NCBI RefSeq assembly: GCF_014164775.1
Contig: NZ_JACJGB010000012.1
Coordinates: 1-64,000 of the forward strand
Length of the DNA: 64,000 nt
Reading direction: 5' to 3'
Source of the DNA: Tessaracoccus sp. MC1679
Lineage (GTDB): Bacteria > Actinomycetota > Actinomycetes > Propionibacteriales > Propionibacteriaceae
Part shown: positions 1 to 64,000 of the stretch, in pieces
Numbering within the stretch: the first letter of the stretch is position 1
How the letters are laid out: the number at the start of each line of letters is the position of its first letter
Position numbers and translations under genes: made by a program
The notes under the pieces: model-generated
What the model saw: only the letters and a program-made list of their open reading frames with translations
Told to the model about the DNA's origin: nothing
Database searches by the model: none

Positions 1-54
1 GGTGTCAAGTGTCGGGTTTGATGGAGGCATCCAAGTCACGAAGGAGGGCATCGG

Positions 55-375
55 ATGCCAGCACTACGGAAGTATCCCGACGAGTTGCGTGAGCGGGCGA
101 TCCGGCTCACATTGGAGGCGAGGAAGGACCCGGCGACACGGCTGGGGGCGATCCGCCGGATCGGGGAGCAGCTAGGGATCAACTCGGAGACGCTACGCGG
201 CTGGGTGTCCCAGGCAGAGGTCGACGAGGGTACCCGGCCGGGCACCACGACCTCGGACGCGCAGCGGCTGGTTGAGCTTGAGCGGGAAGTGCGCGAGCTG
301 CGTCGGGCCAACCACATCTTGAAGACCTCGGCGGCTTTCTTCGCGGCGGAGCTCGACCGCCCCAACCCCAGGTAG
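55..375 (+). CDS. IS3-family transposase OrfA (copy A)
   Basis: A 106-residue DNA-binding subunit of an IS3-family transposase. Residues about 5-55 form a helix-turn-helix domain (YPDELRERAIRLTLEAR, then an LGINSETLRGWVSQAE recognition region) and residues about 70-95 form a leucine-zipper-like helix (LVELEREVRELRRANHILK). OrfA binds the IS ends and is usually fused to OrfB by -1 frameshifting. The orfB reading frame opens in the -1 frame at the orfA stop, consistent with that arrangement, but I could not point to a definite slippery site. The ATG start lies 52 bp inside the left inverted repeat. Confidence 0.9.
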   Translation: MPALRKYPDELRERAIRLTLEARKDPATRLGAIRRIGEQLGINSETLRGWVSQAEVDEGTRPGTTTSDAQRLVELEREVRELRRANHILKTSAAFFAAELDRPNPR

Positions 376-560
376 TCGCCTACATCGACGCCCATCGCCA
401 TGACGTGGTCGATGGGCGCGAGGTCGGGGTCGAGCCGATCTGTCAGGTCCTCACCGAGGCCGGCGCCAAGATCGCCCCGTCGACGTACTACTCCGCCCGG
501 TCGCGGCCACCCTCGCCGCGCGCGGTGCGCGATGAGGAGTAGAGGGTCGAGATCGCCCGC

Positions 561-1388
561 GTGCACCGCGACAACTACGGCGTGTACGGGGTGCGCAAGG
601 TCCATGCGCAGCTGGTTCGCGAGGGCATCGCCGGGCACGCCTGCCACCCGACGGGCTCCGGCCTGATCGCACGATGCACCACCCGTCGGCTGATGCGCGA
701 GCTGGGGTTACGCGGCCTGATCCGCTCGAAGAGCCCCCGCACCACCCAGCCCGGCAACGGGCCGGACCTGCGCCCCGACCTGGTCGAGCGCCAGTTCCGC
801 GCCGACACGCCGAACCAGCTGTGGGTCGCCGATATCACCTATGTGCGCACCTTCGCCGGCTGGGTCTACGTCTCCTTCGTCCTCGACGTGTTCTCCCGCC
901 GCATCGTGGGCTGGCAGGTCTCCACCAGCTTGCGCACCGATCTGGCCCTCGACGCCCTCGAGATGGGCCTGTGGACCCGGGCCCGCGACGGACACGACAC
1001 CAGCCAGCTCGTCCACCACTCCGACAGAGGAACCCAATACGTGGCCATCCGCTACACCGAACGGCTCGCCGAGGCAGGAGCAGTCGCCTCGGTCGGCTCC
1101 CGCGGCGACTCCTACGACAACGCCATGGCCGAGGCCCTCAACTCCCTGTTCAAGGGCGAACTCGTCCGCAATCGCGGCCCCTGGCGCTCGATCGACGACC
1201 TCGAGATCGCGGTGGTCGAATGGGTCCACTGGTACAACCATCGGCGCCTCCACGGAGAGATCGGCCTGATCCCACCCGTCGAATACGAGACCGCCCACTA
1301 CAGCGCCAGAGCACACACGACGGCCAGCACCCAGCCCTTCGACGAGCCCGAGCGTGCAATCCATGCCTCCATCAAAGCCGGAACTTGA
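561..1388 (+). CDS. IS3-family transposase OrfB catalytic part (copy A)
   Basis: A DDE/rve integrase-core protein of 275 residues counted from GTG 561. The catalytic triad is visible: D in WVADITYVRTF, D in HHSDRGTQY, and E in SYDNAMAEALNSLFKGE; an HTH_21-like block (NYGVYGVRKVHAQL) starts the protein. The frame is open upstream from 375, encoding an OrfB-like N-terminus (IDAHRHDVVDGREVG and onward), but is cut by an in-frame TAG at 540-542. A full-length OrfAB fusion therefore needs readthrough; otherwise only this shorter product can be made from GTG 561. The identical TAG occurs in the second copy. Whether the element is active is unknown. Confidence 0.85.
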   Translation: MHRDNYGVYGVRKVHAQLVREGIAGHACHPTGSGLIARCTTRRLMRELGLRGLIRSKSPRTTQPGNGPDLRPDLVERQFRADTPNQLWVADITYVRTFAGWVYVSFVLDVFSRRIVGWQVSTSLRTDLALDALEMGLWTRARDGHDTSQLVHHSDRGTQYVAIRYTERLAEAGAVASVGSRGDSYDNAMAEALNSLFKGELVRNRGPWRSIDDLEIAVVEWVHWYNHRRLHGEIGLIPPVEYETAHYSARAHTTASTQPFDEPERAIHASIKAGT

Positions 1389-1535
1389 CAGTTCCTCCAC
1401 GAACAGACTCCGAAGACGGGACGCGGACAAGTGCACGCCATCTGCGAGTTCGTACGTGGTCCAAGGGTGTGCCAAGTCGGTCTGTAACAACTCGATTGTG
1501 ATGAGGAGTTCTGTCCGCAGCGGGCTCATTTCTGC

Positions 1536-2642
1536 TCATGTGTGGCGTCGTAGGGCGATCGTGCCAACAGCGATGGCGATGACTGCAGCGATCGCTTCGC
1601 CGACGAGGAGCATTCCTACCGGTGGCGGGGTTGCCATGAGTGCGACGTTGGCCATGCCATCGAGGACGTAGGCGGGCGGCCACCATTGGTTGAACTCGCG
1701 CACATTCGGGGGAAGCGTAGCGATACTGGAGAAGCCACCGGAGGCAAAGAACGTCCCAGCGAAGGTGACAAGGAGCAGGGGTTGGATTGCTCGGTAGTCG
1801 CGGAGCCAGGCGCCGATTGCAATTCCCACACCGGAACAAGCGATGGCTGCGAGGCCTGCGATGGCAAGGAGTATGGGGACGCGATCCCAAGGGATTCGTA
1901 CCCCGAAGAGGATGGTGGCGATTGTGAAGGCGACGAGTGCATTGATTGCACCGGCGATGAGCCCTGCCAACAGCTTTCCTGCCAGAATCGGCGCGCGGGC
2001 GCGTGGTGCGAGTTGAATCTCTTTGGCGGTGGTGCGTTCCCATTCACGGGCAACGATGATGGCGGAGTTCAGGGCGGCCCCGACCATGATGGCCAAGATT
2101 GATGCGCCGAGTCCGATGAAGGAATGGCGCCATACGTCGTTGGGCCGGGTGGTGGTCTGGTCGATGGTGACCGGAGTCAGTTCTGGGGCGTGGATGGTCG
2201 CGTAGTCGAGAAGGGCACGGTCGAGTCGGAGACGGGCGTTCTTCATCATGTCGGTGTTGATGTTGAACGTCTGTGTGTGCAGTGTTGGCACCTCTCCTTG
2301 GTCGATGGTTGTGTCGAAGTCCTTGGGGATGGTGATGACGAGCTGGAGTCGTCCTTGCTCGACGAGGTCCTTGGCTTCGTCGGCGTCGGTGGTGACGACA
2401 TTGAAGTATGGGGAGATGTTGCTGCGGAGGTCACGGATCTCTTGGGTGAAGGCGTGGGCGTGCCGGCCTCCGGAGTTGTCGACCAAACCGATGTTCCATT
2501 GGTCGCCTCCGAAGCCAAAGAGCACGGTGGCGATGAACATGAGGACCAAGGGGATGGCCATGGGGCCGAACATCGCTTGAGGGTCTCGTCGCCACTGCTT
2601 GAGGTCTTTGGTGGCGACAGCGAGGGTGCGGTCGATGCTCAT
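1536..2642 (-). CDS. ABC-2 type transporter permease
   Basis: A membrane subunit of an ABC exporter, about 368 residues from ATG 2642. One N-terminal membrane segment (MFGPMAIPLVLMFIATVLFG) is followed by a long extracellular domain and then five or so C-terminal segments, the usual ABC-2 permease (YhgE/DrrB-like) layout. Its ATG overlaps the stop of the upstream permease (ATGA), so it is the third gene of an ATPase-permease-permease operon. A longer ORF starts upstream, but MSIDRTLAVATKDLKQW begins like the partner permease. Base composition is visibly less GC-rich than most of the window, suggesting separate acquisition. The substrate cannot be told from sequence; drug or lipid export is inferred from the TetR neighbour. 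Confidence 0.88.
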   Translation of the reverse strand: MSIDRTLAVATKDLKQWRRDPQAMFGPMAIPLVLMFIATVLFGFGGDQWNIGLVDNSGGRHAHAFTQEIRDLRSNISPYFNVVTTDADEAKDLVEQGRLQLVITIPKDFDTTIDQGEVPTLHTQTFNINTDMMKNARLRLDRALLDYATIHAPELTPVTIDQTTTRPNDVWRHSFIGLGASILAIMVGAALNSAIIVAREWERTTAKEIQLAPRARAPILAGKLLAGLIAGAINALVAFTIATILFGVRIPWDRVPILLAIAGLAAIACSGVGIAIGAWLRDYRAIQPLLLVTFAGTFFASGGFSSIATLPPNVREFNQWWPPAYVLDGMANVALMATPPPVGMLLVGEAIAAVIAIAVGTIALRRHT

Positions 2643-3775
2643 GCGTTTCCTCCGGTGAGTTGGCTGTAGGCGCGTTTGAGGAGCCACGACGCCAGGACGA
2701 GCACGGCGAGGGCGGAGATCGCAACAATGAGGAGATTGCGTGTCAGTTCACTGGACTCTCCGGTAAGGAAGATGCTTCGCGCCGCAAGGAAGGAATAGGT
2801 GGGTGGAAGTATTCGGGAGAAGCCCCATAGGCTTTCCATGGGTTGAGACCATGCCAGTCCGCGCATGGATTCTTCGTTTCCGCAGACCATGAAGAACAAG
2901 ATTGCGATTGCGACCAGTGAGGAGGAAGCGGCAAGGGTCTTCTTGCTGGCAACACCGAACGCGGCACCGATCCCGGCTCCCATGAAGGTGGTCATAGCCA
3001 TGATTGCGGCGATCTCCCATATGGATCCGACAGGTTTGAACCCAAATCCGAAGATGAGGACAAGGAAAACGAGGGTGATGCTCACCAGTGATTGCCCGAG
3101 CCCGGAGATGACTTTTCCGGCTACAAGTGTTCCCCGCGTGACGGGGGCGAGTAGCAGGGCCTTGATGGTGCGATCGTTCCATTCCGAGGCAACGTTGAGC
3201 CCTGTGTTCACCATTCCGGCATACAGGCATCCGAAGAGCAGCAATGAGGTTGAGATATAGCCGAGCATGGTCGGGTCGACGGGCAGCCAGGACGCTTCAT
3301 CCACGGTAGTGATCGGTGTGGCGAGTTCAGCGTTGTATTCCTTGACTGCAAGGTCCAGGCGCAGGCGCAGGTTCTTCGAGTAGTCTGAGTTGATGTTGTT
3401 CAGGTGCAGTTGCACCTGAGCGTCTCCGTTGTCCACGGCCTCGCCGAACCCTTCGGGAATGACCACCATTGCCAGAGCGGATTGGTTCTCGAACGCTTCG
3501 CGGGTTGTTCCAGGATCTGTCGTGATGATCTCGAAATATGGTGCTTCGATTGATCGGATCTCGTGCATGTGCTGGATCAAGGCGGCTGACTCGGGTGAGT
3601 TGTCCTCGTCCGCGATCATGATGGGGCCGGTAGCCGACAGCGGGATGATGATCGAGTAGAAGAAGATGAATACCAGCGGAATCACGACGCTGATAGCCAT
3701 CAAAAATGGTTGGCGTCTGAATCGGGTCCAGTCCTTGACGGCGATCGACCAGGCAGAAATCAGCGAATCACGCAT
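2639..3775 (-). CDS. ABC-2 type transporter permease
   Basis: A 378-residue membrane subunit paralogous to the next gene. Segment 1 (PFLMAISVVIPLVFIFFYSI) precedes an extracellular domain of about 140 residues, then five hydrophobic segments follow. A cytoplasmic loop (NVASEWNDRTIKALLLAPVTRGTLVAGK) matches the coupling-helix signature of ABC-2 permeases. Its ATG at 3775 shares one base with the stop of the ATPase gene (TGATG), and its own stop overlaps the next permease. Two different permeases with one ATPase suggest a heterodimeric membrane domain. Confidence 0.88.
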   Translation of the reverse strand: MRDSLISAWSIAVKDWTRFRRQPFLMAISVVIPLVFIFFYSIIIPLSATGPIMIADEDNSPESAALIQHMHEIRSIEAPYFEIITTDPGTTREAFENQSALAMVVIPEGFGEAVDNGDAQVQLHLNNINSDYSKNLRLRLDLAVKEYNAELATPITTVDEASWLPVDPTMLGYISTSLLLFGCLYAGMVNTGLNVASEWNDRTIKALLLAPVTRGTLVAGKVISGLGQSLVSITLVFLVLIFGFGFKPVGSIWEIAAIMAMTTFMGAGIGAAFGVASKKTLAASSSLVAIAILFFMVCGNEESMRGLAWSQPMESLWGFSRILPPTYSFLAARSIFLTGESSELTRNLLIVAISALAVLVLASWLLKRAYSQLTGGNA

Positions 3776-4740
3776 CAGGCAGCATCCCTCAGTGCGTTTC
3801 CGGTCAGGTTGAGGAACACGTCATTGAGGTCAGGGCGGCGTACCCCCAGCACCTGAGCTTCATGCCCGGCCTCAGCCAGGCTCTCCATGATTGCGGTCAG
3901 GGTGGCTTGCTGCCCGTCCGTGGAGATGATCGCGCCATGTTCCCGCCAGGTCACGTTCCTGACGCCGGGGAGGTTGCTGATGATGTCCCGTTCACCTTGA
4001 GGGAGATCGGTGCGCAGTTCGACGAAGGATTCGCCCAGGTCGGAGCGCAGGCGCTCCGGGGATCCGGTTGCGACCAGTTGCCCATGGTCGAGGATCGCCA
4101 GCTCATCAGCGAGGGCTTGGGCCTCCTCCATGTAATTCGTGGTCAGGAGCACCGTGCCGCCAGCGTCAGCGATATCCCGAATCCGCTGCCACAGCGCCGC
4201 CCGTGACTGCACATCGACCCCGAGGGTTGGTTCATCGAGAACGACCACCGACGGGCGGGTCAGCAGAGCACGCGCGAGCGCGAGTCGACGCTGCATGCCA
4301 CCGGAGAACGTTCCCGCTCTGTCATCACGTCGCTTCGTCAAGCCCACCAAGTCCAGCAACTCATCGATCCGCTGACGCCGCTCCGCTCGAGGGACTTGGT
4401 AGAGGCGAGCATGGAACTGAAGGTTTTCCTGTGCGGTCAGATCGTTATACAGCGCGGTCTCCTGAGGCACGACACCGAGACGGGCGCGGACGGCTGTCAC
4501 ATCGGCGCGAACGTCAATGCCCTCACACAGCACCGTCCCGTCCGTTGGCTGCAGTAGGCCGCACAGCAGATTCACCGCGGTGGTCTTGCCCGATCCGTTC
4601 GGGCCCAGCAACCCGAATACCTGGCCACGCGCGATCGTCAGGTCAAGCCCTCCGATCGCAACCAACGGATCTGCGTTCCGGCGTTTGAACACCATGCGCA
4701 ACCCCCGAAACTCCACCGCGGGGATCTCGTGCTGTCTCAT
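3775..4740 (-). CDS. ABC transporter ATP-binding protein
   Basis: The ATPase of the exporter, about 321 residues. Walker A is GPNGSGKTT, the signature is FSGGMQRRLALARAL (an SGG form), and Walker B is SVVVLDEPTLGVD. The C-terminal extension (RRPDLNDVFLNLTGNALRD) is typical of DrrA/CcmA-type drug-export ATPases. The ORF can be extended upstream to 4917, but the start at 4740 is preferred: GGAGG lies five bases upstream and MRQHEIPAVEFRGLR is a normal beginning. A palindromic operator lies between this gene and the divergent TetR gene, so repression by TetR is likely. Confidence 0.9.
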   Translation of the reverse strand: MRQHEIPAVEFRGLRMVFKRRNADPLVAIGGLDLTIARGQVFGLLGPNGSGKTTAVNLLCGLLQPTDGTVLCEGIDVRADVTAVRARLGVVPQETALYNDLTAQENLQFHARLYQVPRAERRQRIDELLDLVGLTKRRDDRAGTFSGGMQRRLALARALLTRPSVVVLDEPTLGVDVQSRAALWQRIRDIADAGGTVLLTTNYMEEAQALADELAILDHGQLVATGSPERLRSDLGESFVELRTDLPQGERDIISNLPGVRNVTWREHGAIISTDGQQATLTAIMESLAEAGHEAQVLGVRRPDLNDVFLNLTGNALRDAA

Positions 4741-4759
4741 CCCAACCTCCATAACGATA

Positions 4760-4778
4760 CGATACGCATAGCGTAGCG
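4760..4778. promoter_or_regulatory. Palindromic operator between ABC operon and tetR
   Basis: The 19-base sequence CGATACGCATAGCGTAGCG is a near-perfect inverted repeat (arms CG-N-TACGC and GCGTA-N-CG around ATA). It lies in the short gap between the leftward ABC operon and the rightward TetR gene, where an autoregulatory TetR dimer would bind. A further ACGATA copy lies just to its left. Binding is inferred from position and symmetry. Confidence 0.6.
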
Positions 4779-4787
4779 TGTGATGGT

Positions 4788-5396
4788 GTGGTTGTGTCAA
4801 CACCCGGTAGCGTGGAGTCTGTGAATGACGAGTCCAGGGCGGGAAGACCTCGCAACCCAGCCACCGACAGCCGGTTGCACGAGGCGACCCTGCAAGTACT
4901 GCGGGGGCGCGGGCCATCAGGAGTCACTATCGAGGCGGTGAGCCAAGCATCCGGCGTTGCGAAGACCACCATCTATCGGCGTCACGCCAACGCGGACGAA
5001 CTGCTCGCCGCAGCGCTCGAGCAACTCACCGTTACCGCCCCCGATCTTGGCATCGACGACCCGCGAGACCGGCTCGTCGCCGGACTTGAAGCGTTTCAGA
5101 GCGGGCTCGAACGAGGCATCGGTGTCCTTGCGTTTGCAACGCTCCTGAACGAACCCGAATCGGCCTTCTCGCGGCTGTGTAGAAGCAAGCTCCTCACTCC
5201 CCGTCTGGCGCTTCTGACGGACATCGTCGCCGAGCTCCAGCACATGGGGCGCATCCGGAGCGATGTGTCGGCTGAAACCATCGTCCTGCTCATGGCAGGC
5301 TCCTACTTCACCGCTTCCGCGACCCAAGGCGGCGCCCCGCAGCACTGGGCACGTAGCGCAGTTGAAGCCTTCTGGAAGGATGAACCCACGCCGTAA
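4788..5396 (+). CDS. TetR/AcrR-family transcriptional regulator
   Basis: A 202-residue repressor-like protein. The N-terminal helix-turn-helix (about residues 25-65) reads ATLQVLRGRGPSGVTIEAVS then SGVAKTTIYRRHANADELL, the TetR recognition pattern. The rest is a divergent all-helical ligand domain. It is divergent from the three-gene ABC exporter with the palindrome at 4760-4778 between them, so it probably represses the exporter and itself until an inducer binds. The start is uncertain: GTG 4788 gives the longest product and GTG 4821 is in frame behind GGAG. Confidence 0.85.
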   Translation: MVVSTPGSVESVNDESRAGRPRNPATDSRLHEATLQVLRGRGPSGVTIEAVSQASGVAKTTIYRRHANADELLAAALEQLTVTAPDLGIDDPRDRLVAGLEAFQSGLERGIGVLAFATLLNEPESAFSRLCRSKLLTPRLALLTDIVAELQHMGRIRSDVSAETIVLLMAGSYFTASATQGGAPQHWARSAVEAFWKDEPTP

Positions 5397-5599
5397 CAGC
5401 AGTCGAAGGCCCCGGTCCAGGTCCGCGAGTCCTGTATGGATCGCGCCCACTCGACAACGCCACGCGTCTTGCAGATGAGGGCGAGCGACGGCATCGACGC
5501 TGCACCGAGCACCAGTGGAAGTGTCTTCGCCTGGCTGGAGCCGACCGGCTGACACCCCGATCTGCAAGAGGCGTGGCAGCTGGGCGTCGGCTCACGGCA

Positions 5600-6199
5600 C
5601 TAGCCTGGCTCAGACTTGAGGAAGTGCGCCGGTCCATACTGTGACAGCGACCATCGGCCCGCTTGCCACTCTGGGGCACTTGTTCCGTTCCCGTCGATTC
5701 GGACCCAGCGCAGATCTGTCTGATGTCGCTCGGCATTGACGGTCAGTCTGACGTCAGTGTGCGCGACTGCTGCCGCCACGTGGCGGACCCGGAGGATCTC
5801 CCACTCTTCAAGTCTCAACTCTTGATACAGGAGCTTTGCCTCTTCGGCGAGTTGACCGACGGGTCGCTGCGTGGGGCCAAACTGCATGAAGTGTTGGCCC
5901 ATTCGGCCCCATTGGCGTCTACTCCAGCGTTCGAGAAAGTCCGTGCAGGCGGCGACTAGTTCCGAGGGCTGATCGCTGAACGATTCCTTCTCGTGTTCAT
6001 GGAGTTCCCATTGGTCAAGTCTGGTCTTGTCCGCTTGTACGTCACGCCAATGTGCCAGCGCCTCGCGAAACGTTGGGCCGGGCTCAACCGGGGCTGCTTG
6101 GCGTCTCCGGGAGTCGGCCCAGTCGGCGACTGCGAATAGCCTGTTCCATGCCTTTGTTGCGACGACTTCATTGTTGTAGTGCACCAGTGTTCCGTGCAT
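5600..6199 (-). CDS. Hypothetical protein, possibly 5'-truncated by an IS
   Basis: A soluble protein of 199 residues that I do not recognise, rich in Trp, His and charged residues (FREALAHWRDVQADK; FLERWSRRQWGRMGQHFMQFG). No signal peptide or membrane segment is visible. The first ATG lies only 10 bp from the end of the IS3-family element that begins at 6210 and has no ribosome binding site, so the natural 5' end may have been lost. The 203 bp between its stop and the tetR stop hold nothing recognisable. Function unknown. Confidence 0.5.
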   Translation of the reverse strand: MHGTLVHYNNEVVATKAWNRLFAVADWADSRRRQAAPVEPGPTFREALAHWRDVQADKTRLDQWELHEHEKESFSDQPSELVAACTDFLERWSRRQWGRMGQHFMQFGPTQRPVGQLAEEAKLLYQELRLEEWEILRVRHVAAAVAHTDVRLTVNAERHQTDLRWVRIDGNGTSAPEWQAGRWSLSQYGPAHFLKSEPG

Positions 6200-6242
6200 G
6201 ATCCCGTTGGGGTCTGCAGCACGGATAGGTGACAGTTTCTAG

Positions 6243-7099
6243 TCACGCAGCCAGGTCGGCTGGTGTGGTCATGATTGTCTCGAATTCAACAGGGGTCAAG
6301 CGGCCGAGTCGGGACTGGCGTCGTCGGCGGTGGTAGGTGCGTTTGATCCAGGACACGATCGCGATCCGCAGCTCCTCACGGGTGACCCAGGACTGTCGGT
6401 CGAGCACGTTCTTCTGCAACAGACTGAAGAACGATTCCATGGCGGCATTGTCACCAGCCGCCGCCACCCTCCCCATCGATCCGAGCAGGTCGTGACGGGT
6501 CAGGGCCCGCAGGAATTTCCTGGACGAAACTGGGAGCCCCTGTCGCTGTGGACGATGCAGCCGGCGACCTCTCCGCGGCGGGCAACGGCACTGTCGAGCG
6601 CGTTCACCGCGATCCGGGACTTCATCCTGGAGTCGATTGAGTAGCCGACGATGCGGTTGGAGTAGACGTCCTTGAACGCACACAGATAGAGCTTGCCCTC
6701 GCCGGTCTTGTGTTCGGTGATGTCGGTCAACCACAACTCGTTCGGCCTCTGGGCAGTGAATTCGCGCTTGACGAGGTCGTCGTGGACGGCGGGGCCTGGA
6801 CGCTGGTCCTTGCCCTTCTTCTTGCCGAACCGGCTCCACCACCGGTTGGAGTGGCAGAGCCGCCACGCGGTGCGATCGGCCATCGGTTCCCCGGCGTCAC
6901 GTGCTTCGTCGGCCAGCAGCCGGTGCCCGAACTCCGGATCATCGCGGTGGGCGTCGAACAGTGCGTTGGCGCGGTAGGCAGCCACGACCTCGCTTTCGGG
7001 GATGGGTGCGTTCAGCCACCGGTAGTAGGGCTGTCTTGCGAGCTTGAGTACCCGGCACGTCACCGTGACGGGGATCCCGTCGGCGGCGAGCTCCTTCAC
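6243..7099 (-). pseudogene. IS3-family transposase OrfB, frameshifted
   Basis: A DDE-core transposase broken into two frames. The first frame runs through ELWLTDITEH (first D) to IVHSDRGSQFR (second D); the second resumes with SRKFLRALTRHDLLGSMG and includes the NAAMESFFSLLQKN block (E). The join is at CAGTTTCGTCCAGG on the coding strand, around 6521-6526, where one base appears to be missing. GTG 7099 overlaps the orfA stop. An intact homologue would run straight through this point. Confidence 0.82.
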
Positions 7100-7404
7100 G
7101 AGCGGGTAGTACCTTTTCCCTGCAGGTTCGCCTGCGACAGATACGCCGCCGCGCGGCGCAGGACCTCGTTCTCCTGCTCCAGCAACCGGATCCGCTTGCG
7201 GGCCTCCCGCAACTCCGTGGCCTCGGCGCGGGTCTGGCCGGGCTTGGCGCCGGTCTCGACGTCGGCTCGTTTCAGCCATTTCTGCAGGGTCATCGCGTGG
7301 ACTCCGAAGTCTTTGGCGACCTGTTCGATCGTCACTCCGGGTTCACGGTTCCGGGCGACACGAACGACGTCGTTGCGGAACTCGTCAGGGTAGGGCTTGG
7401 GCAC
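7096..7404 (-). CDS. IS3-family transposase OrfA
   Basis: A helix-turn-helix protein of about 102 residues from GTG 7404 (VPKPYPDEFRNDVVRVARN). It has the HTH block (TIEQVAKDFGVHAMTLQKWLKRA) and a C-terminal coiled-coil-like stretch (RKRIRLLEQENEVLRRAAAY) typical of OrfA subunits. An in-frame ATG lies upstream, but homologous OrfAs usually begin at (M)PKPYPDEF. It overlaps the broken orfB. Confidence 0.85.
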   Translation of the reverse strand: MPKPYPDEFRNDVVRVARNREPGVTIEQVAKDFGVHAMTLQKWLKRADVETGAKPGQTRAEATELREARKRIRLLEQENEVLRRAAAYLSQANLQGKGTTRS

Positions 7405-7484
7405 GATGGCATCCTTCCAGACCTGCCCCATAGTTGGGGGCAAGCCAGATCAGATGTCACCTATCCGTGCAGCAGACCCAGTGC

Positions 7485-7930
7485 TTAGCGCGACAGGGCT
7501 CGATCACTGCGCAAGAGGAGGGCGATGCCCATGAACCCGACAAGGCATGCAGCCGCTGCGAGCGCCAGCGAAACCTGGTACTCCTCAGTCCCGCAGGAGG
7601 GTTCACGGGCCATGAACGTCGCGTAGATGCTGTCTAGCAACGTGACGGAGATCAGGCTGCCGAACTCATATGACACTTCCTATACGCCCGAGGCCATCCC
7701 TGCCCGATCAGCAGACACGCTGGAAATGATCGTGGAGGAAGCCATTGTGATCAGGACTCCAATTCCTGTGCCCGCGAGTAACAGGCTGACCGCGAACATC
7801 CCCAAGTTCGCATCCAGAACCAGGATTGCCAGTGCATAACCCCCGCCCGCAACAACACAGCCCGCGCAGAGCAGGCGACGTCGCCCGACATGGGAAAGCA
7901 GTGAACCTGCAAGGAAGGGAGCATGAAGTC
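7485..7930 (-). pseudogene. MFS drug transporter, C-terminal remnant with internal stop
   Basis: Reading leftward from about 7930, the frame encodes the end of an EmrB/QacA-type major facilitator: HAPFLAGSLLSHVGRRR, several hydrophobic helices, then MASSTIISSVSADRAGMASG. A TAG at 7680-7682 interrupts it, and the same frame continues with EVSYEFGSLISVTLLDSIY and a last hydrophobic helix to a stop at 7485. The N-terminal two thirds of a normal transporter (about 450-500 residues) are absent, replaced by the end of the neighbouring acetyltransferase gene. It is therefore both truncated and nonsense-mutated. Confidence 0.75.
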
Positions 7931-7940
7931 AGACTCCCGA

Positions 7941-8476
7941 TCATTGGGGCATGTGCTCGGAGGCAAGTCGCCCGAAGATGAGGGTGTCGGTCCATTCGCC
8001 CTTGCTGAACCAGTCCTGGACGTGATGTGCTTCGAGCCGGAGCCCGACACGACGAGCGAGTGCTGCCGAGGCGCTGTTGCGGGCATCCATCTGCGCGGTG
8101 ATGCGGTGGAGTTTGTAGTGGTCGAACCCGAGGGCGATTACTGCTCGGACGGCTTCGCTGGCGAAGCCGCGCCCACTGTGGTCCGAGCCGAGGACCCACC
8201 CGATCTCGCCTGGCGCTGTTCGTGATCGGTGAGCCAGAGGGCGACGTCTCCGATCGGGACGCAGTCATGTTCGATGACCAGCGCAAGCGCACCAGTGTCG
8301 CCATCGATGTCAGTCTTCGCTAGCCGCTCGGCAAGCTTTTCGCGGGTGACTTCTGCGGTCCATGGCTCGTCCAACAGGTAGCGGGCAACGTCGGGTCGCG
8401 AGTACAGCTCGTGAAGCCATTCGGCATCGTCGACGTTATGCGGACGGAGATGGAGTCGCTCCGTCACCAACGGCAC
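7941..8476 (-). pseudogene. GNAT acetyltransferase (RimJ/RimL-like), frameshifted
   Basis: Starts at GTG 8476 as VPLVTERLHLRPHNVDDAEW and proceeds through the GNAT core to DVALWLTDHEQRQ, where one base appears lost near 8209-8213. The other frame then gives GEIGWVLGSDHSGRGFASEA, the acetyl-CoA pyrophosphate loop region, and DARNSASAALARRVGLRLEA, ending LASEHMPQ at 7941. Joined, this is a typical GNAT protein of about 178 residues. Its start overlaps the end of the upstream GNAT gene by 13 bp, so the two were co-translated. A sequencing error would give the same picture. Confidence 0.72.
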
Positions 8477-9018
8477 TGGGCGGTGGGCTTGAGATCGCGC
8501 CGGTAATGGAATAGTTCCTCGCACTGTCCTGCGGGCGTGGTCCCGACGGCTCGCTCGACCTCACGGAACCCTGCGTTCGTCAAGCACCGCTGGGAGGCCT
8601 TGTTCTCCAGGAGCGTGCGTGCTGTCAAGGTTCGCAGTCCACTGTTGCGTGCGAAGCGCGATGCCAACTCCAGGCCCCGACGAGCGTGCCCTGCTCCCCG
8701 CGCATCCGGATGAATCCAGAACTCGACCTCGGCGGCCTGGGAGCTGACGTCGAAGAGCACCAAGGAGCCCACAAACCGGTCCGTCTCGGCGTCGGCAAGT
8801 GCGAGGACTGCCAGCGTGCCGGACGACAGACCCTCAGCAACCTCGTCACGGATCATCCGTCGCACGGACTCGGGGGTGTAGTCGGGCTCGGGCAGGTGGC
8901 CGAAGCGCCGCACAGCTTCATCCTTGGTGCCGGCTGCATACGTGTCTGCGTCCAGCTCTGAGAGGGGGCGTAGGCGAGTGTTCTCAAAGGTGATCGGAAG
9001 GGTGGTGGCATCCAGCAT
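8464..9018 (-). CDS. GNAT-family N-acetyltransferase
   Basis: A 184-residue acetyltransferase of the RimJ/RimL type. Visible elements are an N-terminal TRLRPLSELDADTYA strand-helix, a beta-rich centre (FVGSLVLFDVSSQAAEVEFWIHP), the acetyl-CoA loop region DARGAGHARRGLELASRFA (a variant of Q/RxxGxG/A), and NKASQRCLTNAGFREVE. The substrate (ribosomal protein N-terminus, an amine drug or a metabolite) cannot be told. It is the first gene of a pair with the frameshifted GNAT and is divergent from a TetR gene, which suggests inducible expression. Confidence 0.85.
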   Translation of the reverse strand: MLDATTLPITFENTRLRPLSELDADTYAAGTKDEAVRRFGHLPEPDYTPESVRRMIRDEVAEGLSSGTLAVLALADAETDRFVGSLVLFDVSSQAAEVEFWIHPDARGAGHARRGLELASRFARNSGLRTLTARTLLENKASQRCLTNAGFREVERAVGTTPAGQCEELFHYRRDLKPTAQCRW

Positions 9019-9077
9019 GCGCTAAACCTAACATAGAATGGATAGCTAACTGAAGCGTGTTTGGTTAGGCTGGTGGG
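9019..9077. promoter_or_regulatory. Divergent promoter region, GNAT genes and tetR
   Basis: This 59-bp AT-richer gap separates the leftward GNAT operon from the rightward TetR gene. It contains CCTAAC near its left edge and GTTAGG near its right edge, an inverted pair about 35 bp apart, and TATGTT/TAGGTT strings that could serve as -10 elements on the minus strand. TetR binding here is inferred from gene order; the repeat is short and weak. Confidence 0.35.
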
Positions 9078-9674
9078 GTGAGCTACTGGGAACACCGCAA
9101 ACCTGTGCGACGCCTCCGCGCAGTGGACATCGTGGAGGTTGCGAGGGCATCGGTGAGGCTGCTGGACGAAGGCGGGTTGAGGGCCCTCACCCTGCGATCT
9201 GTGGCGCAACAGGTGGGTGTCGCTCCAGCCAGCCTGTACTCCCGCGTCGAATCCGTCGACGATCTGTTCGACCTCGCCCTCGACACAGCGCTTGCAGACG
9301 ATCGCGTGATGTCCGAGTCGATCCGCAACGCCGACCTGCCTGCCCTGATGCACGCCTTCTTCGCGCACCTCACGACCCACCGGTGGGCCGGTCAGGTCAT
9401 CGGTATGCGCGCTCCCAGGGGCCCGGCGTACCTGGCCCTTTCCGAGCGGATGTGCGTCCTGCTCGAACAAGCGGGTACCCCGGATCCGCTGGGAACTGCC
9501 TACCGATTGTCCAACCTGGTGATTGGCGCCTCGCTGACCGCACCCATGGCGTCTGACGAGAAGCGCGTCGCCATTGACCCTGACCAAGCTCCTACCTATG
9601 CGCGGCTCCACGCGACGCACCACATCAGCCCACGCGAGATTCTCTCCGACGGCATCACGGCACTCCTGTCGTGA
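9078..9674 (+). CDS. TetR-family transcriptional regulator
   Basis: 198 residues from GTG 9078. The N-terminal HTH reads IVEVARASVRLLDEGGLRAL then VAQQVGVAPASLYSRVESVDDL, the TetR pattern; the C-terminal part resembles the TetR_C domain of tetracycline-type repressors. It is divergent from two acetyltransferase genes, its likely targets, and its 3' end overlaps the convergent AraC-type gene by 20 bp, so the modules have been packed together. Confidence 0.85.
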   Translation: MSYWEHRKPVRRLRAVDIVEVARASVRLLDEGGLRALTLRSVAQQVGVAPASLYSRVESVDDLFDLALDTALADDRVMSESIRNADLPALMHAFFAHLTTHRWAGQVIGMRAPRGPAYLALSERMCVLLEQAGTPDPLGTAYRLSNLVIGASLTAPMASDEKRVAIDPDQAPTYARLHATHHISPREILSDGITALLS

Positions 9675-10134
9675 GGGGGCCTTTTGATTCGGGGCTGCCC
9701 TGCGTTGCTGATGGCCACGGGCTGGTCTCCGTGAGAGTGCGCCCAATCGCAGTGCGCCGATATTCGGACGGGCTGATCCCGACGATGTCGGTGAACTGCC
9801 GTGCGGCATGCCCACGGCTGCGCCACCCGACTTTTGTCATGGCGACGCCGATTGGAAGATCAGTCTCGACCAGGAGCTCAGCCAGCCGATGGGCCCGAAT
9901 GTGAGCCAGGTACCGCACGGGCGGCATCCCGAATCGTTGTGTGAACGCTCTGCCCAGCTGTGACACCGAGAGGTGAACCAGCGCGGCAAGGTCACGGAGC
10001 CGCCAATCCCGTTGAGGTGCTTCTGCGAGCAGCCGCGCTGCCAGTTCTGTGGATGTTTCACCGGAACGGTGCTCCGTGGCACTCCTAGCTGTTGACGTGT
10101 AGCGGCAGGCCTGGTGCCGCGCAGCGATGGTCAT
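9655..10134 (-). CDS. AraC-family helix-turn-helix protein in the erm operon
   Basis: About 159 residues from ATG 10134. The C-terminal part is a double-HTH AraC domain: DWRLRDLAALVHLSVSQLGRAF, FGMPPVRYLAHIRAHRLAELL, then a second HTH in VGWRSRGHAARQFTDIVGIS with the SPSEYRR end. No N-terminal ligand-binding domain is present, as in short MarA/SoxS-like activators. The start is fixed by an ATGA overlap with the erm stop, so the two genes are translationally coupled. A much longer open frame upstream is the antisense shadow of erm. Its target is unknown. Confidence 0.8.
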   Translation of the reverse strand: MTIAARHQACRYTSTARSATEHRSGETSTELAARLLAEAPQRDWRLRDLAALVHLSVSQLGRAFTQRFGMPPVRYLAHIRAHRLAELLVETDLPIGVAMTKVGWRSRGHAARQFTDIVGISPSEYRRTAIGRTLTETSPWPSATQGSPESKGPLTTGVP

Positions 10135-10961
10135 CGACGGCGCCTCCTCGACTTCACCTGCTGCGTCTGCGCACGGTGTGCAGGCGGTGAAGAACCGGTG
10201 GTCTTGAACAAGTCCACCCATGCCTCGACGGGCAGGTCCTTCGGGAGTCCTGCAGCGGTCATGCCGTGGCGTGTCAGCCACGCCTGTGCGGTCTGTGGTG
10301 ACCCGAGTGAGGCGGTGCGCGCGAGGATTTGGGCCAGCCCGCGGCCGGGGCCGGTGTAGACGCGGTGGACCAGGGCATGGAACTGGCGTCGCCGTGTCGG
10401 GGACAGCAGCGGATGTTCGCGACGGTGGATGGTGAGGATTCCGCCGTCGACTCCCGGACGCGGGGTGAACGCGCGAGCGGGAACACGACTGTGCAGCGTG
10501 AACTCGAACCAAGGCGCCCATTGCGCCGTCATCATCGTGGCACCGCCGACACCCGCTCTGCGCCGCGCGACTTCCCATTGCACGAGCACGATTGCATCGG
10601 TCCATGCCGGGGAGTGCACGATGCGGCGCAGTATGGCCGTGGTCTGGTGAAACGGCAGGTTGCCGACGAGCACATGCGCAGATGTTGGAAGCCGGTAGGT
10701 CAGGAAGTCGTCGGCGACGACCTCCACGTGCGACGGGAGCCGTTGGGCCAAGCGTCGGGCGAGCCGGGTGTCGATCTCGACGGCTGTGACTGGTCGCCCG
10801 AGCTGGGCCAGCGGGGTGGTGAGTGCTCCGTCACCGGGGCCGATCTCGATGATCGGGCCATCGGTGGCGGTCACGAGCCGTGTGATCGTGGCGATGGTGG
10901 ATGGGTCAGTCAGGAAGTTCTGGCCGTGCTCATGACGGCCACCTTGATAGGTAGGCACTGT
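10131..10961 (-). CDS. erm: Erm-family 23S rRNA adenine-N6 methyltransferase
   Basis: About 276 residues. The family dimethylates A2058 (E. coli numbering) of 23S rRNA, giving macrolide-lincosamide-streptogramin B resistance. Motifs: GRHEHGQNFL at the start, SAM motif EIGPGDGALTTPL, and catalytic NLPFH in VLVGNLPFHQTTAIL; the Arg-rich C-terminal tail is typical of actinobacterial Erm proteins. It resembles Erm(X) in layout but is clearly divergent, so the class is left open. GTG 10961 is chosen over GTG 10991 because GGAGC precedes it and because VPTYQGGRHEHGQ aligns with Erm(X) starts. It is preceded by a leader peptide and attenuator and followed by a coupled AraC-type gene. Confidence 0.9.
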   Translation of the reverse strand, partial: TVPTYQGGRHEHGQNFLTDPSTIATITRLVTATDGPIIEIGPGDGALTTPLAQLGRPVTAVEIDTRLARRLAQRLPSHVEVVADDFLTYRLPTSAHVLVGNLPFHQTTAILRRIVHSPAWTDAIVLVQWEVARRRAGVGGATMMTAQWAPWFEFTLHSRVPARAFTPRPGVDGGILTIHRREHPLLSPTRRRQFHALVHRVYTGPGRGLAQILARTASLGSPQTAQAWLTRHGMTAAGLPKDLPVEAWVDLFKTTGSSPPAHRAQTQQVKSRRRRR

Positions 10962-10970
10962 TTGCTCCGT

Positions 10971-11038
10971 GGTTGTTGCGGAGCCGGGCACGCTGAAAGA
11001 GCCGCCCGGCCGTGATCACCGGGGCGGGAGCAACAACC
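10971..11038 (-). promoter_or_regulatory. erm translational attenuator hairpin
   Basis: Between leader peptide and erm, GGTTGTTGC (10971-10979) pairs perfectly with GCAACAACC (11030-11038); an inner stem (CCGCCC 11002-11007 with GGGCGG 11022-11027) lies inside. The outer stem sits immediately upstream of the erm ribosome binding site, the position of the sequestering stem in macrolide-inducible erm leaders. The alternate conformation was not worked out. Confidence 0.65.
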
Positions 11039-11059
11039 TGTGGAGGGTGCTCGCCGCTG

Positions 11060-11104
11060 TTAGCGGCTGCGCAGACGCAGCGAAGCAGTGCCGTAGAACA
11101 ACAT
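11060..11104 (-). CDS. erm leader peptide
   Basis: A 14-codon ORF, MLFYGTASLRLRSR, about 100 bp upstream of erm on the same strand. The LRLR run is an R-L-R stalling motif at which macrolide-bound ribosomes arrest, as in ErmD-type leaders; from memory the Erm(X) leader has a very similar GTAFLRLR sequence. Stalling would open the downstream hairpin and expose the erm ribosome binding site. The ORF is too short for routine gene calling. Confidence 0.75.
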   Translation of the reverse strand: MLFYGTASLRLRSR

Positions 11105-11338
11105 GCCCACCAGCGTAGGTGACCCCGCTGCCGGTCAGCGACTCAATATCCCGTCTCTGCTCAAAGACGCGGAGATCCGTATCAATGCTGGCCAGTACGA
11201 ATCCCGAGCTAACCCACGGCCGCAGAGCCTCGGCATCATCGAGATTCGTTTCATGAGAGACCTCGACAGATCTGCCACGCCTCTTGCAGATCGAGGTTGG
11301 GAGGCTGCTGGCTCACCTGTGTGACGACTAGGTGAGGG

Positions 11339-11627
11339 GTGGTGTGGGTGACGGTGTCGATGCGGGTGATGTCGGCTGGCGATGGCTACAAGTACCTGCT
11401 GCGCACGGTGGCGGCTGGTGATGGTGACCGGTCGCTGTCGACTCCGTTGACCCGTTACTACGCCGAGGCGGGCACCCCGCCGGGGCGTTGGCTCGGTTCC
11501 GGCGTCACCGGCCTGGGGCACGGTGAACTTGCCCCGGGTGCGCAGGTGTCGGAGGCGCAACTTCAGTTGCTGGTGGGGATGGGGCGGGATCCGGTCACGG
11601 GTGATCCGTTGGGGCGGGCGTATCCGG
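11339..11627 (+). pseudogene. MobF/TrwC-type relaxase, N-terminal fragment
   Basis: About 96 codons of the start of a TrwC/TraI-like conjugative relaxase: SMRVMSAGDGYKYLLRTV, then LSTPLTRYYAEAGTPPGRWL and GRDPVTGDPLGRAYP, the conserved opening of actinobacterial MobF proteins (normally over 1000 residues). The frame runs straight into the left end of IS copy B at 11628. The catalytic region beyond this and the helicase domain are missing from the window. The start is uncertain: GTG 11339 or an in-frame GTG shortly after. Confidence 0.85.
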
Positions 11628-11679
11628 TGTCAAGTGTCGGGTTTGATGGAGGCATCCAAGTCACGAAGGAGGGCATCGG

Positions 11680-12000
11680 ATGCCAGCACTACGGAAGTAT
11701 CCCGACGAGTTGCGTGAGCGGGCGATCCGGCTCACATTGGAGGCGAGGAAGGACCCGGCGACACGGCTGGGGGCGATCCGCCGGATCGGGGAGCAGCTAG
11801 GGATCAACTCGGAGACGCTACGCGGCTGGGTGTCCCAGGCAGAGGTCGACGAGGGTACCCGGCCGGGCACCACGACCTCGGACGCGCAGCGGCTGGTTGA
11901 GCTTGAGCGGGAAGTGCGCGAGCTGCGTCGGGCCAACCACATCTTGAAGACCTCGGCGGCTTTCTTCGCGGCGGAGCTCGACCGCCCCAACCCCAGGTAG
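11680..12000 (+). CDS. IS3-family transposase OrfA (copy B)
   Basis: Protein identical to OrfA at 55-375: 106 residues, N-terminal helix-turn-helix and C-terminal leucine-zipper-like helix. See that entry for motifs. Confidence 0.9.
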   Translation: MPALRKYPDELRERAIRLTLEARKDPATRLGAIRRIGEQLGINSETLRGWVSQAEVDEGTRPGTTTSDAQRLVELEREVRELRRANHILKTSAAFFAAELDRPNPR

Positions 12001-12185
12001 TCGCCTACATCGACGCCCATCGCCATGACGTGGTCGATGGGCGCGAGGTCGGGGTCGAGCCGATCTGTCAGGTCCTCACCGAGGCCGGCGCCAAGATCGC
12101 CCCGTCGACGTACTACTCCGCCCGGTCGCGGCCACCCTCGCCGCGCGCGGTGCGCGATGAGGAGTAGAGGGTCGAGATCGCCCGC

Positions 12186-13013
12186 GTGCACCGCGACAAC
12201 TACGGCGTGTACGGGGTGCGCAAGGTCCATGCGCAGCTGGTTCGCGAGGGCATCGCCGGGCACGCCTGCCACCCGACGGGCTCCGGCCTGATCGCACGAT
12301 GCACCACCCGTCGGCTGATGCGCGAGCTGGGGTTACGCGGCCTGATCCGCTCGAAGAGCCCCCGCACCACCCAGCCCGGCAACGGGCCGGACCTGCGCCC
12401 CGACCTGGTCGAGCGCCAGTTCCGCGCCGACACGCCGAACCAGCTGTGGGTCGCCGATATCACCTATGTGCGCACCTTCGCCGGCTGGGTCTACGTCTCC
12501 TTCGTCCTCGACGTGTTCTCCCGCCGCATCGTGGGCTGGCAGGTCTCCACCAGCTTGCGCACCGATCTGGCCCTCGACGCCCTCGAGATGGGCCTGTGGA
12601 CCCGGGCCCGCGACGGACACGACACCAGCCAGCTCGTCCACCACTCCGACAGAGGAACCCAATACGTGGCCATCCGCTACACCGAACGGCTCGCCGAGGC
12701 AGGAGCAGTCGCCTCGGTCGGCTCCCGCGGCGACTCCTACGACAACGCCATGGCCGAGGCCCTCAACTCCCTGTTCAAGGGCGAACTCGTCCGCAATCGC
12801 GGCCCCTGGCGCTCGATCGACGACCTCGAGATCGCGGTGGTCGAATGGGTCCACTGGTACAACCATCGGCGCCTCCACGGAGAGATCGGCCTGATCCCAC
12901 CCGTCGAATACGAGACCGCCCACTACAGCGCCAGAGCACACACGACGGCCAGCACCCAGCCCTTCAACGAGCCCGAGCGTGCAATCCATGCCTCCATCAA
13001 AGCCGGAACTTGA
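12186..13013 (+). CDS. IS3-family transposase OrfB catalytic part (copy B)
   Basis: Identical to the copy A OrfB except for Asn instead of Asp near the C-terminus (QPFNEPERA against QPFDEPERA). The DDE motifs are intact, and the same in-frame TAG (12165-12167) separates this part from the OrfB N-terminal frame that opens at 12000. The shared stop codon shows that the stop arose before the element was duplicated. Confidence 0.85.
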   Translation: MHRDNYGVYGVRKVHAQLVREGIAGHACHPTGSGLIARCTTRRLMRELGLRGLIRSKSPRTTQPGNGPDLRPDLVERQFRADTPNQLWVADITYVRTFAGWVYVSFVLDVFSRRIVGWQVSTSLRTDLALDALEMGLWTRARDGHDTSQLVHHSDRGTQYVAIRYTERLAEAGAVASVGSRGDSYDNAMAEALNSLFKGELVRNRGPWRSIDDLEIAVVEWVHWYNHRRLHGEIGLIPPVEYETAHYSARAHTTASTQPFNEPERAIHASIKAGT

Positions 13014-13015
13014 CA

Positions 13016-13589
13016 GAGGCAGGTGGTGTTCCTGTCCCTGCAAGGGGTCCAGTTCAACCGCGACACCCCCCACCACCAGGTCGAGGCCTACCTGAAAGCC
13101 ACCCAGGCGCCGTACACGATGCTGCGGCCCAACTTCTTCATGCAGAACCTGTCAAGCACCTACGCCGCCGACATCGCCCGCCACAGCGAGATCCGGGTCC
13201 CGGCCGGCAGATCCCGCACCGCGTTCATCGACGCCCGCGACATCGGCTCTGTCGCCGCGGCGGTGTTCACGGAACCCGGACACGACCGCAAGGCCTACAC
13301 ACTGTCCGGGGAACAGTCCCTCAGCTACACCGATGTCGCCCAGATCATGAGCCGCGTCCTCGGCCGGCCCATCACCTACACCCGCCCCACCGAACACGAG
13401 TACCTCGCCCAGCTCGCCGCCGACGGCCGACCAGCCGACTACATCTCGGTCCAGAAGATGATCTACCGCGTGGTGCGCCTCAACGCCTCCGCCGCCCCCA
13501 ACCGGAGCATCCGGCGACTCACCGGCAGCCCAGCCACCCGCTTCGACCGGTTCGTCAACGACCACCGCGACCTCTGGCAACCCATCTAG
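13016..13589 (+). pseudogene. NmrA/SDR-family NAD(P)-binding protein, 5'-truncated
   Basis: About 190 codons of the C-terminal two thirds of an NmrA-like atypical short-chain dehydrogenase: VVFLSLQGVQFNRDTPHHQVE, APYTMLRPNFFMQNLS, RTAFIDARDIGSVAAAVF, YTLSGEQSLSYTDVAQIM. The N-terminal Rossmann glycine motif is missing because IS copy B ends directly before this sequence. GTG 13023 could restart translation but would not give a normal enzyme. A weak stem with AGACCCCC and GGGGGAGTCT lies after the stop. Confidence 0.82.
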
Positions 13590-13741
13590 GCCGTAGAAAC
13601 AGCAAGACCCCCTGATCCACGGGAGTGGGGGAGTCTGCACCACCAAACATAGATGATCCAGATCCTGGAACTCCAGCGAGCCACCCGCCCAGAGACGCCC
13701 CCGCGGCCGCTCACCGTTTCGCGGGCGGAGGAGGGCATCGA

Positions 13742-14581
13742 TCACGTGTCGCGTTGGTGTGCCTCGGTGATGCGTGTGATGAAGTCGTTGACCCACCCCA
13801 CGGCTTCCTCGGCGCTGGCCAGAACATCGAGCCCCTCGGCGGCCGCGACGTACAGGTCGCCCCACCCCTCACCCACGGTCAGGGTCGGGGGCCACTGCTG
13901 CTGCTGTCGGTAGACGAACAGCCGCTGACACGTCGAAGCGATCTGTCTCAAGTCGAGCTCCTCTCCGGCATCTAGCAGCTGGAGATCGACCAGGTCGCGG
14001 GCCCGGTCGCTGCCCGGGGAGGAGACTGCGTGCAGCTTCTGGGCGACCTGATGGTCGGCGCGCATCACCGGGACCGGGCGGGGGACCGGCAGTCCGACCT
14101 CAGTGAACAGCACGACCAGATCGTCGGCGAGCCTGTACTCGGGCTCGTCACTGTCGCCGATCTCGTTGTGGCCCAGTTCGAACCTCGCTGTGCACCATGA
14201 CTGTCCCCGGTAGGCGAGCCTCACATCGAAGGGCTGCATCACATACCCCGCCGGCACCCCGAAAGGACTGGGTGCGGCACGCTCGACCAGACGCCCCGTG
14301 AAGCCAGCCCACCCTGCAGCCAGTGACTCCTCGAAGTCGGCGCGGAACTGATCCAGCGACGCGACCCTGGCGGCGTCCAGGTCGCGGGTGAACCGAGAGG
14401 CCAGACCGAAACGCAGTGCCATCGCACTGCCGCCCTTGATCGCACCCTCAGGGAGCATCTGGCCCACGACCACCAGCGACATCGTGACACGACGCCGCTG
14501 GACCGCCGCCTCAGCTCCCTGCAGGTTCCGCAGCCGCTGATCCAGCGACTGCCTGTTGCGTGGCGGGGTCGTCCACCTCAC
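13742..14581 (-). CDS. AbiEii-type nucleotidyltransferase toxin (module 1)
   Basis: About 279 residues from GTG 14581, which overlaps the antitoxin stop as GTGA. It matches the AbiEii/AbiGii nucleotidyltransferase family: an early AIKGGSAMALRFGLASRFTRDLDAAR block carries the nucleotidyltransferase GG/S and DxD-like residues, and VMRADHQVAQKLHAVSSPGSDRARDLVDL contains the family KLHA motif. AbiEii toxins act as GTP-preferring nucleotidyltransferases in type IV toxin-antitoxin systems that stop growth on phage infection or stabilise plasmids. The longer upstream ORF is antisense or out-of-frame sequence. Confidence 0.85.
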   Translation of the reverse strand: MRWTTPPRNRQSLDQRLRNLQGAEAAVQRRRVTMSLVVVGQMLPEGAIKGGSAMALRFGLASRFTRDLDAARVASLDQFRADFEESLAAGWAGFTGRLVERAAPSPFGVPAGYVMQPFDVRLAYRGQSWCTARFELGHNEIGDSDEPEYRLADDLVVLFTEVGLPVPRPVPVMRADHQVAQKLHAVSSPGSDRARDLVDLQLLDAGEELDLRQIASTCQRLFVYRQQQQWPPTLTVGEGWGDLYVAAAEGLDVLASAEEAVGWVNDFITRITEAHQRDT

Positions 14582-15123
14582 GAGGTCAACCCCTCCCGGA
14601 CACGGGTCCACTCGGCGGTCGTCAACAGCCCTTCCGCGCGCGCCTGCTCGGCTGCTGCCAGGAGCCGGCCCGGTTCGATCCTCCCGCGGCACGCGAGGAT
14701 CGCAGCAGCGACGCTCTGCGACGCGATCCCCTCATACCAAGTCGTCGGCTCACCCTCCGCCACCCTGACGACGCGCATGAACGGCGGGAACCTGGTCCGG
14801 GTGCGTTTGGTGACCGCGACCATCACGTGTGCGGGGTTCACGTCCGCGAGCCCGCCATGAAGGGCCAGCACCGACTCGCCCCACAGAAAGGCGTCCTCGC
14901 CGGCTCGCAGCACCGCCTCCGCGTACTGGTCCAGGTCACCTGGGGGCATGTCGGTCACCCGATACAGCCCATAGGACACCGATTCGAGTCCGCTGTGCTC
15001 GGCCAGCTTCGGCAACTCACCCGGCGGAACGCCAGCCTCTGCGGCTCGCCGTGTCGTGACGAAGCCATGATTGCCAAACGCGATGTCACGCACCACATCC
15101 CTGTACCTCACATCACGCGTCAC
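14578..15123 (-). CDS. AbiEi-type antitoxin and autorepressor (module 1)
   Basis: About 181 residues from GTG 15123. The N-terminal winged-helix-like domain (FGNHGFVTTRRAAEAGVPPGELPKLA) followed by ESVSYGLYRVTDMP is the AbiEi_4 signature; the C-terminal part is the usual antitoxin domain. AbiEi proteins antagonise the toxin and repress their own promoter through inverted repeats. A 20-bp inverted repeat overlaps the promoter here. GTG 15123 is chosen because a -10-like TATAGT ends seven bases upstream, which would give a leaderless mRNA. Confidence 0.83.
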   Translation of the reverse strand: MTRDVRYRDVVRDIAFGNHGFVTTRRAAEAGVPPGELPKLAEHSGLESVSYGLYRVTDMPPGDLDQYAEAVLRAGEDAFLWGESVLALHGGLADVNPAHVMVAVTKRTRTRFPPFMRVVRVAEGEPTTWYEGIASQSVAAAILACRGRIEPGRLLAAAEQARAEGLLTTAEWTRVREGLTS

Positions 15124-15129
15124 GCCACA

Positions 15130-15150
15130 ACTATACCTTTTTAGGTAGAG
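15130..15150 (-). promoter_or_regulatory. abiE promoter and operator (module 1)
   Basis: CTATACCT-TTTT-AGGTAGAG (15131-15150) is an inverted repeat with one mismatch in eight. It overlaps TATAGT on the minus strand (15135-15130), a good -10 element placed seven bases before GTG 15123. Known AbiEi proteins autoregulate through inverted repeats at their promoters, which fits this site. Confidence 0.6.
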
Positions 15151-15585
15151 TTCCGCCACGCACCGCGGTCCTGACGATCGTGCGCACGCCGACGCGCTCC
15201 GTGCCCCTCACAGCGGTGTGGGCCAGAACCGCCGCCCGCAAAGTGACCGAACCCGGGCACACCACCCTCTGAACCATCGGCATAGGAACACGGGTGGCAG
15301 AATCACACATGCGGGCCCCCACCCCGCCCTCGCGTGCCAGACCGAAGGTGACCAGCACCACTGTCGGCTCACCGTCGGGACCCACACCACGAACGGCCAC
15401 ATGACGACCCGCCAGATCAGAGACTCGACCATCGAGCGCTACCGAGGGCCAAGACATGCCGCCATGCTAAACGCCACGCGCCAAGCCTTCGATCCGGGCC
15501 CGCACTCAGCATGTTCCCCAGGCAAACCAGCCACCCCATGCGCGGCATGAGCGAGCATGGCTGCTGTCGGCAGCAGAATGGGGTC
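15151..15585. other. Intergenic stretch, no convincing gene
   Basis: A 435-bp stretch between abiE module 1 and the kinase-like gene. The best open frame, leftward 15457-15131, encodes 108 residues (SDLAGRHVAVRGVGPDGEPT and onward) without a recognisable domain or ribosome binding site, and it ends inside the abiE operator, so I do not call it a gene. Confidence 0.4.
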
Positions 15586-16269
15586 ATGACCATGACCTTG
15601 CTCGAGGGTGAACCCGCTGCGGGGCCTTGGCGGGCCCTCGACACTGCCGAGCTGGTCAATCACGTTTTACAGGTGGCCGGGCAGCCGCTGGGTCGGCCGC
15701 AGATCGTTGCCGTGGACGGCAGGGGAGCCTCAGGTAAGTCGACGCTGGCTGCTGAGCTGAAGCGGGCCGTCGCCCGTTCTGCGGTCGTCCACACGGATGA
15801 CCTGGCCTGGCATGAGCCGTTCTTCGCCTGGGGGCATCTGCTGCGCGACGAGATCCTGGTGACACTGCACCGTGGGGAGGGTGTGCGGTTTCAGCCGCCG
15901 GCGTGGGGGCTGCATGGACGCGAAGGCGTGATCGAGGTTGCCGCGGAGGCGGACTTGGTCGTCATCGAGGGCGTCGGCGCAAGCCAACGCGAGTTCGAGC
16001 ACTTCGTTGATGCCTCGATCTGGGTGCAGTCGGACTTTCAGGAGGCCGAGCGGCGGGGGATCGCTCGCGACATGGCCGAGGGTGTGAACGGTGATCGCGA
16101 GCAGACGATCGCGTTCTGGCACGAGTGGATGGCACATGAAGTGCGGTTTCTTGCCGAGCAACGTCCGTGGGAGCGGGCCTGCCTGGTGGTTGCCGGTTCC
16201 CCAACCATCGACCTCGATGAGGGGCAGTTCGCCGTAGCGCCTGCACCTTCGAACAACCCGTGGCTCTGA
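15586..16269 (+). CDS. P-loop nucleoside-kinase-like protein
   Basis: About 227 residues from ATG 15586. Walker A is DGRGASGKSTLA, followed by VVHTDDLAWHEPFFAWGHLL and ADLVVIEGVGA, the layout of the uridine kinase/AAA_18 kinase family, in which the TDD segment binds substrate. FQEAERRGIARDM resembles the lid region. These proteins phosphorylate small molecules with ATP; the substrate here is unknown. An upstream ATG at 15511 is in frame but adds a Cys- and Met-rich stretch unlike the family. It is a single gene without an obvious partner. Confidence 0.75.
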   Translation: MTMTLLEGEPAAGPWRALDTAELVNHVLQVAGQPLGRPQIVAVDGRGASGKSTLAAELKRAVARSAVVHTDDLAWHEPFFAWGHLLRDEILVTLHRGEGVRFQPPAWGLHGREGVIEVAAEADLVVIEGVGASQREFEHFVDASIWVQSDFQEAERRGIARDMAEGVNGDREQTIAFWHEWMAHEVRFLAEQRPWERACLVVAGSPTIDLDEGQFAVAPAPSNNPWL

Positions 16270-16471
16270 TGGTAGGTGCCCCCGCATCTGCCAACGCGAC
16301 AGTAGCGTGCGGCCACGCTCAGTGCGGCATGACAGGATGTCGGGGCCTGCTGTGTGGGGGGCGGGCGGTAGCGTGGTTCCGTGAGTGAGAGCCCTCGGTA
16401 CGCGCCGCTTGGCGAGTTGTGGCGGCCGGACCAACTCGACAGCTGCGCCTCGGCGACTCCGCCCCATTGGG

Positions 16472-17338
16472 ATGACGGTGGCGGTTGGGCATATGCCCGG
16501 TAGACACGCGCCACATGAACTGTCGTTTCGGTTGGAGGTCGATGAAGACCTGACCCTGCGAGTCCTTCCGGTAGTCGATGGTCAGTCCCTTGCCGTCACG
16601 TTCGGGGAGCAGAGCGACAGGCACCTGCGAGGCTTGGCACTCGGTTTGAGAGATGTGAAGACGTTCATTGAGTTGGCACATGGGCCGGTGGTTCCGTTGC
16701 TGTCCTGCTCGTGCGGTGCTTACGACTGCCGGGTCACCACCAACGCGACCCAGGCGCGGGGCTTGGTGCGCTGGTCGGGGATCCGCGACGTGCGAACCAA
16801 TCGCGAGCTCGCCGGCCTGAGTTTTGATGCTGATGCCTACGATGCTGCGGTGGCGGACCTGCAGCGTCGTGCCGCGCGGACGTTGCTGGTCTACCGACTT
16901 CGACTGCTGTTCAGCTTCCGCGATGATTCAATGCCGATGGGGTTAGGGTCGTTGCCCGACATCGTCATGTTCGGCGCCTTCCTCGCGGGGAGAGTCGCCT
17001 CGGATGAGGGGCATCGGGGCTGGGCGCCAGGAGGGATCCAGTGGTGGATCTGGTGCCTCATCATCGCCCTGACCAGCATGGGGGTCGACCTTCTACGCCG
17101 TCGCCTCAGGGGTGGTGACGTGTGGCTCGACGGGCCGCTTCACGGTCACCAGTGCGGATGGCATCCTCGGATCCGTTACCTGCGGCTCAACTTCCGCCGC
17201 TCCTACGGCCTGTTTCGGCTCGTCAAGGACATAGCCTGTGAGGTCCGTAGCGTCCACGCCCCGAGCGAGCCGAGCGGTCCAACTTACCCTCGCTTCGAGG
17301 ACGCGCGGGAAGATGTCCCTCGCGCATCAAGAGAATAG
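16472..17338 (+). CDS. Hypothetical protein with possible central membrane segment
   Basis: About 288 residues if ATG 16472 is the start (the frame opens at 16385). I do not recognise it. It has a beta-rich N-terminal part (HELSFRLEVDEDLTLRVLPVVDG), a CSCGAYDC cysteine cluster that may bind metal, and a hydrophobic stretch (GGIQWWIWCLIIALTSMGVDLL). A 40-codon ORF at 16381-16503 in another frame starts with a good GTG (SESPRYAPLGELW) and could be a separate small gene or a frameshifted beginning. The next gene follows with its ribosome binding site over this stop, so the two likely form an operon. Confidence 0.5.
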   Translation: MTVAVGHMPGRHAPHELSFRLEVDEDLTLRVLPVVDGQSLAVTFGEQSDRHLRGLALGLRDVKTFIELAHGPVVPLLSCSCGAYDCRVTTNATQARGLVRWSGIRDVRTNRELAGLSFDADAYDAAVADLQRRAARTLLVYRLRLLFSFRDDSMPMGLGSLPDIVMFGAFLAGRVASDEGHRGWAPGGIQWWIWCLIIALTSMGVDLLRRRLRGGDVWLDGPLHGHQCGWHPRIRYLRLNFRRSYGLFRLVKDIACEVRSVHAPSEPSGPTYPRFEDAREDVPRASRE

Positions 17339-17348
17339 GACTGTGCAA

Positions 17349-18140
17349 GTGACAATCGTGGAAGTGGACGTCGTCAGGGATTTCCTCGTGAGGGATGAGG
17401 AGCTTTCCGCTTCGCTGATTCTTCCTCGAGCGCGTGTGAGACTGGGTCATTGGTTCAGGCCTGCGCTCTGGCCTCTTCACGGAGTCTACTTCTCGCTGTG
17501 GGTGGAACCGCGTCGGGTGGCGCCCAAGCCATCTGTCAGTTTCATCTTCAAGCAGGCCGCTTGGCTTGTGAGGGCTGAGGTGAACGTCTCGTGGGGTGGT
17601 GAGCCGTTGGGGGAAGAGTTCGAGCAGGTCCTGCGTGGCCATATCGAATCCCTTCTCCTTGCGATGGCTGCAGAGCTTGAACTGCCCTCCCCTCCGGCGC
17701 TCGATGGCAACGGGAGAATCGAGCTCCGCACTTCTGCGCTCAAGCCTCGTTTCGAGTGGGTTGTGCAGGGGAAACGGTTCGTGCCGGTTGAGAGCACGAA
17801 GGGTGCTGTTGATGTGTGGCGATTCTTCCCCGGGGGAATCGATCACCCTGTCGAGCATTTCCTTGATGCTTTCAATTCTCTGGAGATCGGCGAGCAAGAC
17901 CGTGTAGCTGCAGCCGTCTGTGCTGAGGTTGACGCGTATTTTGAGGCTCTCGCAGGCAAGTCGGAAGAAGGAGCATCTTGCCTTACTGACAGCGAAGCAG
18001 ATCATGCCGCTGCTCTGCTCTGTGGTGGACCCGCGATCTGGGAAGCGGTGCTTGAAGAACCATTGCGATACCGGCACGCCTCTTACGAGAGGGAAGATGA
18101 TAGCCCAGGGGACATAATCGACGCGGTCAAGTGGGGGTAG
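17349..18140 (+). CDS. Hypothetical protein
   Basis: About 263 residues from GTG 17349, chosen because TAGGA overlapping the upstream stop lies eight bases before it; the frame is open from 17238. I do not recognise a domain. The protein is soluble, rich in Glu, Val and Trp, and begins MTIVEVDVVRDFLVRDEEL. Base composition is less GC-rich than the backbone. It is probably co-transcribed with the preceding hypothetical gene. The 133 bp after its stop lead into the recombinase region. Confidence 0.55.
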   Translation: MTIVEVDVVRDFLVRDEELSASLILPRARVRLGHWFRPALWPLHGVYFSLWVEPRRVAPKPSVSFIFKQAAWLVRAEVNVSWGGEPLGEEFEQVLRGHIESLLLAMAAELELPSPPALDGNGRIELRTSALKPRFEWVVQGKRFVPVESTKGAVDVWRFFPGGIDHPVEHFLDAFNSLEIGEQDRVAAAVCAEVDAYFEALAGKSEEGASCLTDSEADHAAALLCGGPAIWEAVLEEPLRYRHASYEREDDSPGDIIDAVKWG

Positions 18141-18273
18141 TGCAAGCAGCAGCTCTGTCATCCCGGGCTGGTCCGTCGCCGACGGTGCGGCTACGGCTCC
18201 AAGAAATCCAGCGGTCGGCCGTCGCAGGTGGCTTCCAAACGACCGACTCTCGGCATTATGTGGGTATCGGTTG

Positions 18274-19569
18274 TCAAGAGGCTTCGTGGGTGTCGAGGCC
18301 GGTGAGCAGGTTGTCGTAGATCTCGGCGCGGCGGATCTGGCCCTTGGCGCAGGCGTCGTCGCGTTGGGCGAGCAGGGTGGGGCGGAATTCGATGGTGGTC
18401 TGGAAGAACGTGCAGGACTCGCAGATCGTCTCGTAGATGCAGTCCATGATCTGGGGTCTGATGCAGTAGCCGTTGCCGAGCATGCGGGAGTGTTCGCGGT
18501 TCAGGCGGGCCATGTTCGGCCCGAGGTCGTCGGCGGGGAGCTCGGCGGGGCGGGCGTAGAGGGCGTCGACCTTCTCCGCTACGGTGAAGTACTCCTCGGC
18601 GACGGTCCGGTTGGCGATCTTGGCGTAGACCAGGGTCATGTCCATCGATTTGTGGCCGAGCATGGCGGCGATCGCTTCGAGCGACATGCCGCGGTTGATG
18701 GCCTGGGTGGCGAGGGTGTGGCGTAGCTGGTGGGGGTGGATGTGGCCGAGTCCGGCGGCGGCGCCGGCCTTGTTGATGAAGCGGGTGACCATGTGCCGGT
18801 CGATGCTCTTGCCGTTCTCTCGGGGCAGCAGTAGTCGGTGGCCGTCGGGGACGTGGGCCGCGCGGTAGTTGGTGACGAGTTCGACCAGCCTCGGATGTAG
18901 GGGCAGGTAGCGGTCCTCGTGGAGCTTCCCGACCGGGACGTGGAGCCAGTGCGTGTCTCCGATCAGGACGACGGCGTCGGCGGCCAGCGCGGTGAACTCG
19001 CCGACCCGTAGGCCGGTGCGCAGGAGGAACTCGACGGTCAGGCCGACGAGTTGTCGCTTGTCGGCCTGGGCGGCAGTGAGGAGCCGGGCCGCGGTCTGGT
19101 CGTCGAGCGCTTTGGGGAGTGCGTGGTGCTGCTTCGGGACGTCGCCGGGGAACATCGGCACCCGGGTCGGGGCGTCGTCCCAACCCCATTCATCGATGCG
19201 TAGGAAGAACATCCGCAGCGTTCCCAGCCGGTGAGCCAGGGTGGCGTTGGTGGCGCGGGGGGTGCCGGAGCGTCCAGGTCGGGCGGCCAGCCAGAGCTTG
19301 AATCCCTCGACATGCGCCCGGCCGATGTCGCGGACGCGGCTGATGTCGTGGTGGTGGAGCAGCAGGTAGGTCGCGAACGAACGCAGGCACTGGTCGGTGT
19401 TGGTCACGCTGCCGGGACGCAGCACGACCGCTACCTGATCCAGGTAGGTGCGCATCGTCGCGGCGACCAGCGGCAGGTCAACCACAATCTGCTCCCAGGT
19501 CGCCATCGGCGCCCCGCCGCCTCGCCCGGGCTGGTCCGTGGAGAACCGGGCCGGCAGCGTCGTGCTCAT
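18274..19569 (-). CDS. Tyrosine recombinase/integrase with Cys-rich tail
   Basis: 431 residues. Catalytic residues by pattern: R188 (LLRTGLRVGEF), K215, H280 and R283 (HPHQLRHTLATQA), H306 (MLGHKSMDMT), Y315 (LVYAKI). A SAM-like core-binding domain precedes them. After the catalytic domain an extra tail of about 110 residues contains a Cys-rich stretch (CIYETICESCTFFQ), as in TnpB of Tn554-like elements. ATG 19569 overlaps the stop of the preceding recombinase (ATGA), so the two are made together, as TnpA and TnpB are. It is the last gene of the recombinase cluster. Confidence 0.85.
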   Translation of the reverse strand: MSTTLPARFSTDQPGRGGGAPMATWEQIVVDLPLVAATMRTYLDQVAVVLRPGSVTNTDQCLRSFATYLLLHHHDISRVRDIGRAHVEGFKLWLAARPGRSGTPRATNATLAHRLGTLRMFFLRIDEWGWDDAPTRVPMFPGDVPKQHHALPKALDDQTAARLLTAAQADKRQLVGLTVEFLLRTGLRVGEFTALAADAVVLIGDTHWLHVPVGKLHEDRYLPLHPRLVELVTNYRAAHVPDGHRLLLPRENGKSIDRHMVTRFINKAGAAAGLGHIHPHQLRHTLATQAINRGMSLEAIAAMLGHKSMDMTLVYAKIANRTVAEEYFTVAEKVDALYARPAELPADDLGPNMARLNREHSRMLGNGYCIRPQIMDCIYETICESCTFFQTTIEFRPTLLAQRDDACAKGQIRRAEIYDNLLTGLDTHEAS

Positions 19570-20672
19570 CGCAGCCTCCTGAACCCCGGGATGCTCACCT
19601 GCGGCTCCGCGACGCTGCGCTGTGGTGGTGAGCCGACGGCGTAGACCTGGGCATCGATCACCTCAGCGGCGCGCCGATACTGCGATGCCAGCCAATCATC
19701 GGCCAGATGCAGATAGATCCTGGTGGACTCGATCGAGGCATGCCCGGCCTGGGCCTGGACCGCCTCCAACGCCATCCCGGCCTCCCGCAGCCGGGTCAAA
19801 CAGGTATGCCGCAGCTCGTGACACGATCCGTGCGCCAAACCGGCCCGCTCCCGCGCCGAGGCCAGCACCTGATCCAGACCCGCCGCCGACAACGGCCGCC
19901 CGCGATGAGGACGCTTCAGCACCAAGAACACGTGATCGGTCTCGGCCTCCGGAGGTCGTTCCTTGTCCAGGTAGACGCCCAGGTGGTCGAAGAACCGGGG
20001 CGAGACCGGGACCAGACGTTGGTGGCCGCCCTTGCCGTCGGCGATGAACAACTGCCGCTCGCCGATGCGGACATCCCCCAACCGCAGCCCCAGGACCTCG
20101 CAGCGCCGCAGCCCGCCCAACAACATCGCTGCCACCATCGCCCGGTCACGGTGGCTGCGCAACGCGCCAGTCAACGCATCGACCTCGACAGGTGCGAGGA
20201 TCCGCGGCAACATCCGAGGAGCACGAACCAGCGGAACACCCTGCGAGGGTCGGGCCTTCTCACGACGGGTCGGCAACCCGCGAGGGACCGGGTTGGCGCT
20301 CACGTCACCACGCGCAGCCAGGAAGCCATACAAGCCGCCGATCGTCGAGAGCCGCCGACGGATCGTCCGTAACGACACCCCCACGCAATCTGCCGACGCG
20401 ATCACCGGCAGAAGGTGTGGCTCGGGCAGGGACGGCAGACCCGCGCGCTGGGCCGAAATGAAACCCAACACGTCGACCGGACGCACCGCAGCCACCGGCT
20501 TACCCACCACGGCGAAGAAGACCTTCAGATCGAACCACGTCGCCAACACCGTGTTCGGACGCGAACGCGCCGACACGAACTCCAAATAGGCATCCAGCAA
20601 AGGATCACCCAACGACCCCAGCGTCGACACCGGCGACGCAGGCGAACTCAGACACGGCAAGACAGCACTCAT
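19566..20672 (-). CDS. Tyrosine recombinase/integrase (TnpA-like partner)
   Basis: About 368 residues from ATG 20672, which has a purine-rich GAGGGGGAGC upstream; the frame is open further to 20735. Catalytic residues: R189 (LLGGLRRCEVLGL), K214 (DGKGGHQR), H285 and R288 (CHELRHTCLTRL), H311 (AGHASIEST), Y320 (IYLHLA). It is coupled to the 431-residue recombinase. Paired recombinases of this kind drive transposition of Tn554-like and related elements; no cargo is obvious here. Confidence 0.85.
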   Translation of the reverse strand: MSAVLPCLSSPASPVSTLGSLGDPLLDAYLEFVSARSRPNTVLATWFDLKVFFAVVGKPVAAVRPVDVLGFISAQRAGLPSLPEPHLLPVIASADCVGVSLRTIRRRLSTIGGLYGFLAARGDVSANPVPRGLPTRREKARPSQGVPLVRAPRMLPRILAPVEVDALTGALRSHRDRAMVAAMLLGGLRRCEVLGLRLGDVRIGERQLFIADGKGGHQRLVPVSPRFFDHLGVYLDKERPPEAETDHVFLVLKRPHRGRPLSAAGLDQVLASARERAGLAHGSCHELRHTCLTRLREAGMALEAVQAQAGHASIESTRIYLHLADDWLASQYRRAAEVIDAQVYAVGSPPQRSVAEPQVSIPGFRRLR

Positions 20673-20828
20673 CGGCTCCCCCTCGAGCAGAACGACGAGA
20701 CCAACGATGCCGCGTCGGTGACCGGAATGGATCACCTACATATCAAGCATGAGAGTGAAGCGGGGGAGTGTCCAGGGAGGCCTCCGGCCGGACCCGGGGA
20801 CGATTCGAGGCCAAGCCCGCCGACCTCT

Positions 20829-21869
20829 TCAGAGAGGGAGTTGGGTGGCGGCGTTCTCTTCCCAGGCGTCTTCGATGCGGGTGTAGATGCCGATGGAGGC
20901 CAGGTCCTTGTGCCGGGTCTGTCTGGCGATCTGCAGGGAGGTGGCGCCGCGTTTCGCGGCGTAGGTGACGAACCCTGCCCGAAGGGAGTGGGCCGAGAAT
21001 CCGGTGGCGTCGAGACCGGCCCTGGTGACGGCCTGGGTGATCAGGCGGGAGAGGCCGTCGGGGGTGAGGCCACGGGCGCTGACCCGGTTGCCTTTGGAGA
21101 CGGACCGGAACACCAGGCCTTCGGTGATGCCGGCGACGGTGAGCCAGTTGCGTAGCGCGGTGACGGGGCAGTAGTCCTGGCGGGCACCCCAGGGGAGGAC
21201 CACGAGCTCAAGGTCGCCGGTCTGGTTGGTTTTGGAGCGGGTGAGCTCGATCACCAGGCCCCGTTCGTGGGGTTTGATCTGATCAACCTCGAGGGCGGCG
21301 AGTTCGGAGGCGCGCAGCGCGGACACGAACCCGACCAGCAGGAGTACCCGGTCCCGGATTCCGCTGAGCGAGGGCTCATCGTCGCGGGTCTTCCATTTCG
21401 TCATCGCCGGGCAAGCATCAACGACGTCGAGGAGGAGTGGGGGCATGAGGGGGCGGGCCTGGTCCGGGGGAGCCCCGAGCTGGCGGCGGATCCCTTCCCA
21501 GACGGCGATCACGCGCGCGGTCTGGGTGGGGTCGGGATGGTTACGGACCTTGTGGGCGAACCGGATCGTCGACAGACGGCGGCTGATCGTGCCGACCTTC
21601 GCCCCTGCGGTGGCCAGCGCCGAGATGTAGCGGGAGATCGCGATGTCGGTGGCGGGCAGCGCGATGTGGTGGTTGTCGCGGCACCAGGTGACGAACTCGG
21701 TCCAGTCGGAGCGGTACCCGCGCAGCGTCGAGGAGGCCCGGGAGGCCGAGGCGAACGCGGCCTCGGCCGCATCCAACGACAGGTCCTCCGGCAGCAACGT
21801 CCCCGCCTGATGATCAACGGCGACCAGACCACCAGCTGTGTCCAGGGCCCCTGGGTGCCCCTCAGACAT
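20829..21869 (-). CDS. Tyrosine recombinase next to a lox-like site
   Basis: About 346 residues from ATG 21869 (a TTG at 21890 would add seven). Catalytic set: R186 (FVSALRASELAAL), K213, H294 and R297 (SAHSLRAGFVTYA), H320 (QTRHKDLAS), Y329 (IGIYTR). The single compact domain plus N-terminal SAM-like domain resembles Cre/phage-integrase-type enzymes. Its start overlaps the preceding 110-codon gene, and 17 bp upstream of that gene lies a 14-8-14 inverted repeat of recombination-site form. A role in plasmid dimer resolution or cassette integration is inferred. Confidence 0.85.
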   Translation of the reverse strand: MSEGHPGALDTAGGLVAVDHQAGTLLPEDLSLDAAEAAFASASRASSTLRGYRSDWTEFVTWCRDNHHIALPATDIAISRYISALATAGAKVGTISRRLSTIRFAHKVRNHPDPTQTARVIAVWEGIRRQLGAPPDQARPLMPPLLLDVVDACPAMTKWKTRDDEPSLSGIRDRVLLLVGFVSALRASELAALEVDQIKPHERGLVIELTRSKTNQTGDLELVVLPWGARQDYCPVTALRNWLTVAGITEGLVFRSVSKGNRVSARGLTPDGLSRLITQAVTRAGLDATGFSAHSLRAGFVTYAAKRGATSLQIARQTRHKDLASIGIYTRIEDAWEENAATQLPL

Positions 21870-22194
21870 GGCACTCGTCGGGGAGCTCAAGCTGCTCGGC
21901 GAGCCAGGTGCCGGCGGCGGCCTCGGCCGCCGGTTTGGCGGCTGTGAGGGTGGGCTGGACGCCGCGGGCGATGCGGGTCACCTGGTCGGTGCTGCCGGTG
22001 CGGTAGATGGTGAGCGTCCAGGTCCAGCGACCGGCGGTGCCACGCTGGGCCATCAGCTGAAGATCGTGACGCTCCGAGATCGGCAGGTTCACACCCCACG
22101 CGGACTTCACGCCGGAGCGGTCGTGGCTCCACTGGTACGGGGGCAGCGGCACGTCGTCGCGGGTGACGAGTTGCTGTCGGCGTCGGGTGGCCAT
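21862..22194 (-). CDS. Small basic protein co-encoded with the recombinase
   Basis: 110 residues beginning MATRRRQQLVTRDDVPLPPY; no family recognised. A beta-rich centre (WTWTLTIYRTGSTDQVTRIA) and an Ala-rich helix (AAKPAAEAAAGTWLAEQLEL) suggest a small DNA-binding or accessory protein. Its stop overlaps the recombinase start by eight bases, so the two are translationally coupled, and the lox-like repeat lies directly upstream. It could be an accessory recombination-directionality factor, but nothing in the sequence proves it. Confidence 0.6.
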   Translation of the reverse strand: MATRRRQQLVTRDDVPLPPYQWSHDRSGVKSAWGVNLPISERHDLQLMAQRGTAGRWTWTLTIYRTGSTDQVTRIARGVQPTLTAAKPAAEAAAGTWLAEQLELPDECHV

Positions 22195-22210
22195 GCTGGG
22201 AGCCTACCGT

Positions 22211-22246
22211 TATTACATCGGATTCTCTGGATAATCCGATGCAATA
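22211..22246. repeat. Lox-like 14-8-14 inverted repeat, candidate recombination core
   Basis: TATTACATCGGATT, an 8-bp asymmetric spacer CTCTGGAT, then AATCCGATGCAATA. The two arms are inverted repeats with one mismatch in 14. Arms of 11-14 bp around a 6-8-bp spacer are the architecture of tyrosine recombinase sites (loxP is 13-8-13). It lies in the promoter region of the recombinase operon, so it could alternatively be a repressor operator. I did not notice a second copy in the window. Confidence 0.6.
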
Positions 22247-22490
22247 CGTAGCCTGGGTTCAGGTCAGTGCAGGCGGGTGTCGACGGTGCGCTTGTCGCGA
22301 ATGAACGCGGTGGCATTGAGCGCCAAGCTCATCGTTGGCGGTCCACAGGGTCAGTCCGAGGCGACGATGGCGGAGTAGAACGATTCGAACATGATCGGGC
22401 CGTCATTGCCGATGCGGACGAGGGTGCCCGTCCTCGCTGGAATACCGCGAATCTTGCGGCTGCCCGCGACTCTAGAGGTGAGTCGAAGCT

Positions 22491-23489
22491 TCAGTTGGCG
22501 CTCCGACTGTCCAACGCTTCGTGGAACTCGTGCCGAGTAGGCGGCCTACCAAGATGCTTCTTGGTAGATCTATAGACCTCCCGACAGAGGTCCGCCTGTC
22601 GTCGGGACTGAGATGGGTCCTGGCTCAACTCTGCTAGCTCTCCCCAAGCCCAGATCTTGGGCAGGAACGGGTACTGGCGGGTGTCTACACCCGGCCCGAT
22701 TCGCCATCCGATGGCTGCGGACACAACCGCTGCCCTCACCCATCCCCATCGCCGGTGGGTCGCCGCTCCAGCGACTGCCCAACTGATAAGGCGCGGCTCA
22801 ACCCACATGAATGAAGGCCATCGCTCCAGCCAGCGCATCCACCGATCGCGCAGGGGGGCGCGGGCCTTGGCCCGCCAGTAATCGAGGCCGACCTTGGTCC
22901 AGCGCACGCCGTTGTAGTCGACGATCTCCACCCCCACGCCAAGGTCGCCCTGCAGCAGCCACGGTTGGCCAACGATGGCTCGCACGACATCTGGAGACTG
23001 CGGGATGGGGCGCAGGACGTGACGGTAGCCCTGCTCCAGATGCCACTGAGCCGCTTCCCGGCCAACAGGGACGCCGCCACTAACCCAGTCTTCGACATGG
23101 ATAGTCAAGCTCTCTCCGGGCGGAATCCGACGATCGAACTTGTCCAGCACAAGGTCGAACTCAGCTGGCGCGATGTCTCGGCCCCTCGCTAGTTCATCGA
23201 CGTTGTGCCACTCCTCATCGGCCCCTAGGAAACGCGTTGCGTCGCGCGAGGCACCGAACCAGACCCGGCTCAGGTTCACTGGAAGCCGCCCGTCGTTGCT
23301 GATGACGACGTCGATCCCTCCAACATCTGCTTCGCCATTTGCATGGCGACCATCGCGGCGATGGGTGTGTGCGGTTACGTGCCGGACGGCCAACCGGCGG
23401 GCACCAATAGTCCGGTCCCACAGCGCAATGAGCCCCAGGGTGAGGCCGGTGAGACCCCCGATAACGCCAACAGCGTCCTGCCAATCCAC
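22491..23489 (-). CDS. Hypothetical membrane-anchored protein
   Basis: 332 residues starting MDWQDAVGVIGGLTGLTLGL, one N-terminal membrane segment (about 5-25) with a large soluble part. The middle (IDVVISNDGRLPVNLSRVWFG, PPGESLTIHVEDWV) resembles the beta-sandwich seen in uncharacterised membrane-anchored proteins; a second hydrophobic stretch (RAAVVSAAIGWRIG) lies near the C-terminus. Function unknown. It is a single gene between the recombinases and the transfer genes; the 246 bp downstream of it hold no clear gene. Confidence 0.6.
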   Translation of the reverse strand: MDWQDAVGVIGGLTGLTLGLIALWDRTIGARRLAVRHVTAHTHRRDGRHANGEADVGGIDVVISNDGRLPVNLSRVWFGASRDATRFLGADEEWHNVDELARGRDIAPAEFDLVLDKFDRRIPPGESLTIHVEDWVSGGVPVGREAAQWHLEQGYRHVLRPIPQSPDVVRAIVGQPWLLQGDLGVGVEIVDYNGVRWTKVGLDYWRAKARAPLRDRWMRWLERWPSFMWVEPRLISWAVAGAATHRRWGWVRAAVVSAAIGWRIGPGVDTRQYPFLPKIWAWGELAELSQDPSQSRRQADLCREVYRSTKKHLGRPPTRHEFHEALDSRSAN

Positions 23490-23617
23490 ATCCTCACCCT
23501 ATTGCCGGTGTGACCGGTGTCACTCGCCGAGGCGGGTCCGACCGCCTGGGTCCATCGATCCTGGTGCTTCAGCCGACACTCCGTGAGTAGTCGGAGATGC
23601 CGCGTACTGTCCCTCGC

Positions 23618-23851
23618 ATGACCATGAAACGCTCGGATTTCGGGTCCCTCAGCGATCGTCTCGGCCGAGCGCCAAGGGTCCTCGACGGGCAGAGGGTGCG
23701 TCACGTGTGGCTCGACAGCACCGTCCCTGCTCTGGTGGTCGACCGCCGCAAGACCGCTGGCCGCTGGGAGGGGAAGGTGGTGCGCGTCGAGGACGGTGAG
23801 CTGCTGGTGGGCTGGGTCAGTGGCGACAGGATCTCCACCATCGAGCTATAG
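23618..23851 (+). CDS. Small hypothetical protein
   Basis: 77 residues from ATG 23618 (an in-frame ATG at 23597 is possible). Sequence such as VRHVWLDSTVPALVVDRRKTAGRWEGKVVRVEDG suggests a small beta-rich domain like those of other small actinobacterial plasmid proteins. No family recognised. It faces the end of the transfer operon and stands alone. Confidence 0.5.
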   Translation: MTMKRSDFGSLSDRLGRAPRVLDGQRVRHVWLDSTVPALVVDRRKTAGRWEGKVVRVEDGELLVGWVSGDRISTIEL

Positions 23852-23881
23852 TCCTGCTCTCCTCACCACGACAGTACGCGT

Positions 23882-24442
23882 CTAGAGGGCCCTGAGGGTG
23901 ACCGTCTCCTCACCGTCGTTGGAGATTAGGTCACCATCGACACGAAACAGCCGAAGGCGCCGGGACGCGGCGTCGTCGTGGGTGTGGCGGGTGTGGGCGG
24001 CGCGGCCGGGCCAGGGTTGGTGCTTCTCCTCGCAGGCGCGGCGCTGATCCCGGGTCCGGTCGAGGTAGCCGGGCAGGGCGTAGCGGTGCCACTCTTCCAA
24101 CGGCAACGGGCCGGTGGACTCGCCGGCCTGGAATCTTAGGAACGCCAGGGTGCCGAGTTCCCGGACTAGGGGCGGGTGCTCGGGCCAGCAGCCAGGGGTG
24201 TGGTCGGCGGAGTACCAGCCGTGCTGCGAGTTGAGCCAGACGACGAAGGCCTCCAGCCACACCCAGCAGTCCCATCGCAGATCGGGGTCGGCGATGGTGG
24301 TGAGGTCCCAGATCCTGGGCAGGATTTCCCCTGTGGCCAGGATCTCCTCGGCGGCCTCTCCCCCGCGGGCGAACGCGGCGAGGTCTAGGTAGGCGGCGAG
24401 CATCCGCTGCGTGAGGTCGGGAAAGGGCAGTAGCTGACTCAT
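23882..24442 (-). CDS. Conserved-looking protein at the end of the transfer operon
   Basis: 186 residues, no signal peptide or membrane segment. A Trp-rich centre (LRWDCWVWLEAFVVWLNSQHGW, then GCWPEHPPLVRELGTLAF) resembles the short DUF proteins often found beside the coupling protein in actinobacterial conjugative elements. It starts 15 bp after the coupling-protein stop in the same direction and is the last gene of the cluster. A role in transfer is inferred from position only. Confidence 0.55.
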   Translation of the reverse strand: MSQLLPFPDLTQRMLAAYLDLAAFARGGEAAEEILATGEILPRIWDLTTIADPDLRWDCWVWLEAFVVWLNSQHGWYSADHTPGCWPEHPPLVRELGTLAFLRFQAGESTGPLPLEEWHRYALPGYLDRTRDQRRACEEKHQPWPGRAAHTRHTHDDAASRRLRLFRVDGDLISNDGEETVTLRAL

Positions 24443-24457
24443 AGCGATTCAGGTCCT

Positions 24458-25891
24458 TCAGTCGGTGAGGCCGAGTTGGCGGGCGTAGGAGTGCGCCATG
24501 GCGGTTCTCTCCCCGGCGCTCATCGAGTGGGTGTCGGGGCTGTTGACGATAAGCAGGCGTGCTGCGCGTTGCTGGTCGACGAGTCGTTTGCCGGGTTTGC
24601 CGTCGATGGCGCGGTGGAGGGTGGCGAGGATCGGCTTCCCGTTCTCCGCCACCACCAGCGCGGTGCGGGTGGGCAGTTCGCGGAGTTGTTCGGGGCGGAT
24701 CACGGGGGTGTCTTCGCCGTGGGTGGAGATCGAGCCATGCTGCCCGTGCTGCTGGTTCCGTCGAATGACGCGCCTGGTACCGAGGAGGTCGCTGATCTCC
24801 CGATTGAAGGCGGAGTCTTTGGAGCCGCCGAAGATGATCAGGGAGTTGGTCAGATCCTTGATCGAACGGGCCTGCTGTTCCCCGAAGATGCGTGTCAGCT
24901 GGGCCCAGGTTTGGGAGGCCCAGATGAACGAGATCCCCAACGCCCGCTCGTTCGCCATCCGCGTTGGCAGGGTCGGCAGGGGTGCGGTGGAGGGGAGTTC
25001 GTCGAGGCAGGCCAGCATCGGGGGGCACAGCCGGCCGAACCCGCTCTCGTTGGCGAGCTGGAGGGCGGTGTCGAGGACGTGTTCGGCGACGGCGGTCATG
25101 AGCGGGGAGGCGGAGACGTAGGGGTCTTCACGGCCGAGCAGGTAGATGGTGCCGTTTTGGCGGATGAGGTCGGCGATGTCGACGGCGGGCCGCCCGTTGC
25201 TCGGGACGCAGCGTTCGCGTCGGTCCTTCGTGGCGAAGAGGGCGAGGGCTTGGTCGACGGTGGATTTGGTGTTGCCGGCGGTGCGTTCATCGGTGTTGGT
25301 GACCGCGCCGGCGAGGAGTCCGGACCAGTTCGGTTCTGCCATCGGGTGCGAGCGCAGGATCTCCGAGGGGAGGGTGGCGGTGCGGGGGTTCGCGGACCAT
25401 TCGAGGACGTCGTTCAGCGTGTAGCCGGCCAAGGCTGCGGCGTGCAGGTAGCACTGGATGACTTTCGCGGCTTCGGCGGCGTAGAAGCGGGCGGCGGAGT
25501 CGGCCCCGTCTCCCCCACTTCCGAGGGTGCCGGCGCAGAATGCTTTGGCTCGCTTCTCCGCGACGGTGGCGTCGACGCAGCCGTCGATCGGGTCCCAGAT
25601 CAACTCCGGCAACCCTGGCGCGGTTCCGAACGGGTCGAGGACCGCCACGGGGCCGCGGGCTTGGCGTGCGGCGAGGGTGAGGAGGAGGTCGTCGGGTTTG
25701 GTGAGGGTCACCAGGGCAGCGCCTGGGGCCTGGAGGAGGGCGGGGGTGAGGATGTCGAGGGTCTTGCCCGATCCCTGGGCCCCGATGACGCCGGCGGTGC
25801 GGTCCCACGGCTGCCACAACGCGACCCCGACCGGGACCTTGCTGGTCCCGATCCGCCACCCCACCTCAGTGGGCTCAAACCTGCCCCTCAT
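24458..25891 (-). CDS. Type IV coupling protein, TraG/VirD4-like ATPase
   Basis: 477 residues. Walker A GAQGSGKT at about 37-44 and Walker B-like MLACLDEL near the middle, followed by ALGISFIWASQTWAQLTRIFG, the TraG-D C-terminal domain. Coupling proteins carry the relaxase-DNA complex to the secretion channel. The N-terminal membrane segments normally present are absent here and appear to be supplied by the small membrane protein encoded just upstream, with which it overlaps (ATGA). It may be a split TraG/TcpA-type coupling protein. Confidence 0.85.
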   Translation of the reverse strand: MRGRFEPTEVGWRIGTSKVPVGVALWQPWDRTAGVIGAQGSGKTLDILTPALLQAPGAALVTLTKPDDLLLTLAARQARGPVAVLDPFGTAPGLPELIWDPIDGCVDATVAEKRAKAFCAGTLGSGGDGADSAARFYAAEAAKVIQCYLHAAALAGYTLNDVLEWSANPRTATLPSEILRSHPMAEPNWSGLLAGAVTNTDERTAGNTKSTVDQALALFATKDRRERCVPSNGRPAVDIADLIRQNGTIYLLGREDPYVSASPLMTAVAEHVLDTALQLANESGFGRLCPPMLACLDELPSTAPLPTLPTRMANERALGISFIWASQTWAQLTRIFGEQQARSIKDLTNSLIIFGGSKDSAFNREISDLLGTRRVIRRNQQHGQHGSISTHGEDTPVIRPEQLRELPTRTALVVAENGKPILATLHRAIDGKPGKRLVDQQRAARLLIVNSPDTHSMSAGERTAMAHSYARQLGLTD

Positions 25892-26331
25892 CGCCTGTGA
25901 CCCTTCCGGTACAGGTCGGGGCGGATCACGGCCCGGTTAGCGCGGAGACGGCCCAGTCCGAGGAGCTGTTCGGCCTGTCCGGCCGTGGCCATGCCCTTGA
26001 AGCGACGGCCTGACGTGACACGCAGCGCAAGGACGATGGCGGCGGCCAGGCCGGCAATGAACACCGCGCCGGCAATCACCCACGCGACCCAGACTGTGGC
26101 GACGCCGTGGGTGGTGGTGAGGCCGGCGTGGAGGTTGCCGGTGAGGATGCCCCAGCTGCTGGTGACCAGCGCGGCTGACGGTGGCCAGTGCCAGCCGGCG
26201 CCGGCGGCGGCGAGGGTGAGGCTGCGGCCGGCCTGGACCGCCACCACCCCGAGGAGGGCGACGAGGGTGAGGGCGCCGACGGCGGGTTCCCAGGTCCAGG
26301 CGTAGCCGTCGTCATGCTGCGAATCTGTCAT
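25888..26331 (-). CDS. Membrane partner of the coupling protein
   Basis: About 147 residues from ATG 26331 (MTDSQHDDGYAWTW). Two hydrophobic segments are clear (AVGALTLVALLGVVAVQAG and VAWVIAGAVFIAGLAAAIVL), followed by a basic cytoplasmic tail with AGQAEQLLGLGRLRANRAV. This matches the N-terminal membrane region of actinobacterial TraD/TcpA coupling proteins, here encoded separately and translationally coupled to the ATPase gene. The role is inferred from position and topology. Confidence 0.7.
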   Translation of the reverse strand: MTDSQHDDGYAWTWEPAVGALTLVALLGVVAVQAGRSLTLAAAGAGWHWPPSAALVTSSWGILTGNLHAGLTTTHGVATVWVAWVIAGAVFIAGLAAAIVLALRVTSGRRFKGMATAGQAEQLLGLGRLRANRAVIRPDLYRKGHRR

Positions 26332-26512
26332 ACCCCTGAAGAACCCGGACGAGTCGGGTCCACAGCGCGAACGCATTCAGCACATCGGCCACGTGCCGGC
26401 TGGTTCCTGGGCCGGGGAGCACGGAAGCCTCCGGCGATGGGGGGTCGCTGGAGGCTTCCGGCTGGATGGTGTCGATGGACGTCGACACCGCTTTGGGTGT
26501 GCTTCCGGACAC
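26312..26512 (-). CDS. Small transfer-operon protein
   Basis: A 66-residue ORF (MSGSTPKAVSTSIDTIQPEA, ending HVADVLNAFALWTRLVRVLQ and then GYDRFAA) that fills the gap between the lipoprotein gene and the coupling-protein membrane partner. Its 3' end overlaps that gene by 20 bp. Composition is protein-like and position is consistent, but no family is recognised and the start is not backed by a strong ribosome binding site. Confidence 0.4.
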   Translation of the reverse strand: MSGSTPKAVSTSIDTIQPEASSDPPSPEASVLPGPGTSRHVADVLNAFALWTRLVRVLQGYDRFAA

Positions 26513-26600
26513 TACCCGGCGGAGGCAAATCGTGGATACCTACCATCGGCTGCCGTTCGCGTTCAGGCGAGCCGCCGCAGCCGCGGGCTTGGCGGGCTTG

Positions 26601-27137
26601 TCAGGGGGTGATGGCGATGGCGATCCAGCCATAGGTGCTGTCGGGGTCGAGGATCAGGGTGACGTCGACGGCTGTGCCGGTGTCGAGGCGGTGGCGGGTG
26701 GTGATCTGCATGGGATCGGCGTCGATCACATGGGTGGGGCCGTGCTGGGTGCCGGCGGCGGGGGTGAAGCGGGGGTCGTCGAAGGCGGCGATCAGCGCCT
26801 CCGCCGCCACACCCTCGAGGCGCTCACGTCTCAGCTGCTGGTCGGCGGTCAACCAGCCGACGACGAACTCGCTGGCCGCGGTGACCGCCGCCACGATCTG
26901 GGCATCCTCGGGCGGCTCATGGGGATGCGCCTCCACCGTGGATGGGGTGGTGTGGAGTTCGTCGGCGCCGACCCAGCCCTCGGTCGGTCCGCTCTCCCCC
27001 ACCACCCCGGGCGAGGGAGCCCGACCTGCGGTGGTCTCGACCGGGGTGGGTGTCTGGTTCGGGGTGGAGCTGCAGCCGGAGAGCAGTAGCGCGGCGAGCA
27101 CTGCGGTGAGGAGGTGGGTGGTTGGGTGTGGGGTCAT
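26601..27137 (-). CDS. Transfer-operon lipoprotein
   Basis: 178 residues from ATG 27137, which overlaps the stop of the peptidase gene (ATGA). The N-terminus is a lipoprotein signal with lipobox LLSGC at about residues 19-23, followed by a Pro/Thr-rich linker and a C-terminal domain (HRLDTGTAVDVTLILDPDST) that could be a NTF2-like or VirB8-like fold. The open frame extends upstream through the peptidase gene, but that part is shadow. Likely a surface-anchored secretion component. Confidence 0.75.
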   Translation of the reverse strand: MTPHPTTHLLTAVLAALLLSGCSSTPNQTPTPVETTAGRAPSPGVVGESGPTEGWVGADELHTTPSTVEAHPHEPPEDAQIVAAVTAASEFVVGWLTADQQLRRERLEGVAAEALIAAFDDPRFTPAAGTQHGPTHVIDADPMQITTRHRLDTGTAVDVTLILDPDSTYGWIAIAITP

Positions 27138-28597
27138 GGGGTGAGTCCTCGGGTGCGCAGCCAGCGGTCGGGGTCGGTGGGGGTGCCGCCGATGCGGACT
27201 TCGAGGTGGAGGTGGGCTCCGGTGACGTTCCCGGTGGCGCCCACGGAGCCGATGACGGTGCCGGCGGTCACGCGTTGCCCGACGGTGACGGTGATGGCGG
27301 ATTGGTGGGCGTAGTAGAACACGGTGCCATCGGAGGTGGTGAGGGTGGTGAGGTTGCCGTAGGCGCCGGCAGACTCGGTGCGGGTGATGGTGCCGGCGGT
27401 GATGGCTTTGATGGGGGTGCCGGTGGGGGCGGCGAAGTCGAGTCCGGTGTGGGCCTTCTTCCACCGGGGTCCTGTGTCGCCGAAGCGGGAGGTGAGGCGG
27501 TAGCGGTCGACGGGCAGCACCACCGAGCCCGACGCAGCCTTGGTGGTGGCGGTTCCTTGGGTGCCGTGGACGGAGATGTGGACGTGGTCCAGATGCGCCG
27601 CTGACGGGTCGGGGCCGGTGTAGCAGGACGCGGTTTGGCCGCAGCGTCGCCAGCCCTCGTCGGCCTTGGCGGTGGACCAGAGGTGTTCGCGCCAGATCAC
27701 ATAGGTGACTCCCAGCGCGGCGGCGTTGGCGCGGGCCCATTCCGCGATCTCCGTGCCGAGGGCGATGCCGGCTGGGGAGAAGTAGTTGGGGATCATCACG
27801 TCGACGGCGCGACCGGTCCCGTGATCTTTCGGGTCGCCGGGGCGGACGCCGAGCAGCGATCGGATCTGCGGCCATCTGGAATGGATACAGCGCATCACGC
27901 GCAGCGCGTCGGGGGTCTGGCCCTGCTCGGACGGCATTCCCGTGGGTGCACAGTCCAGGTCGGCGTCGAGGGGTCCGCAGTGGGCGAGACCTGCGGGTTG
28001 GCCGGCGAACAGGGCGACCAGGGTGCGAGCGAGGCCTTCGTGGCGTGCGTAGGCGTCGGGGTAGGCAGACACCTGCACCTTCTGCGCCGCCTCGGCGACC
28101 GTGAGCTGCTGCCAGCCGTCGATGTCGACCAGGCCGGGGATGTGCCATCCGGCGCGGGTGGTGTGGCCGAGGTAGAAGGTGCGGGCCTGGTAGGCGTCGT
28201 CGGCCAGAATCGTGAGGTTCTCTTGTTGGGTGGTGCCGTCGGCGTACCAGCCGACCAGGGAGCGTTGCTGGAACAGTCCGACGTCGCCGTCCGAGTTCGG
28301 GGTCGCGGCGGCGGGGTGGGCGCCGAGGACCGATTCCTGCATGGCGGTGGCGATCCCGACCACCGCACCGGCCGGGCCTGCGCCGGTGTCGAGGGCGGCG
28401 GCGTAGATGAGGGCGGCGCGGTTCATCTGCCCCGCATCCAACTCGATGCCGACCGGGGTGTCGCCGGCCCAGCCGGCGCACGTGGCGCTGACGGTCTGCG
28501 TCGCTGTCTGGGGTCCGGCCAGGGCGCCGGCGAACACGAGGATCGGCGCCAAAGGCACCGTCAGCGCCGCTGCAATGACGACAAGTGCCTTCCACAT
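27134..28597 (-). CDS. Conjugation cell-wall hydrolase, M23 peptidase domain
   Basis: 487 residues with an N-terminal membrane/signal segment (KALVVIAAALTVPLAPILVF). The N-terminal domain (AAALDTGAGPAGAVVGIATA and QESVLG) resembles lysozyme-like domains with a glutamate in QES; a middle domain contains HGTGRAVDVMIP and HLDHVHISV, a peptidase-like His/Asp set. The C-terminal domain is M23: HTGLDFAAP, YYAHQSAI, GAHLHLEVRI provide the zinc ligands. It would open peptidoglycan for the mating channel. It is the conjugative VirB1-like enzyme and overlaps its neighbours. Confidence 0.85.
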   Translation of the reverse strand: MWKALVVIAAALTVPLAPILVFAGALAGPQTATQTVSATCAGWAGDTPVGIELDAGQMNRAALIYAAALDTGAGPAGAVVGIATAMQESVLGAHPAAATPNSDGDVGLFQQRSLVGWYADGTTQQENLTILADDAYQARTFYLGHTTRAGWHIPGLVDIDGWQQLTVAEAAQKVQVSAYPDAYARHEGLARTLVALFAGQPAGLAHCGPLDADLDCAPTGMPSEQGQTPDALRVMRCIHSRWPQIRSLLGVRPGDPKDHGTGRAVDVMIPNYFSPAGIALGTEIAEWARANAAALGVTYVIWREHLWSTAKADEGWRRCGQTASCYTGPDPSAAHLDHVHISVHGTQGTATTKAASGSVVLPVDRYRLTSRFGDTGPRWKKAHTGLDFAAPTGTPIKAITAGTITRTESAGAYGNLTTLTTSDGTVFYYAHQSAITVTVGQRVTAGTVIGSVGATGNVTGAHLHLEVRIGGTPTDPDRWLRTRGLTP

Positions 28598-30084
28598 CAG
28601 GTCTGCAGTTTCTGGTTGGTGTCGGTCAGGGGCAGTTCGAGGTCGGGGTGGAGGGTGAGCGCGACCTTGTGGAGGCGTGGCCCCACGGCGATGAGGGCTC
28701 GGCCTTTGCCGCCCATGGCCCAGCCGGTGACGATGTCGCGGGCGACCGGCCCCAGCTCGAGGAGCTGCTCCAGGTCGTCGGCGACCTCGGCGTCTTGGCC
28801 GAAGAGGACCTTGATGTCACCCAGGTGGAGGAGGTCCTTGGCGATCTGCTGCGCCTGCGACCCGGCATGCCCCGCCCCAAGGTAGTCCGAGGGTTTGTGG
28901 GCGTTGGCGATCTCAATATCCCCATGCGACCGCGACAGCCGAAGATCCGCGTCGAAGGAGGACACGGCACCGGTACCGAGGCGCAGTTGTCGCCAGACTT
29001 CGTCGCGGACATTGATCCTGCGCCGACCACTGACTTGGCGCATGGCGGTGCCCCACGAGTTGAGACACATCAACGCCATCCCGACGGCATCGTCGCCCAG
29101 CGGCATCAACCTCGACAGCGACAGGGATTGGATCGGCGCAGTCCAATCGATGGTGACGGTGGTGGGGGCGTCGAAGATCCCTGCGAACACACCGGAGATG
29201 AGTTGCGCGACCGCGTCCCGCAACAGGCGGGTGTCGTCGAGGAACGTGTGCCGGTCCGGGTATCGCAGCTCCGCGATCAGGTGGTCGCTGGGTGAGTGCA
29301 ACTGCTGCCACACCTCAGGGATCACAATCGGCCGCAGCTCGCGGGTATCGGTGGTGGCGTGAGTGAGCTCAACGAGGACGGCTTTGAGGACCTGTTCCTC
29401 CGTTGGTCCCACCGCCACTTTCCTGTCGCCGATGCTCTGGGAGCCGATCAACGACCGGAGGAGGACGAGCCAGCGTCCGAAGATGATCGCCTGCCTGCGG
29501 TGCTGCTCCTCCCTGTCGAGCTGGCCCCAGTTTGTGGCGAGAGGTCCGGGGTCGAGGGGGTTGAGGCGGGTGGGCATGCCGGGGCCGATGGCGAAGGGTT
29601 CGACGCCGAAGTGACGGCACATCAGCTCGTACTCGTCCTTCGGATCCCCCAGGATCAGGGCCTGGTAGCCGAAGGCGAACATTCGGTTGAGGAACGCTTT
29701 GACCCAGGCGGATTTCCCGCGGCCGGGTTTCCCGAACACGAAGATGTTGGGGTTGGTGACGGGGATGGAGTCGTTGAGGACCCAGCCGTGGGGGTCGACG
29801 TAGAAGGTGGCGCCGTTGCTCATGTCGGTGCCCATCGGGGCCCCGGTCGGCGGCAGAGGGCTGGCGGTGAGGAAGGGCCAGAACACGCCGGCCTGGTCGG
29901 AGGTCATCTGGTACCGCTTCACCGCGGGCCGCGCCGCCACCCACCCCGCCCCCTTCACTGGTCGGCCGCGCCACGGCGGGGCGGAGGTGAACTCGCGGGC
30001 CGGCCGCTCATCCACGGTGGCTGGTCTTGTGGGGAGGTCGTGGCCGAAGTCGGCGAGGAGGCGGTTGATGCTGCGGGCCATCAT
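28597..30084 (-). CDS. VirB4/TraE-like conjugation ATPase
   Basis: 495 residues from the double ATG at 30084, overlapping the upstream stop (ATGA). Walker A GKPGRGKS at about 118-125 follows NIFVFG; later SHGDIEIANAHKPSDYLGAG matches the VirB4 C-terminal ATPase motifs. VirB4 powers the assembly of the secretion channel. The open frame extends to 30558, but the upstream part is antisense-like. Compared with about 800-residue VirB4 proteins it lacks most of the N-terminal domain, which is normal for this actinobacterial group. Confidence 0.87.
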   Translation of the reverse strand: MMARSINRLLADFGHDLPTRPATVDERPAREFTSAPPWRGRPVKGAGWVAARPAVKRYQMTSDQAGVFWPFLTASPLPPTGAPMGTDMSNGATFYVDPHGWVLNDSIPVTNPNIFVFGKPGRGKSAWVKAFLNRMFAFGYQALILGDPKDEYELMCRHFGVEPFAIGPGMPTRLNPLDPGPLATNWGQLDREEQHRRQAIIFGRWLVLLRSLIGSQSIGDRKVAVGPTEEQVLKAVLVELTHATTDTRELRPIVIPEVWQQLHSPSDHLIAELRYPDRHTFLDDTRLLRDAVAQLISGVFAGIFDAPTTVTIDWTAPIQSLSLSRLMPLGDDAVGMALMCLNSWGTAMRQVSGRRRINVRDEVWRQLRLGTGAVSSFDADLRLSRSHGDIEIANAHKPSDYLGAGHAGSQAQQIAKDLLHLGDIKVLFGQDAEVADDLEQLLELGPVARDIVTGWAMGGKGRALIAVGPRLHKVALTLHPDLELPLTDTNQKLQT

Positions 30085-31586
30085 TGGTGCCTGGTGGTGA
30101 GGCTGACCCCGAGTGGGAGGGTGGCGGTGACGAAGGCCAGGTCCTGGGACATGTCGAGGCGCTGGGGGGCCATGCCGCCGCGGCGGATCGCGGCATCCAG
30201 CCGTCGGCCGAACTCCGCCACCGGCGCGGTCGCGGGGACGGTGGTGGAGCAGAGGGCGTAGGGGTGGCTGAGGGTGGCGCCCATCGCGAGCTGCACCTCG
30301 ACCCGGTCCAGTTTCGCCTGGCGGCGGTGGTCTTTGGCTCCGGTGCGGACTCCGAGCCGGTCCTTCAACCCTTGGCCGAGGCTTTGGCCGAACTCCTGCT
30401 GGGCCGCCTTCCGGTCCGCGGCGGACTGCTTCTCGATCGGGAATACGATCGCCACGCTGCGCCGCTCCACCGCCTCGCTGGGGGCAAGGACGTGTCCCCA
30501 GCCGCCCATCGTCGCGCCACGCTCGGGCAGCTTCACCGTCGCAGTGACCGTCGCCCACGCATCATGCGCATAATGCCGAACCGCCGCATACGCCTGTGAC
30601 GGGCCGGCCAGCGCCCACGGCACAGAAGCACACGCCTGCAGATCGTTGGCTGCGTCGTGGGCGGCGGCGATGAGGCCGGCGCGGTCGCCGGGGGCGAACC
30701 CGAGCCTGACGACCTGCGCGAGTTCGGGGGAGGTGAGCCATTCGATGTTGCGTGCGCCGATGGGGCCGGTGACTACTGCTCCGATCTCGGCGGCCAGGGA
30801 GAGGAGGGTGTTCATCCGGCCATCGGTGGCGCCGCCCATGTGTCTGGCTTCTTTGCTGAGGCGGTTGTCGGGGATGACGAGGGTGATGAAGGCTTCGGTG
30901 TGGACACCGGCCTGGGACCAGCGCAGGTGCTCGATCTGTGTGGCCACGGACGTGACGGGGGCATCGGGGGTGATGTTGGCGCGTAGCCACAGTTCCCGCT
31001 CGGTGCAGTCATCGGGGGTGGTGCGCACCATCAGGTGGATCTCGGAGATCAGCTCCCCTCGGGCGGCGGTGTCCAGGAGTTCGGTCAGGCCGTCGGTGTA
31101 CCGGTTGCACAGGGCGTCGGTGGCCATCGCGATCCCTTCGTGCTCGATCCGGGCGGTGATCGCCCACGTCCTGGCTGCGCAGTGTTTGATCACCGCGATC
31201 CGCCTTTGGGTGAGTCCGATGGGTGGGCCGTCGAGGACCTCGACGCCGGTCAGGGCTCCGGGCATGTCGAGCTCGTCCAGGTCGCGGAGGGTGCCGGTGG
31301 CGGCCTTTGACCGGAAGGTGAGCCAGCCGTTCAGGCCGGCGATGGCGAACGCGGCGGCGGCGGCGAGCCAGCCGACGGCGGGGCGTCCGCCGAGGGGGAC
31401 GACGGTGAGGAACAGCAGCAGCAGCCATACCGGCACCCACATGATCCCGGCCAGCCAGCGCTGTGAGCTGATCGCCATCCACGCCGGGAACGTCGCCACC
31501 GACAGGAACAGCAGCTGGGGGACGGTCAGGCCCCAGATCACGCCGGCCTTCGGGGTGGTGAACGCGTCAAAGGTTCTGGCCGCCAT
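30081..31586 (-). CDS. SCO6880/PrgI-like conjugation membrane protein
   Basis: 501 residues with N-terminal hydrophobic segments (IWGLTVPQLLFLSVATFPAW; MWVPVWLLLLFLTVVPLGG) and a large cytoplasmic domain (CNRYTDGLTELLDTAARGEL) as in SCO6880 family proteins of actinobacterial conjugative elements, which combine VirB3-like and VirB4 N-terminal parts. It lies between the VirB6-like and VirB4-like genes, overlapping both, and probably forms one complex with the ATPase. Confidence 0.8.
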   Translation of the reverse strand: MAARTFDAFTTPKAGVIWGLTVPQLLFLSVATFPAWMAISSQRWLAGIMWVPVWLLLLFLTVVPLGGRPAVGWLAAAAAFAIAGLNGWLTFRSKAATGTLRDLDELDMPGALTGVEVLDGPPIGLTQRRIAVIKHCAARTWAITARIEHEGIAMATDALCNRYTDGLTELLDTAARGELISEIHLMVRTTPDDCTERELWLRANITPDAPVTSVATQIEHLRWSQAGVHTEAFITLVIPDNRLSKEARHMGGATDGRMNTLLSLAAEIGAVVTGPIGARNIEWLTSPELAQVVRLGFAPGDRAGLIAAAHDAANDLQACASVPWALAGPSQAYAAVRHYAHDAWATVTATVKLPERGATMGGWGHVLAPSEAVERRSVAIVFPIEKQSAADRKAAQQEFGQSLGQGLKDRLGVRTGAKDHRRQAKLDRVEVQLAMGATLSHPYALCSTTVPATAPVAEFGRRLDAAIRRGGMAPQRLDMSQDLAFVTATLPLGVSLTTRHQ

Positions 31587-33036
31587 TGTGGTCCTCCGCT
31601 TCTCTCACAGCCACAGGAGGCTGCGCCGCACGCTGCGGCTGGGTTGATGTGACGGCGCCGAGCTGCGCCGGATGAGGAGCGCGGCGGATGTCGCCTGCCG
31701 GGTCGTACGGGTAGGACGGGTCGCCGGCCCCCATCCCGGAGGTGGTGTCGTTGACCAGCCCGGTGGCGCGGGCGCCGACCTGCTGGAACCCGTCGACGAG
31801 CTTCTTCGCGCCGAGGATCACCCCCGCCGCCACCACCCCCACCGGCCCAGCCACCGCACCCACACCAGCAGCACCAGCGGCCGCTCCCCCACCAGCTGCA
31901 GCACCCGCGCCGGCTGCAGCTCCCCCAGCAACGCCAGCGGAGCCGCCCACGGCTCCCCCGGCTCCGCCGCCGCCGGCCCCCGCCGCGGCAGGGCTGAAGC
32001 TGGAGCTCTGCGCCGCAGCGGCACGGCTCGCGGTGGCCGACTCCCCCGCACCAGCAACTCCCCCACCACCAGAGCCTCCGCTGCTGCGGGTCACAGCGGT
32101 GTGGGCGTGGCCGGCGGCTGAGGAGGCGCCGGTGGTGCCGGCCAGGCCGGCGCGGAACGAGGCCCCGCTGGTGGTGCCCGGATCGACGAACGCCAACAGC
32201 CGGAACAGAGCCACCGGGGAGAGGGCCGCGACGGCGATCATCACCACGGATGGCAACGCCAGAGCGACGGCCTCCTGGGCGGAGTCCTCCATCCCCAGCG
32301 AGACGCCGGTGGCCAGATGTACCCCCAACCCGAGCATCAGCGTCATCAACAAGGGCGCGATAGCGGCGGCATGGAACCAGCGAAACGCCTTCCAGAACCA
32401 TGATTCGAACGGCTTGTACATCAGTCCGGCCGCGGCGATCGGTGCGGTGGCGGCGATCACGATCAGCGACACCGCCCGGCCCAGCATCACCACCAGATGC
32501 GCCAACGCGGCCAGCCACAACACCAACCCCAGCAACATGAGCACGGTGGCGGTGGTGCCGGTCATCACCCCTTCGGTGAAGTCCAGACCGGTAGGCTCCC
32601 AGTCGGCAAGATCCGCTGTGCCCAGCAGCTGGATCCGCAGCGCCGTGTTGAGTCCCTCCACAGCCGTGACCAGGGCGGCGCCGTAGGTGTACCAGAGGGC
32701 GCAGACCAGCAGAAACTTCACCGCACCGAAGATGGCGCCGCCAAGGGAGAGGGCGTCTCGGCGGAGGACGGTGCCGACCAGCTGCACGATCAGCAGCATC
32801 AACGCCAACGAGAGACCGAGCCAGAGGGTGAGGCCGTAGACCGACCACAGCGCCGACGAGGACCCGTCAGGGTTGAGGTTGGGGGTGAGGAACCAGTCCC
32901 CCAGCTGCAGGATCGCCCGCATCACCCACAACCCGGCCCCCCACACCGCCATGCAGATCGCCACCCACGCATCCACCACAATCTGACCCCCCGCCGCGGC
33001 CAGATCACCGAACAACTCCCCGATCTGCTCCCACAT
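31567..33036 (-). CDS. VirB6/TrbL-like polytopic channel protein
   Basis: About 489 residues from ATG 33036 (MWEQIGELFGDLAAAGGQ). Six or so membrane segments in the N-terminal 280 residues (LALMLLIVQLVGTVL; VLMLLGLVLWLAALAHLVVM; LIVIAATAPIAAAGLMY), then a Gly/Ala/Ser-rich low-complexity region (about residues 330-420) and a hydrophilic tail. This is the TrbL/VirB6 layout of inner-membrane channel proteins. It starts two bases after the stop of the preceding gene and overlaps the SCO6880-like gene by 20 bp. Confidence 0.82.
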   Translation of the reverse strand: MWEQIGELFGDLAAAGGQIVVDAWVAICMAVWGAGLWVMRAILQLGDWFLTPNLNPDGSSSALWSVYGLTLWLGLSLALMLLIVQLVGTVLRRDALSLGGAIFGAVKFLLVCALWYTYGAALVTAVEGLNTALRIQLLGTADLADWEPTGLDFTEGVMTGTTATVLMLLGLVLWLAALAHLVVMLGRAVSLIVIAATAPIAAAGLMYKPFESWFWKAFRWFHAAAIAPLLMTLMLGLGVHLATGVSLGMEDSAQEAVALALPSVVMIAVAALSPVALFRLLAFVDPGTTSGASFRAGLAGTTGASSAAGHAHTAVTRSSGGSGGGGVAGAGESATASRAAAAQSSSFSPAAAGAGGGGAGGAVGGSAGVAGGAAAGAGAAAGGGAAAGAAGVGAVAGPVGVVAAGVILGAKKLVDGFQQVGARATGLVNDTTSGMGAGDPSYPYDPAGDIRRAPHPAQLGAVTSTQPQRAAQPPVAVREAEDHNGGQNL

Positions 33037-33037
33037 C

Positions 33038-33808
33038 TCAGGCGTCCCGCCATTGCAGCCAGCCCGCCGCGACAGCGAGTTCGGTGCCCGGCCACGTCGA
33101 CGGCCCCGGCACCGGATGCGCACCCTCCGCGATCAGCCACCGGTCGCCCTGCCAGGTCATGCGTTCGCAATGCCCATAGGCCAGGCGGGCCTGGTCGCGG
33201 AACGTGTAGGTGATCTCCACCAACACACACACCACATGCCAGCCGTCGCCGTCCGAGCCCTTCACCAGGCCCGCCGAGGGGATCACCGTCAGTGACGCCC
33301 CCGGTGGCAGACCTGCCGGCATCTTCCCGGCGGTCAGGAACGACTGAATCAACCCCAACACCGGCCACGACCCCATCGAGCCAGTGGGGTCCTCGAACCA
33401 GGACTGCTGCACCCGCTGCGCATGACCCAGATCCATCGAGCCGAGGACGGAGACCAGGATCTCCCCCAACTGCCCCACCGCACCCTCCGGCGTCTTCGGG
33501 TAGCCAGTCGGGATCCCCTCCGCCCCGACCTGATCAACCAGGGGAATGTTGATCGTCGGCAGGGTTCCGAGGGCAGGGGTGCCGCCCGTCGCGTCCGCCG
33601 GCGCCACCGGCAGCATCGGTGCGGCCGCGATCTCATCGCGGATCGAGACGCCGCCGGCCGGCAGCGAATCGACGACCTGACCCGTTGTGCGGGTGGTGGG
33701 GTCGTCGGCGACGGCGAAGTAGACGGCGAACCCCAGGCCGGAGAGCAGCAGCAACGCCACCGAAGTGACGGCGGCCAGCAAGGTGAGGTGCGCGCGATCG
33801 GGCCTCAT
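33038..33808 (-). CDS. Membrane-anchored transfer protein in VirB8 position
   Basis: 256 residues from ATG 33808 with one N-terminal membrane segment (LLAAVTSVALLLLSGLGFAV) and an extracytoplasmic domain (WFEDPTGSMGSWPVLGLIQS; WHVVCVLVEITYTFRDQARL; WQGDRWLIAEGAHPVPGP). The topology matches VirB8/TcpC-type scaffold proteins in actinobacterial conjugation, an assignment that rests on topology and position. The longer frame upstream is shadow. Confidence 0.7.
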   Translation of the reverse strand: MRPDRAHLTLLAAVTSVALLLLSGLGFAVYFAVADDPTTRTTGQVVDSLPAGGVSIRDEIAAAPMLPVAPADATGGTPALGTLPTINIPLVDQVGAEGIPTGYPKTPEGAVGQLGEILVSVLGSMDLGHAQRVQQSWFEDPTGSMGSWPVLGLIQSFLTAGKMPAGLPPGASLTVIPSAGLVKGSDGDGWHVVCVLVEITYTFRDQARLAYGHCERMTWQGDRWLIAEGAHPVPGPSTWPGTELAVAAGWLQWRDA

Positions 33809-33810
33809 GG

Positions 33811-34143
33811 TTAGCGGGTAACGCAGCCGTCGCCGAGGAACCCCGACAAGATGCCCGGGATCACGAGGTAGAGCAGGGCGGCGCCGAGGACGACGAACAC
33901 CCCGATCAGGCCGCCCTTCGACACGTGCGGCATCGAGAACACCTTGCCCATGATCACCGCCGCCACCGCCGCCAGGATCCCCGCCGGGAACGCCACCCAC
34001 ACCAGAGCCCACGAGAACCAGCCCAGGAACTCGTCCACCAGGACCTGCGCCCCCGCCGGCGCGACCGGGCACACCATCCCCCGCCCCTCCGCAGGCACCA
34101 CCACACCCGCAGACACGGCCTCGGCTACGAACTGAACGATCAT
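33811..34143 (-). CDS. Small two-helix membrane protein (pilin/VirB2-like position)
   Basis: 110 residues from ATG 34143, overlapping the ParA-like gene stop (ATGA). Two long hydrophobic stretches (FLGWFSWALVWVAFPAGILA; GGLIGVFVVLGAALLYLVIP) and a short basic loop. Size, topology and location fit a conjugative pilin-like or VirB2/VirB3-like subunit of Gram-positive systems. No specific motif. Confidence 0.65.
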   Translation of the reverse strand: MIVQFVAEAVSAGVVVPAEGRGMVCPVAPAGAQVLVDEFLGWFSWALVWVAFPAGILAAVAAVIMGKVFSMPHVSKGGLIGVFVVLGAALLYLVIPGILSGFLGDGCVTR

Positions 34144-34880
34144 GAAATTTCCTCCACACACGACTTGATGACATCGACCGCGGACCGCAGCCGACGAGGA
34201 AGCGGATCGGCAGTAACCCCACCAACCCGAAGAGACGCACATTCCGGCACCAGCAGCAGCCGCCCCTCGGCCGCTGCCGCGGCGCGCAGCCTCGGCCCGC
34301 ACACCGAACCGACCGGTTTGGGCAGCACCCTTCCCGGGACACCGGTGATCGCTGGCACCACCCGCACACCTTCGAGGGTGTCGAGGCGGGCGTTGAGACG
34401 CCGCACGCTCGGCACCGAACACGCCGCCACCACTACCAACACAGACACCGCCGGCAGAGGCTCGGCCCAAGCGCCGAGGTCCAGGACCGTGACCCCTGCG
34501 CTGGTGTCGGGGAGGATCGTGGCGTCGGGGTCGGTGCGGCGCTCGAGCCGCAGCCCGTCGCGGGACCCGATACTCCAACCGTCCTCGAGGCCGAGTTCAG
34601 CCGACGACGCGGCCGCCAACCCCGAGGTGTGCGGCGCGGTGAGCTCCACCAGGCGGCCGGCGCCGAGGGCCTCGGCGATCGCCAACGCCACCGTCGTGGT
34701 CCCCACACCACCCGAGACACCGACCACGCCCACCACCACCTCAGCCGCAGCTGGCAGCTCCGCCATCGCTGCTGCGGTGGCCGTTTCGGGTCGGGGGGTC
34801 GGGTCGGTGGTGAAAGCGCCGGAGTGGAGGGCGGTGTAGGCGGCGCGCAGCTCAGCCAGCGAGAACGTGGCGGTGGTCAT
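34140..34880 (-). CDS. ParA/MinD-like ATPase of the transfer operon
   Basis: 246 residues. The P-loop GVVGVSGGVGTTTVALAIAE lacks the signature Lys of the deviant Walker A motif (KGGxGK): GVGTTT replaces GVGKTT. The rest (VTVLDLGAWAEPLPAVSVLV) follows the SIMIBI fold. Such proteins occur in tad and conjugation clusters and position machinery at the cell surface; the missing Lys may mean weak or no ATPase activity. It is coupled to both flanking genes. Confidence 0.72.
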   Translation of the reverse strand: MTTATFSLAELRAAYTALHSGAFTTDPTPRPETATAAAMAELPAAAEVVVGVVGVSGGVGTTTVALAIAEALGAGRLVELTAPHTSGLAAASSAELGLEDGWSIGSRDGLRLERRTDPDATILPDTSAGVTVLDLGAWAEPLPAVSVLVVVAACSVPSVRRLNARLDTLEGVRVVPAITGVPGRVLPKPVGSVCGPRLRAAAAAEGRLLLVPECASLRVGGVTADPLPRRLRSAVDVIKSCVEEIS

Positions 34881-35047
34881 CGCTGCGCCCCCAAGGCGGC
34901 CTTCAGCTCCTCCGGCGGAACATCCAGCAACTGACGGCGGGCATCCAGAGCGTGCTGCAGCTGCTGGGTCCAGAACACCAACTGGTCGCAGGCCTCCGCC
35001 TCGCCCTTCGCAGCAACGATCAGCTGCTGCGTCTCCTCATCCGACAT
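34877..35047 (-). CDS. Small acidic protein at the head of the core transfer operon
   Basis: 56 residues from ATG 35047: MSDEETQQLIVAAKGEAEAC, helical, ending LDVPPEELKAALGAQR. It overlaps the ParA-like gene start (ATGA). A degraded second copy (MLDEETQQLIVTAE) is found at about 40136, which supports the reading frame as real. No family recognised. The promoter of the downstream genes probably lies in the 384-bp region upstream. Confidence 0.6.
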   Translation of the reverse strand: MSDEETQQLIVAAKGEAEACDQLVFWTQQLQHALDARRQLLDVPPEELKAALGAQR

Positions 35048-35431
35048 CTCCGTGGCCCCTTTCGCTGTCCTCGTGCTGTCCTGCCCCCTATGAACCCGGT
35101 CCAATCCCGGCCAGCGCGTAAACAAGTTCCAGCGACTCCACGCAGACAGGGAGCCCCTACGTGCCGGGCAGGAGGGAAGCCGGCTACCAGCGGCTGCTTG
35201 ACCGTGGGAGGTGCAGGCAGGATTCCTGCTGAAGGGCCGGCGGGGCGGGGCAAGCCAGCGACGTCGTGCGGGCCGGAGTGTTCAGAGCGCAGCAGCAATG
35301 CCCGGTGAGCCGGCGTCAGGCACCGACCCGGAGTGGGCACTCCATCACGAACGCCCTAGGAACAATCTGGTGACCCTGGCGTCATGCCGCCGGCAGCAGT
35401 GGAGGAAGAGGCCGCCCGTGATCGAAGCCTC
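35048..35431. other. Intergenic region, likely promoter of the core transfer operon
   Basis: 384 bp without a gene. The 80 bp next to the small acidic gene are similar to 40137-40220 (shared strings such as CAGCGCGTAA and GAACCCGG), so this leader has been duplicated. A G/C-rich stretch follows; no terminator or clear -10/-35 pair stands out. Confidence 0.45.
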
Positions 35432-36082
35432 TCAGCACGGAGCCAATTCGGTCTCGGACAGCGCCGCCCGCCAACTCCCGTCGGGCATCTGCTCCATGAG
35501 GACCATGACCTTCATCGTCTGATCGGGCTGGATGACGCTCTCGCCGGGCTGGCCGGTGTCGATGTCGACGGTCTGCAAGTGTGTTGGGTCGAAACAGAAG
35601 TTGATTTCCGAGGTGGTGACTCCATCGGTGTCGGTGGTCGGCTCAGCGATCACCGCGTCACGGAAGATCACATACCCCTTGCGGATCAGGTTGTTGTTCC
35701 GAAGCCGAACGATTCCAGCGACCGAATCGGTGGCTTCCTGACCCGTGCTGACGAGCTGGATCTCCGTCAGATCGGTCAGGTCGGGATTCCGGGTGAACTT
35801 GTCCATGGTGATCTCGTGGGTTTCCCAGGCGGCGCGGATCTTGGCCTGCACCGCAGACTCTCCGGCTGGCCGGTCGGGGAACCACTCTTGGCTCCCGGAG
35901 GGTTCGGCATTCGGGGATGGGCTCGGCGTCGTGGAGGGTGAGGCCGGCGCAGCGCTGGTTGTCACCATCGTCGGGGACGTGGACGGGCTGCCGGCAGATT
36001 GAGTGCCCGGCGAACAGCCGGCGAGGACCGCGCACGTGGCGGTCATGGCTACGGCTACTACCGCTGCACGTCGTGGGTTCAT
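35432..36082 (-). CDS. Lipoprotein of the transfer region
   Basis: 216 residues with a lipoprotein signal: AVVAVAMTATCAVLAGCSPG, lipobox VLAGC at about 19-23. A Ser/Thr/Pro linker of about 40 residues leads to a compact domain (WETHEITMDKFTRNPDLTDL; RLRNNNLIRKGYVIFRDAVI) resembling other actinobacterial lipoproteins with a NTF2-like fold. A comparable lipoprotein is encoded in the tad cluster (50692-51282). Function unknown; a surface role in mating is inferred. Confidence 0.72.
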   Translation of the reverse strand: MNPRRAAVVAVAMTATCAVLAGCSPGTQSAGSPSTSPTMVTTSAAPASPSTTPSPSPNAEPSGSQEWFPDRPAGESAVQAKIRAAWETHEITMDKFTRNPDLTDLTEIQLVSTGQEATDSVAGIVRLRNNNLIRKGYVIFRDAVIAEPTTDTDGVTTSEINFCFDPTHLQTVDIDTGQPGESVIQPDQTMKVMVLMEQMPDGSWRAALSETELAPC

Positions 36083-36207
36083 GGTCTAGATCATCTCCAA
36101 CAGATCGATCACCGACTCGCCTCACCCGATTCGAGCGGCGACCAGTGTCGGTGGAACTCAGGGTCGGTGTGCAGTCCTCGATGTGCGCGGGCAGACCGTC
36201 GAATGGG

Positions 36208-36984
36208 TCAGGCGGCGGTGCTGCGGGCTGCTTCGCGGAGGACCGTCAACGCTTTCCTGGCGCGGTACTGCAGCTGGTCGACGGTTTGTCCGGGCTGGAC
36301 CAGCTGCACACACGCCGAGCGGGCGGTGATACCCGCGCTGGACCGCGACGTGATCCCGTCCTCGTGGGCTGTGACCGCCAGCGCGACCAGCAGATCCATA
36401 TCCTCCCTGCTGAGCCCCGCCTCGGTCACCGCCCACCAGTACAGGTCGGTGGTGTGCAGTGGCCTCATGTAGGCCCCGCGATGATTGAGGCGCTCCACCG
36501 CTTCGAAGTCCAGCGTGGCCCGATCCCGCCAGATCCGCTCCGCGGTCTCTCCCCAGCCGAAGTCGCGGTCGATCGCCCGACCGACGCGGCGGGCGACCCC
36601 CTGCGGGATCCAGCCCTTCATCGGATCGTCCCACGGATACTGCGCCACCTCGGTCCACAGATAGCCAGCCGCCACATCCTCCAGATGCCTCACGTCAGGG
36701 GTCATGGAGGCCCGCCGCATAACGGTCGCCTCACATGCGGGCAGCACCAGGAACACCAGCACCGCTGTCGCGGCGGTCCGTGACTCCTCCACCAACGTCA
36801 GCCGGCCCAACGCGAGGAACATCTCCCGGTCCTCCTGCCAGTCGACATCATCCATCCGCCACTGCGCGACCTCCCGGTGCGAGGCGAACCGGGTCAGCAG
36901 GGGCTCGTCCCTGGTCCAATGCGGCCAGGTGTCGTCGGCGGCCTGAAGTAGAGGGTCGAGATGGAGGGCGGCGCGCACGCTCAT
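36208..36984 (-). CDS. Hypothetical protein with a degraded paralogue nearby
   Basis: About 258 residues from ATG 36984; AAAGGA nine bases upstream supports this start over the longer frame. Helix-rich, Trp-rich protein (DDTWPHWTRDEPLLTRFASH; AERIWRDRATLDFEAVERLN) without signal or membrane segments. The C-terminal QYRARKALTVLREAARSTAA is repeated, degraded, at 40222-40446. I do not recognise the family; position suggests a transfer accessory or regulator. Confidence 0.6.
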   Translation of the reverse strand: MSVRAALHLDPLLQAADDTWPHWTRDEPLLTRFASHREVAQWRMDDVDWQEDREMFLALGRLTLVEESRTAATAVLVFLVLPACEATVMRRASMTPDVRHLEDVAAGYLWTEVAQYPWDDPMKGWIPQGVARRVGRAIDRDFGWGETAERIWRDRATLDFEAVERLNHRGAYMRPLHTTDLYWWAVTEAGLSREDMDLLVALAVTAHEDGITSRSSAGITARSACVQLVQPGQTVDQLQYRARKALTVLREAARSTAA

Positions 36985-37297
36985 CGCAGGGGTCCTTTCG
37001 CGGTTGGTTCGCGATGAACCTCCCGCGGGCACCTCTCCCGTTCCCTACCCCCACACCCCGCCCCACGAGGGGTACGCGACCCCGATTCGGCGTCTGACTA
37101 CGGGCGATGAACCTACCCCCGAAACTTCACCAGGCCGCTGGACAGCCACGCTCCAAGGCATGGAGCTATGGGGTGGGGTCAGGCGCTCTGCGGGTCTCTA
37201 GCCGCGCCGACGTTCACTGTCCCGGGGCTCCGGGGGCGTTGTGATCGTTTCACCCACCGCGGTGGACAGCGCTGTGCACAACGCCGGGTGCGGTCCC
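36985..37297. other. Intergenic region after abiE module 2
   Basis: 313 bp with no supported gene. It holds the AAAGGA ribosome binding site of the leftward 36984 gene and a short perfect palindrome, CCACCGCGGTGG at 37254-37265, of unknown meaning. Confidence 0.4.
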
Positions 37298-37954
37298 TCA
37301 GTTCTGGGTTCCCCAGTCGGGGCGGGGATGGTTGCGCGCCATCCATTTCTGGCTTCGGCCCAGGACGGCGGCGATCTCCGCCGACGTGACCCGGCTCCGC
37401 TGCAGCGACGCGATCAACGACGGTGTTTCCTCGGGTGCCGCCCGCAGCAGGTCGTCGCGTTCCTCCCCGGTCAGGCGCCGCCACCGCGCCTTGACTGGTC
37501 TCGGCTCCGCCAGAGCCGTCTGGCGGTTCTCTAGCTCGGTTAGGCGGGTGGCGCGGCAGTCGTCGCACAGCTTCCCCGGCACCGTCAGGATCGTGCCGCA
37601 CCGCCCACACGGATGCGGGCGCCGCCGCGGCCGCCCCGCCGACACGACCGCCAACGACTCCTCATCAGCGATCCCGTGCCGATCCCGATACACCCGGACC
37701 GTGAGCTCATGGGAACGGGCCAGATGGATACCGAGACTGGCGAACCGCTGCCCACACTCATGACACAAGACCCCCTCGGCGGTGCGATCCACCCTCCCCC
37801 ACACGCCACGGCCACTCGGATCCCCAACCCTCAGATCGGCCGCGGTGGGCAGCCCCAAACCCCGCTTGACCCTCCTCGCATGGAAAACACACAGCGGACC
37901 AGCCGTCAGCGTCATGCACCCGAACGCCCCACACCGAGACACGCCCACGGTCAC
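37298..37954 (-). CDS. MucR/Ros-like zinc-finger protein coupled to AbiE module 2
   Basis: 218 residues from GTG 37954, which overlaps the toxin stop (GTGA). A central LCHECGQRFASLGIHLARSH followed by ELTVRVYRDRHGI matches the MucR/Ros zinc-finger DNA-binding motif (C-x2-C...H...H and YR). There are more Cys pairs (CGRCG; CDDC) that could bind a second zinc, and a C-terminal helix-turn-helix-like SRVTSAEIAAVLGRSQKWMA. It is the third gene of an AbiEi-AbiEii operon, an unusual extra member, and may regulate the operon or bind phage or plasmid DNA. Confidence 0.72.
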   Translation of the reverse strand: MTVGVSRCGAFGCMTLTAGPLCVFHARRVKRGLGLPTAADLRVGDPSGRGVWGRVDRTAEGVLCHECGQRFASLGIHLARSHELTVRVYRDRHGIADEESLAVVSAGRPRRRPHPCGRCGTILTVPGKLCDDCRATRLTELENRQTALAEPRPVKARWRRLTGEERDDLLRAAPEETPSLIASLQRSRVTSAEIAAVLGRSQKWMARNHPRPDWGTQN

Positions 37955-38814
37955 AGATCCTCCCGGGTGCTCGGAGGGCCGAAGATCGGGTCGAGGACAG
38001 CGGCCACCCTGGCGATCTGGTCGTCAAGGAGTGCGTCCGTGACGGCCTCGAGTCGTTCCTTGCGGCGCCACGCGGCCCACTTGGCCTGGGCAACCTGCCC
38101 GTAGCCCGCCAGCACGCGGCTGACCGGTTGGAGGAGCACACCCCGGTGGGCAGCCACCGCCGCCGCGGCGAGACGCAGATCGTCGCGGTTGATCCCCTGA
38201 ACGGCCAGCTGGACGATGTCGACGTAGTCGCGCCAGCGGGTGCTCGTGATCCCGCGCTCCAGGATCGTCACCCCCTTCTCCGCGATGCTGGTCTCAGCGG
38301 CATAGCCGAGCACCTCGATCGGATCACCGTCGACACGCTCGATACGCACCATCCGCGGTGGCGGGACGATCGGATCCCCGGTGGAGACATCCCAGGCCGC
38401 GACACCTCGCCACACCCCGATCCCGGCCCCGACCCGCACCCGGAACCCGGGATAGTCAGCCTCCTCGCGGATCTCAGCCACCTCGATGCTGCCCACGTCG
38501 AAGACAACCCCATCGTCGAGCTCCATCGCGGCCAGGTCCCGCACCACCTCGACCAGATGTGCCGGCGTCACATCCGCAGAGATCGCGTTCACATCGACAT
38601 CCTTGGTGGCTCGCCGCCACCCGTACGAGGCCAGCAGGATCCCTCCCTTGATCACAAAAGCATCACCATGGCGGCTACGAGTCAGCCGGTCGAGGAACGA
38701 CTCCAAAACATGCCGGGTCAGATACTCCTGAGTCGGCGCCGGGCTCCCGGTCTTCGACGCCGTCGACCGCGCCGCCGCCTGCAAACGGCGGAACACCTCC
38801 TCCCCCGTGCTCAC
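37951..38814 (-). CDS. AbiEii-type nucleotidyltransferase toxin (module 2)
   Basis: 287 residues. FVIKGGILLASYGWRRATKD and then VDVNA is the nucleotidyltransferase motif (GG...TKDVD), and SIAEKGVTILERGITSTRWR then DYVDI contains the conserved KG/RxxDxxD region of the AbiEii family. It is only distantly similar to the toxin of module 1, so the two modules are independent acquisitions. It overlaps the antitoxin gene by four bases. Confidence 0.87.
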   Translation of the reverse strand: MSTGEEVFRRLQAAARSTASKTGSPAPTQEYLTRHVLESFLDRLTRSRHGDAFVIKGGILLASYGWRRATKDVDVNAISADVTPAHLVEVVRDLAAMELDDGVVFDVGSIEVAEIREEADYPGFRVRVGAGIGVWRGVAAWDVSTGDPIVPPPRMVRIERVDGDPIEVLGYAAETSIAEKGVTILERGITSTRWRDYVDIVQLAVQGINRDDLRLAAAAVAAHRGVLLQPVSRVLAGYGQVAQAKWAAWRRKERLEAVTDALLDDQIARVAAVLDPIFGPPSTREDL

Positions 38815-39377
38815 GTCAACGCCTCCAACGCCGCCAACGTCGGCGCCTTAGCACGGGGCAACACGAGGGCCAGCTCAACCAGGCGGGCCGGTTTACCGCC
38901 CCGCCGCAGCCACTCCTTCAACGCATCCCGTGCCAACTCGTAGCCCACCTCCCCGCGGAGCCGGAACGCGTCAACGATCGACCGCTCCGCCGAGTACAAC
39001 CCGATCCGCAGATCCGACCCCGGAATGAGCACCTCCACACGTCCCACACCGAACGTGTCACGGTCAAAGGAATGCCACACGATCGAACCGCCGCCGGCAG
39101 GGATCCTCGACCCACGAGGGATCGCCACATCCAACCCAGCCGGAATCTCGTCAGTGAGTTCATGATGGGCCAGCGCCGAGGCAAGACAGACCGTCGCATC
39201 CCGACGCCGCCTCGCGGCCTCAACCAGATCCCAGTCCACGCCCGCGTCATCAACCGGCACGTAGATCCCCCGAGCGATCCGCTCGTACCGACCATCCCGG
39301 GCAGCCCGATACAACCCACTCCGAGACAGACCCACCTGGTGCGCCGTAGCCGGTGTCAACGTCCCCACCCCACCCAC
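38811..39377 (-). CDS. AbiEi-type antitoxin (module 2)
   Basis: 188 residues. The N-terminal winged helix (TPATAHQVGLSRSGLYRAAR then GRYERIARGIYV) is the AbiEi N-terminal domain; the remainder (ATVCLASALAHHELTDEIPA) is the AbiEi antitoxin domain. GTG or ATG choices near 39377 are not resolved. An inverted repeat TGATCCGT...ACGGATCA immediately upstream is the likely autoregulatory operator. Confidence 0.85.
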   Translation of the reverse strand: MGGVGTLTPATAHQVGLSRSGLYRAARDGRYERIARGIYVPVDDAGVDWDLVEAARRRRDATVCLASALAHHELTDEIPAGLDVAIPRGSRIPAGGGSIVWHSFDRDTFGVGRVEVLIPGSDLRIGLYSAERSIVDAFRLRGEVGYELARDALKEWLRRGGKPARLVELALVLPRAKAPTLAALEALT

Positions 39378-39388
39378 CCCCTTTGAAA

Positions 39389-39426
39389 TGATCCGTAGAC
39401 AGCTAATGCTACCTGATGACGGATCA
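39389..39426. promoter_or_regulatory. abiE operator (module 2)
   Basis: A perfect 8-bp inverted repeat, TGATCCGT (39389-39396) and ACGGATCA (39419-39426), spaced 22 bp, just upstream of the antitoxin gene. A third TGATCCGT lies at 39557-39564. Autorepression by AbiEi is the expected function. A 42-codon rightward ORF (39416-39544, MTDQLKGWLCRTGPRALVRA) starts inside the repeat and could share it; it is not otherwise supported. Confidence 0.55.
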
Positions 39427-39578
39427 GCTCAAGGGTTGGCTGTGCAGAACAGGACCCCGTGCCCTCGTCAGAGCGGGAGTAATCCCCGGCGCATACCTCC
39501 TGGACGAGTTGGGGCCCTTCCGAGCCCGCCTACAGATCCTCTGAGCCGAGCTTGCCTGATCCGTCATGGAGCCGACCG

Positions 39579-39622
39579 CTATATAGGGGTCCATACTGCG
39601 CCCTATATAGGCGCTACATAGG
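39579..39622. repeat. CTAYATAGG short repeats
   Basis: Three copies of the nonamer CTATATAGG or CTACATAGG, at 39579-39587, 39603-39611 and 39614-39622. Two are palindromic (CTATATAG). Spacing is 24 and 11 bp start to start. They are AT-rich islands in GC-rich DNA with no gene over them; a protein binding site, origin or partition-like element is possible. Confidence 0.5.
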
Positions 39623-39741
39623 GGCAGCCAGGCTTGCACACACCAGCAGCCTGCGGCGGTCACCATCCACCCCACCCCCGAGCGCAAGCGACCCGCCACA
39701 GCGCACCGCGCCGACCGCCCAGTGCCCCGCGGAGGGCAGAG

Positions 39742-40002
39742 TCAGTTCGTCAACGGCTTCGACGGCCGGCGCTTCTCGTCAGCGAGTCCGCAGACCCTGG
39801 GGCGAGCTAGCAGGAGACCGGGATTCTGGGCGGAGAGGACATGTAGAAGCTCCGTCAGCAGGGTCTCGACGAGCTTGTCGACGTACTCGGGTGGATAGCT
39901 GACGACCGGATCGTCCACCACGCCGACGTCCTCACCCTCAAAGGCGCCAGCTACCGACTCCGCAACCGAGGCGTCGACCCTCCCCAGCATCCGCACCACC
40001 AC
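39742..40002 (-). CDS. Small hypothetical protein
   Basis: 86 residues (VVRMLGRVDASVAESVAGAF; EYVDKLVETLLTELLHVLSA). The composition is protein-like, with two amphipathic helices, but no family is recognised and the start (GTG) is not supported by a strong ribosome binding site. It precedes the degraded transfer-operon copy in the same direction. Confidence 0.35.
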   Translation of the reverse strand: MVVRMLGRVDASVAESVAGAFEGEDVGVVDDPVVSYPPEYVDKLVETLLTELLHVLSAQNPGLLLARPRVCGLADEKRRPSKPLTN

Positions 40003-40019
40003 CGAAACCCCCAGCTAAA

Positions 40020-40446
40020 CTACCCACACCCGTCCAGTTTTCGCCCGTCGAAACCGACCAGTTTCGGGCGTCGTCCACACACAGGCCTCCGCCTCTCCGC
40101 GGTCACGATCAGCTGCTGCGTCTCCTCATCCAACATGCCACGGTCACCCCTTCTCTCTTGCCTTTGCTGGTCCTGCCCTCTTAGAACCCGGACCAGCATC
40201 AGCCAGCGCGTAACCGACGGCCTAGGACTTTCCTCGTGGTTCGGAGCTGCGGCCACGGCCTACGCGGGGGTAGCTGTGTGGGCTGTGCGGTTGGGCGGCT
40301 TCGGTGCGGGTGGCTGCCTCGTGGAGCACCCGGAGTGCGCGACTGACCCGGTACTGCACCGGTCGGCGGACTGGGCCGACCAGTGCAGATACACCGGGCT
40401 TAGTAGTCACACCGGCCTCGATTGGTGTCGGAGTGCTCCGGCACAA
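40020..40446 (-). pseudogene. Degraded duplicate of the transfer-operon head
   Basis: Leftward frames contain PVQYRVSRALRVLHEAATRT (40222-40446), matching the C-terminus of the 36208-36984 protein, followed by a leader and MLDEETQQLIVTAE at about 40136, matching the small acidic protein at 34877-35047. The lipoprotein gene that lies between these in the main locus is missing. After TAERR the sequence diverges into another frame. This is a remnant of a second transfer-operon head, duplicated and partly deleted. Confidence 0.65.
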
Positions 40447-40509
40447 TGGCTAGGTGTCCAGCCGAGCCCTTCCGAGCCTTCGCCCGATCACCGACGACCT
40501 CTCCGCTGA

Positions 40510-41913
40510 TTGGGCAGCGCCGTGTCCCCGCCGCCTGCGGCCGTTCTCGGTTTCCCTCCGGGGCTCCCGGAGTCGTTCCACGCTGACCTCGAGGAGGTCT
40601 CTCTCACTAGCGGCAGATCACAGATGAGCGTCTCCAAGGTCAGCCCTGCACAGCGTCAGGATGAGGACTACACGCTGCGGTGGCCCCCCACGCTCTTGAA
40701 GAGGGAGCTCTCCCGAGAACTCAACCATCGCACCGTCAAGGACTGGGGAGAACGCTGTGAGCTGCTGCTGGAGCAGGCCTTCGTGAGCCGGCGTGCTGTG
40801 GACGACTTCCGAGCTCATCAACCAGAGCCAGCCGATCCCTGGGGCCGGTCGATGGTTTCGGCCGCGCCACGACTGACTGATCAGCAGCGCTGGCTGCAGC
40901 AGCTACTCAGCAGGGTAGACACGTTGCCCACTATCACCACCACAGCAAGACCGTACTTCTCCCAACGCCATGCGGTCTCGACAAGGACGGCTGCGAGGTC
41001 TATCGAGTCAGCGGCAGGGCTGTTCGTGAGTCTGTTCAGCGAGCTTGAAGACCTTGGCTACTTTGAGGAGACGATGGGGAAGGATTGCCCAGACGATCCC
41101 ACAGCCGTCGACCCCGCTGATGCAATCGCGCTGAAGCTGTCCCGCCCTGGTTTGTGGCCCATCGATCCGGAGCTATGCCGCAAGGACCCGACGCTGCTGT
41201 TCGATCTGATCGAGGTTCTTCACGATCTTGTGTCTGCCCCTCGTGCCAGGTGGATGCACCCCTTCGGAGGTTGTGGCTGGCATCACGGTGACTACTCGGG
41301 TTCACGAGGTCAGGAGGTCTACAGGTGGCGCGTCAACAGGCTCCTTGAAGACTCGGCAGCAGACCTCTACCTCGCTGAGGCTGGGGAGGATCGCGGCCGT
41401 CTCGTCCATGTCCTCGATCCCGCACGTCACGAACTGATCGAGAAGATGACCGACCCAGCACGCGAACCTCGCGACGATGTCTTGCACGCCATCGCTCTCT
41501 ACCGATCGCGAGGTGCCACAGTGCAGGACAAGACGTCCGCCAATCGGGCCCTTGCAGGTGTACTTGAGGAACGGCGGGCGCTGCTCAAAGACGTGCTGGT
41601 CACGAAGGATGAGTCCGCTCTGTTCGAGATCGCCAACAAGTTCTCCATCCGTCACAAGGATGCTCGCCAACGCTCTGACTACGACCCCGTGTTCCTGGAC
41701 TGGATCTTCTGGTGGTACCTCGCCACAGTCGAGCTGACAACTCGAGTCCTCGACTCACGAGTGTCAGCAGCACGTGGCGCTACTGGCGTCGCTCAAGCTG
41801 CAAGGGTCGGCGACGACGCGCAGGGCGGGACGGGAGATCCACTCGTTACTCGCCCAAGAGGCCCGGCCCCGCACGGAGCCTGGCCATCTGTCGAGCAGAA
41901 GGAAACACCATGA
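40510..41913 (+). CDS. Large orphan hypothetical protein (candidate defence gene)
   Basis: 467 residues if the TTG at 40510 is used; ATG 40624 (MSVSKVSPAQRQ) is the better start. It is soluble, with an N-terminal helical domain (LLKRELSRELNHRTVKDWGE; GERCELLLEQAFV), a middle part (AIALKLSRPGLWPIDPELCR) and a C-terminal block IANKFSIRHKDARQRSDYDP then FLDWIFWWYLATVELT. I recall similar C-terminal blocks in uncharacterised proteins of defence islands, but cannot name the family. It lies between AbiE module 2 and a metal-resistance module. Less GC-rich patches suggest transfer. Confidence 0.6.
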   Translation: MGSAVSPPPAAVLGFPPGLPESFHADLEEVSLTSGRSQMSVSKVSPAQRQDEDYTLRWPPTLLKRELSRELNHRTVKDWGERCELLLEQAFVSRRAVDDFRAHQPEPADPWGRSMVSAAPRLTDQQRWLQQLLSRVDTLPTITTTARPYFSQRHAVSTRTAARSIESAAGLFVSLFSELEDLGYFEETMGKDCPDDPTAVDPADAIALKLSRPGLWPIDPELCRKDPTLLFDLIEVLHDLVSAPRARWMHPFGGCGWHHGDYSGSRGQEVYRWRVNRLLEDSAADLYLAEAGEDRGRLVHVLDPARHELIEKMTDPAREPRDDVLHAIALYRSRGATVQDKTSANRALAGVLEERRALLKDVLVTKDESALFEIANKFSIRHKDARQRSDYDPVFLDWIFWWYLATVELTTRVLDSRVSAARGATGVAQAARVGDDAQGGTGDPLVTRPRGPAPHGAWPSVEQKETP

Positions 41914-42063
41914 CCGATCAGGGACTTCTGTCGAGATGCACTGCAGTTTGTACGACTTCCCGCGTACCAGTTTGTGAATCGGGGTGCTGGCCCGCGATTC
42001 GTACAAAGTAGGGCGGCCGCCCTCAGCGGCTGACGCCTGTGACCGAGTGTTCAGTGCGCGCTG

Positions 42064-42069
42064 TATAGT
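42064..42069 (+). promoter_or_regulatory. -10 element of the cmtR-cadD operon, likely leaderless
   Basis: TATAGT ends seven bases before the ATG of the ArsR-type gene at 42077, so transcription probably starts at or next to the start codon. No ribosome binding site is present. GTATAGTTCAGTCCATGCTG shows the arrangement. The repressor presumably binds around this promoter. Confidence 0.55.
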
Positions 42070-42076
42070 TCAGTCC

Positions 42077-42436
42077 ATGCTGACTATTGCTTCGCGTCTC
42101 GACGTGATGAACCGCCTGGGTCGTGCACTGGCCGACCCCACTCGATCCCGGATCATCTTGACCCTGCTCGACCATCCCGCTTACCCGGCGGAACTGGCCC
42201 GAGATCTGGACCTGACACGCCCGAACGTGTCCAACCACCTGGCATGCCTGCGCGATTGCGGGATCGTCGTCTCCGAGCCCGAGGGTCGTCGGACACGATA
42301 TGAGATCGCCGATTCGCACCTGGCGCAGGCGCTGACGGCACTGGTCGATGCCACCCTGACAGTGGACGAAGACGCCCCGTGCATCGATCCCGCCTGCTCG
42401 CTTCCCGGATGCGACGCAGCTGGGGAGGGCGCATGA
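42077..42436 (+). CDS. cmtR: CmtR-like ArsR-family Cd(II)/Pb(II)-sensing repressor
   Basis: 119 residues from ATG 42077. A winged helix-turn-helix (LARDLDLTRPNVSNHLACLR) carries C57 and C61, and C102 (EDAPCIDPAC) lies in the C-terminal part: exactly the positions of the metal ligands in Mycobacterium tuberculosis CmtR. Cd or Pb binding releases the repressor from DNA. Extra C-terminal cysteines (C107, C112) are present. Its stop overlaps the cadD start (ATGA), so the pair is a metal-inducible operon. The open frame reaches upstream to 41984, but the -10 at 42064 favours this start. Confidence 0.87.
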   Translation: MLTIASRLDVMNRLGRALADPTRSRIILTLLDHPAYPAELARDLDLTRPNVSNHLACLRDCGIVVSEPEGRRTRYEIADSHLAQALTALVDATLTVDEDAPCIDPACSLPGCDAAGEGA

Positions 42437-43035
42437 TCCTCACCTCGGTCTTGCAGGCGATGGGCCTGTTCGCAGCGACCAACATCGACGACATCATCGT
42501 GCTCTCCCTCTTCTTCGCGCGAGGGGCAGGCCAGCGCGGCACTACCGCCCGCATTCTGGCCGGCCAGTACCTCGGATTCGCCGGCATCCTCGGTGCCGCG
42601 GTCCTGGTGACCATCGGTGCCGGAGCATTCCTGCCCTCGGCAGCCATCCCGTACTTCGGTCTCATCCCTCTGGGCCTCGGCCTCTGGGCCGCATGGCAAG
42701 CCTGGCGCGGAGACGATGACGACGATGACGACGAGGCCAAGGTTGCCGGCAAGAAGGTCGGCGTGTGGACAGTCGCAGGCGTCACCCTTGCCAACGGCGG
42801 CGACAACATCGGCGTCTACACCCCTGTCTTCCTCAGCGTGGAACCTCTCGCAGTAGTCGCCTACTGCATCGTCTTCCTCGCGCTCGTCGCGGTCCTGGTG
42901 GCCCTGGCAAAGTTCGTCGCCACCCGCCCCCCGATCGCCGAAGTGCTCGAACGCTGGGAGCACATCCTCTTCCCCATCGTTCTCATCGGCCTCGGCATCG
43001 TGATCCTCGTCAGCGGCGGAGCCTTCGGACTCTGA
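42433..43035 (+). CDS. cadD: CadD-family cadmium resistance transporter
   Basis: 200 residues, polytopic: five or six hydrophobic segments (GFAGILGAAVLVTIGAGAFL; AVVAYCIVFLALVAVLVALA; FPIVLIGLGIVILVSGGAFG). The start MILTSVLQAMGLFAATNIDD carries the NIDD motif and the middle NGGDNIGVYTPVF, both characteristic of CadD/CadmD-type cadmium transporters of the LysE-like superfamily. A run of seven Asp at about 94-100 in a cytoplasmic loop could bind metal. It is regulated by the overlapping cmtR. Confidence 0.87.
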   Translation: MILTSVLQAMGLFAATNIDDIIVLSLFFARGAGQRGTTARILAGQYLGFAGILGAAVLVTIGAGAFLPSAAIPYFGLIPLGLGLWAAWQAWRGDDDDDDDEAKVAGKKVGVWTVAGVTLANGGDNIGVYTPVFLSVEPLAVVAYCIVFLALVAVLVALAKFVATRPPIAEVLERWEHILFPIVLIGLGIVILVSGGAFGL

Positions 43036-43232
43036 CGTAGCGGCAGCGATCCAAACGGCCCCGACCGGGCGCACCCCTCTCGGTTCAGACCGCGACACCT
43101 ACCTGCAGCCAGTCCTGCGTGCCACATGGTGCAGAGCCATGGGCATCCGCGAACTCTGGAACGCGCTTCGGTCCAGTCTCCAAAGCCGAGAGATGATCGA
43201 CGCAGCAGACGCACTGGCCGCCAGACAGTGGA

Positions 43233-43604
43233 TCAAGCGGAGACTCGCGGCCGCGAATTGTTGATGGTCGTCGCCGCGTCATACTCGGATCCGCGCACCC
43301 ACGAACTACCCGCGGCCAAACCCGTGTAACGGTCGATTGACGCCCACTGCCGACATTCCTCGATCACCGGGCAACCCGAGCACAAACGCATGGCCGGCTC
43401 CGCCGCGCTAGCAGCCTCAGCCCCATCCCGCGCAAAACGGTGGGCCACCTCTGCCGCTGTCCAAGCATTGCCAGGGACTGCACAGTGGCCGAACAAGGCC
43501 AAGACTCCGGCAAGGTCAGCGGCCGTGCGTCGTCGATAGTCACGCATGACTTGCTGCGCACGCCACCGTTCACGATTGGCCCGGAGCCTCCGTCGCGGAC
43601 TCAT
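43233..43604 (-). CDS. WhiB-like iron-sulfur regulator (plasmid-borne)
   Basis: About 123 residues from ATG 43604. Four cysteines in WhiB spacing: C41 (LFGHCAVPG), C75, C78 and C84 (LCSGCPVIEECRQWA), which hold a [4Fe-4S] cluster. The turn after them (TGLAAGSSW) replaces the G[VI]WGG of chromosomal WhiB proteins, and an N-terminal basic extension is present. WhiB proteins bind the housekeeping sigma factor. It lies alone between cadD and the SMR operon; a role in plasmid control is inferred. The frame is open to 43730. Confidence 0.75.
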   Translation of the reverse strand: MSPRRRLRANRERWRAQQVMRDYRRRTAADLAGVLALFGHCAVPGNAWTAAEVAHRFARDGAEAASAAEPAMRLCSGCPVIEECRQWASIDRYTGLAAGSSWVRGSEYDAATTINNSRPRVSA

Positions 43605-43865
43605 GTACTGAACTCTCGATGAGAAACCATGCCCAAAGTGGCTCATCCCAATCGAGGGTGTAGTCGCGGTCTGGAAGTCGCCGGCTTTGAGTAGTGGCCT
43701 AGCGATAGTTGATGAGGTTTCGGAACCCACGCGCGGAAGTCACAGAGGTGTTCGAGTCATCCGTTGATCGCCTTGGCCGGGGCGTCGTAGGTGCCGGGCG
43801 GTCACGCTCTTAGCATGCTGACGCTCAGCTCGGGAGGCCCAGCTCACCATGAGTTTGTTACTTAC

Positions 43866-43877
43866 CCTACCGGTAGG
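43866..43877. promoter_or_regulatory. Operator palindrome upstream of tetR-SMR operon
   Basis: CCTACCGGTAGG, a perfect 12-bp palindrome, 13 bp upstream of the TetR start at 43891 and inside the probable promoter. It is a natural site for TetR autoregulation; no binding evidence beyond symmetry and place. Confidence 0.55.
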
Positions 43878-43890
43878 TAGAGTTGTCGAT

Positions 43891-44451
43891 ATGAGTACTA
43901 GTGCACCTGCCCACCGACCGTCGGCGCGAGGCGGCGTTCTCGCCAGCACTCTTGCGTGGGCCCGCACTGGCGCCTCTGTCTCCCTGGTGTCCGCAGCTCG
44001 CGCTGCAGGAATCACTAAGGCTGGCCTGATGTACCACTTCCCAACCAAGGAAGCACTGATGACCGCCGTCATCGACCACCTCCTCGACGGCTACGAGCGG
44101 GATCTGGCCGCCCGCCTGGCTACCACCAACCCAAACGTACCCACGATCAGCGAACGCCTCGCCGCCTACGTTGACTGGGCTTGCGACGGGCCGTTCGACT
44201 ACGGCGACCTGGTCATGTTCACCGACCCCCGCCTGCGCGAGCCGCTCACCGAGCGATGGAACAGCCGCATGGGGGCCTGGGTCGACGTCCCCGAGACCCT
44301 TCCGGCCGACCAGCGGGCCCGCCTCCACGGCGTCCGACTCTTGGCCGACGGCATCTGGCTCAACACCGCCGGCAACGGCATCGCCCTATCCGACGAGGAC
44401 ACCGACGCCATTCGAGCACTCGCACACCACCTCATCCAGGAGAACTCATGA
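43891..44451 (+). CDS. TetR-family regulator of the SMR efflux pair
   Basis: About 186 residues from ATG 43891. The HTH reads ASVSLVSAARAAGITKAGLM then YHFPTKEALM (TetR pattern). The C-terminal region resembles TetR_C-like domains (MTAVIDHLLDGYERDLAARL). Its stop overlaps the first SMR gene (ATGA), so it is the first gene of the efflux operon and would repress it until a cation binds. The palindrome at 43866 is just upstream. Confidence 0.85.
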   Translation: MSTSAPAHRPSARGGVLASTLAWARTGASVSLVSAARAAGITKAGLMYHFPTKEALMTAVIDHLLDGYERDLAARLATTNPNVPTISERLAAYVDWACDGPFDYGDLVMFTDPRLREPLTERWNSRMGAWVDVPETLPADQRARLHGVRLLADGIWLNTAGNGIALSDEDTDAIRALAHHLIQENS

Positions 44452-44795
44452 CCAAGTGGCTACTGCTCGCGGGGGCCATCCTCAGCGAGGTCACCGGTTC
44501 GCTGTCGCTGAAGGGAGCACTCGATCGACCCGGACTGTACGTGCTCGTCGCGGCTGGCTACATCGCCTCGTTCATTCTCCTCGCCCTCGTTCTGCGTCAG
44601 GGCATGGCGCTGGGCGTCGCCTACGGCATTTGGGGCGCCCTCGGTGTCGCCACCACCGCCGTGATGTCGTCGCTGATCTTCGATGAAACCCTCACCGCAC
44701 TCATGGGCGTCGGCATCGTCCTCATCATTGCCGGCGTCCTCACCGTCGAACTCGGCTCCCAGCACGCGGTCAAGAACCTCGAAGAAGCCACCTGA
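44448..44795 (+). CDS. Small multidrug resistance (SMR) efflux subunit 1
   Basis: 115 residues, four membrane segments. The conserved membrane-embedded Glu is in LLAGAILSEVTGSLSLKGAL (E14 region), and GMALGVAYGIWGALGVATTA is the SMR signature loop. It ends with a soluble tail (SQHAVKNLEEAT). SMR pairs of this kind form heterodimers (EbrAB-like) that export quaternary ammonium and other cations. Overlaps with both neighbours show coupled translation. Confidence 0.88.
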   Translation: MTKWLLLAGAILSEVTGSLSLKGALDRPGLYVLVAAGYIASFILLALVLRQGMALGVAYGIWGALGVATTAVMSSLIFDETLTALMGVGIVLIIAGVLTVELGSQHAVKNLEEAT

Positions 44796-45115
44796 TGGCT
44801 TACCTGTTCCTCCTCGGAGCCATCATTGCCGAGGTCAGCGCTACCCTCTCGCTGCGCATGGCAGCTACTGGCGTCCGCGCCTACTACGCCGCCGTCGCCG
44901 GCGGCTACCTCCTGGCCTTCGCGTTTCTCACCCTCGCCCTTAATGAGGGCCTGGGCCTCGGTGTCGCTTACGGCATCTGGGCAGCGTCCGGAGTTGCCCT
45001 AACGGCCGTCGCGTCCAAAGCCCTCTTCAAGGAGCCGCTCACCGCGCTCATGATGGGCGGCATCGCACTCATCATCGCCGGCGTTCTTCTCGTCGAGCTC
45101 GGCGCCCTGCACTGA
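44795..45115 (+). CDS. Small multidrug resistance (SMR) efflux subunit 2
   Basis: 106 residues, four membrane segments: FLLGAIIAEVSATLSLRMAA (Glu in the first helix), LGLGVAYGIWAASGVALTAV, IALIIAGVLLVELGALH. It begins one base from the first subunit stop (TGATG). Together with subunit 1 it is predicted to form an asymmetric SMR pump under TetR control. Confidence 0.88.
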   Translation: MAYLFLLGAIIAEVSATLSLRMAATGVRAYYAAVAGGYLLAFAFLTLALNEGLGLGVAYGIWAASGVALTAVASKALFKEPLTALMMGGIALIIAGVLLVELGALH

Positions 45116-45220
45116 CTGAGATCCCCATCCCCACGACGTCGTCGCTCACAACGGAGCAAGGCCTTGGCAACGGGCTTCTGATGAGGTGTACTCGTTGATC
45201 GAAGCGACTCCGGCGCGACG

Positions 45221-45886
45221 GTGGCTAGATCGTGGTCGAGGTCTTCGGAAGATGACGTTCCACGCCTGACATCCGGAGGTCTGACGTCGTTGCCTGTCGC
45301 TACCGCTCGGGCCCGCTTCGCTCGCCCGGACCTGACAACGTTCTGCCGACTCGACGAACTCGACCTCGTCGTGACCGGCCAGCGCCTCGAGCCCGACCGC
45401 GCGGTGCTCGCCTGCAGAGTCCTGACCCCGGACGAGTGGTGTCGACGCTGCGGCGCCGAAGGCGCTGCTCGGGACACCGTGATCCGTCGGCTCGCGCACG
45501 AGCCGCTGGGGTGGCGACCGACGGTGTTGGAGGTCGCGGTGCGTCGCTACCGCTGCACCGGCTGCGGGCACGTGTGGCGCCAAGACACCACCCGTGCGGC
45601 CGAGCCGCGGTCGAAGCTCTCGCGCCGTGGGCTGCGGTGGGCGCTCGAAGCGCTGGTCGTGCAGCACCTCACCGTCACCCGGATCGCCGAGGGACTCGAC
45701 GTCGCCTGGGACACCGCCAACGACGCCGTGCTTGCTGAAGGCCGACGTGTTCTCATCGACGACCCGGCCCGCTTCGACGGCGTGAGGGTCATCGGCGTCG
45801 ATGAGCACGTCGTGCGCCACGAGGCGCTGTTGTATCGGATGGAGGTGGGAGACCTGCATTGGTTGGCCGTCGTAGCGGCCAAGTGA
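45221..45886 (+). pseudogene. ISL3-family transposase, truncated
   Basis: 221 residues of the N-terminal half of an ISL3-family transposase (normally about 400-450). Two zinc-finger-like pairs (WCRRCGAE; YRCTGCGHVW) are followed by a helix-turn-helix and the first catalytic Asp (VIGVDEHVVRHE). After this the sequence changes to EALLYRMEVGDLHWLAVVAA and stops, so the rest of the DDE domain is missing. It is a decayed IS remnant next to the tad region. No terminal repeats recognised. Confidence 0.72.
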
Positions 45887-45943
45887 AGCTGACGGCAGCC
45901 TGTCCTGGGGGAACGCCTGGGGTCTCCCGATCGTCGACATCAG

Positions 45944-48892
45944 CTATCCGGTCTTGAGCCAGTTCTTGCCGTTGAGGAGGATGTCGGTGGCTCTGGGTGT
46001 GAGGTCGAGGTCGGCGTCGTCGCCGAGGGCGTCAGCGACGATCTGGCGGGCGGAGGTGGTGTGACCGTCGTGGATCATGATCCCGGCCAGGTCGAGGCGT
46101 GCGGTTTCGGAGTCGGGGTCGGCTGTGAGGGCGATGGTGGCGGCGTGTTTCGCGGCGTCGAGGTCACCAGCCTGGAGGTGACCGGTGACGAGGATGTGGG
46201 CGACGTCGGTGACTGCGCAGATCATGTGGTGGTCGACGCGGTCTCCGTCGATGAGCCAGGTCCAGCCGGCGGGGCGGAGCTGGTCGAACGGTCGGCCGGT
46301 TACGAGCTGGAGCGCGGTTTCGAGGTCTGCGATGCCGTCTCGGCCGCGGGCGAGGCCGCTGGCTCGGAGGCGGCGGAACAGGTCGGCGTCGACGAGGAGG
46401 TCGTCGACGAGGTAGAGGCCCACTCCCCTGGCTCTGGCTTGGGGGGAGCTTTTCGCGTCGGGGAGGTGGGGGGTTCCGGTGGCGGGGTTGGTGCCGAGCC
46501 ATAGGCGCAGGGTGGAGATGACGGTGCGGGCTCGTTCGATGGTGATGCCGAGGGCTGCGGCGACCTGGTCGCCGGTCACGCCGTGCGGGTGGAGGGCGAG
46601 GTAGGCCAGGGCTTCGGTGAAGTAGGCCTTCTGCTTGGTCAGCGGCTTGCCGTGGCAGCGGGCTGTGACGGGGCCGAGGAGGGACAGGCGGGGGTAGGGG
46701 CAGCGCGGGGAGAACCAGGCCCGCACCTGCGCGTCGAGGTCCGGATCCCGGTCCTGCAGCGTCTCGGCGACCGGTTCCGGCACCCGGGGGGTGAGGGTGA
46801 TGAGGTCGTCGGCGGTGACAGCGGCGGTCTCGATGTAGGCGTGGTCGGGTTCGGGGAGCAGCGACTCGACCGTGTCGATGTCGTCGTTGTTGCGGTCGGC
46901 GCGGTGTTCGGGCAGTAGGTTGCCGGTGACGTCGGTCAGCTCGTCGGCTGGAGCTGGTGGGGTGTCGCCGTGGGTGGCGGCGGCGAGGAGGTCGGCGCAG
47001 CCGGCTGCTTCGTCTTCGGTGAGCCCGACGGCGGTGAGCTCGAACCCGTAGCCGCGGATGCGTCCGGCTGGTGTTAGCGCCAGGTCTCCTCCACTCGGGG
47101 TGAGGGTGAGGAGGGCGACCCCGGTCTGGTGGGGGTGGTTCGCGATGAGCGCGGCGAGCTGCTCGAGATCCTCCGACGGCTGGCCGGCGATGACGGCGGC
47201 CGCGGCCCAGGTTTCGTCGCCGACCTGGCCGGCCCGCCCAGCAGAGGCCAGCACCGAGTTGTCTGCGGCGCGTGTGGCGTTGGTGGTGGTGATGGTGAGG
47301 ATTTCGTTGAGGGTGGCGTCGAGGCGTTCGGGGGACATGCCGATGACTTGGGTGGCGGGGCCAGCGCAGGCGATCCGGACGCCGTCGGACCAGGGGTTGA
47401 TGGCGAGTTCGGCGGCGAGGTAGCGGGTGAAGTCGGCGCTCATCACCGGATCCCCGGATACCGTGACCAAGGCGGCGTGTTCGAGGTTGAGGAGCACGAC
47501 CCGGTCGGCGGTGTCGGCGCCGATGGTGACCAGCAGCGGCCAGGGGCATGGACGATCCGGCACCAGGTCGCCGACCGTCTCGACCGACAGGGTGTTGGGC
47601 AGCCGCCACCCGTCACGGTCGTGGATCCATGGTGTGGGGAGCTGGTCGGGGGTATGCAAAACGATGGTGGCGTCGCGGGCGACGACGGCTGCGGTGAGGG
47701 TGGTGTGGGGGTCGAGGCGGCGCAGCACCTGGTCGAGGCGGGCCACCAGGCGGCCGGAGAGGCTGGTGGCGAGCTGTGCGGTCTGTTCGATGGGGGCCAC
47801 CACCGGGTCGGGGGTGGCGATCATCCGGCCGGGGCGGCGGGTGCGGAACTGCTCCTTGCGTCGCGCGCCGAGCAGGGTGGAGATGCCGACGCCGAGGAAC
47901 GTGCCGGCGCCGAGGAGCCCGGCGACCTCCCACGCATACATCGGCGCATCAACCCTGTCGGAGTCCTCGGCGATGTCCACGGCGGTGGCTTCCGCGCGGA
48001 GCGGGGTCAGCGTCGCCGGAGCCGCGGAGGAGATCGCCGTGGGCGCGGCAGCGGACGGCGCGGCGGCGGACGGCGTGGCGGAGGGCGTGACTGAAGGTGC
48101 TGTCGACGGGGTGGCGGCGGCCGGCGTCTCGACGGGGGCGGTGTCTTCGGCGGGGAGCAGTGCGGTGACGGCTTCGCGGCGAGGAGTCTCCGGCTGCGTC
48201 TGGGTCTGGGGTGCCGGTTCGACTTCCGAGGCTCGGGCTTGGCCGGGGAGGGTGAGGGTCCAGCCGACATCGATCTGGTCGGGGTCCTGCAGGACGTGCC
48301 CGGTGGGCTGTGGGGTGCCTTTGTTGGCGTCGTAGAGCTCGGGCCAGCGACCAGGGTCGCCGAGGTGCTCCTCGGCGAGATCCCACAGGGTGTCGCCCTC
48401 GTCGACGACCACCGACTCCACTACTGGAGCTGGTGCGGTGGGTGGTTCGGGGCGGGGGTCCTGGCTGGGCAGCGCCACCGCCCCCGGCATTGCAGCGGCC
48501 GCCGGGACGGCGGCTGGGGGGATCTCTGGTTGGGTTGCGCCGGCGTTGAGGGGTGTGGCGATGAAGGCGGCGGCGGCCGCGACGACCAGTGCCCGGGCCA
48601 GGCCTTGCGGCATCGACGCGGCCGGCAGCCGCGGCGCTTTCACCCCGCGCAGCAACGCCACCGTCTCAATGAGGATGAGGATGGTGAGCCAGGCCCACAG
48701 CACCCACGCGGCGGCCCAGACCAGGACCAACAGGAAGCGGCCGGAGTCGGGGGCCAGCAGCATCCCCGCGAGGCGGTCGAGGGAGGGAAGGAAGCCGGGG
48801 AGTTGTCCGAGTTGGATCAGCAGCCAGGGGGCGCCGGCGACGATCCCGGCGATGGCGAGGATGGCGGCGATGCTGCGGAGGGTGCGGGTCAT
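45944..48892 (-). CDS. LysM-BTAD protein at the end of the tad operon
   Basis: 982 residues. The N-terminal part has two to three membrane segments (SIAAILAIAGIVAGAPWLLI; VLVWAAAWVLWAWLTILILI), then a LysM-like domain (VVDEGDTLWDLAEEHLGDPG), a Pro/Ala/Thr-rich linker with Ala repeats, another membrane segment (YAWEVAGLLGAGTFLGVGIS), and a C-terminal region with a BTAD-like bacterial transcriptional activation domain (ITIERARTVISTLRLWLGTN; AFDQLRPAGW-type helices in TPR-like arrays). The combination of wall binding, membrane and BTAD/SARP-like parts resembles regulatory or scaffold proteins of actinobacterial pili. Confidence 0.7.
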   Translation of the reverse strand: MTRTLRSIAAILAIAGIVAGAPWLLIQLGQLPGFLPSLDRLAGMLLAPDSGRFLLVLVWAAAWVLWAWLTILILIETVALLRGVKAPRLPAASMPQGLARALVVAAAAAFIATPLNAGATQPEIPPAAVPAAAAMPGAVALPSQDPRPEPPTAPAPVVESVVVDEGDTLWDLAEEHLGDPGRWPELYDANKGTPQPTGHVLQDPDQIDVGWTLTLPGQARASEVEPAPQTQTQPETPRREAVTALLPAEDTAPVETPAAATPSTAPSVTPSATPSAAAPSAAAPTAISSAAPATLTPLRAEATAVDIAEDSDRVDAPMYAWEVAGLLGAGTFLGVGISTLLGARRKEQFRTRRPGRMIATPDPVVAPIEQTAQLATSLSGRLVARLDQVLRRLDPHTTLTAAVVARDATIVLHTPDQLPTPWIHDRDGWRLPNTLSVETVGDLVPDRPCPWPLLVTIGADTADRVVLLNLEHAALVTVSGDPVMSADFTRYLAAELAINPWSDGVRIACAGPATQVIGMSPERLDATLNEILTITTTNATRAADNSVLASAGRAGQVGDETWAAAAVIAGQPSEDLEQLAALIANHPHQTGVALLTLTPSGGDLALTPAGRIRGYGFELTAVGLTEDEAAGCADLLAAATHGDTPPAPADELTDVTGNLLPEHRADRNNDDIDTVESLLPEPDHAYIETAAVTADDLITLTPRVPEPVAETLQDRDPDLDAQVRAWFSPRCPYPRLSLLGPVTARCHGKPLTKQKAYFTEALAYLALHPHGVTGDQVAAALGITIERARTVISTLRLWLGTNPATGTPHLPDAKSSPQARARGVGLYLVDDLLVDADLFRRLRASGLARGRDGIADLETALQLVTGRPFDQLRPAGWTWLIDGDRVDHHMICAVTDVAHILVTGHLQAGDLDAAKHAATIALTADPDSETARLDLAGIMIHDGHTTSARQIVADALGDDADLDLTPRATDILLNGKNWLKTG

Positions 48893-49347
48893 TGTTCGGT
48901 TCCTCCGAGGACGGATTTCACGGTCGCCGTTCCGGTCTCCGTGACGCGCAGGGTGGTGATGCCGATGATGGAGAGGAACTGGCAGTCGTAGGTCCCGGTG
49001 ACGGTGACGGTGATGGTGTCGCCGCCGCTGATCGTGGTGGTGCCGGTGTAGGGGGAGGCGGCGACGTAGGTGTTGGCGGCCGCGATGGCGGTGTGCACAT
49101 CGGGGCGGGCCCGGCCGGAGTCGAGGGTCAGGTGTTGTCCGCCGGCACGTGCTGCTTCGTCGGCGACGGCGCGCGCGTGCTGGGCGGCGCCGGCGTGGCC
49201 GGCGAAATCGATCCCGATGCCGATGGTCACGATGAACGCCACCATCGCGACCGACACCCACACCGACACCATTCCCCGCTCCCCACGCTTCTTCCCATGC
49301 CCGGAAGAACCCCGACCGGGGCGGGTCAGCGCGTGACGGGGGTTCAT
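48889..49347 (-). CDS. TadG-like pilus assembly protein
   Basis: 152 residues, one N-terminal membrane segment (VWVSVAMVAFIVTIGIGID) after a basic stretch with GERGMVS, as in TadE/TadG-type pseudopilins, followed by AGAAQHARAVADEAARAGGQ, typical of TadE/G helix regions. It is a minor pilus component and overlaps both neighbours. Confidence 0.75.
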   Translation of the reverse strand: MNPRHALTRPGRGSSGHGKKRGERGMVSVWVSVAMVAFIVTIGIGIDFAGHAGAAQHARAVADEAARAGGQHLTLDSGRARPDVHTAIAAANTYVAASPYTGTTTISGGDTITVTVTGTYDCQFLSIIGITTLRVTETGTATVKSVLGGTEQ

Positions 49348-49769
49348 CGTCGGCTCCGGTAGGTGTCGACCGGCGAGGATCTCGTGGCGGTGAGGGTGCG
49401 GGTGGAGGGGAAGCCGGGGAGGCCGACCTGGAGGTCGACGGTGCAGGTCACGGTCACCGACACCGTGGCCGGCGTCCCGAGGGGGGCGCGGAGGCCTGCG
49501 GCGTTCACGGCGACGTTGGAGGTGCGGCAGGTGGTGCCGGACTCGGTCAAGGTGGAGGCGGCCACCTGGCGTGCGGTGGCGGTGGCGGTTGCGGTGTCGC
49601 GTTCGAGGGAGGCGGCGCGGGCGGCCTGGGAGGCGGCGGAGTTCACCGTCATCTGCGCCAATGCTCCGGTGGCCAGCACGACCAGCAGGCCGACCATGCC
49701 GAGCAGGACGGGCAGGATGATGGCGGTTTCGACGGCCACCATCATCCCCCGCTGCCCATCACGCCTCAT
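49344..49769 (-). CDS. TadE-like minor pilin
   Basis: 141 residues from ATG 49769: GQRGMMVAVETAIILPVLLG, a basic stretch, Gly, then a Glu-containing membrane helix in TadE style, then AQMTVNSAASQAARAASLER. The C-terminal domain is beta-rich with conserved Cys (TTCRTSNV; VTCTVDLQVG). A minor pilin of the Tad system, overlapping the TadG-like gene. Confidence 0.78.
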   Translation of the reverse strand: MRRDGQRGMMVAVETAIILPVLLGMVGLLVVLATGALAQMTVNSAASQAARAASLERDTATATATARQVAASTLTESGTTCRTSNVAVNAAGLRAPLGTPATVSVTVTCTVDLQVGLPGFPSTRTLTATRSSPVDTYRSRR

Positions 49770-49774
49770 CGTCG

Positions 49775-50698
49775 TCAGCTTTCGGGGGTGACGACGTTGA
49801 CGACCTGGACTTCGGCGATCCGCAGGGTGGCGGTGTCGGACAGCTGCGTGGTGATGGTGCCGCTCTGTCCGATGCCGGACCAGTTGACCACCCAGTGGGA
49901 GGTGGCGGTGATCGTGTACTCGCCATCCCTCTCGTACATGTGGCCACAATCTGGCGATGGTTCGTTGTGGACCCAGATGGAGCGCCAGGGCTTGCCTTGG
50001 CCGCAGGTGATGGTGGTGCCGTCGCCCATGTCCCACACGACCTTGTCGACCTGGCCGGTGGCGGTGACGGTGTAGCCGGCCTCCGACACGGACTTGGTGA
50101 TGGGCCCCCACGTCGACGGGGTCGGGTTGGCGACCCACATCCACGCATTCCAGCCGACGTAGCCGAGGTCGCGGGGTGCGCGTTCGGCTTGTTCGGGGAA
50201 GGTGCCCATCCGGATCGCTTCGAGCTGCATCCGCTCCACCGCCCGCCTGGCGAGCTCCGCGGGATCCGGCGGAGCAGCCAACTGCGCCGCAGCCGCCCAC
50301 AAGTCCCACGTGTTGCTCCACCCACCCTCAGTGCCGGTCCGGCACTCGATGATCGTCCCGGTCGTGTTGCCCTCCCAGACTGGGTCGGTCAGTGGCGGCT
50401 GGTAGGGCTTGACGCGGGCGTAGCACTGCAGGTCGGGCCGCCAGGCCAGGCCCCACTGGATGCAGGGCAACTCCGACCCGCTACCGGTGAAGCAGCCCGA
50501 CGGAGCCGAACCGCCACCGCCAGCACTCCCCTGCCCGCGGCCACCACCCCCCGACGAGCCGGGCACATTCACCGACACCACGATCGTGTCTTCGTTCAAG
50601 AAGGCGCCGCCGGAGCCTTCTGCAGAGGCTGGCCGAACTGATGCCCCGACGAGGAGGGTTCCGAGGACGACCAATACCGGTAGGACTCGTCTCAGCAC
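49775..50698 (-). CDS. Exported PKD-domain protein of the tad operon
   Basis: 307 residues with a signal peptide (RRVLPVLVVLGTLLVGASVR then PASAEG) and no further membrane segment, so it is probably secreted. A Gly/Ser-rich linker precedes a Trp-rich domain and a C-terminal PKD-like beta-sandwich (VVWDMGDGTTITCGQGKPWR, YERDGEYTITATSHWVV). GTG 50698 overlaps the lipoprotein stop. It may be a surface adhesin or pilus-associated protein. Confidence 0.7.
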   Translation of the reverse strand: MLRRVLPVLVVLGTLLVGASVRPASAEGSGGAFLNEDTIVVSVNVPGSSGGGGRGQGSAGGGGSAPSGCFTGSGSELPCIQWGLAWRPDLQCYARVKPYQPPLTDPVWEGNTTGTIIECRTGTEGGWSNTWDLWAAAAQLAAPPDPAELARRAVERMQLEAIRMGTFPEQAERAPRDLGYVGWNAWMWVANPTPSTWGPITKSVSEAGYTVTATGQVDKVVWDMGDGTTITCGQGKPWRSIWVHNEPSPDCGHMYERDGEYTITATSHWVVNWSGIGQSGTITTQLSDTATLRIAEVQVVNVVTPES

Positions 50699-51282
50699 GA
50701 TTCGACCGCCTCACTCTGTCCTCCGTTGATCCGCCAGCTGTTGCCGACCTGGACTACGTCGAGCCTGAAGTCGACGAAGCGCAGGCGGGCAGGGTCGAGG
50801 ACCGAGTTGCCCTCAGCGTCGACCATGTCGCTGCTGGTGCTGTCGCTACACACGCGGACTTCCACGGACTTGACGCCTCCGGCCTCCACCACCGGACCCA
50901 CCCCCTTGTAGGTGTACGTGCGCTCGCCGACTTGGACGATCCCCTTACTGCGGTACTCACCGATGACCTGCGACTCTGCCGAAGTGTGCGTCCCTGTTGT
51001 GATGTCGGCCACCTGCTGAAAGTCAGCCTCCAGGTCGCTCCGGACCGCGTTGAGGGCGCGGAAGTACTCCACCGCTGCCGCTTGGGCGGCTTCTTGTTCG
51101 GGGGACAGGGTGCTGGTGGGCGACGGTGAGGCGCTGGGGGACGGGCTCGGTGACGGCGTGATCGAGGGTGTCGCGGCCGGTGTGCTGGCCGTCGGTGACG
51201 GCGTCTCCGTCGGCTCGGGGGTGCAGGCTCCGAGCAGGAGTAGTGCGGCCAGTGCTGCGGGTGCGAGTCGTTTGATCGTCAT
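50692..51282 (-). CDS. Lipoprotein of the tad operon
   Basis: 196 residues with lipoprotein signal APAALAALLLLGACTPEPTE (lipobox LLGAC) and a Ser/Thr/Pro repeat-rich linker (about 40 residues of SPSPSPSASPSP type). The C-terminal domain (AAAVEYFRALNAVRSDLEAD; LRFVDFRLDVVQVGNSWRIN) is NTF2-like. It is architecturally similar to the transfer-region lipoprotein at 35432-36082, suggesting a shared surface fold. Confidence 0.72.
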   Translation of the reverse strand: MTIKRLAPAALAALLLLGACTPEPTETPSPTASTPAATPSITPSPSPSPSASPSPTSTLSPEQEAAQAAAVEYFRALNAVRSDLEADFQQVADITTGTHTSAESQVIGEYRSKGIVQVGERTYTYKGVGPVVEAGGVKSVEVRVCSDSTSSDMVDAEGNSVLDPARLRFVDFRLDVVQVGNSWRINGGQSEAVESC

Positions 51283-51295
51283 CTCTTCGTCTCCG

Positions 51296-51685
51296 TCAGG
51301 ATGGGGTGAGTCGTTGGGTGGGTGAGGTGGCCGTGACCTGGATGGTGACGGGGAAGCCGGGGATGACTTGTAGGGCTGTGCCGGTGATGGTGACTGTGGT
51401 GAGTCGGGCGGCGCGTTGGGCGGTGACGTGGAGGTTGTCGATGGATCCGTTGTCGGCGGCTCGGGTGGCTGTGGCCTGACCGTGTGTTCCGGTGGCGTTG
51501 AGGGCTGCGGCTGCTCTGGCTCCGTCTTGTGCTGCTGCCTGGGCTGTGGCGTGTGCCCAGGTGAGCATGGCCCACTGCATGGTCAGCCACAGGGCGCTGA
51601 GGACGAGCGGGAAGAGGATGGTGGCCAGGACGGAGGAGCTGAGGCCCCGTTGGTCCTGGTCAGGAGGGGAGGTTGGCCTGCACAT
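51296..51685 (-). CDS. TadE-like pseudopilin
   Basis: 129 residues: QRGLSSSVLATILFPLVLSA followed by LWLTMQWAMLTWAHATAQAA, a TadE-type N-terminal helix after a basic leader with Gly before the hydrophobic part. The C-terminal part is beta-rich (TVTITGTALQVIPGFPVTIQ). It overlaps the Flp pilin gene by 26 bp. Confidence 0.75.
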   Translation of the reverse strand: MCRPTSPPDQDQRGLSSSVLATILFPLVLSALWLTMQWAMLTWAHATAQAAAQDGARAAAALNATGTHGQATATRAADNGSIDNLHVTAQRAARLTTVTITGTALQVIPGFPVTIQVTATSPTQRLTPS

Positions 51686-51836
51686 ATGCGGTGATCGCGG
51701 AGATGATCAGGACGGCGATCCCGACCGCCCCGGCGAGGAGGATCGCGTTCTCGGTGGACTGGGACAGACCCCGCTCATCCCGCACTCGGACACGCGTGTG
51801 GAGGGTGGCGGTGAGGTAGCTGTAGAGAGCAAGCAT
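51660..51836 (-). CDS. flp: Flp-like major pilin
   Basis: 58 residues, shorter than usual gene-calling limits: MLALYSYLTATLHTRVRVRD, then ERGLSQSTENAILLAGAVGI and a final hydrophobic helix. The cleavage-type pattern (RG before a hydrophobic stretch, Glu a few residues in) is that of Flp prepilins processed by a TadV/TadO peptidase. It lies between the TadC and TadE genes, where the major pilin of a Tad pilus would be expected. Confidence 0.75.
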   Translation of the reverse strand: MLALYSYLTATLHTRVRVRDERGLSQSTENAILLAGAVGIAVLIISAITAYVQANLPS

Positions 51837-51858
51837 CGAAGTGGGTTCCTTTCGGTTG

Positions 51859-52749
51859 TTAGATCATGCGGAGGACGGCGGGGACGACCAGGGTGATCGC
51901 CAGGACGAGGACGAGCAGGGTGACGGGGATGGCGATGCGTTCCCCGTCGGCGTTGGCACGGCTGATCTGCTGGTTGAGGGTGGCGTTGCGCATGGCGGCG
52001 CCGCGGGCCCGCAGTGAGGAGTAGATGCGGGTGCCGTCTGCGCCGGCCAGGCGCATGATGTCGGCCAGGTCGACCAGATCGGGCAGGTCGTAGTGGTGGC
52101 CCATGTCCGCCAGCGCGTCCCACGGGTTCTGGCCGGTGTATTGGGTGCGGCGCAGCACGGTGGCCAGGCGTTGGAACACCCACGAGTCGCCGGTGTCGGC
52201 GGCGCGGAGCAGGGCTTCGGGGACGGTGGCGCCGGAGAGCCGCTCGAGGGCCACCATTTCCACGAACGCGACCAGGGCGTAGGAGAATTCTTCGCGGGCT
52301 TTGGCGGCTTGGTCGCGGAGTTCGTTGTTGGGCAGGAACCACATGATGGCCGCGAACCCGATCGAGCCGAGGACGGGCACCGCGATCGGGATCGGGAGGC
52401 CGAGCAACATCGTTGCCACACTGATCACGGGCACGACCAGGAGGCCGAGGATGCCGGAGATCAGTTTGGAGCCGTAGAACGCGGCCTTCGTGCGGCCCAG
52501 GAGGGCGAGATCCTTCTCCGGTGCTGCGCCCCAGATGACCGCGGGGAGGTGTCGTTCAGCCCAGCGGCCCAGGCGAACCTCCGAATCGGCCTTCTCCCCC
52601 GTGCTCAGGGTGTCGAGGGTGATGCGGGGTTGGAGGCGGCCGATGGCGTCCTTCAGATGGGTCGGGGCCGGCACCAGGCCGGCGACCAGCATGACCAGGC
52701 CGGCGGTGATCGTGGCGCCCGAGAGCATGGCCAGCTGCAGCGCGGTCAT
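51859..52749 (-). CDS. tadC: TadC-like type II/IV secretion inner-membrane protein
   Basis: 296 residues with several membrane segments (LQLAMLSGATITAGLVMLVA; ILGLLVVPVISVATMLLGLP; VTLLVLVLAITLVVPAVLRM) and the T2SSF domain (AFVEMVALERLSGATVPEAL, ADGTRIYSSLRARGAAMRNA). It overlaps the TadB gene by four bases. TadB and TadC form the platform for pilus assembly. Confidence 0.82.
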   Translation of the reverse strand: MTALQLAMLSGATITAGLVMLVAGLVPAPTHLKDAIGRLQPRITLDTLSTGEKADSEVRLGRWAERHLPAVIWGAAPEKDLALLGRTKAAFYGSKLISGILGLLVVPVISVATMLLGLPIPIAVPVLGSIGFAAIMWFLPNNELRDQAAKAREEFSYALVAFVEMVALERLSGATVPEALLRAADTGDSWVFQRLATVLRRTQYTGQNPWDALADMGHHYDLPDLVDLADIMRLAGADGTRIYSSLRARGAAMRNATLNQQISRANADGERIAIPVTLLVLVLAITLVVPAVLRMI

Positions 52750-53633
52750 CGCACACCCCCCTGCTTCCCGGCGACAGCGGTATCGGCTGTGGCGGGCTGT
52801 CCGGTGACGCCGGCGCCGATGAACCGGGGCAGCGGCTTGGCGGCGGAGATGCGCCCCATCCACACCAAGGCGAGCAGGTACAGGGACATGAACACGGTCA
52901 ACAGGACCTGCCCCAGCGGGGTGCGGTAGGGCTCGACGTAGCTGCCGGCCAGGAACAGCCCTCCAAGGAGCAGCGCGGAGATGATGGTGATCATGCGGGC
53001 GGCGGTGCGGGCCTTCTGCTGCTCGGTTTCGACCTGGCGGCGTGCCTTCACGTCCTCGTCGATCGATTCCGCGAGCCCCTGCATCGCGGAGGCCACGCCG
53101 GGGCCGCGGCGTTCCGCGGCGAGGATCAGGGTGGCGGCGAACAGGTCCCCGGTCGCATCATCCAACTCATCGGCAAACAGGCGGAGCGCGGTGGCGGTGG
53201 CGACGTTCGCGCGGACCCGTGCCGCCAATCTGCCGATTTCGGGGGCCAGTGCGGCCGGGGCGGAGCGGGCGGCGTGCAGGATCGCCTGCTCCAGGCCGCG
53301 GCCGACGGTCAGGACGCCGCCGAGGGCGCGGGCGAAGTCCGCCAGCGCGTTGAGCCGCTCGATGCGGTTCGTCGCCCTCCCGGTGACCATCTTGTAGATC
53401 ATCACCGAGGCGGCTGGTGCGATGACCAGGGCGACGAGCCACCCGGTGACGACCGCGGTCAGGGCGCCGGCGGCCAGCCCGGCGAGGGCGACGACCCGGA
53501 CCTTCGACAGCCGGCGGCGCCGGCGGATGCGGGGTGTCTTCGCGGGGGTGACGGGGTGGGGGGTGAGTGCGTAGATGAGGCCGAGGATGCCGGCGACGAT
53601 CAGCGCACCCGACAGGGCAGCCAGGACGGTCAT
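52746..53633 (-). CDS. tadB: TadB-like platform protein
   Basis: 295 residues, T2SSF domain: membrane segments at the N-terminus (LSGALIVAGILGLIYALTPH; LAGLAAGALTAVVTGWLVAL), the conserved cytoplasmic region (LGGVLTVGRGLEQAILHAAR; VASAMQGLAESIDEDVKARR) and C-terminal segments (IISALLLGGLFLAGSYVEPY). It overlaps TadA (ATGA) and TadC. Confidence 0.82.
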   Translation of the reverse strand: MTVLAALSGALIVAGILGLIYALTPHPVTPAKTPRIRRRRRLSKVRVVALAGLAAGALTAVVTGWLVALVIAPAASVMIYKMVTGRATNRIERLNALADFARALGGVLTVGRGLEQAILHAARSAPAALAPEIGRLAARVRANVATATALRLFADELDDATGDLFAATLILAAERRGPGVASAMQGLAESIDEDVKARRQVETEQQKARTAARMITIISALLLGGLFLAGSYVEPYRTPLGQVLLTVFMSLYLLALVWMGRISAAKPLPRFIGAGVTGQPATADTAVAGKQGGVR

Positions 53634-55147
53634 GGGCGGGTCCCCCGTTCGGCGTTGAAGCCGGCCAGGTCGAACCCGAACCGCTCGAGCATCCGGAACC
53701 GTGGTGGCAGGATCTGGGCGGTGGCGCGGTGGGTGCCCGGTTCGGCGGCGAAGATGGTGGTGGTGGCGTAGCCCTTGGCGTCCTCGCCGGGTTCGACGGC
53801 GATGATCTCGGACACCCAGCGGCGTTTCCGCCAGGTGCCGTCGGGGTGCTGGACGGATTCGACCTGGAGTTGGACGATCACGTCGATGTCCTCGGCGATC
53901 ACGTTGAGCGCGTACTCGCGGGTGATGTTGGCACCTTCCTGCGTCGCGCAGGTCACGAGCTTGCGGATCGCGCCCTCGGCGGTGCGGGCGTGGGTGGTGG
54001 ACATGGAGCCGGACCCGGACTGCATGCACTTGAACATGGTCACGATCTCCGAGCCGCGGACCTCCCCCACGATCGTGTACGACAAGTTCGCCCGCAGTGA
54101 GTCCTCGAGGGCCTCGCGGACGGTGTACTCGCCGGCGCGGCGACCGTTGAGGCCGATCTCCCCGGAGCCGGGGTTGGCCTGCCACTCGTGGACCACCTGA
54201 TGATCCCCGGTGTCCTTCAAGTACAGCTCGTACTCGGTCTCGATCGTGCCGATCTGCACATGCGCCGGCAGCTCGTGCGCCAACGCGCGCAGCATCGTGG
54301 TCTTCCCGGTTCCCTGGTCGCCGGAGACCACCAGCGACATGCGGGCCTGCACCACCGCAGACAAGAACGACGCGGCAACGGATGAGAGGGATCCGAGGGC
54401 GACGAGTTCGTGGAGGCCTGCGTCGATGAGGCGGTTGCGGCGGATGATCACCGTCGGCCGAGACGTCACCCACGCCGACGCAAACAAGCGGGCCCGGCCC
54501 GGCAACGCCAAGTGCAACTTCGTCGCCGCCTCGGAGAACTCCCGCGGCTTCGGCTGATGGGCGGCCATGAACGTCAGGTACTCGATCAGCTGCTCATCGC
54601 TCGACGCCACCGGCGGCGCGGGGACCAGCTCGCCGTCGCTGTTCTCCACCAGCACGTTGTCGAAGCCGGAGATGATCACATTCTCCACCGCCTCGTCGTC
54701 GAGGTACGGCTGGAGCCGGCCGAGCCGGAACACCGCGTCGAACAAAGCCTGCGCGAGCTGGTCCTGGTGGTCGAGGGTCCAGGTCAGCTGTCCGCGGACG
54801 GTGGAGGCGCGGGACTCCTCCTCCAACACCGCCGCGATGATCTCCCGCCCCACGTCCTCGCGCGTCGAGGGGTCAGGGTCGCGCTCCGACAGTTCCGCCG
54901 ATACCCGTTCGCGTAGCGTGTCGACCAGATCCCAGTCGATCTCCCCCGCCAGGCGACGCTGGACCCGTGGGGCGAGCACCGGCCGCACCAGCTCCGGCTG
55001 CGCGTCGGGCGGCTGGGCTTGGCGGCGTGGCTCGTCGGTGGTGAGCATGCGGAAGCTGCCGCGGGTCCGGCCCGCCGGCGGGGCAGGTTGGGTGAACAGT
55101 GCCAGGGTGCCGGGGTCGATCTCGGCGGCCTGCAGTGCGTCGCTCAT
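53630..55147 (-). CDS. tadA: TadA/CpaF-like secretion ATPase
   Basis: 505 residues. Walker A GDQGTGKT at 276-283, then AHVQIGTIETEYELYL, NLSYTIVGEVRGSEIVTMFK (the Walker B/Asp-box region) and SGSGSMSTTHARTAEGAIRK (His box) are the CpaF/TadA motifs. Hexameric ATPase that drives Flp pilus assembly. It is followed by TadB and TadC and preceded by TadZ with four-base overlaps. Confidence 0.88.
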   Translation of the reverse strand: MSDALQAAEIDPGTLALFTQPAPPAGRTRGSFRMLTTDEPRRQAQPPDAQPELVRPVLAPRVQRRLAGEIDWDLVDTLRERVSAELSERDPDPSTREDVGREIIAAVLEEESRASTVRGQLTWTLDHQDQLAQALFDAVFRLGRLQPYLDDEAVENVIISGFDNVLVENSDGELVPAPPVASSDEQLIEYLTFMAAHQPKPREFSEAATKLHLALPGRARLFASAWVTSRPTVIIRRNRLIDAGLHELVALGSLSSVAASFLSAVVQARMSLVVSGDQGTGKTTMLRALAHELPAHVQIGTIETEYELYLKDTGDHQVVHEWQANPGSGEIGLNGRRAGEYTVREALEDSLRANLSYTIVGEVRGSEIVTMFKCMQSGSGSMSTTHARTAEGAIRKLVTCATQEGANITREYALNVIAEDIDVIVQLQVESVQHPDGTWRKRRWVSEIIAVEPGEDAKGYATTTIFAAEPGTHRATAQILPPRFRMLERFGFDLAGFNAERGTRP

Positions 55148-55875
55148 GCGGAAACCCCCAGGGCGGTGATGGATGTGGTGTGGAGCTCCTCGGCGGCCTG
55201 CCGCAGCGCCTTGCGGAGCTTGAGGCCACGCTTCGGCTCCGGCTGGCCGTGGCTGAGGACGGCGGCCTCCTCCGGCGCCCACGGCAACGACACGCTGACC
55301 TCGCGTTTGATCACCGACGCGACGGCGTGGGCGGTGTAGGGCCGGTTCGGGCCGATCAGCAGCCCGCGGACCGGGGCATCCGAGGGAACCTCTGCGGCTG
55401 AGACGGCCGCGACCGACGGCAGATCGCTACGCATGACCAGCAGGAGCTCGTCGGCGGCCCGGGCCAGGGGGGTGGCGAAGTGCGTGTGGCCGAGGCGGCC
55501 CAGATCGATCAGGACGTCGACGCCAAGCTGAGACAGCACCCGCAGCTGCGCGGCCAGCGCCGGCCACAGATCCGCCAGGCCGCCGGCCTGCGCCGCGCCC
55601 GCGGGGCCGGGGATCAGGGAGGCCGTCTCCGACAGCCGCAACGCCAACTCCCGCACCGCGGCCTCGAGCGCGCCCTGGCGGTGAGCCGACCAGAGCTCGA
55701 CCAGGGTGCCGGGATGAGCCACGGTGCCGCGATAGAAGCCAGCCAGGATCGCCGACCCGCCGACCGGGTCGGCGTCGACCAGCAGCACCTGGTTCGGCCA
55801 CTCAAGAGCCAAACCCAACGCGGTCGTGGTCACCCCCGGCGAACCCGAGGCAGAAGTCAGCGCGTAGACAGCCAT
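55144..55875 (-). CDS. tadZ: TadZ/CpaE-like ParA-fold protein
   Basis: 243 residues, MAVYALTSASGSPGVTTTAL replaces the usual KGGVGKTT with SGSPGVTTTA: the P-loop Lys is missing, as often in TadZ/CpaE. VLIDLGRLGHTHFATPLARA is the Walker B-like strand. TadZ localises the Tad machinery to the cell pole. The transfer-operon ParA-like protein has the same loss of Lys. Confidence 0.75.
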   Translation of the reverse strand: MAVYALTSASGSPGVTTTALGLALEWPNQVLLVDADPVGGSAILAGFYRGTVAHPGTLVELWSAHRQGALEAAVRELALRLSETASLIPGPAGAAQAGGLADLWPALAAQLRVLSQLGVDVLIDLGRLGHTHFATPLARAADELLLVMRSDLPSVAAVSAAEVPSDAPVRGLLIGPNRPYTAHAVASVIKREVSVSLPWAPEEAAVLSHGQPEPKRGLKLRKALRQAAEELHTTSITALGVSA

Positions 55876-56585
55876 CAGGTGTCCCGGCTGTCGAGGACCA
55901 GCGCCGCACGACCCAACGCCGCCGCCGCCGCAGTCCGCGGCGCATCAGCTTCCGCGACGTCCACCGACACCGAGACCTGGCCAGAAGCCTCGTCGCGGGC
56001 GGTAGCCACCACTGCGGCGGGAATCACCACGTTGACGGTGCACTGCGCCGTCGAGGCGCCGTCAGGGGTGTCGATGGCGCCGGACTCCCCCGCCGCGCAG
56101 GCGTAGGCCGGCTCGGTCAGGATCACCCGCACCCGGTCCCCGACCTGCAACGGAACCGCCGGCTCCGCACCAGGCGGCAACGACAACCCCACCACCGTGC
56201 GGCCCGTCGCCGGCACCATGACCTCGACCCCGGCGGTCGGGCCGACGAGGGAGCCGGCCGCGACATCGTGGGCGGCACGTTTCCCCAACAGGGCAGGCAA
56301 CTCGTCGGCCTGGAGGTAGGCGAGTTGCTGGTTGGGGGCGATCGCGACGGTGGTGAACATCTCGGCCGTCATCACCTCACCGCGAGCCACGGGGACACGG
56401 GCGGCGACCGCCTCGACGGTGGAGCCGGTCGACCAGAACACCAACGCTCCCCCGGCCGCACCGAGCAGGATCAGCAACCCCGCTAACACCGCGAACAGCG
56501 GCCGACGCTGCGTCCGAGCCGCGGGCGCCGCCACAATCGGCGGCCTCGCGGCGGTTGGTTCGTCTCCTGTTGGAGCCATAGTCAT
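55875..56585 (-). CDS. CpaB/RcpC-like SAF-domain protein
   Basis: About 236 residues from ATG 56585 (MTMAPTGDEP). One N-terminal membrane segment (PLFAVLAGLLILLGAAGGAL) followed by a SAF domain (VARGEVMTAEMFTTVAIAPN; AAGSLVGPTAGVEVMVPATG) as in CpaB/RcpC, the periplasmic or wall part of Tad systems. The first gene of the pilus operon; the double-HTH regulator is upstream with an operator between them. Confidence 0.75.
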   Translation of the reverse strand: MTMAPTGDEPTAARPPIVAAPAARTQRRPLFAVLAGLLILLGAAGGALVFWSTGSTVEAVAARVPVARGEVMTAEMFTTVAIAPNQQLAYLQADELPALLGKRAAHDVAAGSLVGPTAGVEVMVPATGRTVVGLSLPPGAEPAVPLQVGDRVRVILTEPAYACAAGESGAIDTPDGASTAQCTVNVVIPAAVVATARDEASGQVSVSVDVAEADAPRTAAAAALGRAALVLDSRDT

Positions 56586-56647
56586 GGTCACACTCTCTAT
56601 CAACCCGGGCACACTGGTCCCATAGCGTGAACCTACCCGCAACGTAT

Positions 56648-56674
56648 CTGTATAACTAGTGACTTTTGGTCACT
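56648..56674 (-). promoter_or_regulatory. Promoter/operator of the tad operon
   Basis: AGTGAC-TTTTG-GTCACT (56658-56674) is a perfect 6-bp inverted repeat, and on the minus strand TAGTTATACAG directly follows, giving a -10-like TTATAC at 56653-56648. The palindrome would cover the region between -10 and -35. The double-HTH gene that ends here is the obvious candidate regulator. Confidence 0.5.
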
Positions 56675-57037
56675 TCAGGGGAGGGTGTGGACTCCGTAGA
56701 GCTCGGCCAGCCGCTGCGCGTGCTTGGCCCGCGGCTGGTGAGCCCCCGACTCCCACCGTCGCACCGTGCCAGCAGCCACCCCCAGCTCCGCAGCCACGTC
56801 GTCAGGAGTCAAGCCCCGGCGCAGTCTAAGAGACCGCAGGGTCACCACCCCCGCCTCCTCCAGCTCGATCCCAAGCAGTGAACAGATCGTGGCCCAGGTC
56901 GCCGGATGCGGCGTCGAGCGGCCGTGCTCCCACGCCGCGACCCGGGTGCCGTCCGCGACACCAACCCGCTGGGCCAGCTGCGCCTGCGTGAGACCCGCGG
57001 CCAGCCTCGCCTCACGGAGCCGCTCTGCCACTGACAT
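56675..57037 (-). CDS. Double helix-turn-helix XRE-family regulator
   Basis: About 120 residues from ATG 57037 (MSVAERLREARLAAGLTQAQ). Two XRE/Cro-type HTH domains in tandem: the first with LTQAQLAQRVGVADGTRVAA then WEHGRS, the second with LTPDDVAAELGVAAGTVRRW then ESGAHQPR. Each of these alone would bind half of a palindrome; the tandem protein could act as a monomer. It lies directly upstream of the tad operon with an operator-like palindrome next to its stop. Confidence 0.82.
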   Translation of the reverse strand: MSVAERLREARLAAGLTQAQLAQRVGVADGTRVAAWEHGRSTPHPATWATICSLLGIELEEAGVVTLRSLRLRRGLTPDDVAAELGVAAGTVRRWESGAHQPRAKHAQRLAELYGVHTLP

Positions 57038-57059
57038 GCCCACAGGATAGGGGCCTGCC

Positions 57060-58925
57060 TCACCGCGACACCCCCCGCACACCAGGGGCGGGCCGACCAC
57101 CCCGATGCTCCGGCCTCACCGCCACCGACCCCGCGCTCTGCCCCGACTGCAGCACCTGCGCCAGGAGCCGCAACGTCACCGGACCCCGCGCCACCGACGT
57201 CGATGTCGATGTCGACGAGGGCTGATCCTCCTGCCCGTCGAGGTAGCGGGCGGCAAGAAGCCGGGTCCCCTCGCGTTCATCCCGGTGGGTAGTCGACACC
57301 GACGATCCCGTCTCCTCCCCCACCGCAGCCAACGTCTTAGGCTGACCAGCCAGCCCCAGACGACCCGCCATCACTTCACTCAGCCGACCGGGCAGCCCCT
57401 CAACCAACTGCGCCACCAGCTCGCGCCCCTCCCCGAGCAGCACCCTCTCCTCGGGCGAGACAGGGACCGGACCCACGATGCGATCCTGCTCGTCGGCGAA
57501 GTCCCCGATCCGGTCACTGACCACCTCACGTGCCCGTGCCCGACGGCGGTTGTGGTCCCAGAACTCGTAGCCGGCCTCCTGATACGCGAACCACCCCCAC
57601 GACGCCCGATGCTGGTCCCACCGGTCCACGATCTCCGCCATCCGCAGCGACGCCTCCGCGACGAACTCCTGGCGCGCGTGGCTCAGTTCTGGAGGAATCC
57701 TGCGGCTCCAATGCTTCGCGGCCGCCACACCTGAGGCTGCGATCGCTGCCCGCGCCAGCCGGCCCCGGTCCACCAGCGCATCCAGCTCGCTCGGCGACGC
57801 GTCCGCTGTCAGGACCTGGGCCTCGGGGTCACCTGACCTGGCCGCCGCGGCGATCACCCCAGCGTCCCGCTGTCCCGCGAGCTCGACCAGAGCTGCGTGA
57901 TCCTCGATCCTCGGCCTCTCCGGGTCCAGCAGCGCACTCCTCGGCTCTGCCACCCGCTGCGTCGGACTCGTGTCCGCGGTGAACTGCACCGCCGGGCCCA
58001 CGCTCGGCCCCATCGGCGGCCTCACAGGCGGTTGTGGGTCACTGACCCGACGAGGCTGGACTACGGCGGCCAGATCACTGCGCTGCTCCAACGTCACCGC
58101 AGCAGCCACCAGATCAGACTCAGCCCGCATATCAGCAGGCGTCACCGCCAACGCGGCCGCCAGATTCCCACCAAACCCAGTAGCCAGAAGGCCGCGAAGC
58201 TTGTCGGCCTCGCTGGACTGAGTGGCTGTCAGCTGGAGCGCCAGCATGGCCTTACCGAGGTCGTCCGTCGGGGCTGTCTGACGCGGCAGCATCTCTTTCC
58301 ACACCTCGTACGCCCGGAGCCACTGCATGCGACTTGCTTCCAGCGCCACCAGGAGGCGTTCGTGGCCAACACCGTCGGCGACCTCCAAGCCCTTCATCGC
58401 AGTCGCCCCGGCGCTGAGCAGCGAGTACTGGGTACGACTCACGACCAAAGCCGCACTCGGGTCAATCGTGTCGATTGTCGACGCGAGAGTCAGTCGCCAT
58501 TCATTCAGCCCGGCCTCGAAGGTCCTGATCGGAGGAGTCGCCTCAAGCAGACTGCGCTCCACCCCTGCCAGCACGAGCTTGGACGCACCCTCCGCCTGGC
58601 GGGAGGCAGCACGAGTGACATACAGCGCAACCGCGCGCAACTCCTGGCGTTCACGCTGATTAGGCGGCGTGCCCGGTAGTACATCTAGACCCACCTCCCG
58701 CAAAGCGGTGCGTCGAAGCTGCAAGGGTTCTACAACCACCAGCGAGCGGACCCCAGCGGCGCGTCGGATCGCCGGATCAGCCCCACCGAGGAGCTCATCG
58801 CACTGGCTGACGGTGTGCGCCCAAGTGTTCAGCGACACACTGCCCCCATTCAGGACCGCAGCGGCGGCCCGAACTGCTCGCTCAAACCTGGCCACTTCAG
58901 CCCTTGACCAGGGTGTGACGAACAT
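57060..58925 (-). CDS. Large sigma-70-like protein
   Basis: 621 residues. The N-terminal 340 residues have no recognised domain (helical, LSAGATAMKGLEVADGVGHE). The C-terminal part resembles sigma-70: a region 2-like block (HARQEFVAEASLRMAEIVDR, WGWFAYQEAGYEFWDHNRRR) and a region 4-like HTH (QLVEGLPGRLSEVMAGRLGL, TLAAVGEETGSSVSTTHRDE). The spacing between the blocks is short. The order and end of the protein fit an alternative sigma factor carried by the plasmid; a large N-terminal extension is unusual. It ends in a Ser/Thr-rich and basic tail. Overlaps the upstream small gene. Confidence 0.55.
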   Translation of the reverse strand: MFVTPWSRAEVARFERAVRAAAAVLNGGSVSLNTWAHTVSQCDELLGGADPAIRRAAGVRSLVVVEPLQLRRTALREVGLDVLPGTPPNQRERQELRAVALYVTRAASRQAEGASKLVLAGVERSLLEATPPIRTFEAGLNEWRLTLASTIDTIDPSAALVVSRTQYSLLSAGATAMKGLEVADGVGHERLLVALEASRMQWLRAYEVWKEMLPRQTAPTDDLGKAMLALQLTATQSSEADKLRGLLATGFGGNLAAALAVTPADMRAESDLVAAAVTLEQRSDLAAVVQPRRVSDPQPPVRPPMGPSVGPAVQFTADTSPTQRVAEPRSALLDPERPRIEDHAALVELAGQRDAGVIAAAARSGDPEAQVLTADASPSELDALVDRGRLARAAIAASGVAAAKHWSRRIPPELSHARQEFVAEASLRMAEIVDRWDQHRASWGWFAYQEAGYEFWDHNRRRARAREVVSDRIGDFADEQDRIVGPVPVSPEERVLLGEGRELVAQLVEGLPGRLSEVMAGRLGLAGQPKTLAAVGEETGSSVSTTHRDEREGTRLLAARYLDGQEDQPSSTSTSTSVARGPVTLRLLAQVLQSGQSAGSVAVRPEHRGGRPAPGVRGVSR

Positions 58926-59193
58926 CGGAAAGGAGCAGCACTAGCCGAAGCGCCTCGGTGGTCAGCTGGGCCGGATCCCAGTCCGCAGCCCTACGAGCTG
59001 CCTGGTCAATGCACTCTCCCACCGATGCCGGCAGCTCGAGCGTCACCTCCTCAGCACCATGCGCCAGATCAGACGCCATCACCTGGCAGGCAACGATGTC
59101 CAAGGCTGTGAAACCAGGAACCGTGTCGTCGTACATCATCAGGTGACTGGCCTCATCAACCAGCGCAAACACCTCATACGAACCTTCGATCAC
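58897..59193 (-). CDS. Small hypothetical protein
   Basis: 98 residues from GTG 59193, chosen because AAGGAGG lies five bases upstream; a TTG at 59232 opens the frame earlier. Sequence FTALDIVACQVMASDLAHGA and AARRAADWDPAQLTTEALRL indicates a small helical protein. It overlaps the sigma-like gene by 29 bp, so the two are likely co-regulated, for example as an anti-sigma or partner; that is inference. Confidence 0.6.
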   Translation of the reverse strand: MIEGSYEVFALVDEASHLMMYDDTVPGFTALDIVACQVMASDLAHGAEEVTLELPASVGECIDQAARRAADWDPAQLTTEALRLVLLLSDVRHTLVKG

Positions 59194-59352
59194 TACGTCC
59201 TCCTTCAGTGTGTTTGCCTTCTTGTTCGTCAAGGTCGCGCCTCACTTCCCACTATCCACAGCACGAGGCCCGATCCCATTGCCCCGCCTGTCCTCGATTC
59301 GTAGAACCCCGACGAAGTCCCTCTTCAGCGGAACCAACCCTGGGAAGGCAAA

Positions 59353-59391
59353 ACTGCCGCTATCACCGTCATTAGCGGTGATAGCGGCAGT
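59353..59391 (-). terminator. Rho-independent terminator after the partition genes
   Basis: A perfect 15-bp inverted repeat: ACTGCCGCTATCACC (59353-59367) and GGTGATAGCGGCAGT (59377-59391) with a nine-base loop. On the minus strand the stem is followed by TTTTGCC, the classic terminator pattern, 17 bp after the partition operon stop at 59408. The arms resemble motifs in the centromere candidate (GATAGCGG), so it may also be a partition-protein site. Confidence 0.8.
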
Positions 59392-59407
59392 CTGCTTCGG
59401 TGAACGG

Positions 59408-59809
59408 TCAGTCTCGGATGAGGGGCATCCGACCCTGGACCTGGGGGAACGGCACCCCATCGTTGAACTGCTTCTCCAGCTGCTCGACGTAAGCCATCAC
59501 GGCACGGCCCATGAAGCTCGAGAAACTCTGCGTGCCGAGGTGCGACATGGTGTGCATGTAGGCCGCACGAACTCGATCCGCCCGCTCGGGGTCCATGTAA
59601 ATCGACACTTTCGGGTAACGCGGCTCCCCTGGCTTCGCTGGCGCCGCCGGCAGAGGTTGAACGACGACCGCGGGGACCAACTCGGGCGGCTGGGCCACAC
59701 TTCTCTCCGGCGCAGCCTCGGCGGTGACCTTCTCAAGGACCGGCTCCTCCACAGGGATGGGCGATCGACCCGCGATTGTCGACTTCTTGGGTTGTGGTCT
59801 GTCTCTCAT
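59408..59809 (-). CDS. Ribbon-helix-helix partition protein (ParB/ParG-like)
   Basis: 133 residues from ATG 59809. A basic and Pro-rich N-terminal half is followed by a ribbon-helix-helix-like C-terminal domain (YPKVSIYMDPERADRVRAAY; SFSSFMGRAVMAYVEQLEKQ). Its ATG overlaps the parA stop (ATGA), so the pair forms a partition operon with centromere-binding protein second. The site is expected upstream of parA or at the terminator stem. Confidence 0.7.
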   Translation of the reverse strand: MRDRPQPKKSTIAGRSPIPVEEPVLEKVTAEAAPERSVAQPPELVPAVVVQPLPAAPAKPGEPRYPKVSIYMDPERADRVRAAYMHTMSHLGTQSFSSFMGRAVMAYVEQLEKQFNDGVPFPQVQGRMPLIRD

Positions 59810-60585
59810 GCCAATGCCCTCTCCAGGTTGTCCAGGTATCCGTCGTAGATCGCAGCCAAATCGTCCACACCACCCCACTCGTCGAGGCCGATTCCAGCCT
59901 CAACGCTGTCCGCGATAGCCACACGCTTCGGCACCTTGGGGCTGTACACCTCAACGCCGAGCTCAGCGGCAAGCGCGTCGATCTCCTTGAGCCAATGCGC
60001 GCTGCTGACAGTCTGCTGCTCTAAACGGTTGACCACGATTCCTGCGATCCGCAGACCGGCGTGGTAGTTCGTCCTCACCCCATGGATCGTGTTGAGCAAC
60101 GAGCCCAATCCGTTCGCCGAGAACAGCTTCGCCTCAGTCACGATCAGCGCCAGCTGGGCCGCGACCAACGCGTTGATGGTCAATTGGTCGACAGCCGGCG
60201 CACAGTCGATAAGGACTAGGTCGTACTCCGAAAGAGACGCCAGGGCAGTCGCTAGTCGCCGTTCCCGCCCGATCGTCTCCCCCACAAGCTGATCACGGAC
60301 CCACGCCAGCGGCTCACCCGATGATGGCGCAACGTCGATCCCCCACGGCCCCTCGACAAGAACATCCGCCAGGACCTCCGGCGGCCGCTTCAGAACATCT
60401 GCGATGCCTACTTGGTCCGGCTCTACCTCCGCCAACGCAGCCGTCGAGTTCGCCTGCGGGTCCAGATCGATCACCAAGATCCGGCGGCCCCGGCGAGCCG
60501 CCGCACGCGCAAGGTGGAACACGGTCGTCGTCTTGCCGACCCCACCCTTCTGATTCACGACCGCCACGACTCGAGCATGTGACAT
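59806..60585 (-). CDS. parA: ParA plasmid partition ATPase
   Basis: 259 residues from ATG 60585 with AAAGGTGG upstream. The deviant Walker A NQKGGVGKTTT at about 10-20, ILVIDLDPQANST and YDLVLIDCAPAVDQLTINAL are intact, unlike the two ParA-like proteins of the tad and transfer operons. The ATPase drives plasmid movement with the RHH partner. Upstream lies a repeat-rich region. Confidence 0.88.
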   Translation of the reverse strand: MSHARVVAVVNQKGGVGKTTTVFHLARAAARRGRRILVIDLDPQANSTAALAEVEPDQVGIADVLKRPPEVLADVLVEGPWGIDVAPSSGEPLAWVRDQLVGETIGRERRLATALASLSEYDLVLIDCAPAVDQLTINALVAAQLALIVTEAKLFSANGLGSLLNTIHGVRTNYHAGLRIAGIVVNRLEQQTVSSAHWLKEIDALAAELGVEVYSPKVPKRVAIADSVEAGIGLDEWGGVDDLAAIYDGYLDNLERALA

Positions 60586-60598
60586 GCAAGCCACCTTT

Positions 60599-60900
60599 CC
60601 ATCGCCGTTACTACCGCCCATAGGGTTACTGCCAGTATTGCTGGCAATCCCCAGCTAGAGACCCGCGACACGCCGGGGAATCCCCACCGCATCAGTACTA
60701 GTACCAATGCGGGTAGTGCCGCTCCCACTAGAGCCTCACCACCCGTCGCTGGGTCAAGCACACATTACCGCTACCACTACTAGTACTCATGACAGCAATA
60801 GTGCTATCGCCGTTGTGAGTACTAGTGGCGGTGACGGTAAGCGCCTGTTAGGTACGCCGCTACCACCGGCAGTAACTCTGATAGCGGTATTCAGCCGCGA
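60599..60900. repeat. Repeat-rich non-coding region, candidate centromere or origin
   Basis: About 300 bp upstream of parA without a gene and with many short repeats: ACTAGT at 60697, 60779 and 60821 (within TACTAGTA or TACTAGTG; GTACTAGTAC at 60695-60704 is a palindrome), CCGCTACCAC at 60768-60777 and 60857-60866, and GATAGCGG/GCTATCGC variants. ACTAGT is rare in GC-rich DNA, so the cluster is notable. The place next to parAB and rep suits a partition site or replication origin. The region continues gene-free to 61050. Confidence 0.55.
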
Positions 60901-61050
60901 CTGGGGCTCGCGCGACCACGACAGTCCCACTGCCACTTTGTGCTGCCGCGCGGTGCTTCGCACCGCTTGCCTTCGAGGGCTGTGGCCGAGTCCGGCTCGT
61001 CGGCGGAGGGGTGGGTGGGAGAGTGGGGGGTGCATGGGTGTGGTTGGTGG

Positions 61051-62892
61051 TCAGGCTGCGAGGAGCAGCTGGAGGCGTGCTTGCCTGAAGGTGGCTCGAC
61101 CGTCGGGTCGTCTCGGGTATTTGCCCCATTGGCTCCAGGGACCCTTGTCGCCGAGCGCGGGTTGATGGCGGTGTCGTTCTCTGGTGCGTTGGAGTTCCAC
61201 GATCCACCAGCGCCACATCGCTTGTTCGACGCTGTAGGTGATTTCGCGTCTGGCGAGGGTTCCGTGGACGCCTCGGGCTTGGGCAAGGGCGTCGAGGTCG
61301 GCGTGGGGATTCAGGAGGCCGGCGTCGGCGAGGTCCTGGAGCGCCTCGGCTTGGGGTGGGGGAGTGTCGTCCCGGCGGGCGTAGGTGTTTCCTACTTCGA
61401 CGCCGAGCCCCCGTCGCGTGAACAGGTCGTGTCGGACCGCCTCCTGGCGGGCGGTGAGGGTGGTGCGGAGGCGGTCGCGGGTGGTGCCTGTGGCCGGGGG
61501 CGGGGTGCGCGGTGGGACCGCTTGTGACCGAAGAGACTCCAGGGTGCTGTGGATATCTCGTTTGGGGTCGATGGTCCAGGTGGCGGCTTGGGTGCCGGCG
61601 GCGGGGATGACGAGTTGGATCCAGCCGTCTCCTCGGAGCCGGTGGAGCGCCAGGCGGGTGTTCTCACGGGAGATCCCGGTGCGGAGTGCGAGGTGGCGGA
61701 TGGAGGCGTCGACGTCGGGGGTGACGGCGTCGAGGGCGATCAGGTGGAGGGCGTCGAGGACGCGGCGGTCTGTGGCGCCGTGGGTGCCGCTCCAGCGAGT
61801 GGGGGAGGCGTCGGCGCGCTGCTGCCTGCCCTCCACGTCGAGGGCGAGTGCCTCGGCGCGGGCCAGGAACGTGTGGTCGGAGCCGTGGCGGTCGCCGGTG
61901 GTGGCCACGACGGCGACCGCGCGGCGCCATTGCCGGATCAGGGTGGCGATCGGGGAGTGGGGGCCGGCGGTGGGGCGGGGGGTGCGATGGCCGGTGTGTG
62001 GATCGCGCAGGGTGCGGACGTGTTCCAGGCCGGGGGAGTGCACCAGGGCGATCACGTCGTCGAAGCGGCGGCGGGCACGTGCCATGGACAGCAGGATCGT
62101 GAACAGATGGGAGGAGGCGTCGACGGGGTACTGCCCGACCGCGGCCGACACCGCGGCCGGCAGGGGACGGAGGGCCCCGGCCAAGTAGGGGTGGCCATGG
62201 GAGTCGCGGGGGAGCCCTGCCACGACGTCGTCGTCGAGGCGAGTCAGTGCCGGGAGTGCGGCGACGTCTTCGGCGACCAGGTCCGCCAGCCGGTGGAGAT
62301 CGTCAGCGGTGGTCGAGGCACGGGTCAGGACCTGCGCGTCACCGGCCACGATCCGGGAGGTACCGCCGGAGGCGTGGGGGGCGCCTGGGGGGCGGACGCA
62401 GCCGGTGACCAGGTTCCCCAGCGGGGCCCGGTCCAGGGTCGGGCAGGCCACCTTCACCCGATCCGTGACCGCCCACACCACCTCGGCGAGCACCCCGTCA
62501 TACAGGGCCACCCAGATGTGCCACCCATGGCCGATGCCGCCAGAGGCGCACACTAGGTACTCGATGCCCACCTGATCCAGCCAGCCGGTGATCCTGTCCC
62601 GGTCCGCGGCCGCCTGCCGCGCGGCGGCCTCGGTCTTGCCGTCCAGGTCGAACGCGACCAGATGGAACAAGCCGTCGGTGTCGGTCAGGTGCACAGCCCA
62701 CGGGGCCTCCGGCGCCGACCCATCAATCGACGCCCGGCCGATGTACTGCGAGGAGAACCCGCCCGTAGCGTCAGGCAGCTGGACCCGAAGCGAGTCACGC
62801 GGCGAGATCGCCACCGCGAGGTCCCACGCCGCGACACGCGACACGCCGACCCCACGGGGGTAGGCAGAAACGACTTCACTGTCTATACTCAA
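61051..62892 (-). CDS. Replication initiator with prim-pol and winged-helix domains
   Basis: 613 residues from TTG 62892. The N-terminal part is an archaeo-eukaryotic primase-polymerase domain: HLVAFDLDGKTEAAARQA (DLD metal site), ASGGIGHGWHIWVAL (GxGxHxW motif) and VRPPGAPHASGG. A winged-helix (SIRHLALRTGISRENTRLAL) and an Arg-rich region follow. Plasmid initiators of actinobacteria combine such domains. TTG 62892 is preferred to GTG 62976 because AGGAGG at 62906-62901 lies eight bases upstream. The plasmid replication protein is the best call. Confidence 0.75.
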   Translation of the reverse strand: MSIDSEVVSAYPRGVGVSRVAAWDLAVAISPRDSLRVQLPDATGGFSSQYIGRASIDGSAPEAPWAVHLTDTDGLFHLVAFDLDGKTEAAARQAAADRDRITGWLDQVGIEYLVCASGGIGHGWHIWVALYDGVLAEVVWAVTDRVKVACPTLDRAPLGNLVTGCVRPPGAPHASGGTSRIVAGDAQVLTRASTTADDLHRLADLVAEDVAALPALTRLDDDVVAGLPRDSHGHPYLAGALRPLPAAVSAAVGQYPVDASSHLFTILLSMARARRRFDDVIALVHSPGLEHVRTLRDPHTGHRTPRPTAGPHSPIATLIRQWRRAVAVVATTGDRHGSDHTFLARAEALALDVEGRQQRADASPTRWSGTHGATDRRVLDALHLIALDAVTPDVDASIRHLALRTGISRENTRLALHRLRGDGWIQLVIPAAGTQAATWTIDPKRDIHSTLESLRSQAVPPRTPPPATGTTRDRLRTTLTARQEAVRHDLFTRRGLGVEVGNTYARRDDTPPPQAEALQDLADAGLLNPHADLDALAQARGVHGTLARREITYSVEQAMWRWWIVELQRTRERHRHQPALGDKGPWSQWGKYPRRPDGRATFRQARLQLLLAA

Positions 62893-62991
62893 CGACAAGA
62901 CCTCCTCTCGGGTCCGGCCTAACGATTTGGTTTCGAGGGAAAGTCCTCCGGCAAGAGTTGGTAGCTCGAGCCTCACAACTTGATGACTTGT

Positions 62992-63017
62992 ACGAGCCCC
63001 GCGCCAACGGGGCTCGT
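62992..63017. promoter_or_regulatory. GC-rich hairpin upstream of rep
   Basis: ACGAGCCCCG (62992-63001), a six-base loop CGCCAA, CGGGGCTCGT (63008-63017): perfect 10-bp stem. It sits between the leftward RHH gene stop (63034) and the rep start, so it could terminate the first gene or act in the rep leader. No T-run follows on the minus strand, so a terminator is uncertain. Confidence 0.55.
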
Positions 63018-63033
63018 TGTCATTTCAGGGGGT

Positions 63034-63273
63034 TTACCCGGTCATGGGCAGGGTCTCCTCCATGCGGTGGGGGTACTCCTCGGCCGGCCACCACACGGGC
63101 ACGCCGTTGGCGTCGAGGGGCACGTTCTCAATGAGTCGCTGCACGAACAGCGACCTGGATGCGCCTGAAGCCGCCGCCAGCGCCGACAGGCGCTCATTCG
63201 CGACGGTCTCGATGGTCACACCAAACTGGATCGGGTTCACCATGGACTTCCGGGGGCGACGAGGAGCACTCAT
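63034..63273 (-). CDS. Ribbon-helix-helix small regulator upstream of rep
   Basis: 79 residues from ATG 63273 (MSAPRRPRKS). PIQFGVTIETVANERLSALA then ASGASRSLFVQRLIENVP is a CopG/Arc-like ribbon-helix-helix. The perfect 24-bp palindrome at 63274-63297 touches its start codon, an expected autoregulatory site. It could control rep expression (copy number) in a CopG-like way. Confidence 0.7.
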   Translation of the reverse strand: MSAPRRPRKSMVNPIQFGVTIETVANERLSALAAASGASRSLFVQRLIENVPLDANGVPVWWPAEEYPHRMEETLPMTG

Positions 63274-63297
63274 GCGAATCACACTAGTGTGATTCGC
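63274..63297. promoter_or_regulatory. Perfect 24-bp palindrome at the RHH gene start
   Basis: Arms GCGAATCACACT and AGTGTGATTCGC form a perfect palindrome without spacer that ends at the base before the ATG (63273). Such sites suit RHH dimers. The centre CACTAGTG repeats the ACTAGT motif of the centromere candidate. Confidence 0.7.
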
Positions 63298-63343
63298 TTA
63301 AGATTAACGGCGGCTTCGCGCGTGTCGCGGCACGAACTTTCGT

Positions 63344-63818
63344 CTACCACAGCGGGAGTTGGACGCCGTGGCGGTGGGGGAGTGAGGCCAGATGCCGCGC
63401 AGCGGCTCCTGTATCGAGCTGTAGCAGGTTGCGCATCACCAGGCTCCGGTCGAACGAGGACGACGGGCCGATGTAGTTGCCGGCCGACACCGCACCCCGC
63501 GCGATCCAGTCCGTCTGGTTCCGCGACCTGGTCGACGCCACCACATGACCTGGCCCGACCCGCTGACACAAAGGGTTGTCGCACTCATGCGCCAGCACCT
63601 CCACACCCACCAACGCCTCGAACCCTTCCGCCAGCGCGAACGCGAATCTGTGTGCGACCACAGCGCGGCGAGGACCCAGCCAGAACCGGCCGTGGCCAGC
63701 GTTGCGGCTGATCGCCCCCGCCCACCACACACAGTCACTGCCCTGCAGCACCCGCAGCTTCGCCCGGAACCGGCCAACCAGCACCTCCGAAGCCAGATCC
63801 TCCGCCGTCACCGACACA
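63344..63818 (-). CDS. HNH-type endonuclease-like protein
   Basis: 157 residues from GTG 63818. A region CVWWAGAISRNAGHGRFWLG, VVAHRFAFALAEG, VLAHECDNPLCQRVGPGHVV then ASTRSRNQTDW matches small HNH nucleases with H, CDxPxC and GPGHV residues at zinc/catalytic positions. The frame opens further upstream, but GTG 63818 is preceded by GGAGG. It may be a homing-type or defence nuclease; it is followed by the RHH gene. Confidence 0.65.
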
Positions 63819-63832
63819 ACCCCACCCTCCGC

Positions 63833-64000
63833 TAGATGCCCGGCGCCAAGGACGCTGGCTCGGGGGCGGCCGCCGCATCGTGATGGTGGTGTTGCTGCAG
63901 GCGTCGGAGCCGGTTGGCCTCCCGGAGCTCCAGCCCACACAACGCCGCGGCCTCCGGAACCGACAAATCCTGGGTCAGGGCGTGCAGGGCCTGGCCGATC
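63833..64000 (-). CDS. Partial protein at the window edge
   Basis: The last 55 codons of a leftward gene that begins beyond the window: IGQALHALTQDLSVPEAAAL, CGLELREANRLRRLQQHHHH, ending PASLAPGI. The LSVPEAAALCGLELREANRL portion looks like a helix-turn-helix. It ends 14 bp before the HNH gene start. No family assigned. Confidence 0.55.

Follow-up and report, generated by a model that had tools for sequence, protein, structure and literature searches.

What is the role of the near-perfect palindrome that precedes a tyrosine recombinase operon in Tessaracoccus sp. MC1679? The original prediction likened it to a Cre-type core site and proposed that it could belong to an undescribed plasmid resolution system. 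We analysed the surrounding 64,000-nucleotide stretch (the window), which lies on contig C3 of the MC1679 genome (G000), alongside other genomes of the family Propionibacteriaceae and plasmid records. In the reading that we favour, with a probability of roughly 0.78, the palindrome would be the core of the adjoining recombinase, site, small gene and recombinase would travel together as a 1.5-kb module, and solo sites elsewhere would have been left behind or docked on.

A lox-like palindrome heads a recombinase operon

In the window the palindrome reads TATTACATCGGATT CTCTGGAT AATCCGATGCAATA, two 14-nt arms with one mismatch and 8 nt between them, in the place and with the sequence originally given. 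On the minus strand, in the orientation of the module described below, it is TATTGCATCGGATTA-TCCAGA-GAATCCGATGTAATA, which can be parsed as 15-6-15 or, equivalently, as 14-8-14. The site in a further genome, G008, and those of homologues suggest the 15-nt arms and 6-nt centre as an alternative layout, with the central 6 nt as the putative region of strand exchange. The single arm mismatch is peculiar to the window, as six of the eight other module copies have arms that match perfectly over 14 nt. Over the 1.5 kb that precede the recombinase gene, an inverted repeat matching at 13 of 14 positions with an 8-nt gap was reached with p = 0.002 (500 2-mer block shuffles).

Palindromes are numerous in GC-rich genomes, so a chance repeat or a transcription terminator with no part in recombination had to be considered. 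The window holds the 14-8-14 pattern just once when up to three mismatches are allowed, and none of 100 shuffles contains it; the palindrome is conserved in 15 places, and no T-run terminator was found within 20700–22350. We give this explanation practically no credence. A promoter-like site was likewise not found within 20700–22350.

Table 1. Features of the recombinase locus in the window
Feature	Position	Strand	Remarks
36-bp lox-like core site (predicted)	22211..22246	-	Pattern scan and alignment of copies; left terminus of recurring module
Central 6 nt	22226..22231	.	TCCAGA on minus strand; putative role in strand exchange
110-aa gene, first of operon	21862..22194	-	Overlaps recombinase gene
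Cre-type tyrosine recombinase	20829..21869	-	Likely ATG; frame open from TTG at 21890
Module right edge	20747..20760	-	Minus strand CTTCACTCTCATGC; copy comparison
Overlapping tyrosine recombinase genes (389 and 431 aa)	18274..20735	-	Directly downstream of module, outside it

The palindrome lies 16 nt ahead of the ATG of the 110-aa gene and 0.3 kb from the recombinase gene, and both genes share the module orientation of the site, in agreement with the earlier description of a repeat directly upstream of a small gene and a recombinase. The recombinase belongs to the phage integrase family of Pfam (PF00589). A single-sequence search placed XerD (1.3e-6) and Cre (1.9e-6) level, and a profile of 19 homologues compared with solved structures ranked Cre first, at 2e-31 and over almost the whole profile, with XerD at 3e-20. 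Residues R186, K213, H294, R297, H320 and Y329 are invariant in all 19 aligned homologues; we take them to be the catalytic set of tyrosine recombinases (Arg, Lys, His, Arg, His/Trp, Tyr), and they are presumed to act as such here. Ratios of dN/dS between 0.07 and 0.15 (10 pairs of five intact copies) suggest that the recombinase is under purifying selection. The corresponding pairwise values for the 110-aa gene are 0.17–0.56, and no family was found for its product. We found no relative of the recombinase in viral contigs and five distant relatives in phage records.

Beyond the locus, the window carries conjugation-type genes (TraG/VirD4-like, M23 peptidase, T2SSE ATPase) and ParA at 23882–34733 and 53630–60621, and a gene of the ribosomal RNA adenine dimethylase family at 10131–10991 that has, by eye, the look of an erm-type macrolide resistance gene.

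The palindrome ends a recurring module

DNA alignment showed that the block from window position 22246 down to about 20747 recurs with 92.0–95.2% identity in eight further places. This 1.5-kb module, comprising the palindrome, the 110-aa gene, the Cre-type recombinase and a right edge near 20747, is thereby found at nine places in seven Propionibacteriaceae genomes: on contigs C3 and C13 of G000, twice in G012, and once each in G010, G139, G013, G014 and G036, the last copy being cut off by a contig end. (L001, L002, L003 and L004–L005 are the same copies as those of G010, G139, G036 and G012, respectively, and were counted once.) A protein scan of genome contigs returned five close relatives, at three loci in two species of Tessaracoccus and in two Propionibacteriaceae assemblies without further classification, and matches at E ≤ 1e-30 occur in 13 of 198 family genomes. 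Both G012 copies have interrupted frames, possibly through sequencing error, as the assembly is listed as 60% complete.

Conservation of the repeat beside homologous recombinases, on which the original prediction had staked itself, is seen at all nine close module copies. Together with the preference of the profile for Cre, this bears out the proposal of a Cre-type core site next to a Cre-type enzyme. The backbones of G000 and G036 are about 80% identical and their modules about 94%, a difference that points to lateral spread of the module. Site, small gene and recombinase form a portable unit that recurs in related actinobacteria.

A lone relative of the 110-aa gene (67% identical) lies at G018:C27:43043-43337 (L096 2997-3386, minus), with a solo site about 26.5 kb away; next to this gene, neither a site nor a match to the recombinase was found.

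The site is a seam between unrelated DNA

Within G000, a search for the arms around a free 8-nt centre with up to three mismatches found four places (reversed control, none): two intact sites, one degenerate site next to a recombinase remnant, and a three-mismatch match on C16 which, standing apart from any module, is probably due to chance and was left out of later counts. Short recombinase remnants on C11 and C12 carry no site. Extending the search to 198 family genomes, with the 26-nt core and a tolerance of three mismatches, gave 14 places in nine genomes (reversed control, no match), of which nine are at modules, three at degenerate modules (G000 C10, G018 C8 and G129) and two are solo sites, on G018 C27 (G018a) and G036 C45 (G036b). 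A fifteenth, also solo, lies on G008 C11 and first appeared as a weak match.

Across these 15 sites, per-position agreement is 96% within the 36 bp, compared with 45% in the 20 nt to the left, and a strict touching test distinguishes 13 left contexts and four right contexts. No two of the nine modules have the same left flank, and the differences reach as far as the palindrome's outer edge. A common left flank is shared by G010, G018a and the degenerate G000 C10 copy; between G010 and G018a it extends over 9 kb at 98.2% identity (99.8% in the last 2 kb), and the two diverge from 5–7 nt past the site. G036b carries a diverged form of the same flank (82–85% identical, to about 80–95 nt from the site), which the strict touching test did not group with the other three. 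To the right of the site lies the module in G010 and other sequence in G018a and G036b. The match to the module extends 5–7 nt past the site in G018a, where a simple deletion beside the site is conceivable, and stops at the last base of the site in G036b. In G008 the arms are kept with one change and the neighbouring bases are kept, and the centre reads TCGATG instead of TCCAGA. The contig bearing this site carries conjugation genes 66–76% identical to blocks within window positions 23983–34733.

The solo sites, the seam position and the changed G008 centre fit strand exchange with a second site, and on these sequence comparisons the palindrome is very probably the core recombination site of the adjoining recombinase. 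No two of the 15 sites from the family genomes bracket a single segment, the arrangement expected after a completed integration, and no clean empty site was found in 39 genus genomes searched with 9-kb stretches around the G014 and G013 copies. Comparison of 100 kb of G013 with stretches of G008, G043 and G044 found no synteny beyond a flanking kinase-like gene.

One chromosomal neighbourhood is present in both G036 C45 (L062) and G000 C13 (L016), homologous up to 0.7–0.9 kb from the site; each of the two species has a site there, but the orientations are opposite and the partners differ.

Plasmid homologues carry palindromes of similar build

A tblastn search of plasmids yielded 262 records with a relative of the recombinase, and loci were hand-picked from 60 of these: a first set of 18 plasmids and a hold-out of 12. 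With the Komagataeibacter plasmid dropped for its missing upstream sequence, the first set comprised 21 loci, namely 17 plasmids, the window, G150, G084 and G106; G075, whose contig ends 70 bp before the gene, was left out. Scans at fixed gaps gave mixed results: with an 8-nt gap the shuffle p value was 0.002 at the window locus, 0.004 and 0.014 at two more, and between 0.05 and 1 at most of the remainder. Inspection of gaps of 6–8 nt revealed a common inner signature, GATAA-N6/7-TTATC, in palindromes that are otherwise spelled differently. The signature occurs within 1.5 kb upstream in 13 of the 21 loci (shuffles: mean 0.38, maximum 2) and downstream of the recombinase gene in none of the 21.

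Since the rule was derived from these loci, only the hold-out is an independent test. There the signature lies upstream in 8 of 12 loci (shuffles: mean 0.15, maximum 2) and downstream in none of the 12; two of the twelve offer only 0.7–0.8 kb of upstream sequence, and one is an unannotated record with an estimated gene start. Among the homologue sites found by the rule, 13 of 21 have a 7-nt centre. The search beside homologues for the window's site, as originally advised for plasmids, turned up palindromes of similar build rather than the same sequence, and by the rule none within 1.5 kb upstream in the remaining 8 of 21 and 4 of 12 loci, including that of G150 (59% identical). The window's own site (GATTA...GAATC) falls just below the strict rule, Pseudonocardia palindromes at an 8-nt gap (p = 0.05 and 0.27) fail it, and Acetobacter has one very symmetric repeat that lacks the signature. 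In 29 genomic relatives at a greater distance, GC-rich repeats obscured the palindrome scan; two of these relatives, L157 and L160, have a GATAA-type palindrome near the gene start and stand outside the counts. The plasmid search gave no match to the 110-aa gene, and a small gene adjoining a Pseudonocardia homologue shows no similarity to it.

The placement of these palindromes bears on whether the repeat is only an operator, at which the 110-aa protein or the recombinase would repress the operon with no recombination involved. Such a role would suit a site so close to the first ATG, the spacing at about ten homologues, where the palindrome precedes the recombinase gene by some 50–110 bp, and two Alicyclobacillus plasmids in which it stands ahead of an operon of AbrB, a second gene and the recombinase. 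However, solo sites devoid of the operon (G036b, G018a and G008) and flanks that switch at the site would be unexpected for a mere operator, and the inner arms around 6–7 nt resemble recombinase cores such as loxP and dif. We consider an operator-only function distinctly unlikely. It is partly compatible with a core site, as binding could serve both ends.

The original prediction also raised a role in plasmid resolution. Of the 30 plasmid regions viewed, 7 are in circular records and have the homologue near a ParA or replication-initiator gene, which fits multimer resolution and makes that role plausible for the Cre-type module. Four module copies, however, lie in contigs of 3.2–3.9 Mb (two in G012 and one each in G013 and G014), and the window's contig, a possible plasmid, measures 80,845 bp, has no overlapping ends and carries ParA and conjugation genes.

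A cassette system adjoins the module's right edge

The right flanks of the copies diverge after ...CTTCACTCTCAT. TGCCGA follows this edge in seven of the eight modules with a readable right side, leading into six different neighbours (G014 and G139 share theirs); the eighth is the window, where the 389-aa recombinase gene follows without TGCCGA. The right flanks of G010, G139 and the G036 module (G036a) are short, and other sequence comes directly after the module in G010 and G139.

These edges raise the possibility that the block is an IS-like element moved by its own recombinase, with the palindrome merely its left end. Sharp borders on both sides in several contexts, an IS-like size and the two copies each in G000 and G012 are what such an element would show. 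Yet there is no matching arm at the right edge, the right flanks are non-random in that seven of eight start with TGCCGA, 36-bp solo sites occur without the block, and no target duplication was seen by eye in the flank listing of the copies. We regard an IS-like element as very unlikely.

Two of the six right neighbours are also met elsewhere, beginning in the same way: a pair that looks YefM/RelE-like by eye (G013) and a small gene of no recognized kind (G014 and G139). Many such cassette units are bounded by AACATCCG-N4-TGCCGC, which occurs 51 times in 39 genus genomes compared with 5 in the reversed control, and 39 times compared with 34 outside the genus; as far as these counts go, the junction signal does not extend beyond the genus. 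In a set of 54 unique junctions, which includes some from other genera, several upstream ends are each seen with more than one downstream start, and the N4 goes mostly, but not always, with the upstream end. By eye, the cassettes include toxin–antitoxin pairs, an acetyltransferase-like gene and others.

In G000 a 327-aa XerD-like recombinase, YR327, sits in broken frames 13 bp and 105 bp away from junctions; in G010, G016 and G021 it lies within 3 kb of one. At E ≤ 1e-40 it is present in 6 of 39 genus genomes, is absent from the junction-bearing G012, G013, G014, G020, G030 and G044, and occurs in G035 and G037, which lack the exact junction pattern; this counts against YR327 as the only agent.

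Such cassettes occur at G000:C9:294000-306000 (L084), L040, L066, L129–L130 and L196, and a related junction (GCTCGCTCATGCCGC) lies in the window at about 15551 (minus).

The module might double as the mobile platform of an integron-like cassette system without IntI, or be a large member of it: the palindrome would let the platform hop between replicons or islands that hold a solo site, and the right end would serve as an attI-like cassette receptor. Six different sequences starting with TGCCGA at the same right edge in seven copies, two of them recurring elsewhere with the same start, speak for this. Against it, cassette-type junctions occur in G020, G021, G030 and G044, where no Cre-type module was found, a different recombinase, YR327, lies within 3 kb of junctions in four genomes, and the module's own start is not a cassette start. 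The genus-only signal and the patchy YR327 pattern leave the cassette part less settled and slightly lower our estimate of this arrangement, which we consider unlikely. We take the cassettes to be a system of their own, adjoining the module on the right.

Proposed mechanism and known systems

For the palindrome as recombinase core, we propose that recombinase monomers would bind the arms of two copies of the site, and that the conserved tyrosine would cut on either side of the central 6 bp so that strands are exchanged. Direct repeats, as in multimers or cointegrates, would be resolved, and replicons or islands with one site each would be fused; solo sites would be left on other mobile DNA or be docking points in it. 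The site's place in the operon leader may also let the recombinase, once bound, reduce its own expression. All of these steps, from binding and cleavage to resolution or fusion and to autoregulation, are proposed from sequence. Exchange at the palindrome leaves the sharp right edge unexplained.

The closest parallels are Cre/loxP of phage P1 and the Cre-type relatives VCre, SCre, Vika, Dre, Nigri/nox and Panto/pox; Cre is the best structure match of the recombinase profile. As in Cre/lox systems, with their sites of roughly 34 bp, the gene has a nearby intergenic palindrome in which two arms enclose a short asymmetric centre; an intergenic palindrome near the gene is the criterion given in PMC4957104 for predicting nox and pox. 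According to PMC2409434, P1 stays monomeric through Cre acting at loxP. A mismatched centre would be expected to block cross-recombination, as PMC4957104 suggests for rox and pox. The module differs from Cre/loxP in having arms of 14–15 nt with another sequence, an operon that opens with a 110-aa orphan gene, copies in chromosome-sized contigs with solo sites elsewhere, and, in 13 of 21 homologue sites, a 7-nt centre.

With XerCD/dif the likeness lies in the inner arm edges of the homologues' sites, which resemble dif cores. Here, however, the recombinase gene adjoins the module site, in place of a host XerC/XerD pair, and the recombinase profile is closer to Cre than to XerD. A further parallel is with the pdif modules of Acinetobacter, as dif modules are shuffled between short sites (PMC6449649, PMC13141974).

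The cassettes at the right edge recur elsewhere with fixed ends, as in integrons. The integron core is GTTRRRY, from which the junction AACATCCG-N4-TGCCGC differs, and the integron-integrase model TIGR02249 (cut-off 265 bits) scores YR327 at 49.5 and the Cre-type protein at 22.1; we rejected an integron on both counts.

RIT elements consist of three adjacent tyrosine recombinase genes that form one element. Among 14 loci examined by tblastn, the two neighbouring recombinases occur only in the window, apart from a fragment of the 389-aa gene that follows the degenerate module on G000 C10, and a RIT element was rejected.

Literature on Cre-type and lox-like systems and on Tessaracoccus integrons yielded no description of this module, and an earlier one is possible. 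The system is very probably of the Cre/lox kind with an unusual spread, combining a new Cre-type enzyme with a predicted site.

Implications

Orthogonal pairs of recombinase and site are wanted as genome tools, and the locus offers a new Cre-type enzyme with a predicted site that evolution has tested; the inner signature predicts sites for many relatives on plasmids of several phyla. The cassette system may be an integron analogue without IntI and, if so, would be the larger discovery. The occurrence of solo sites and of mosaic flanks points to a part for such sites in splicing islands and conjugative elements together.
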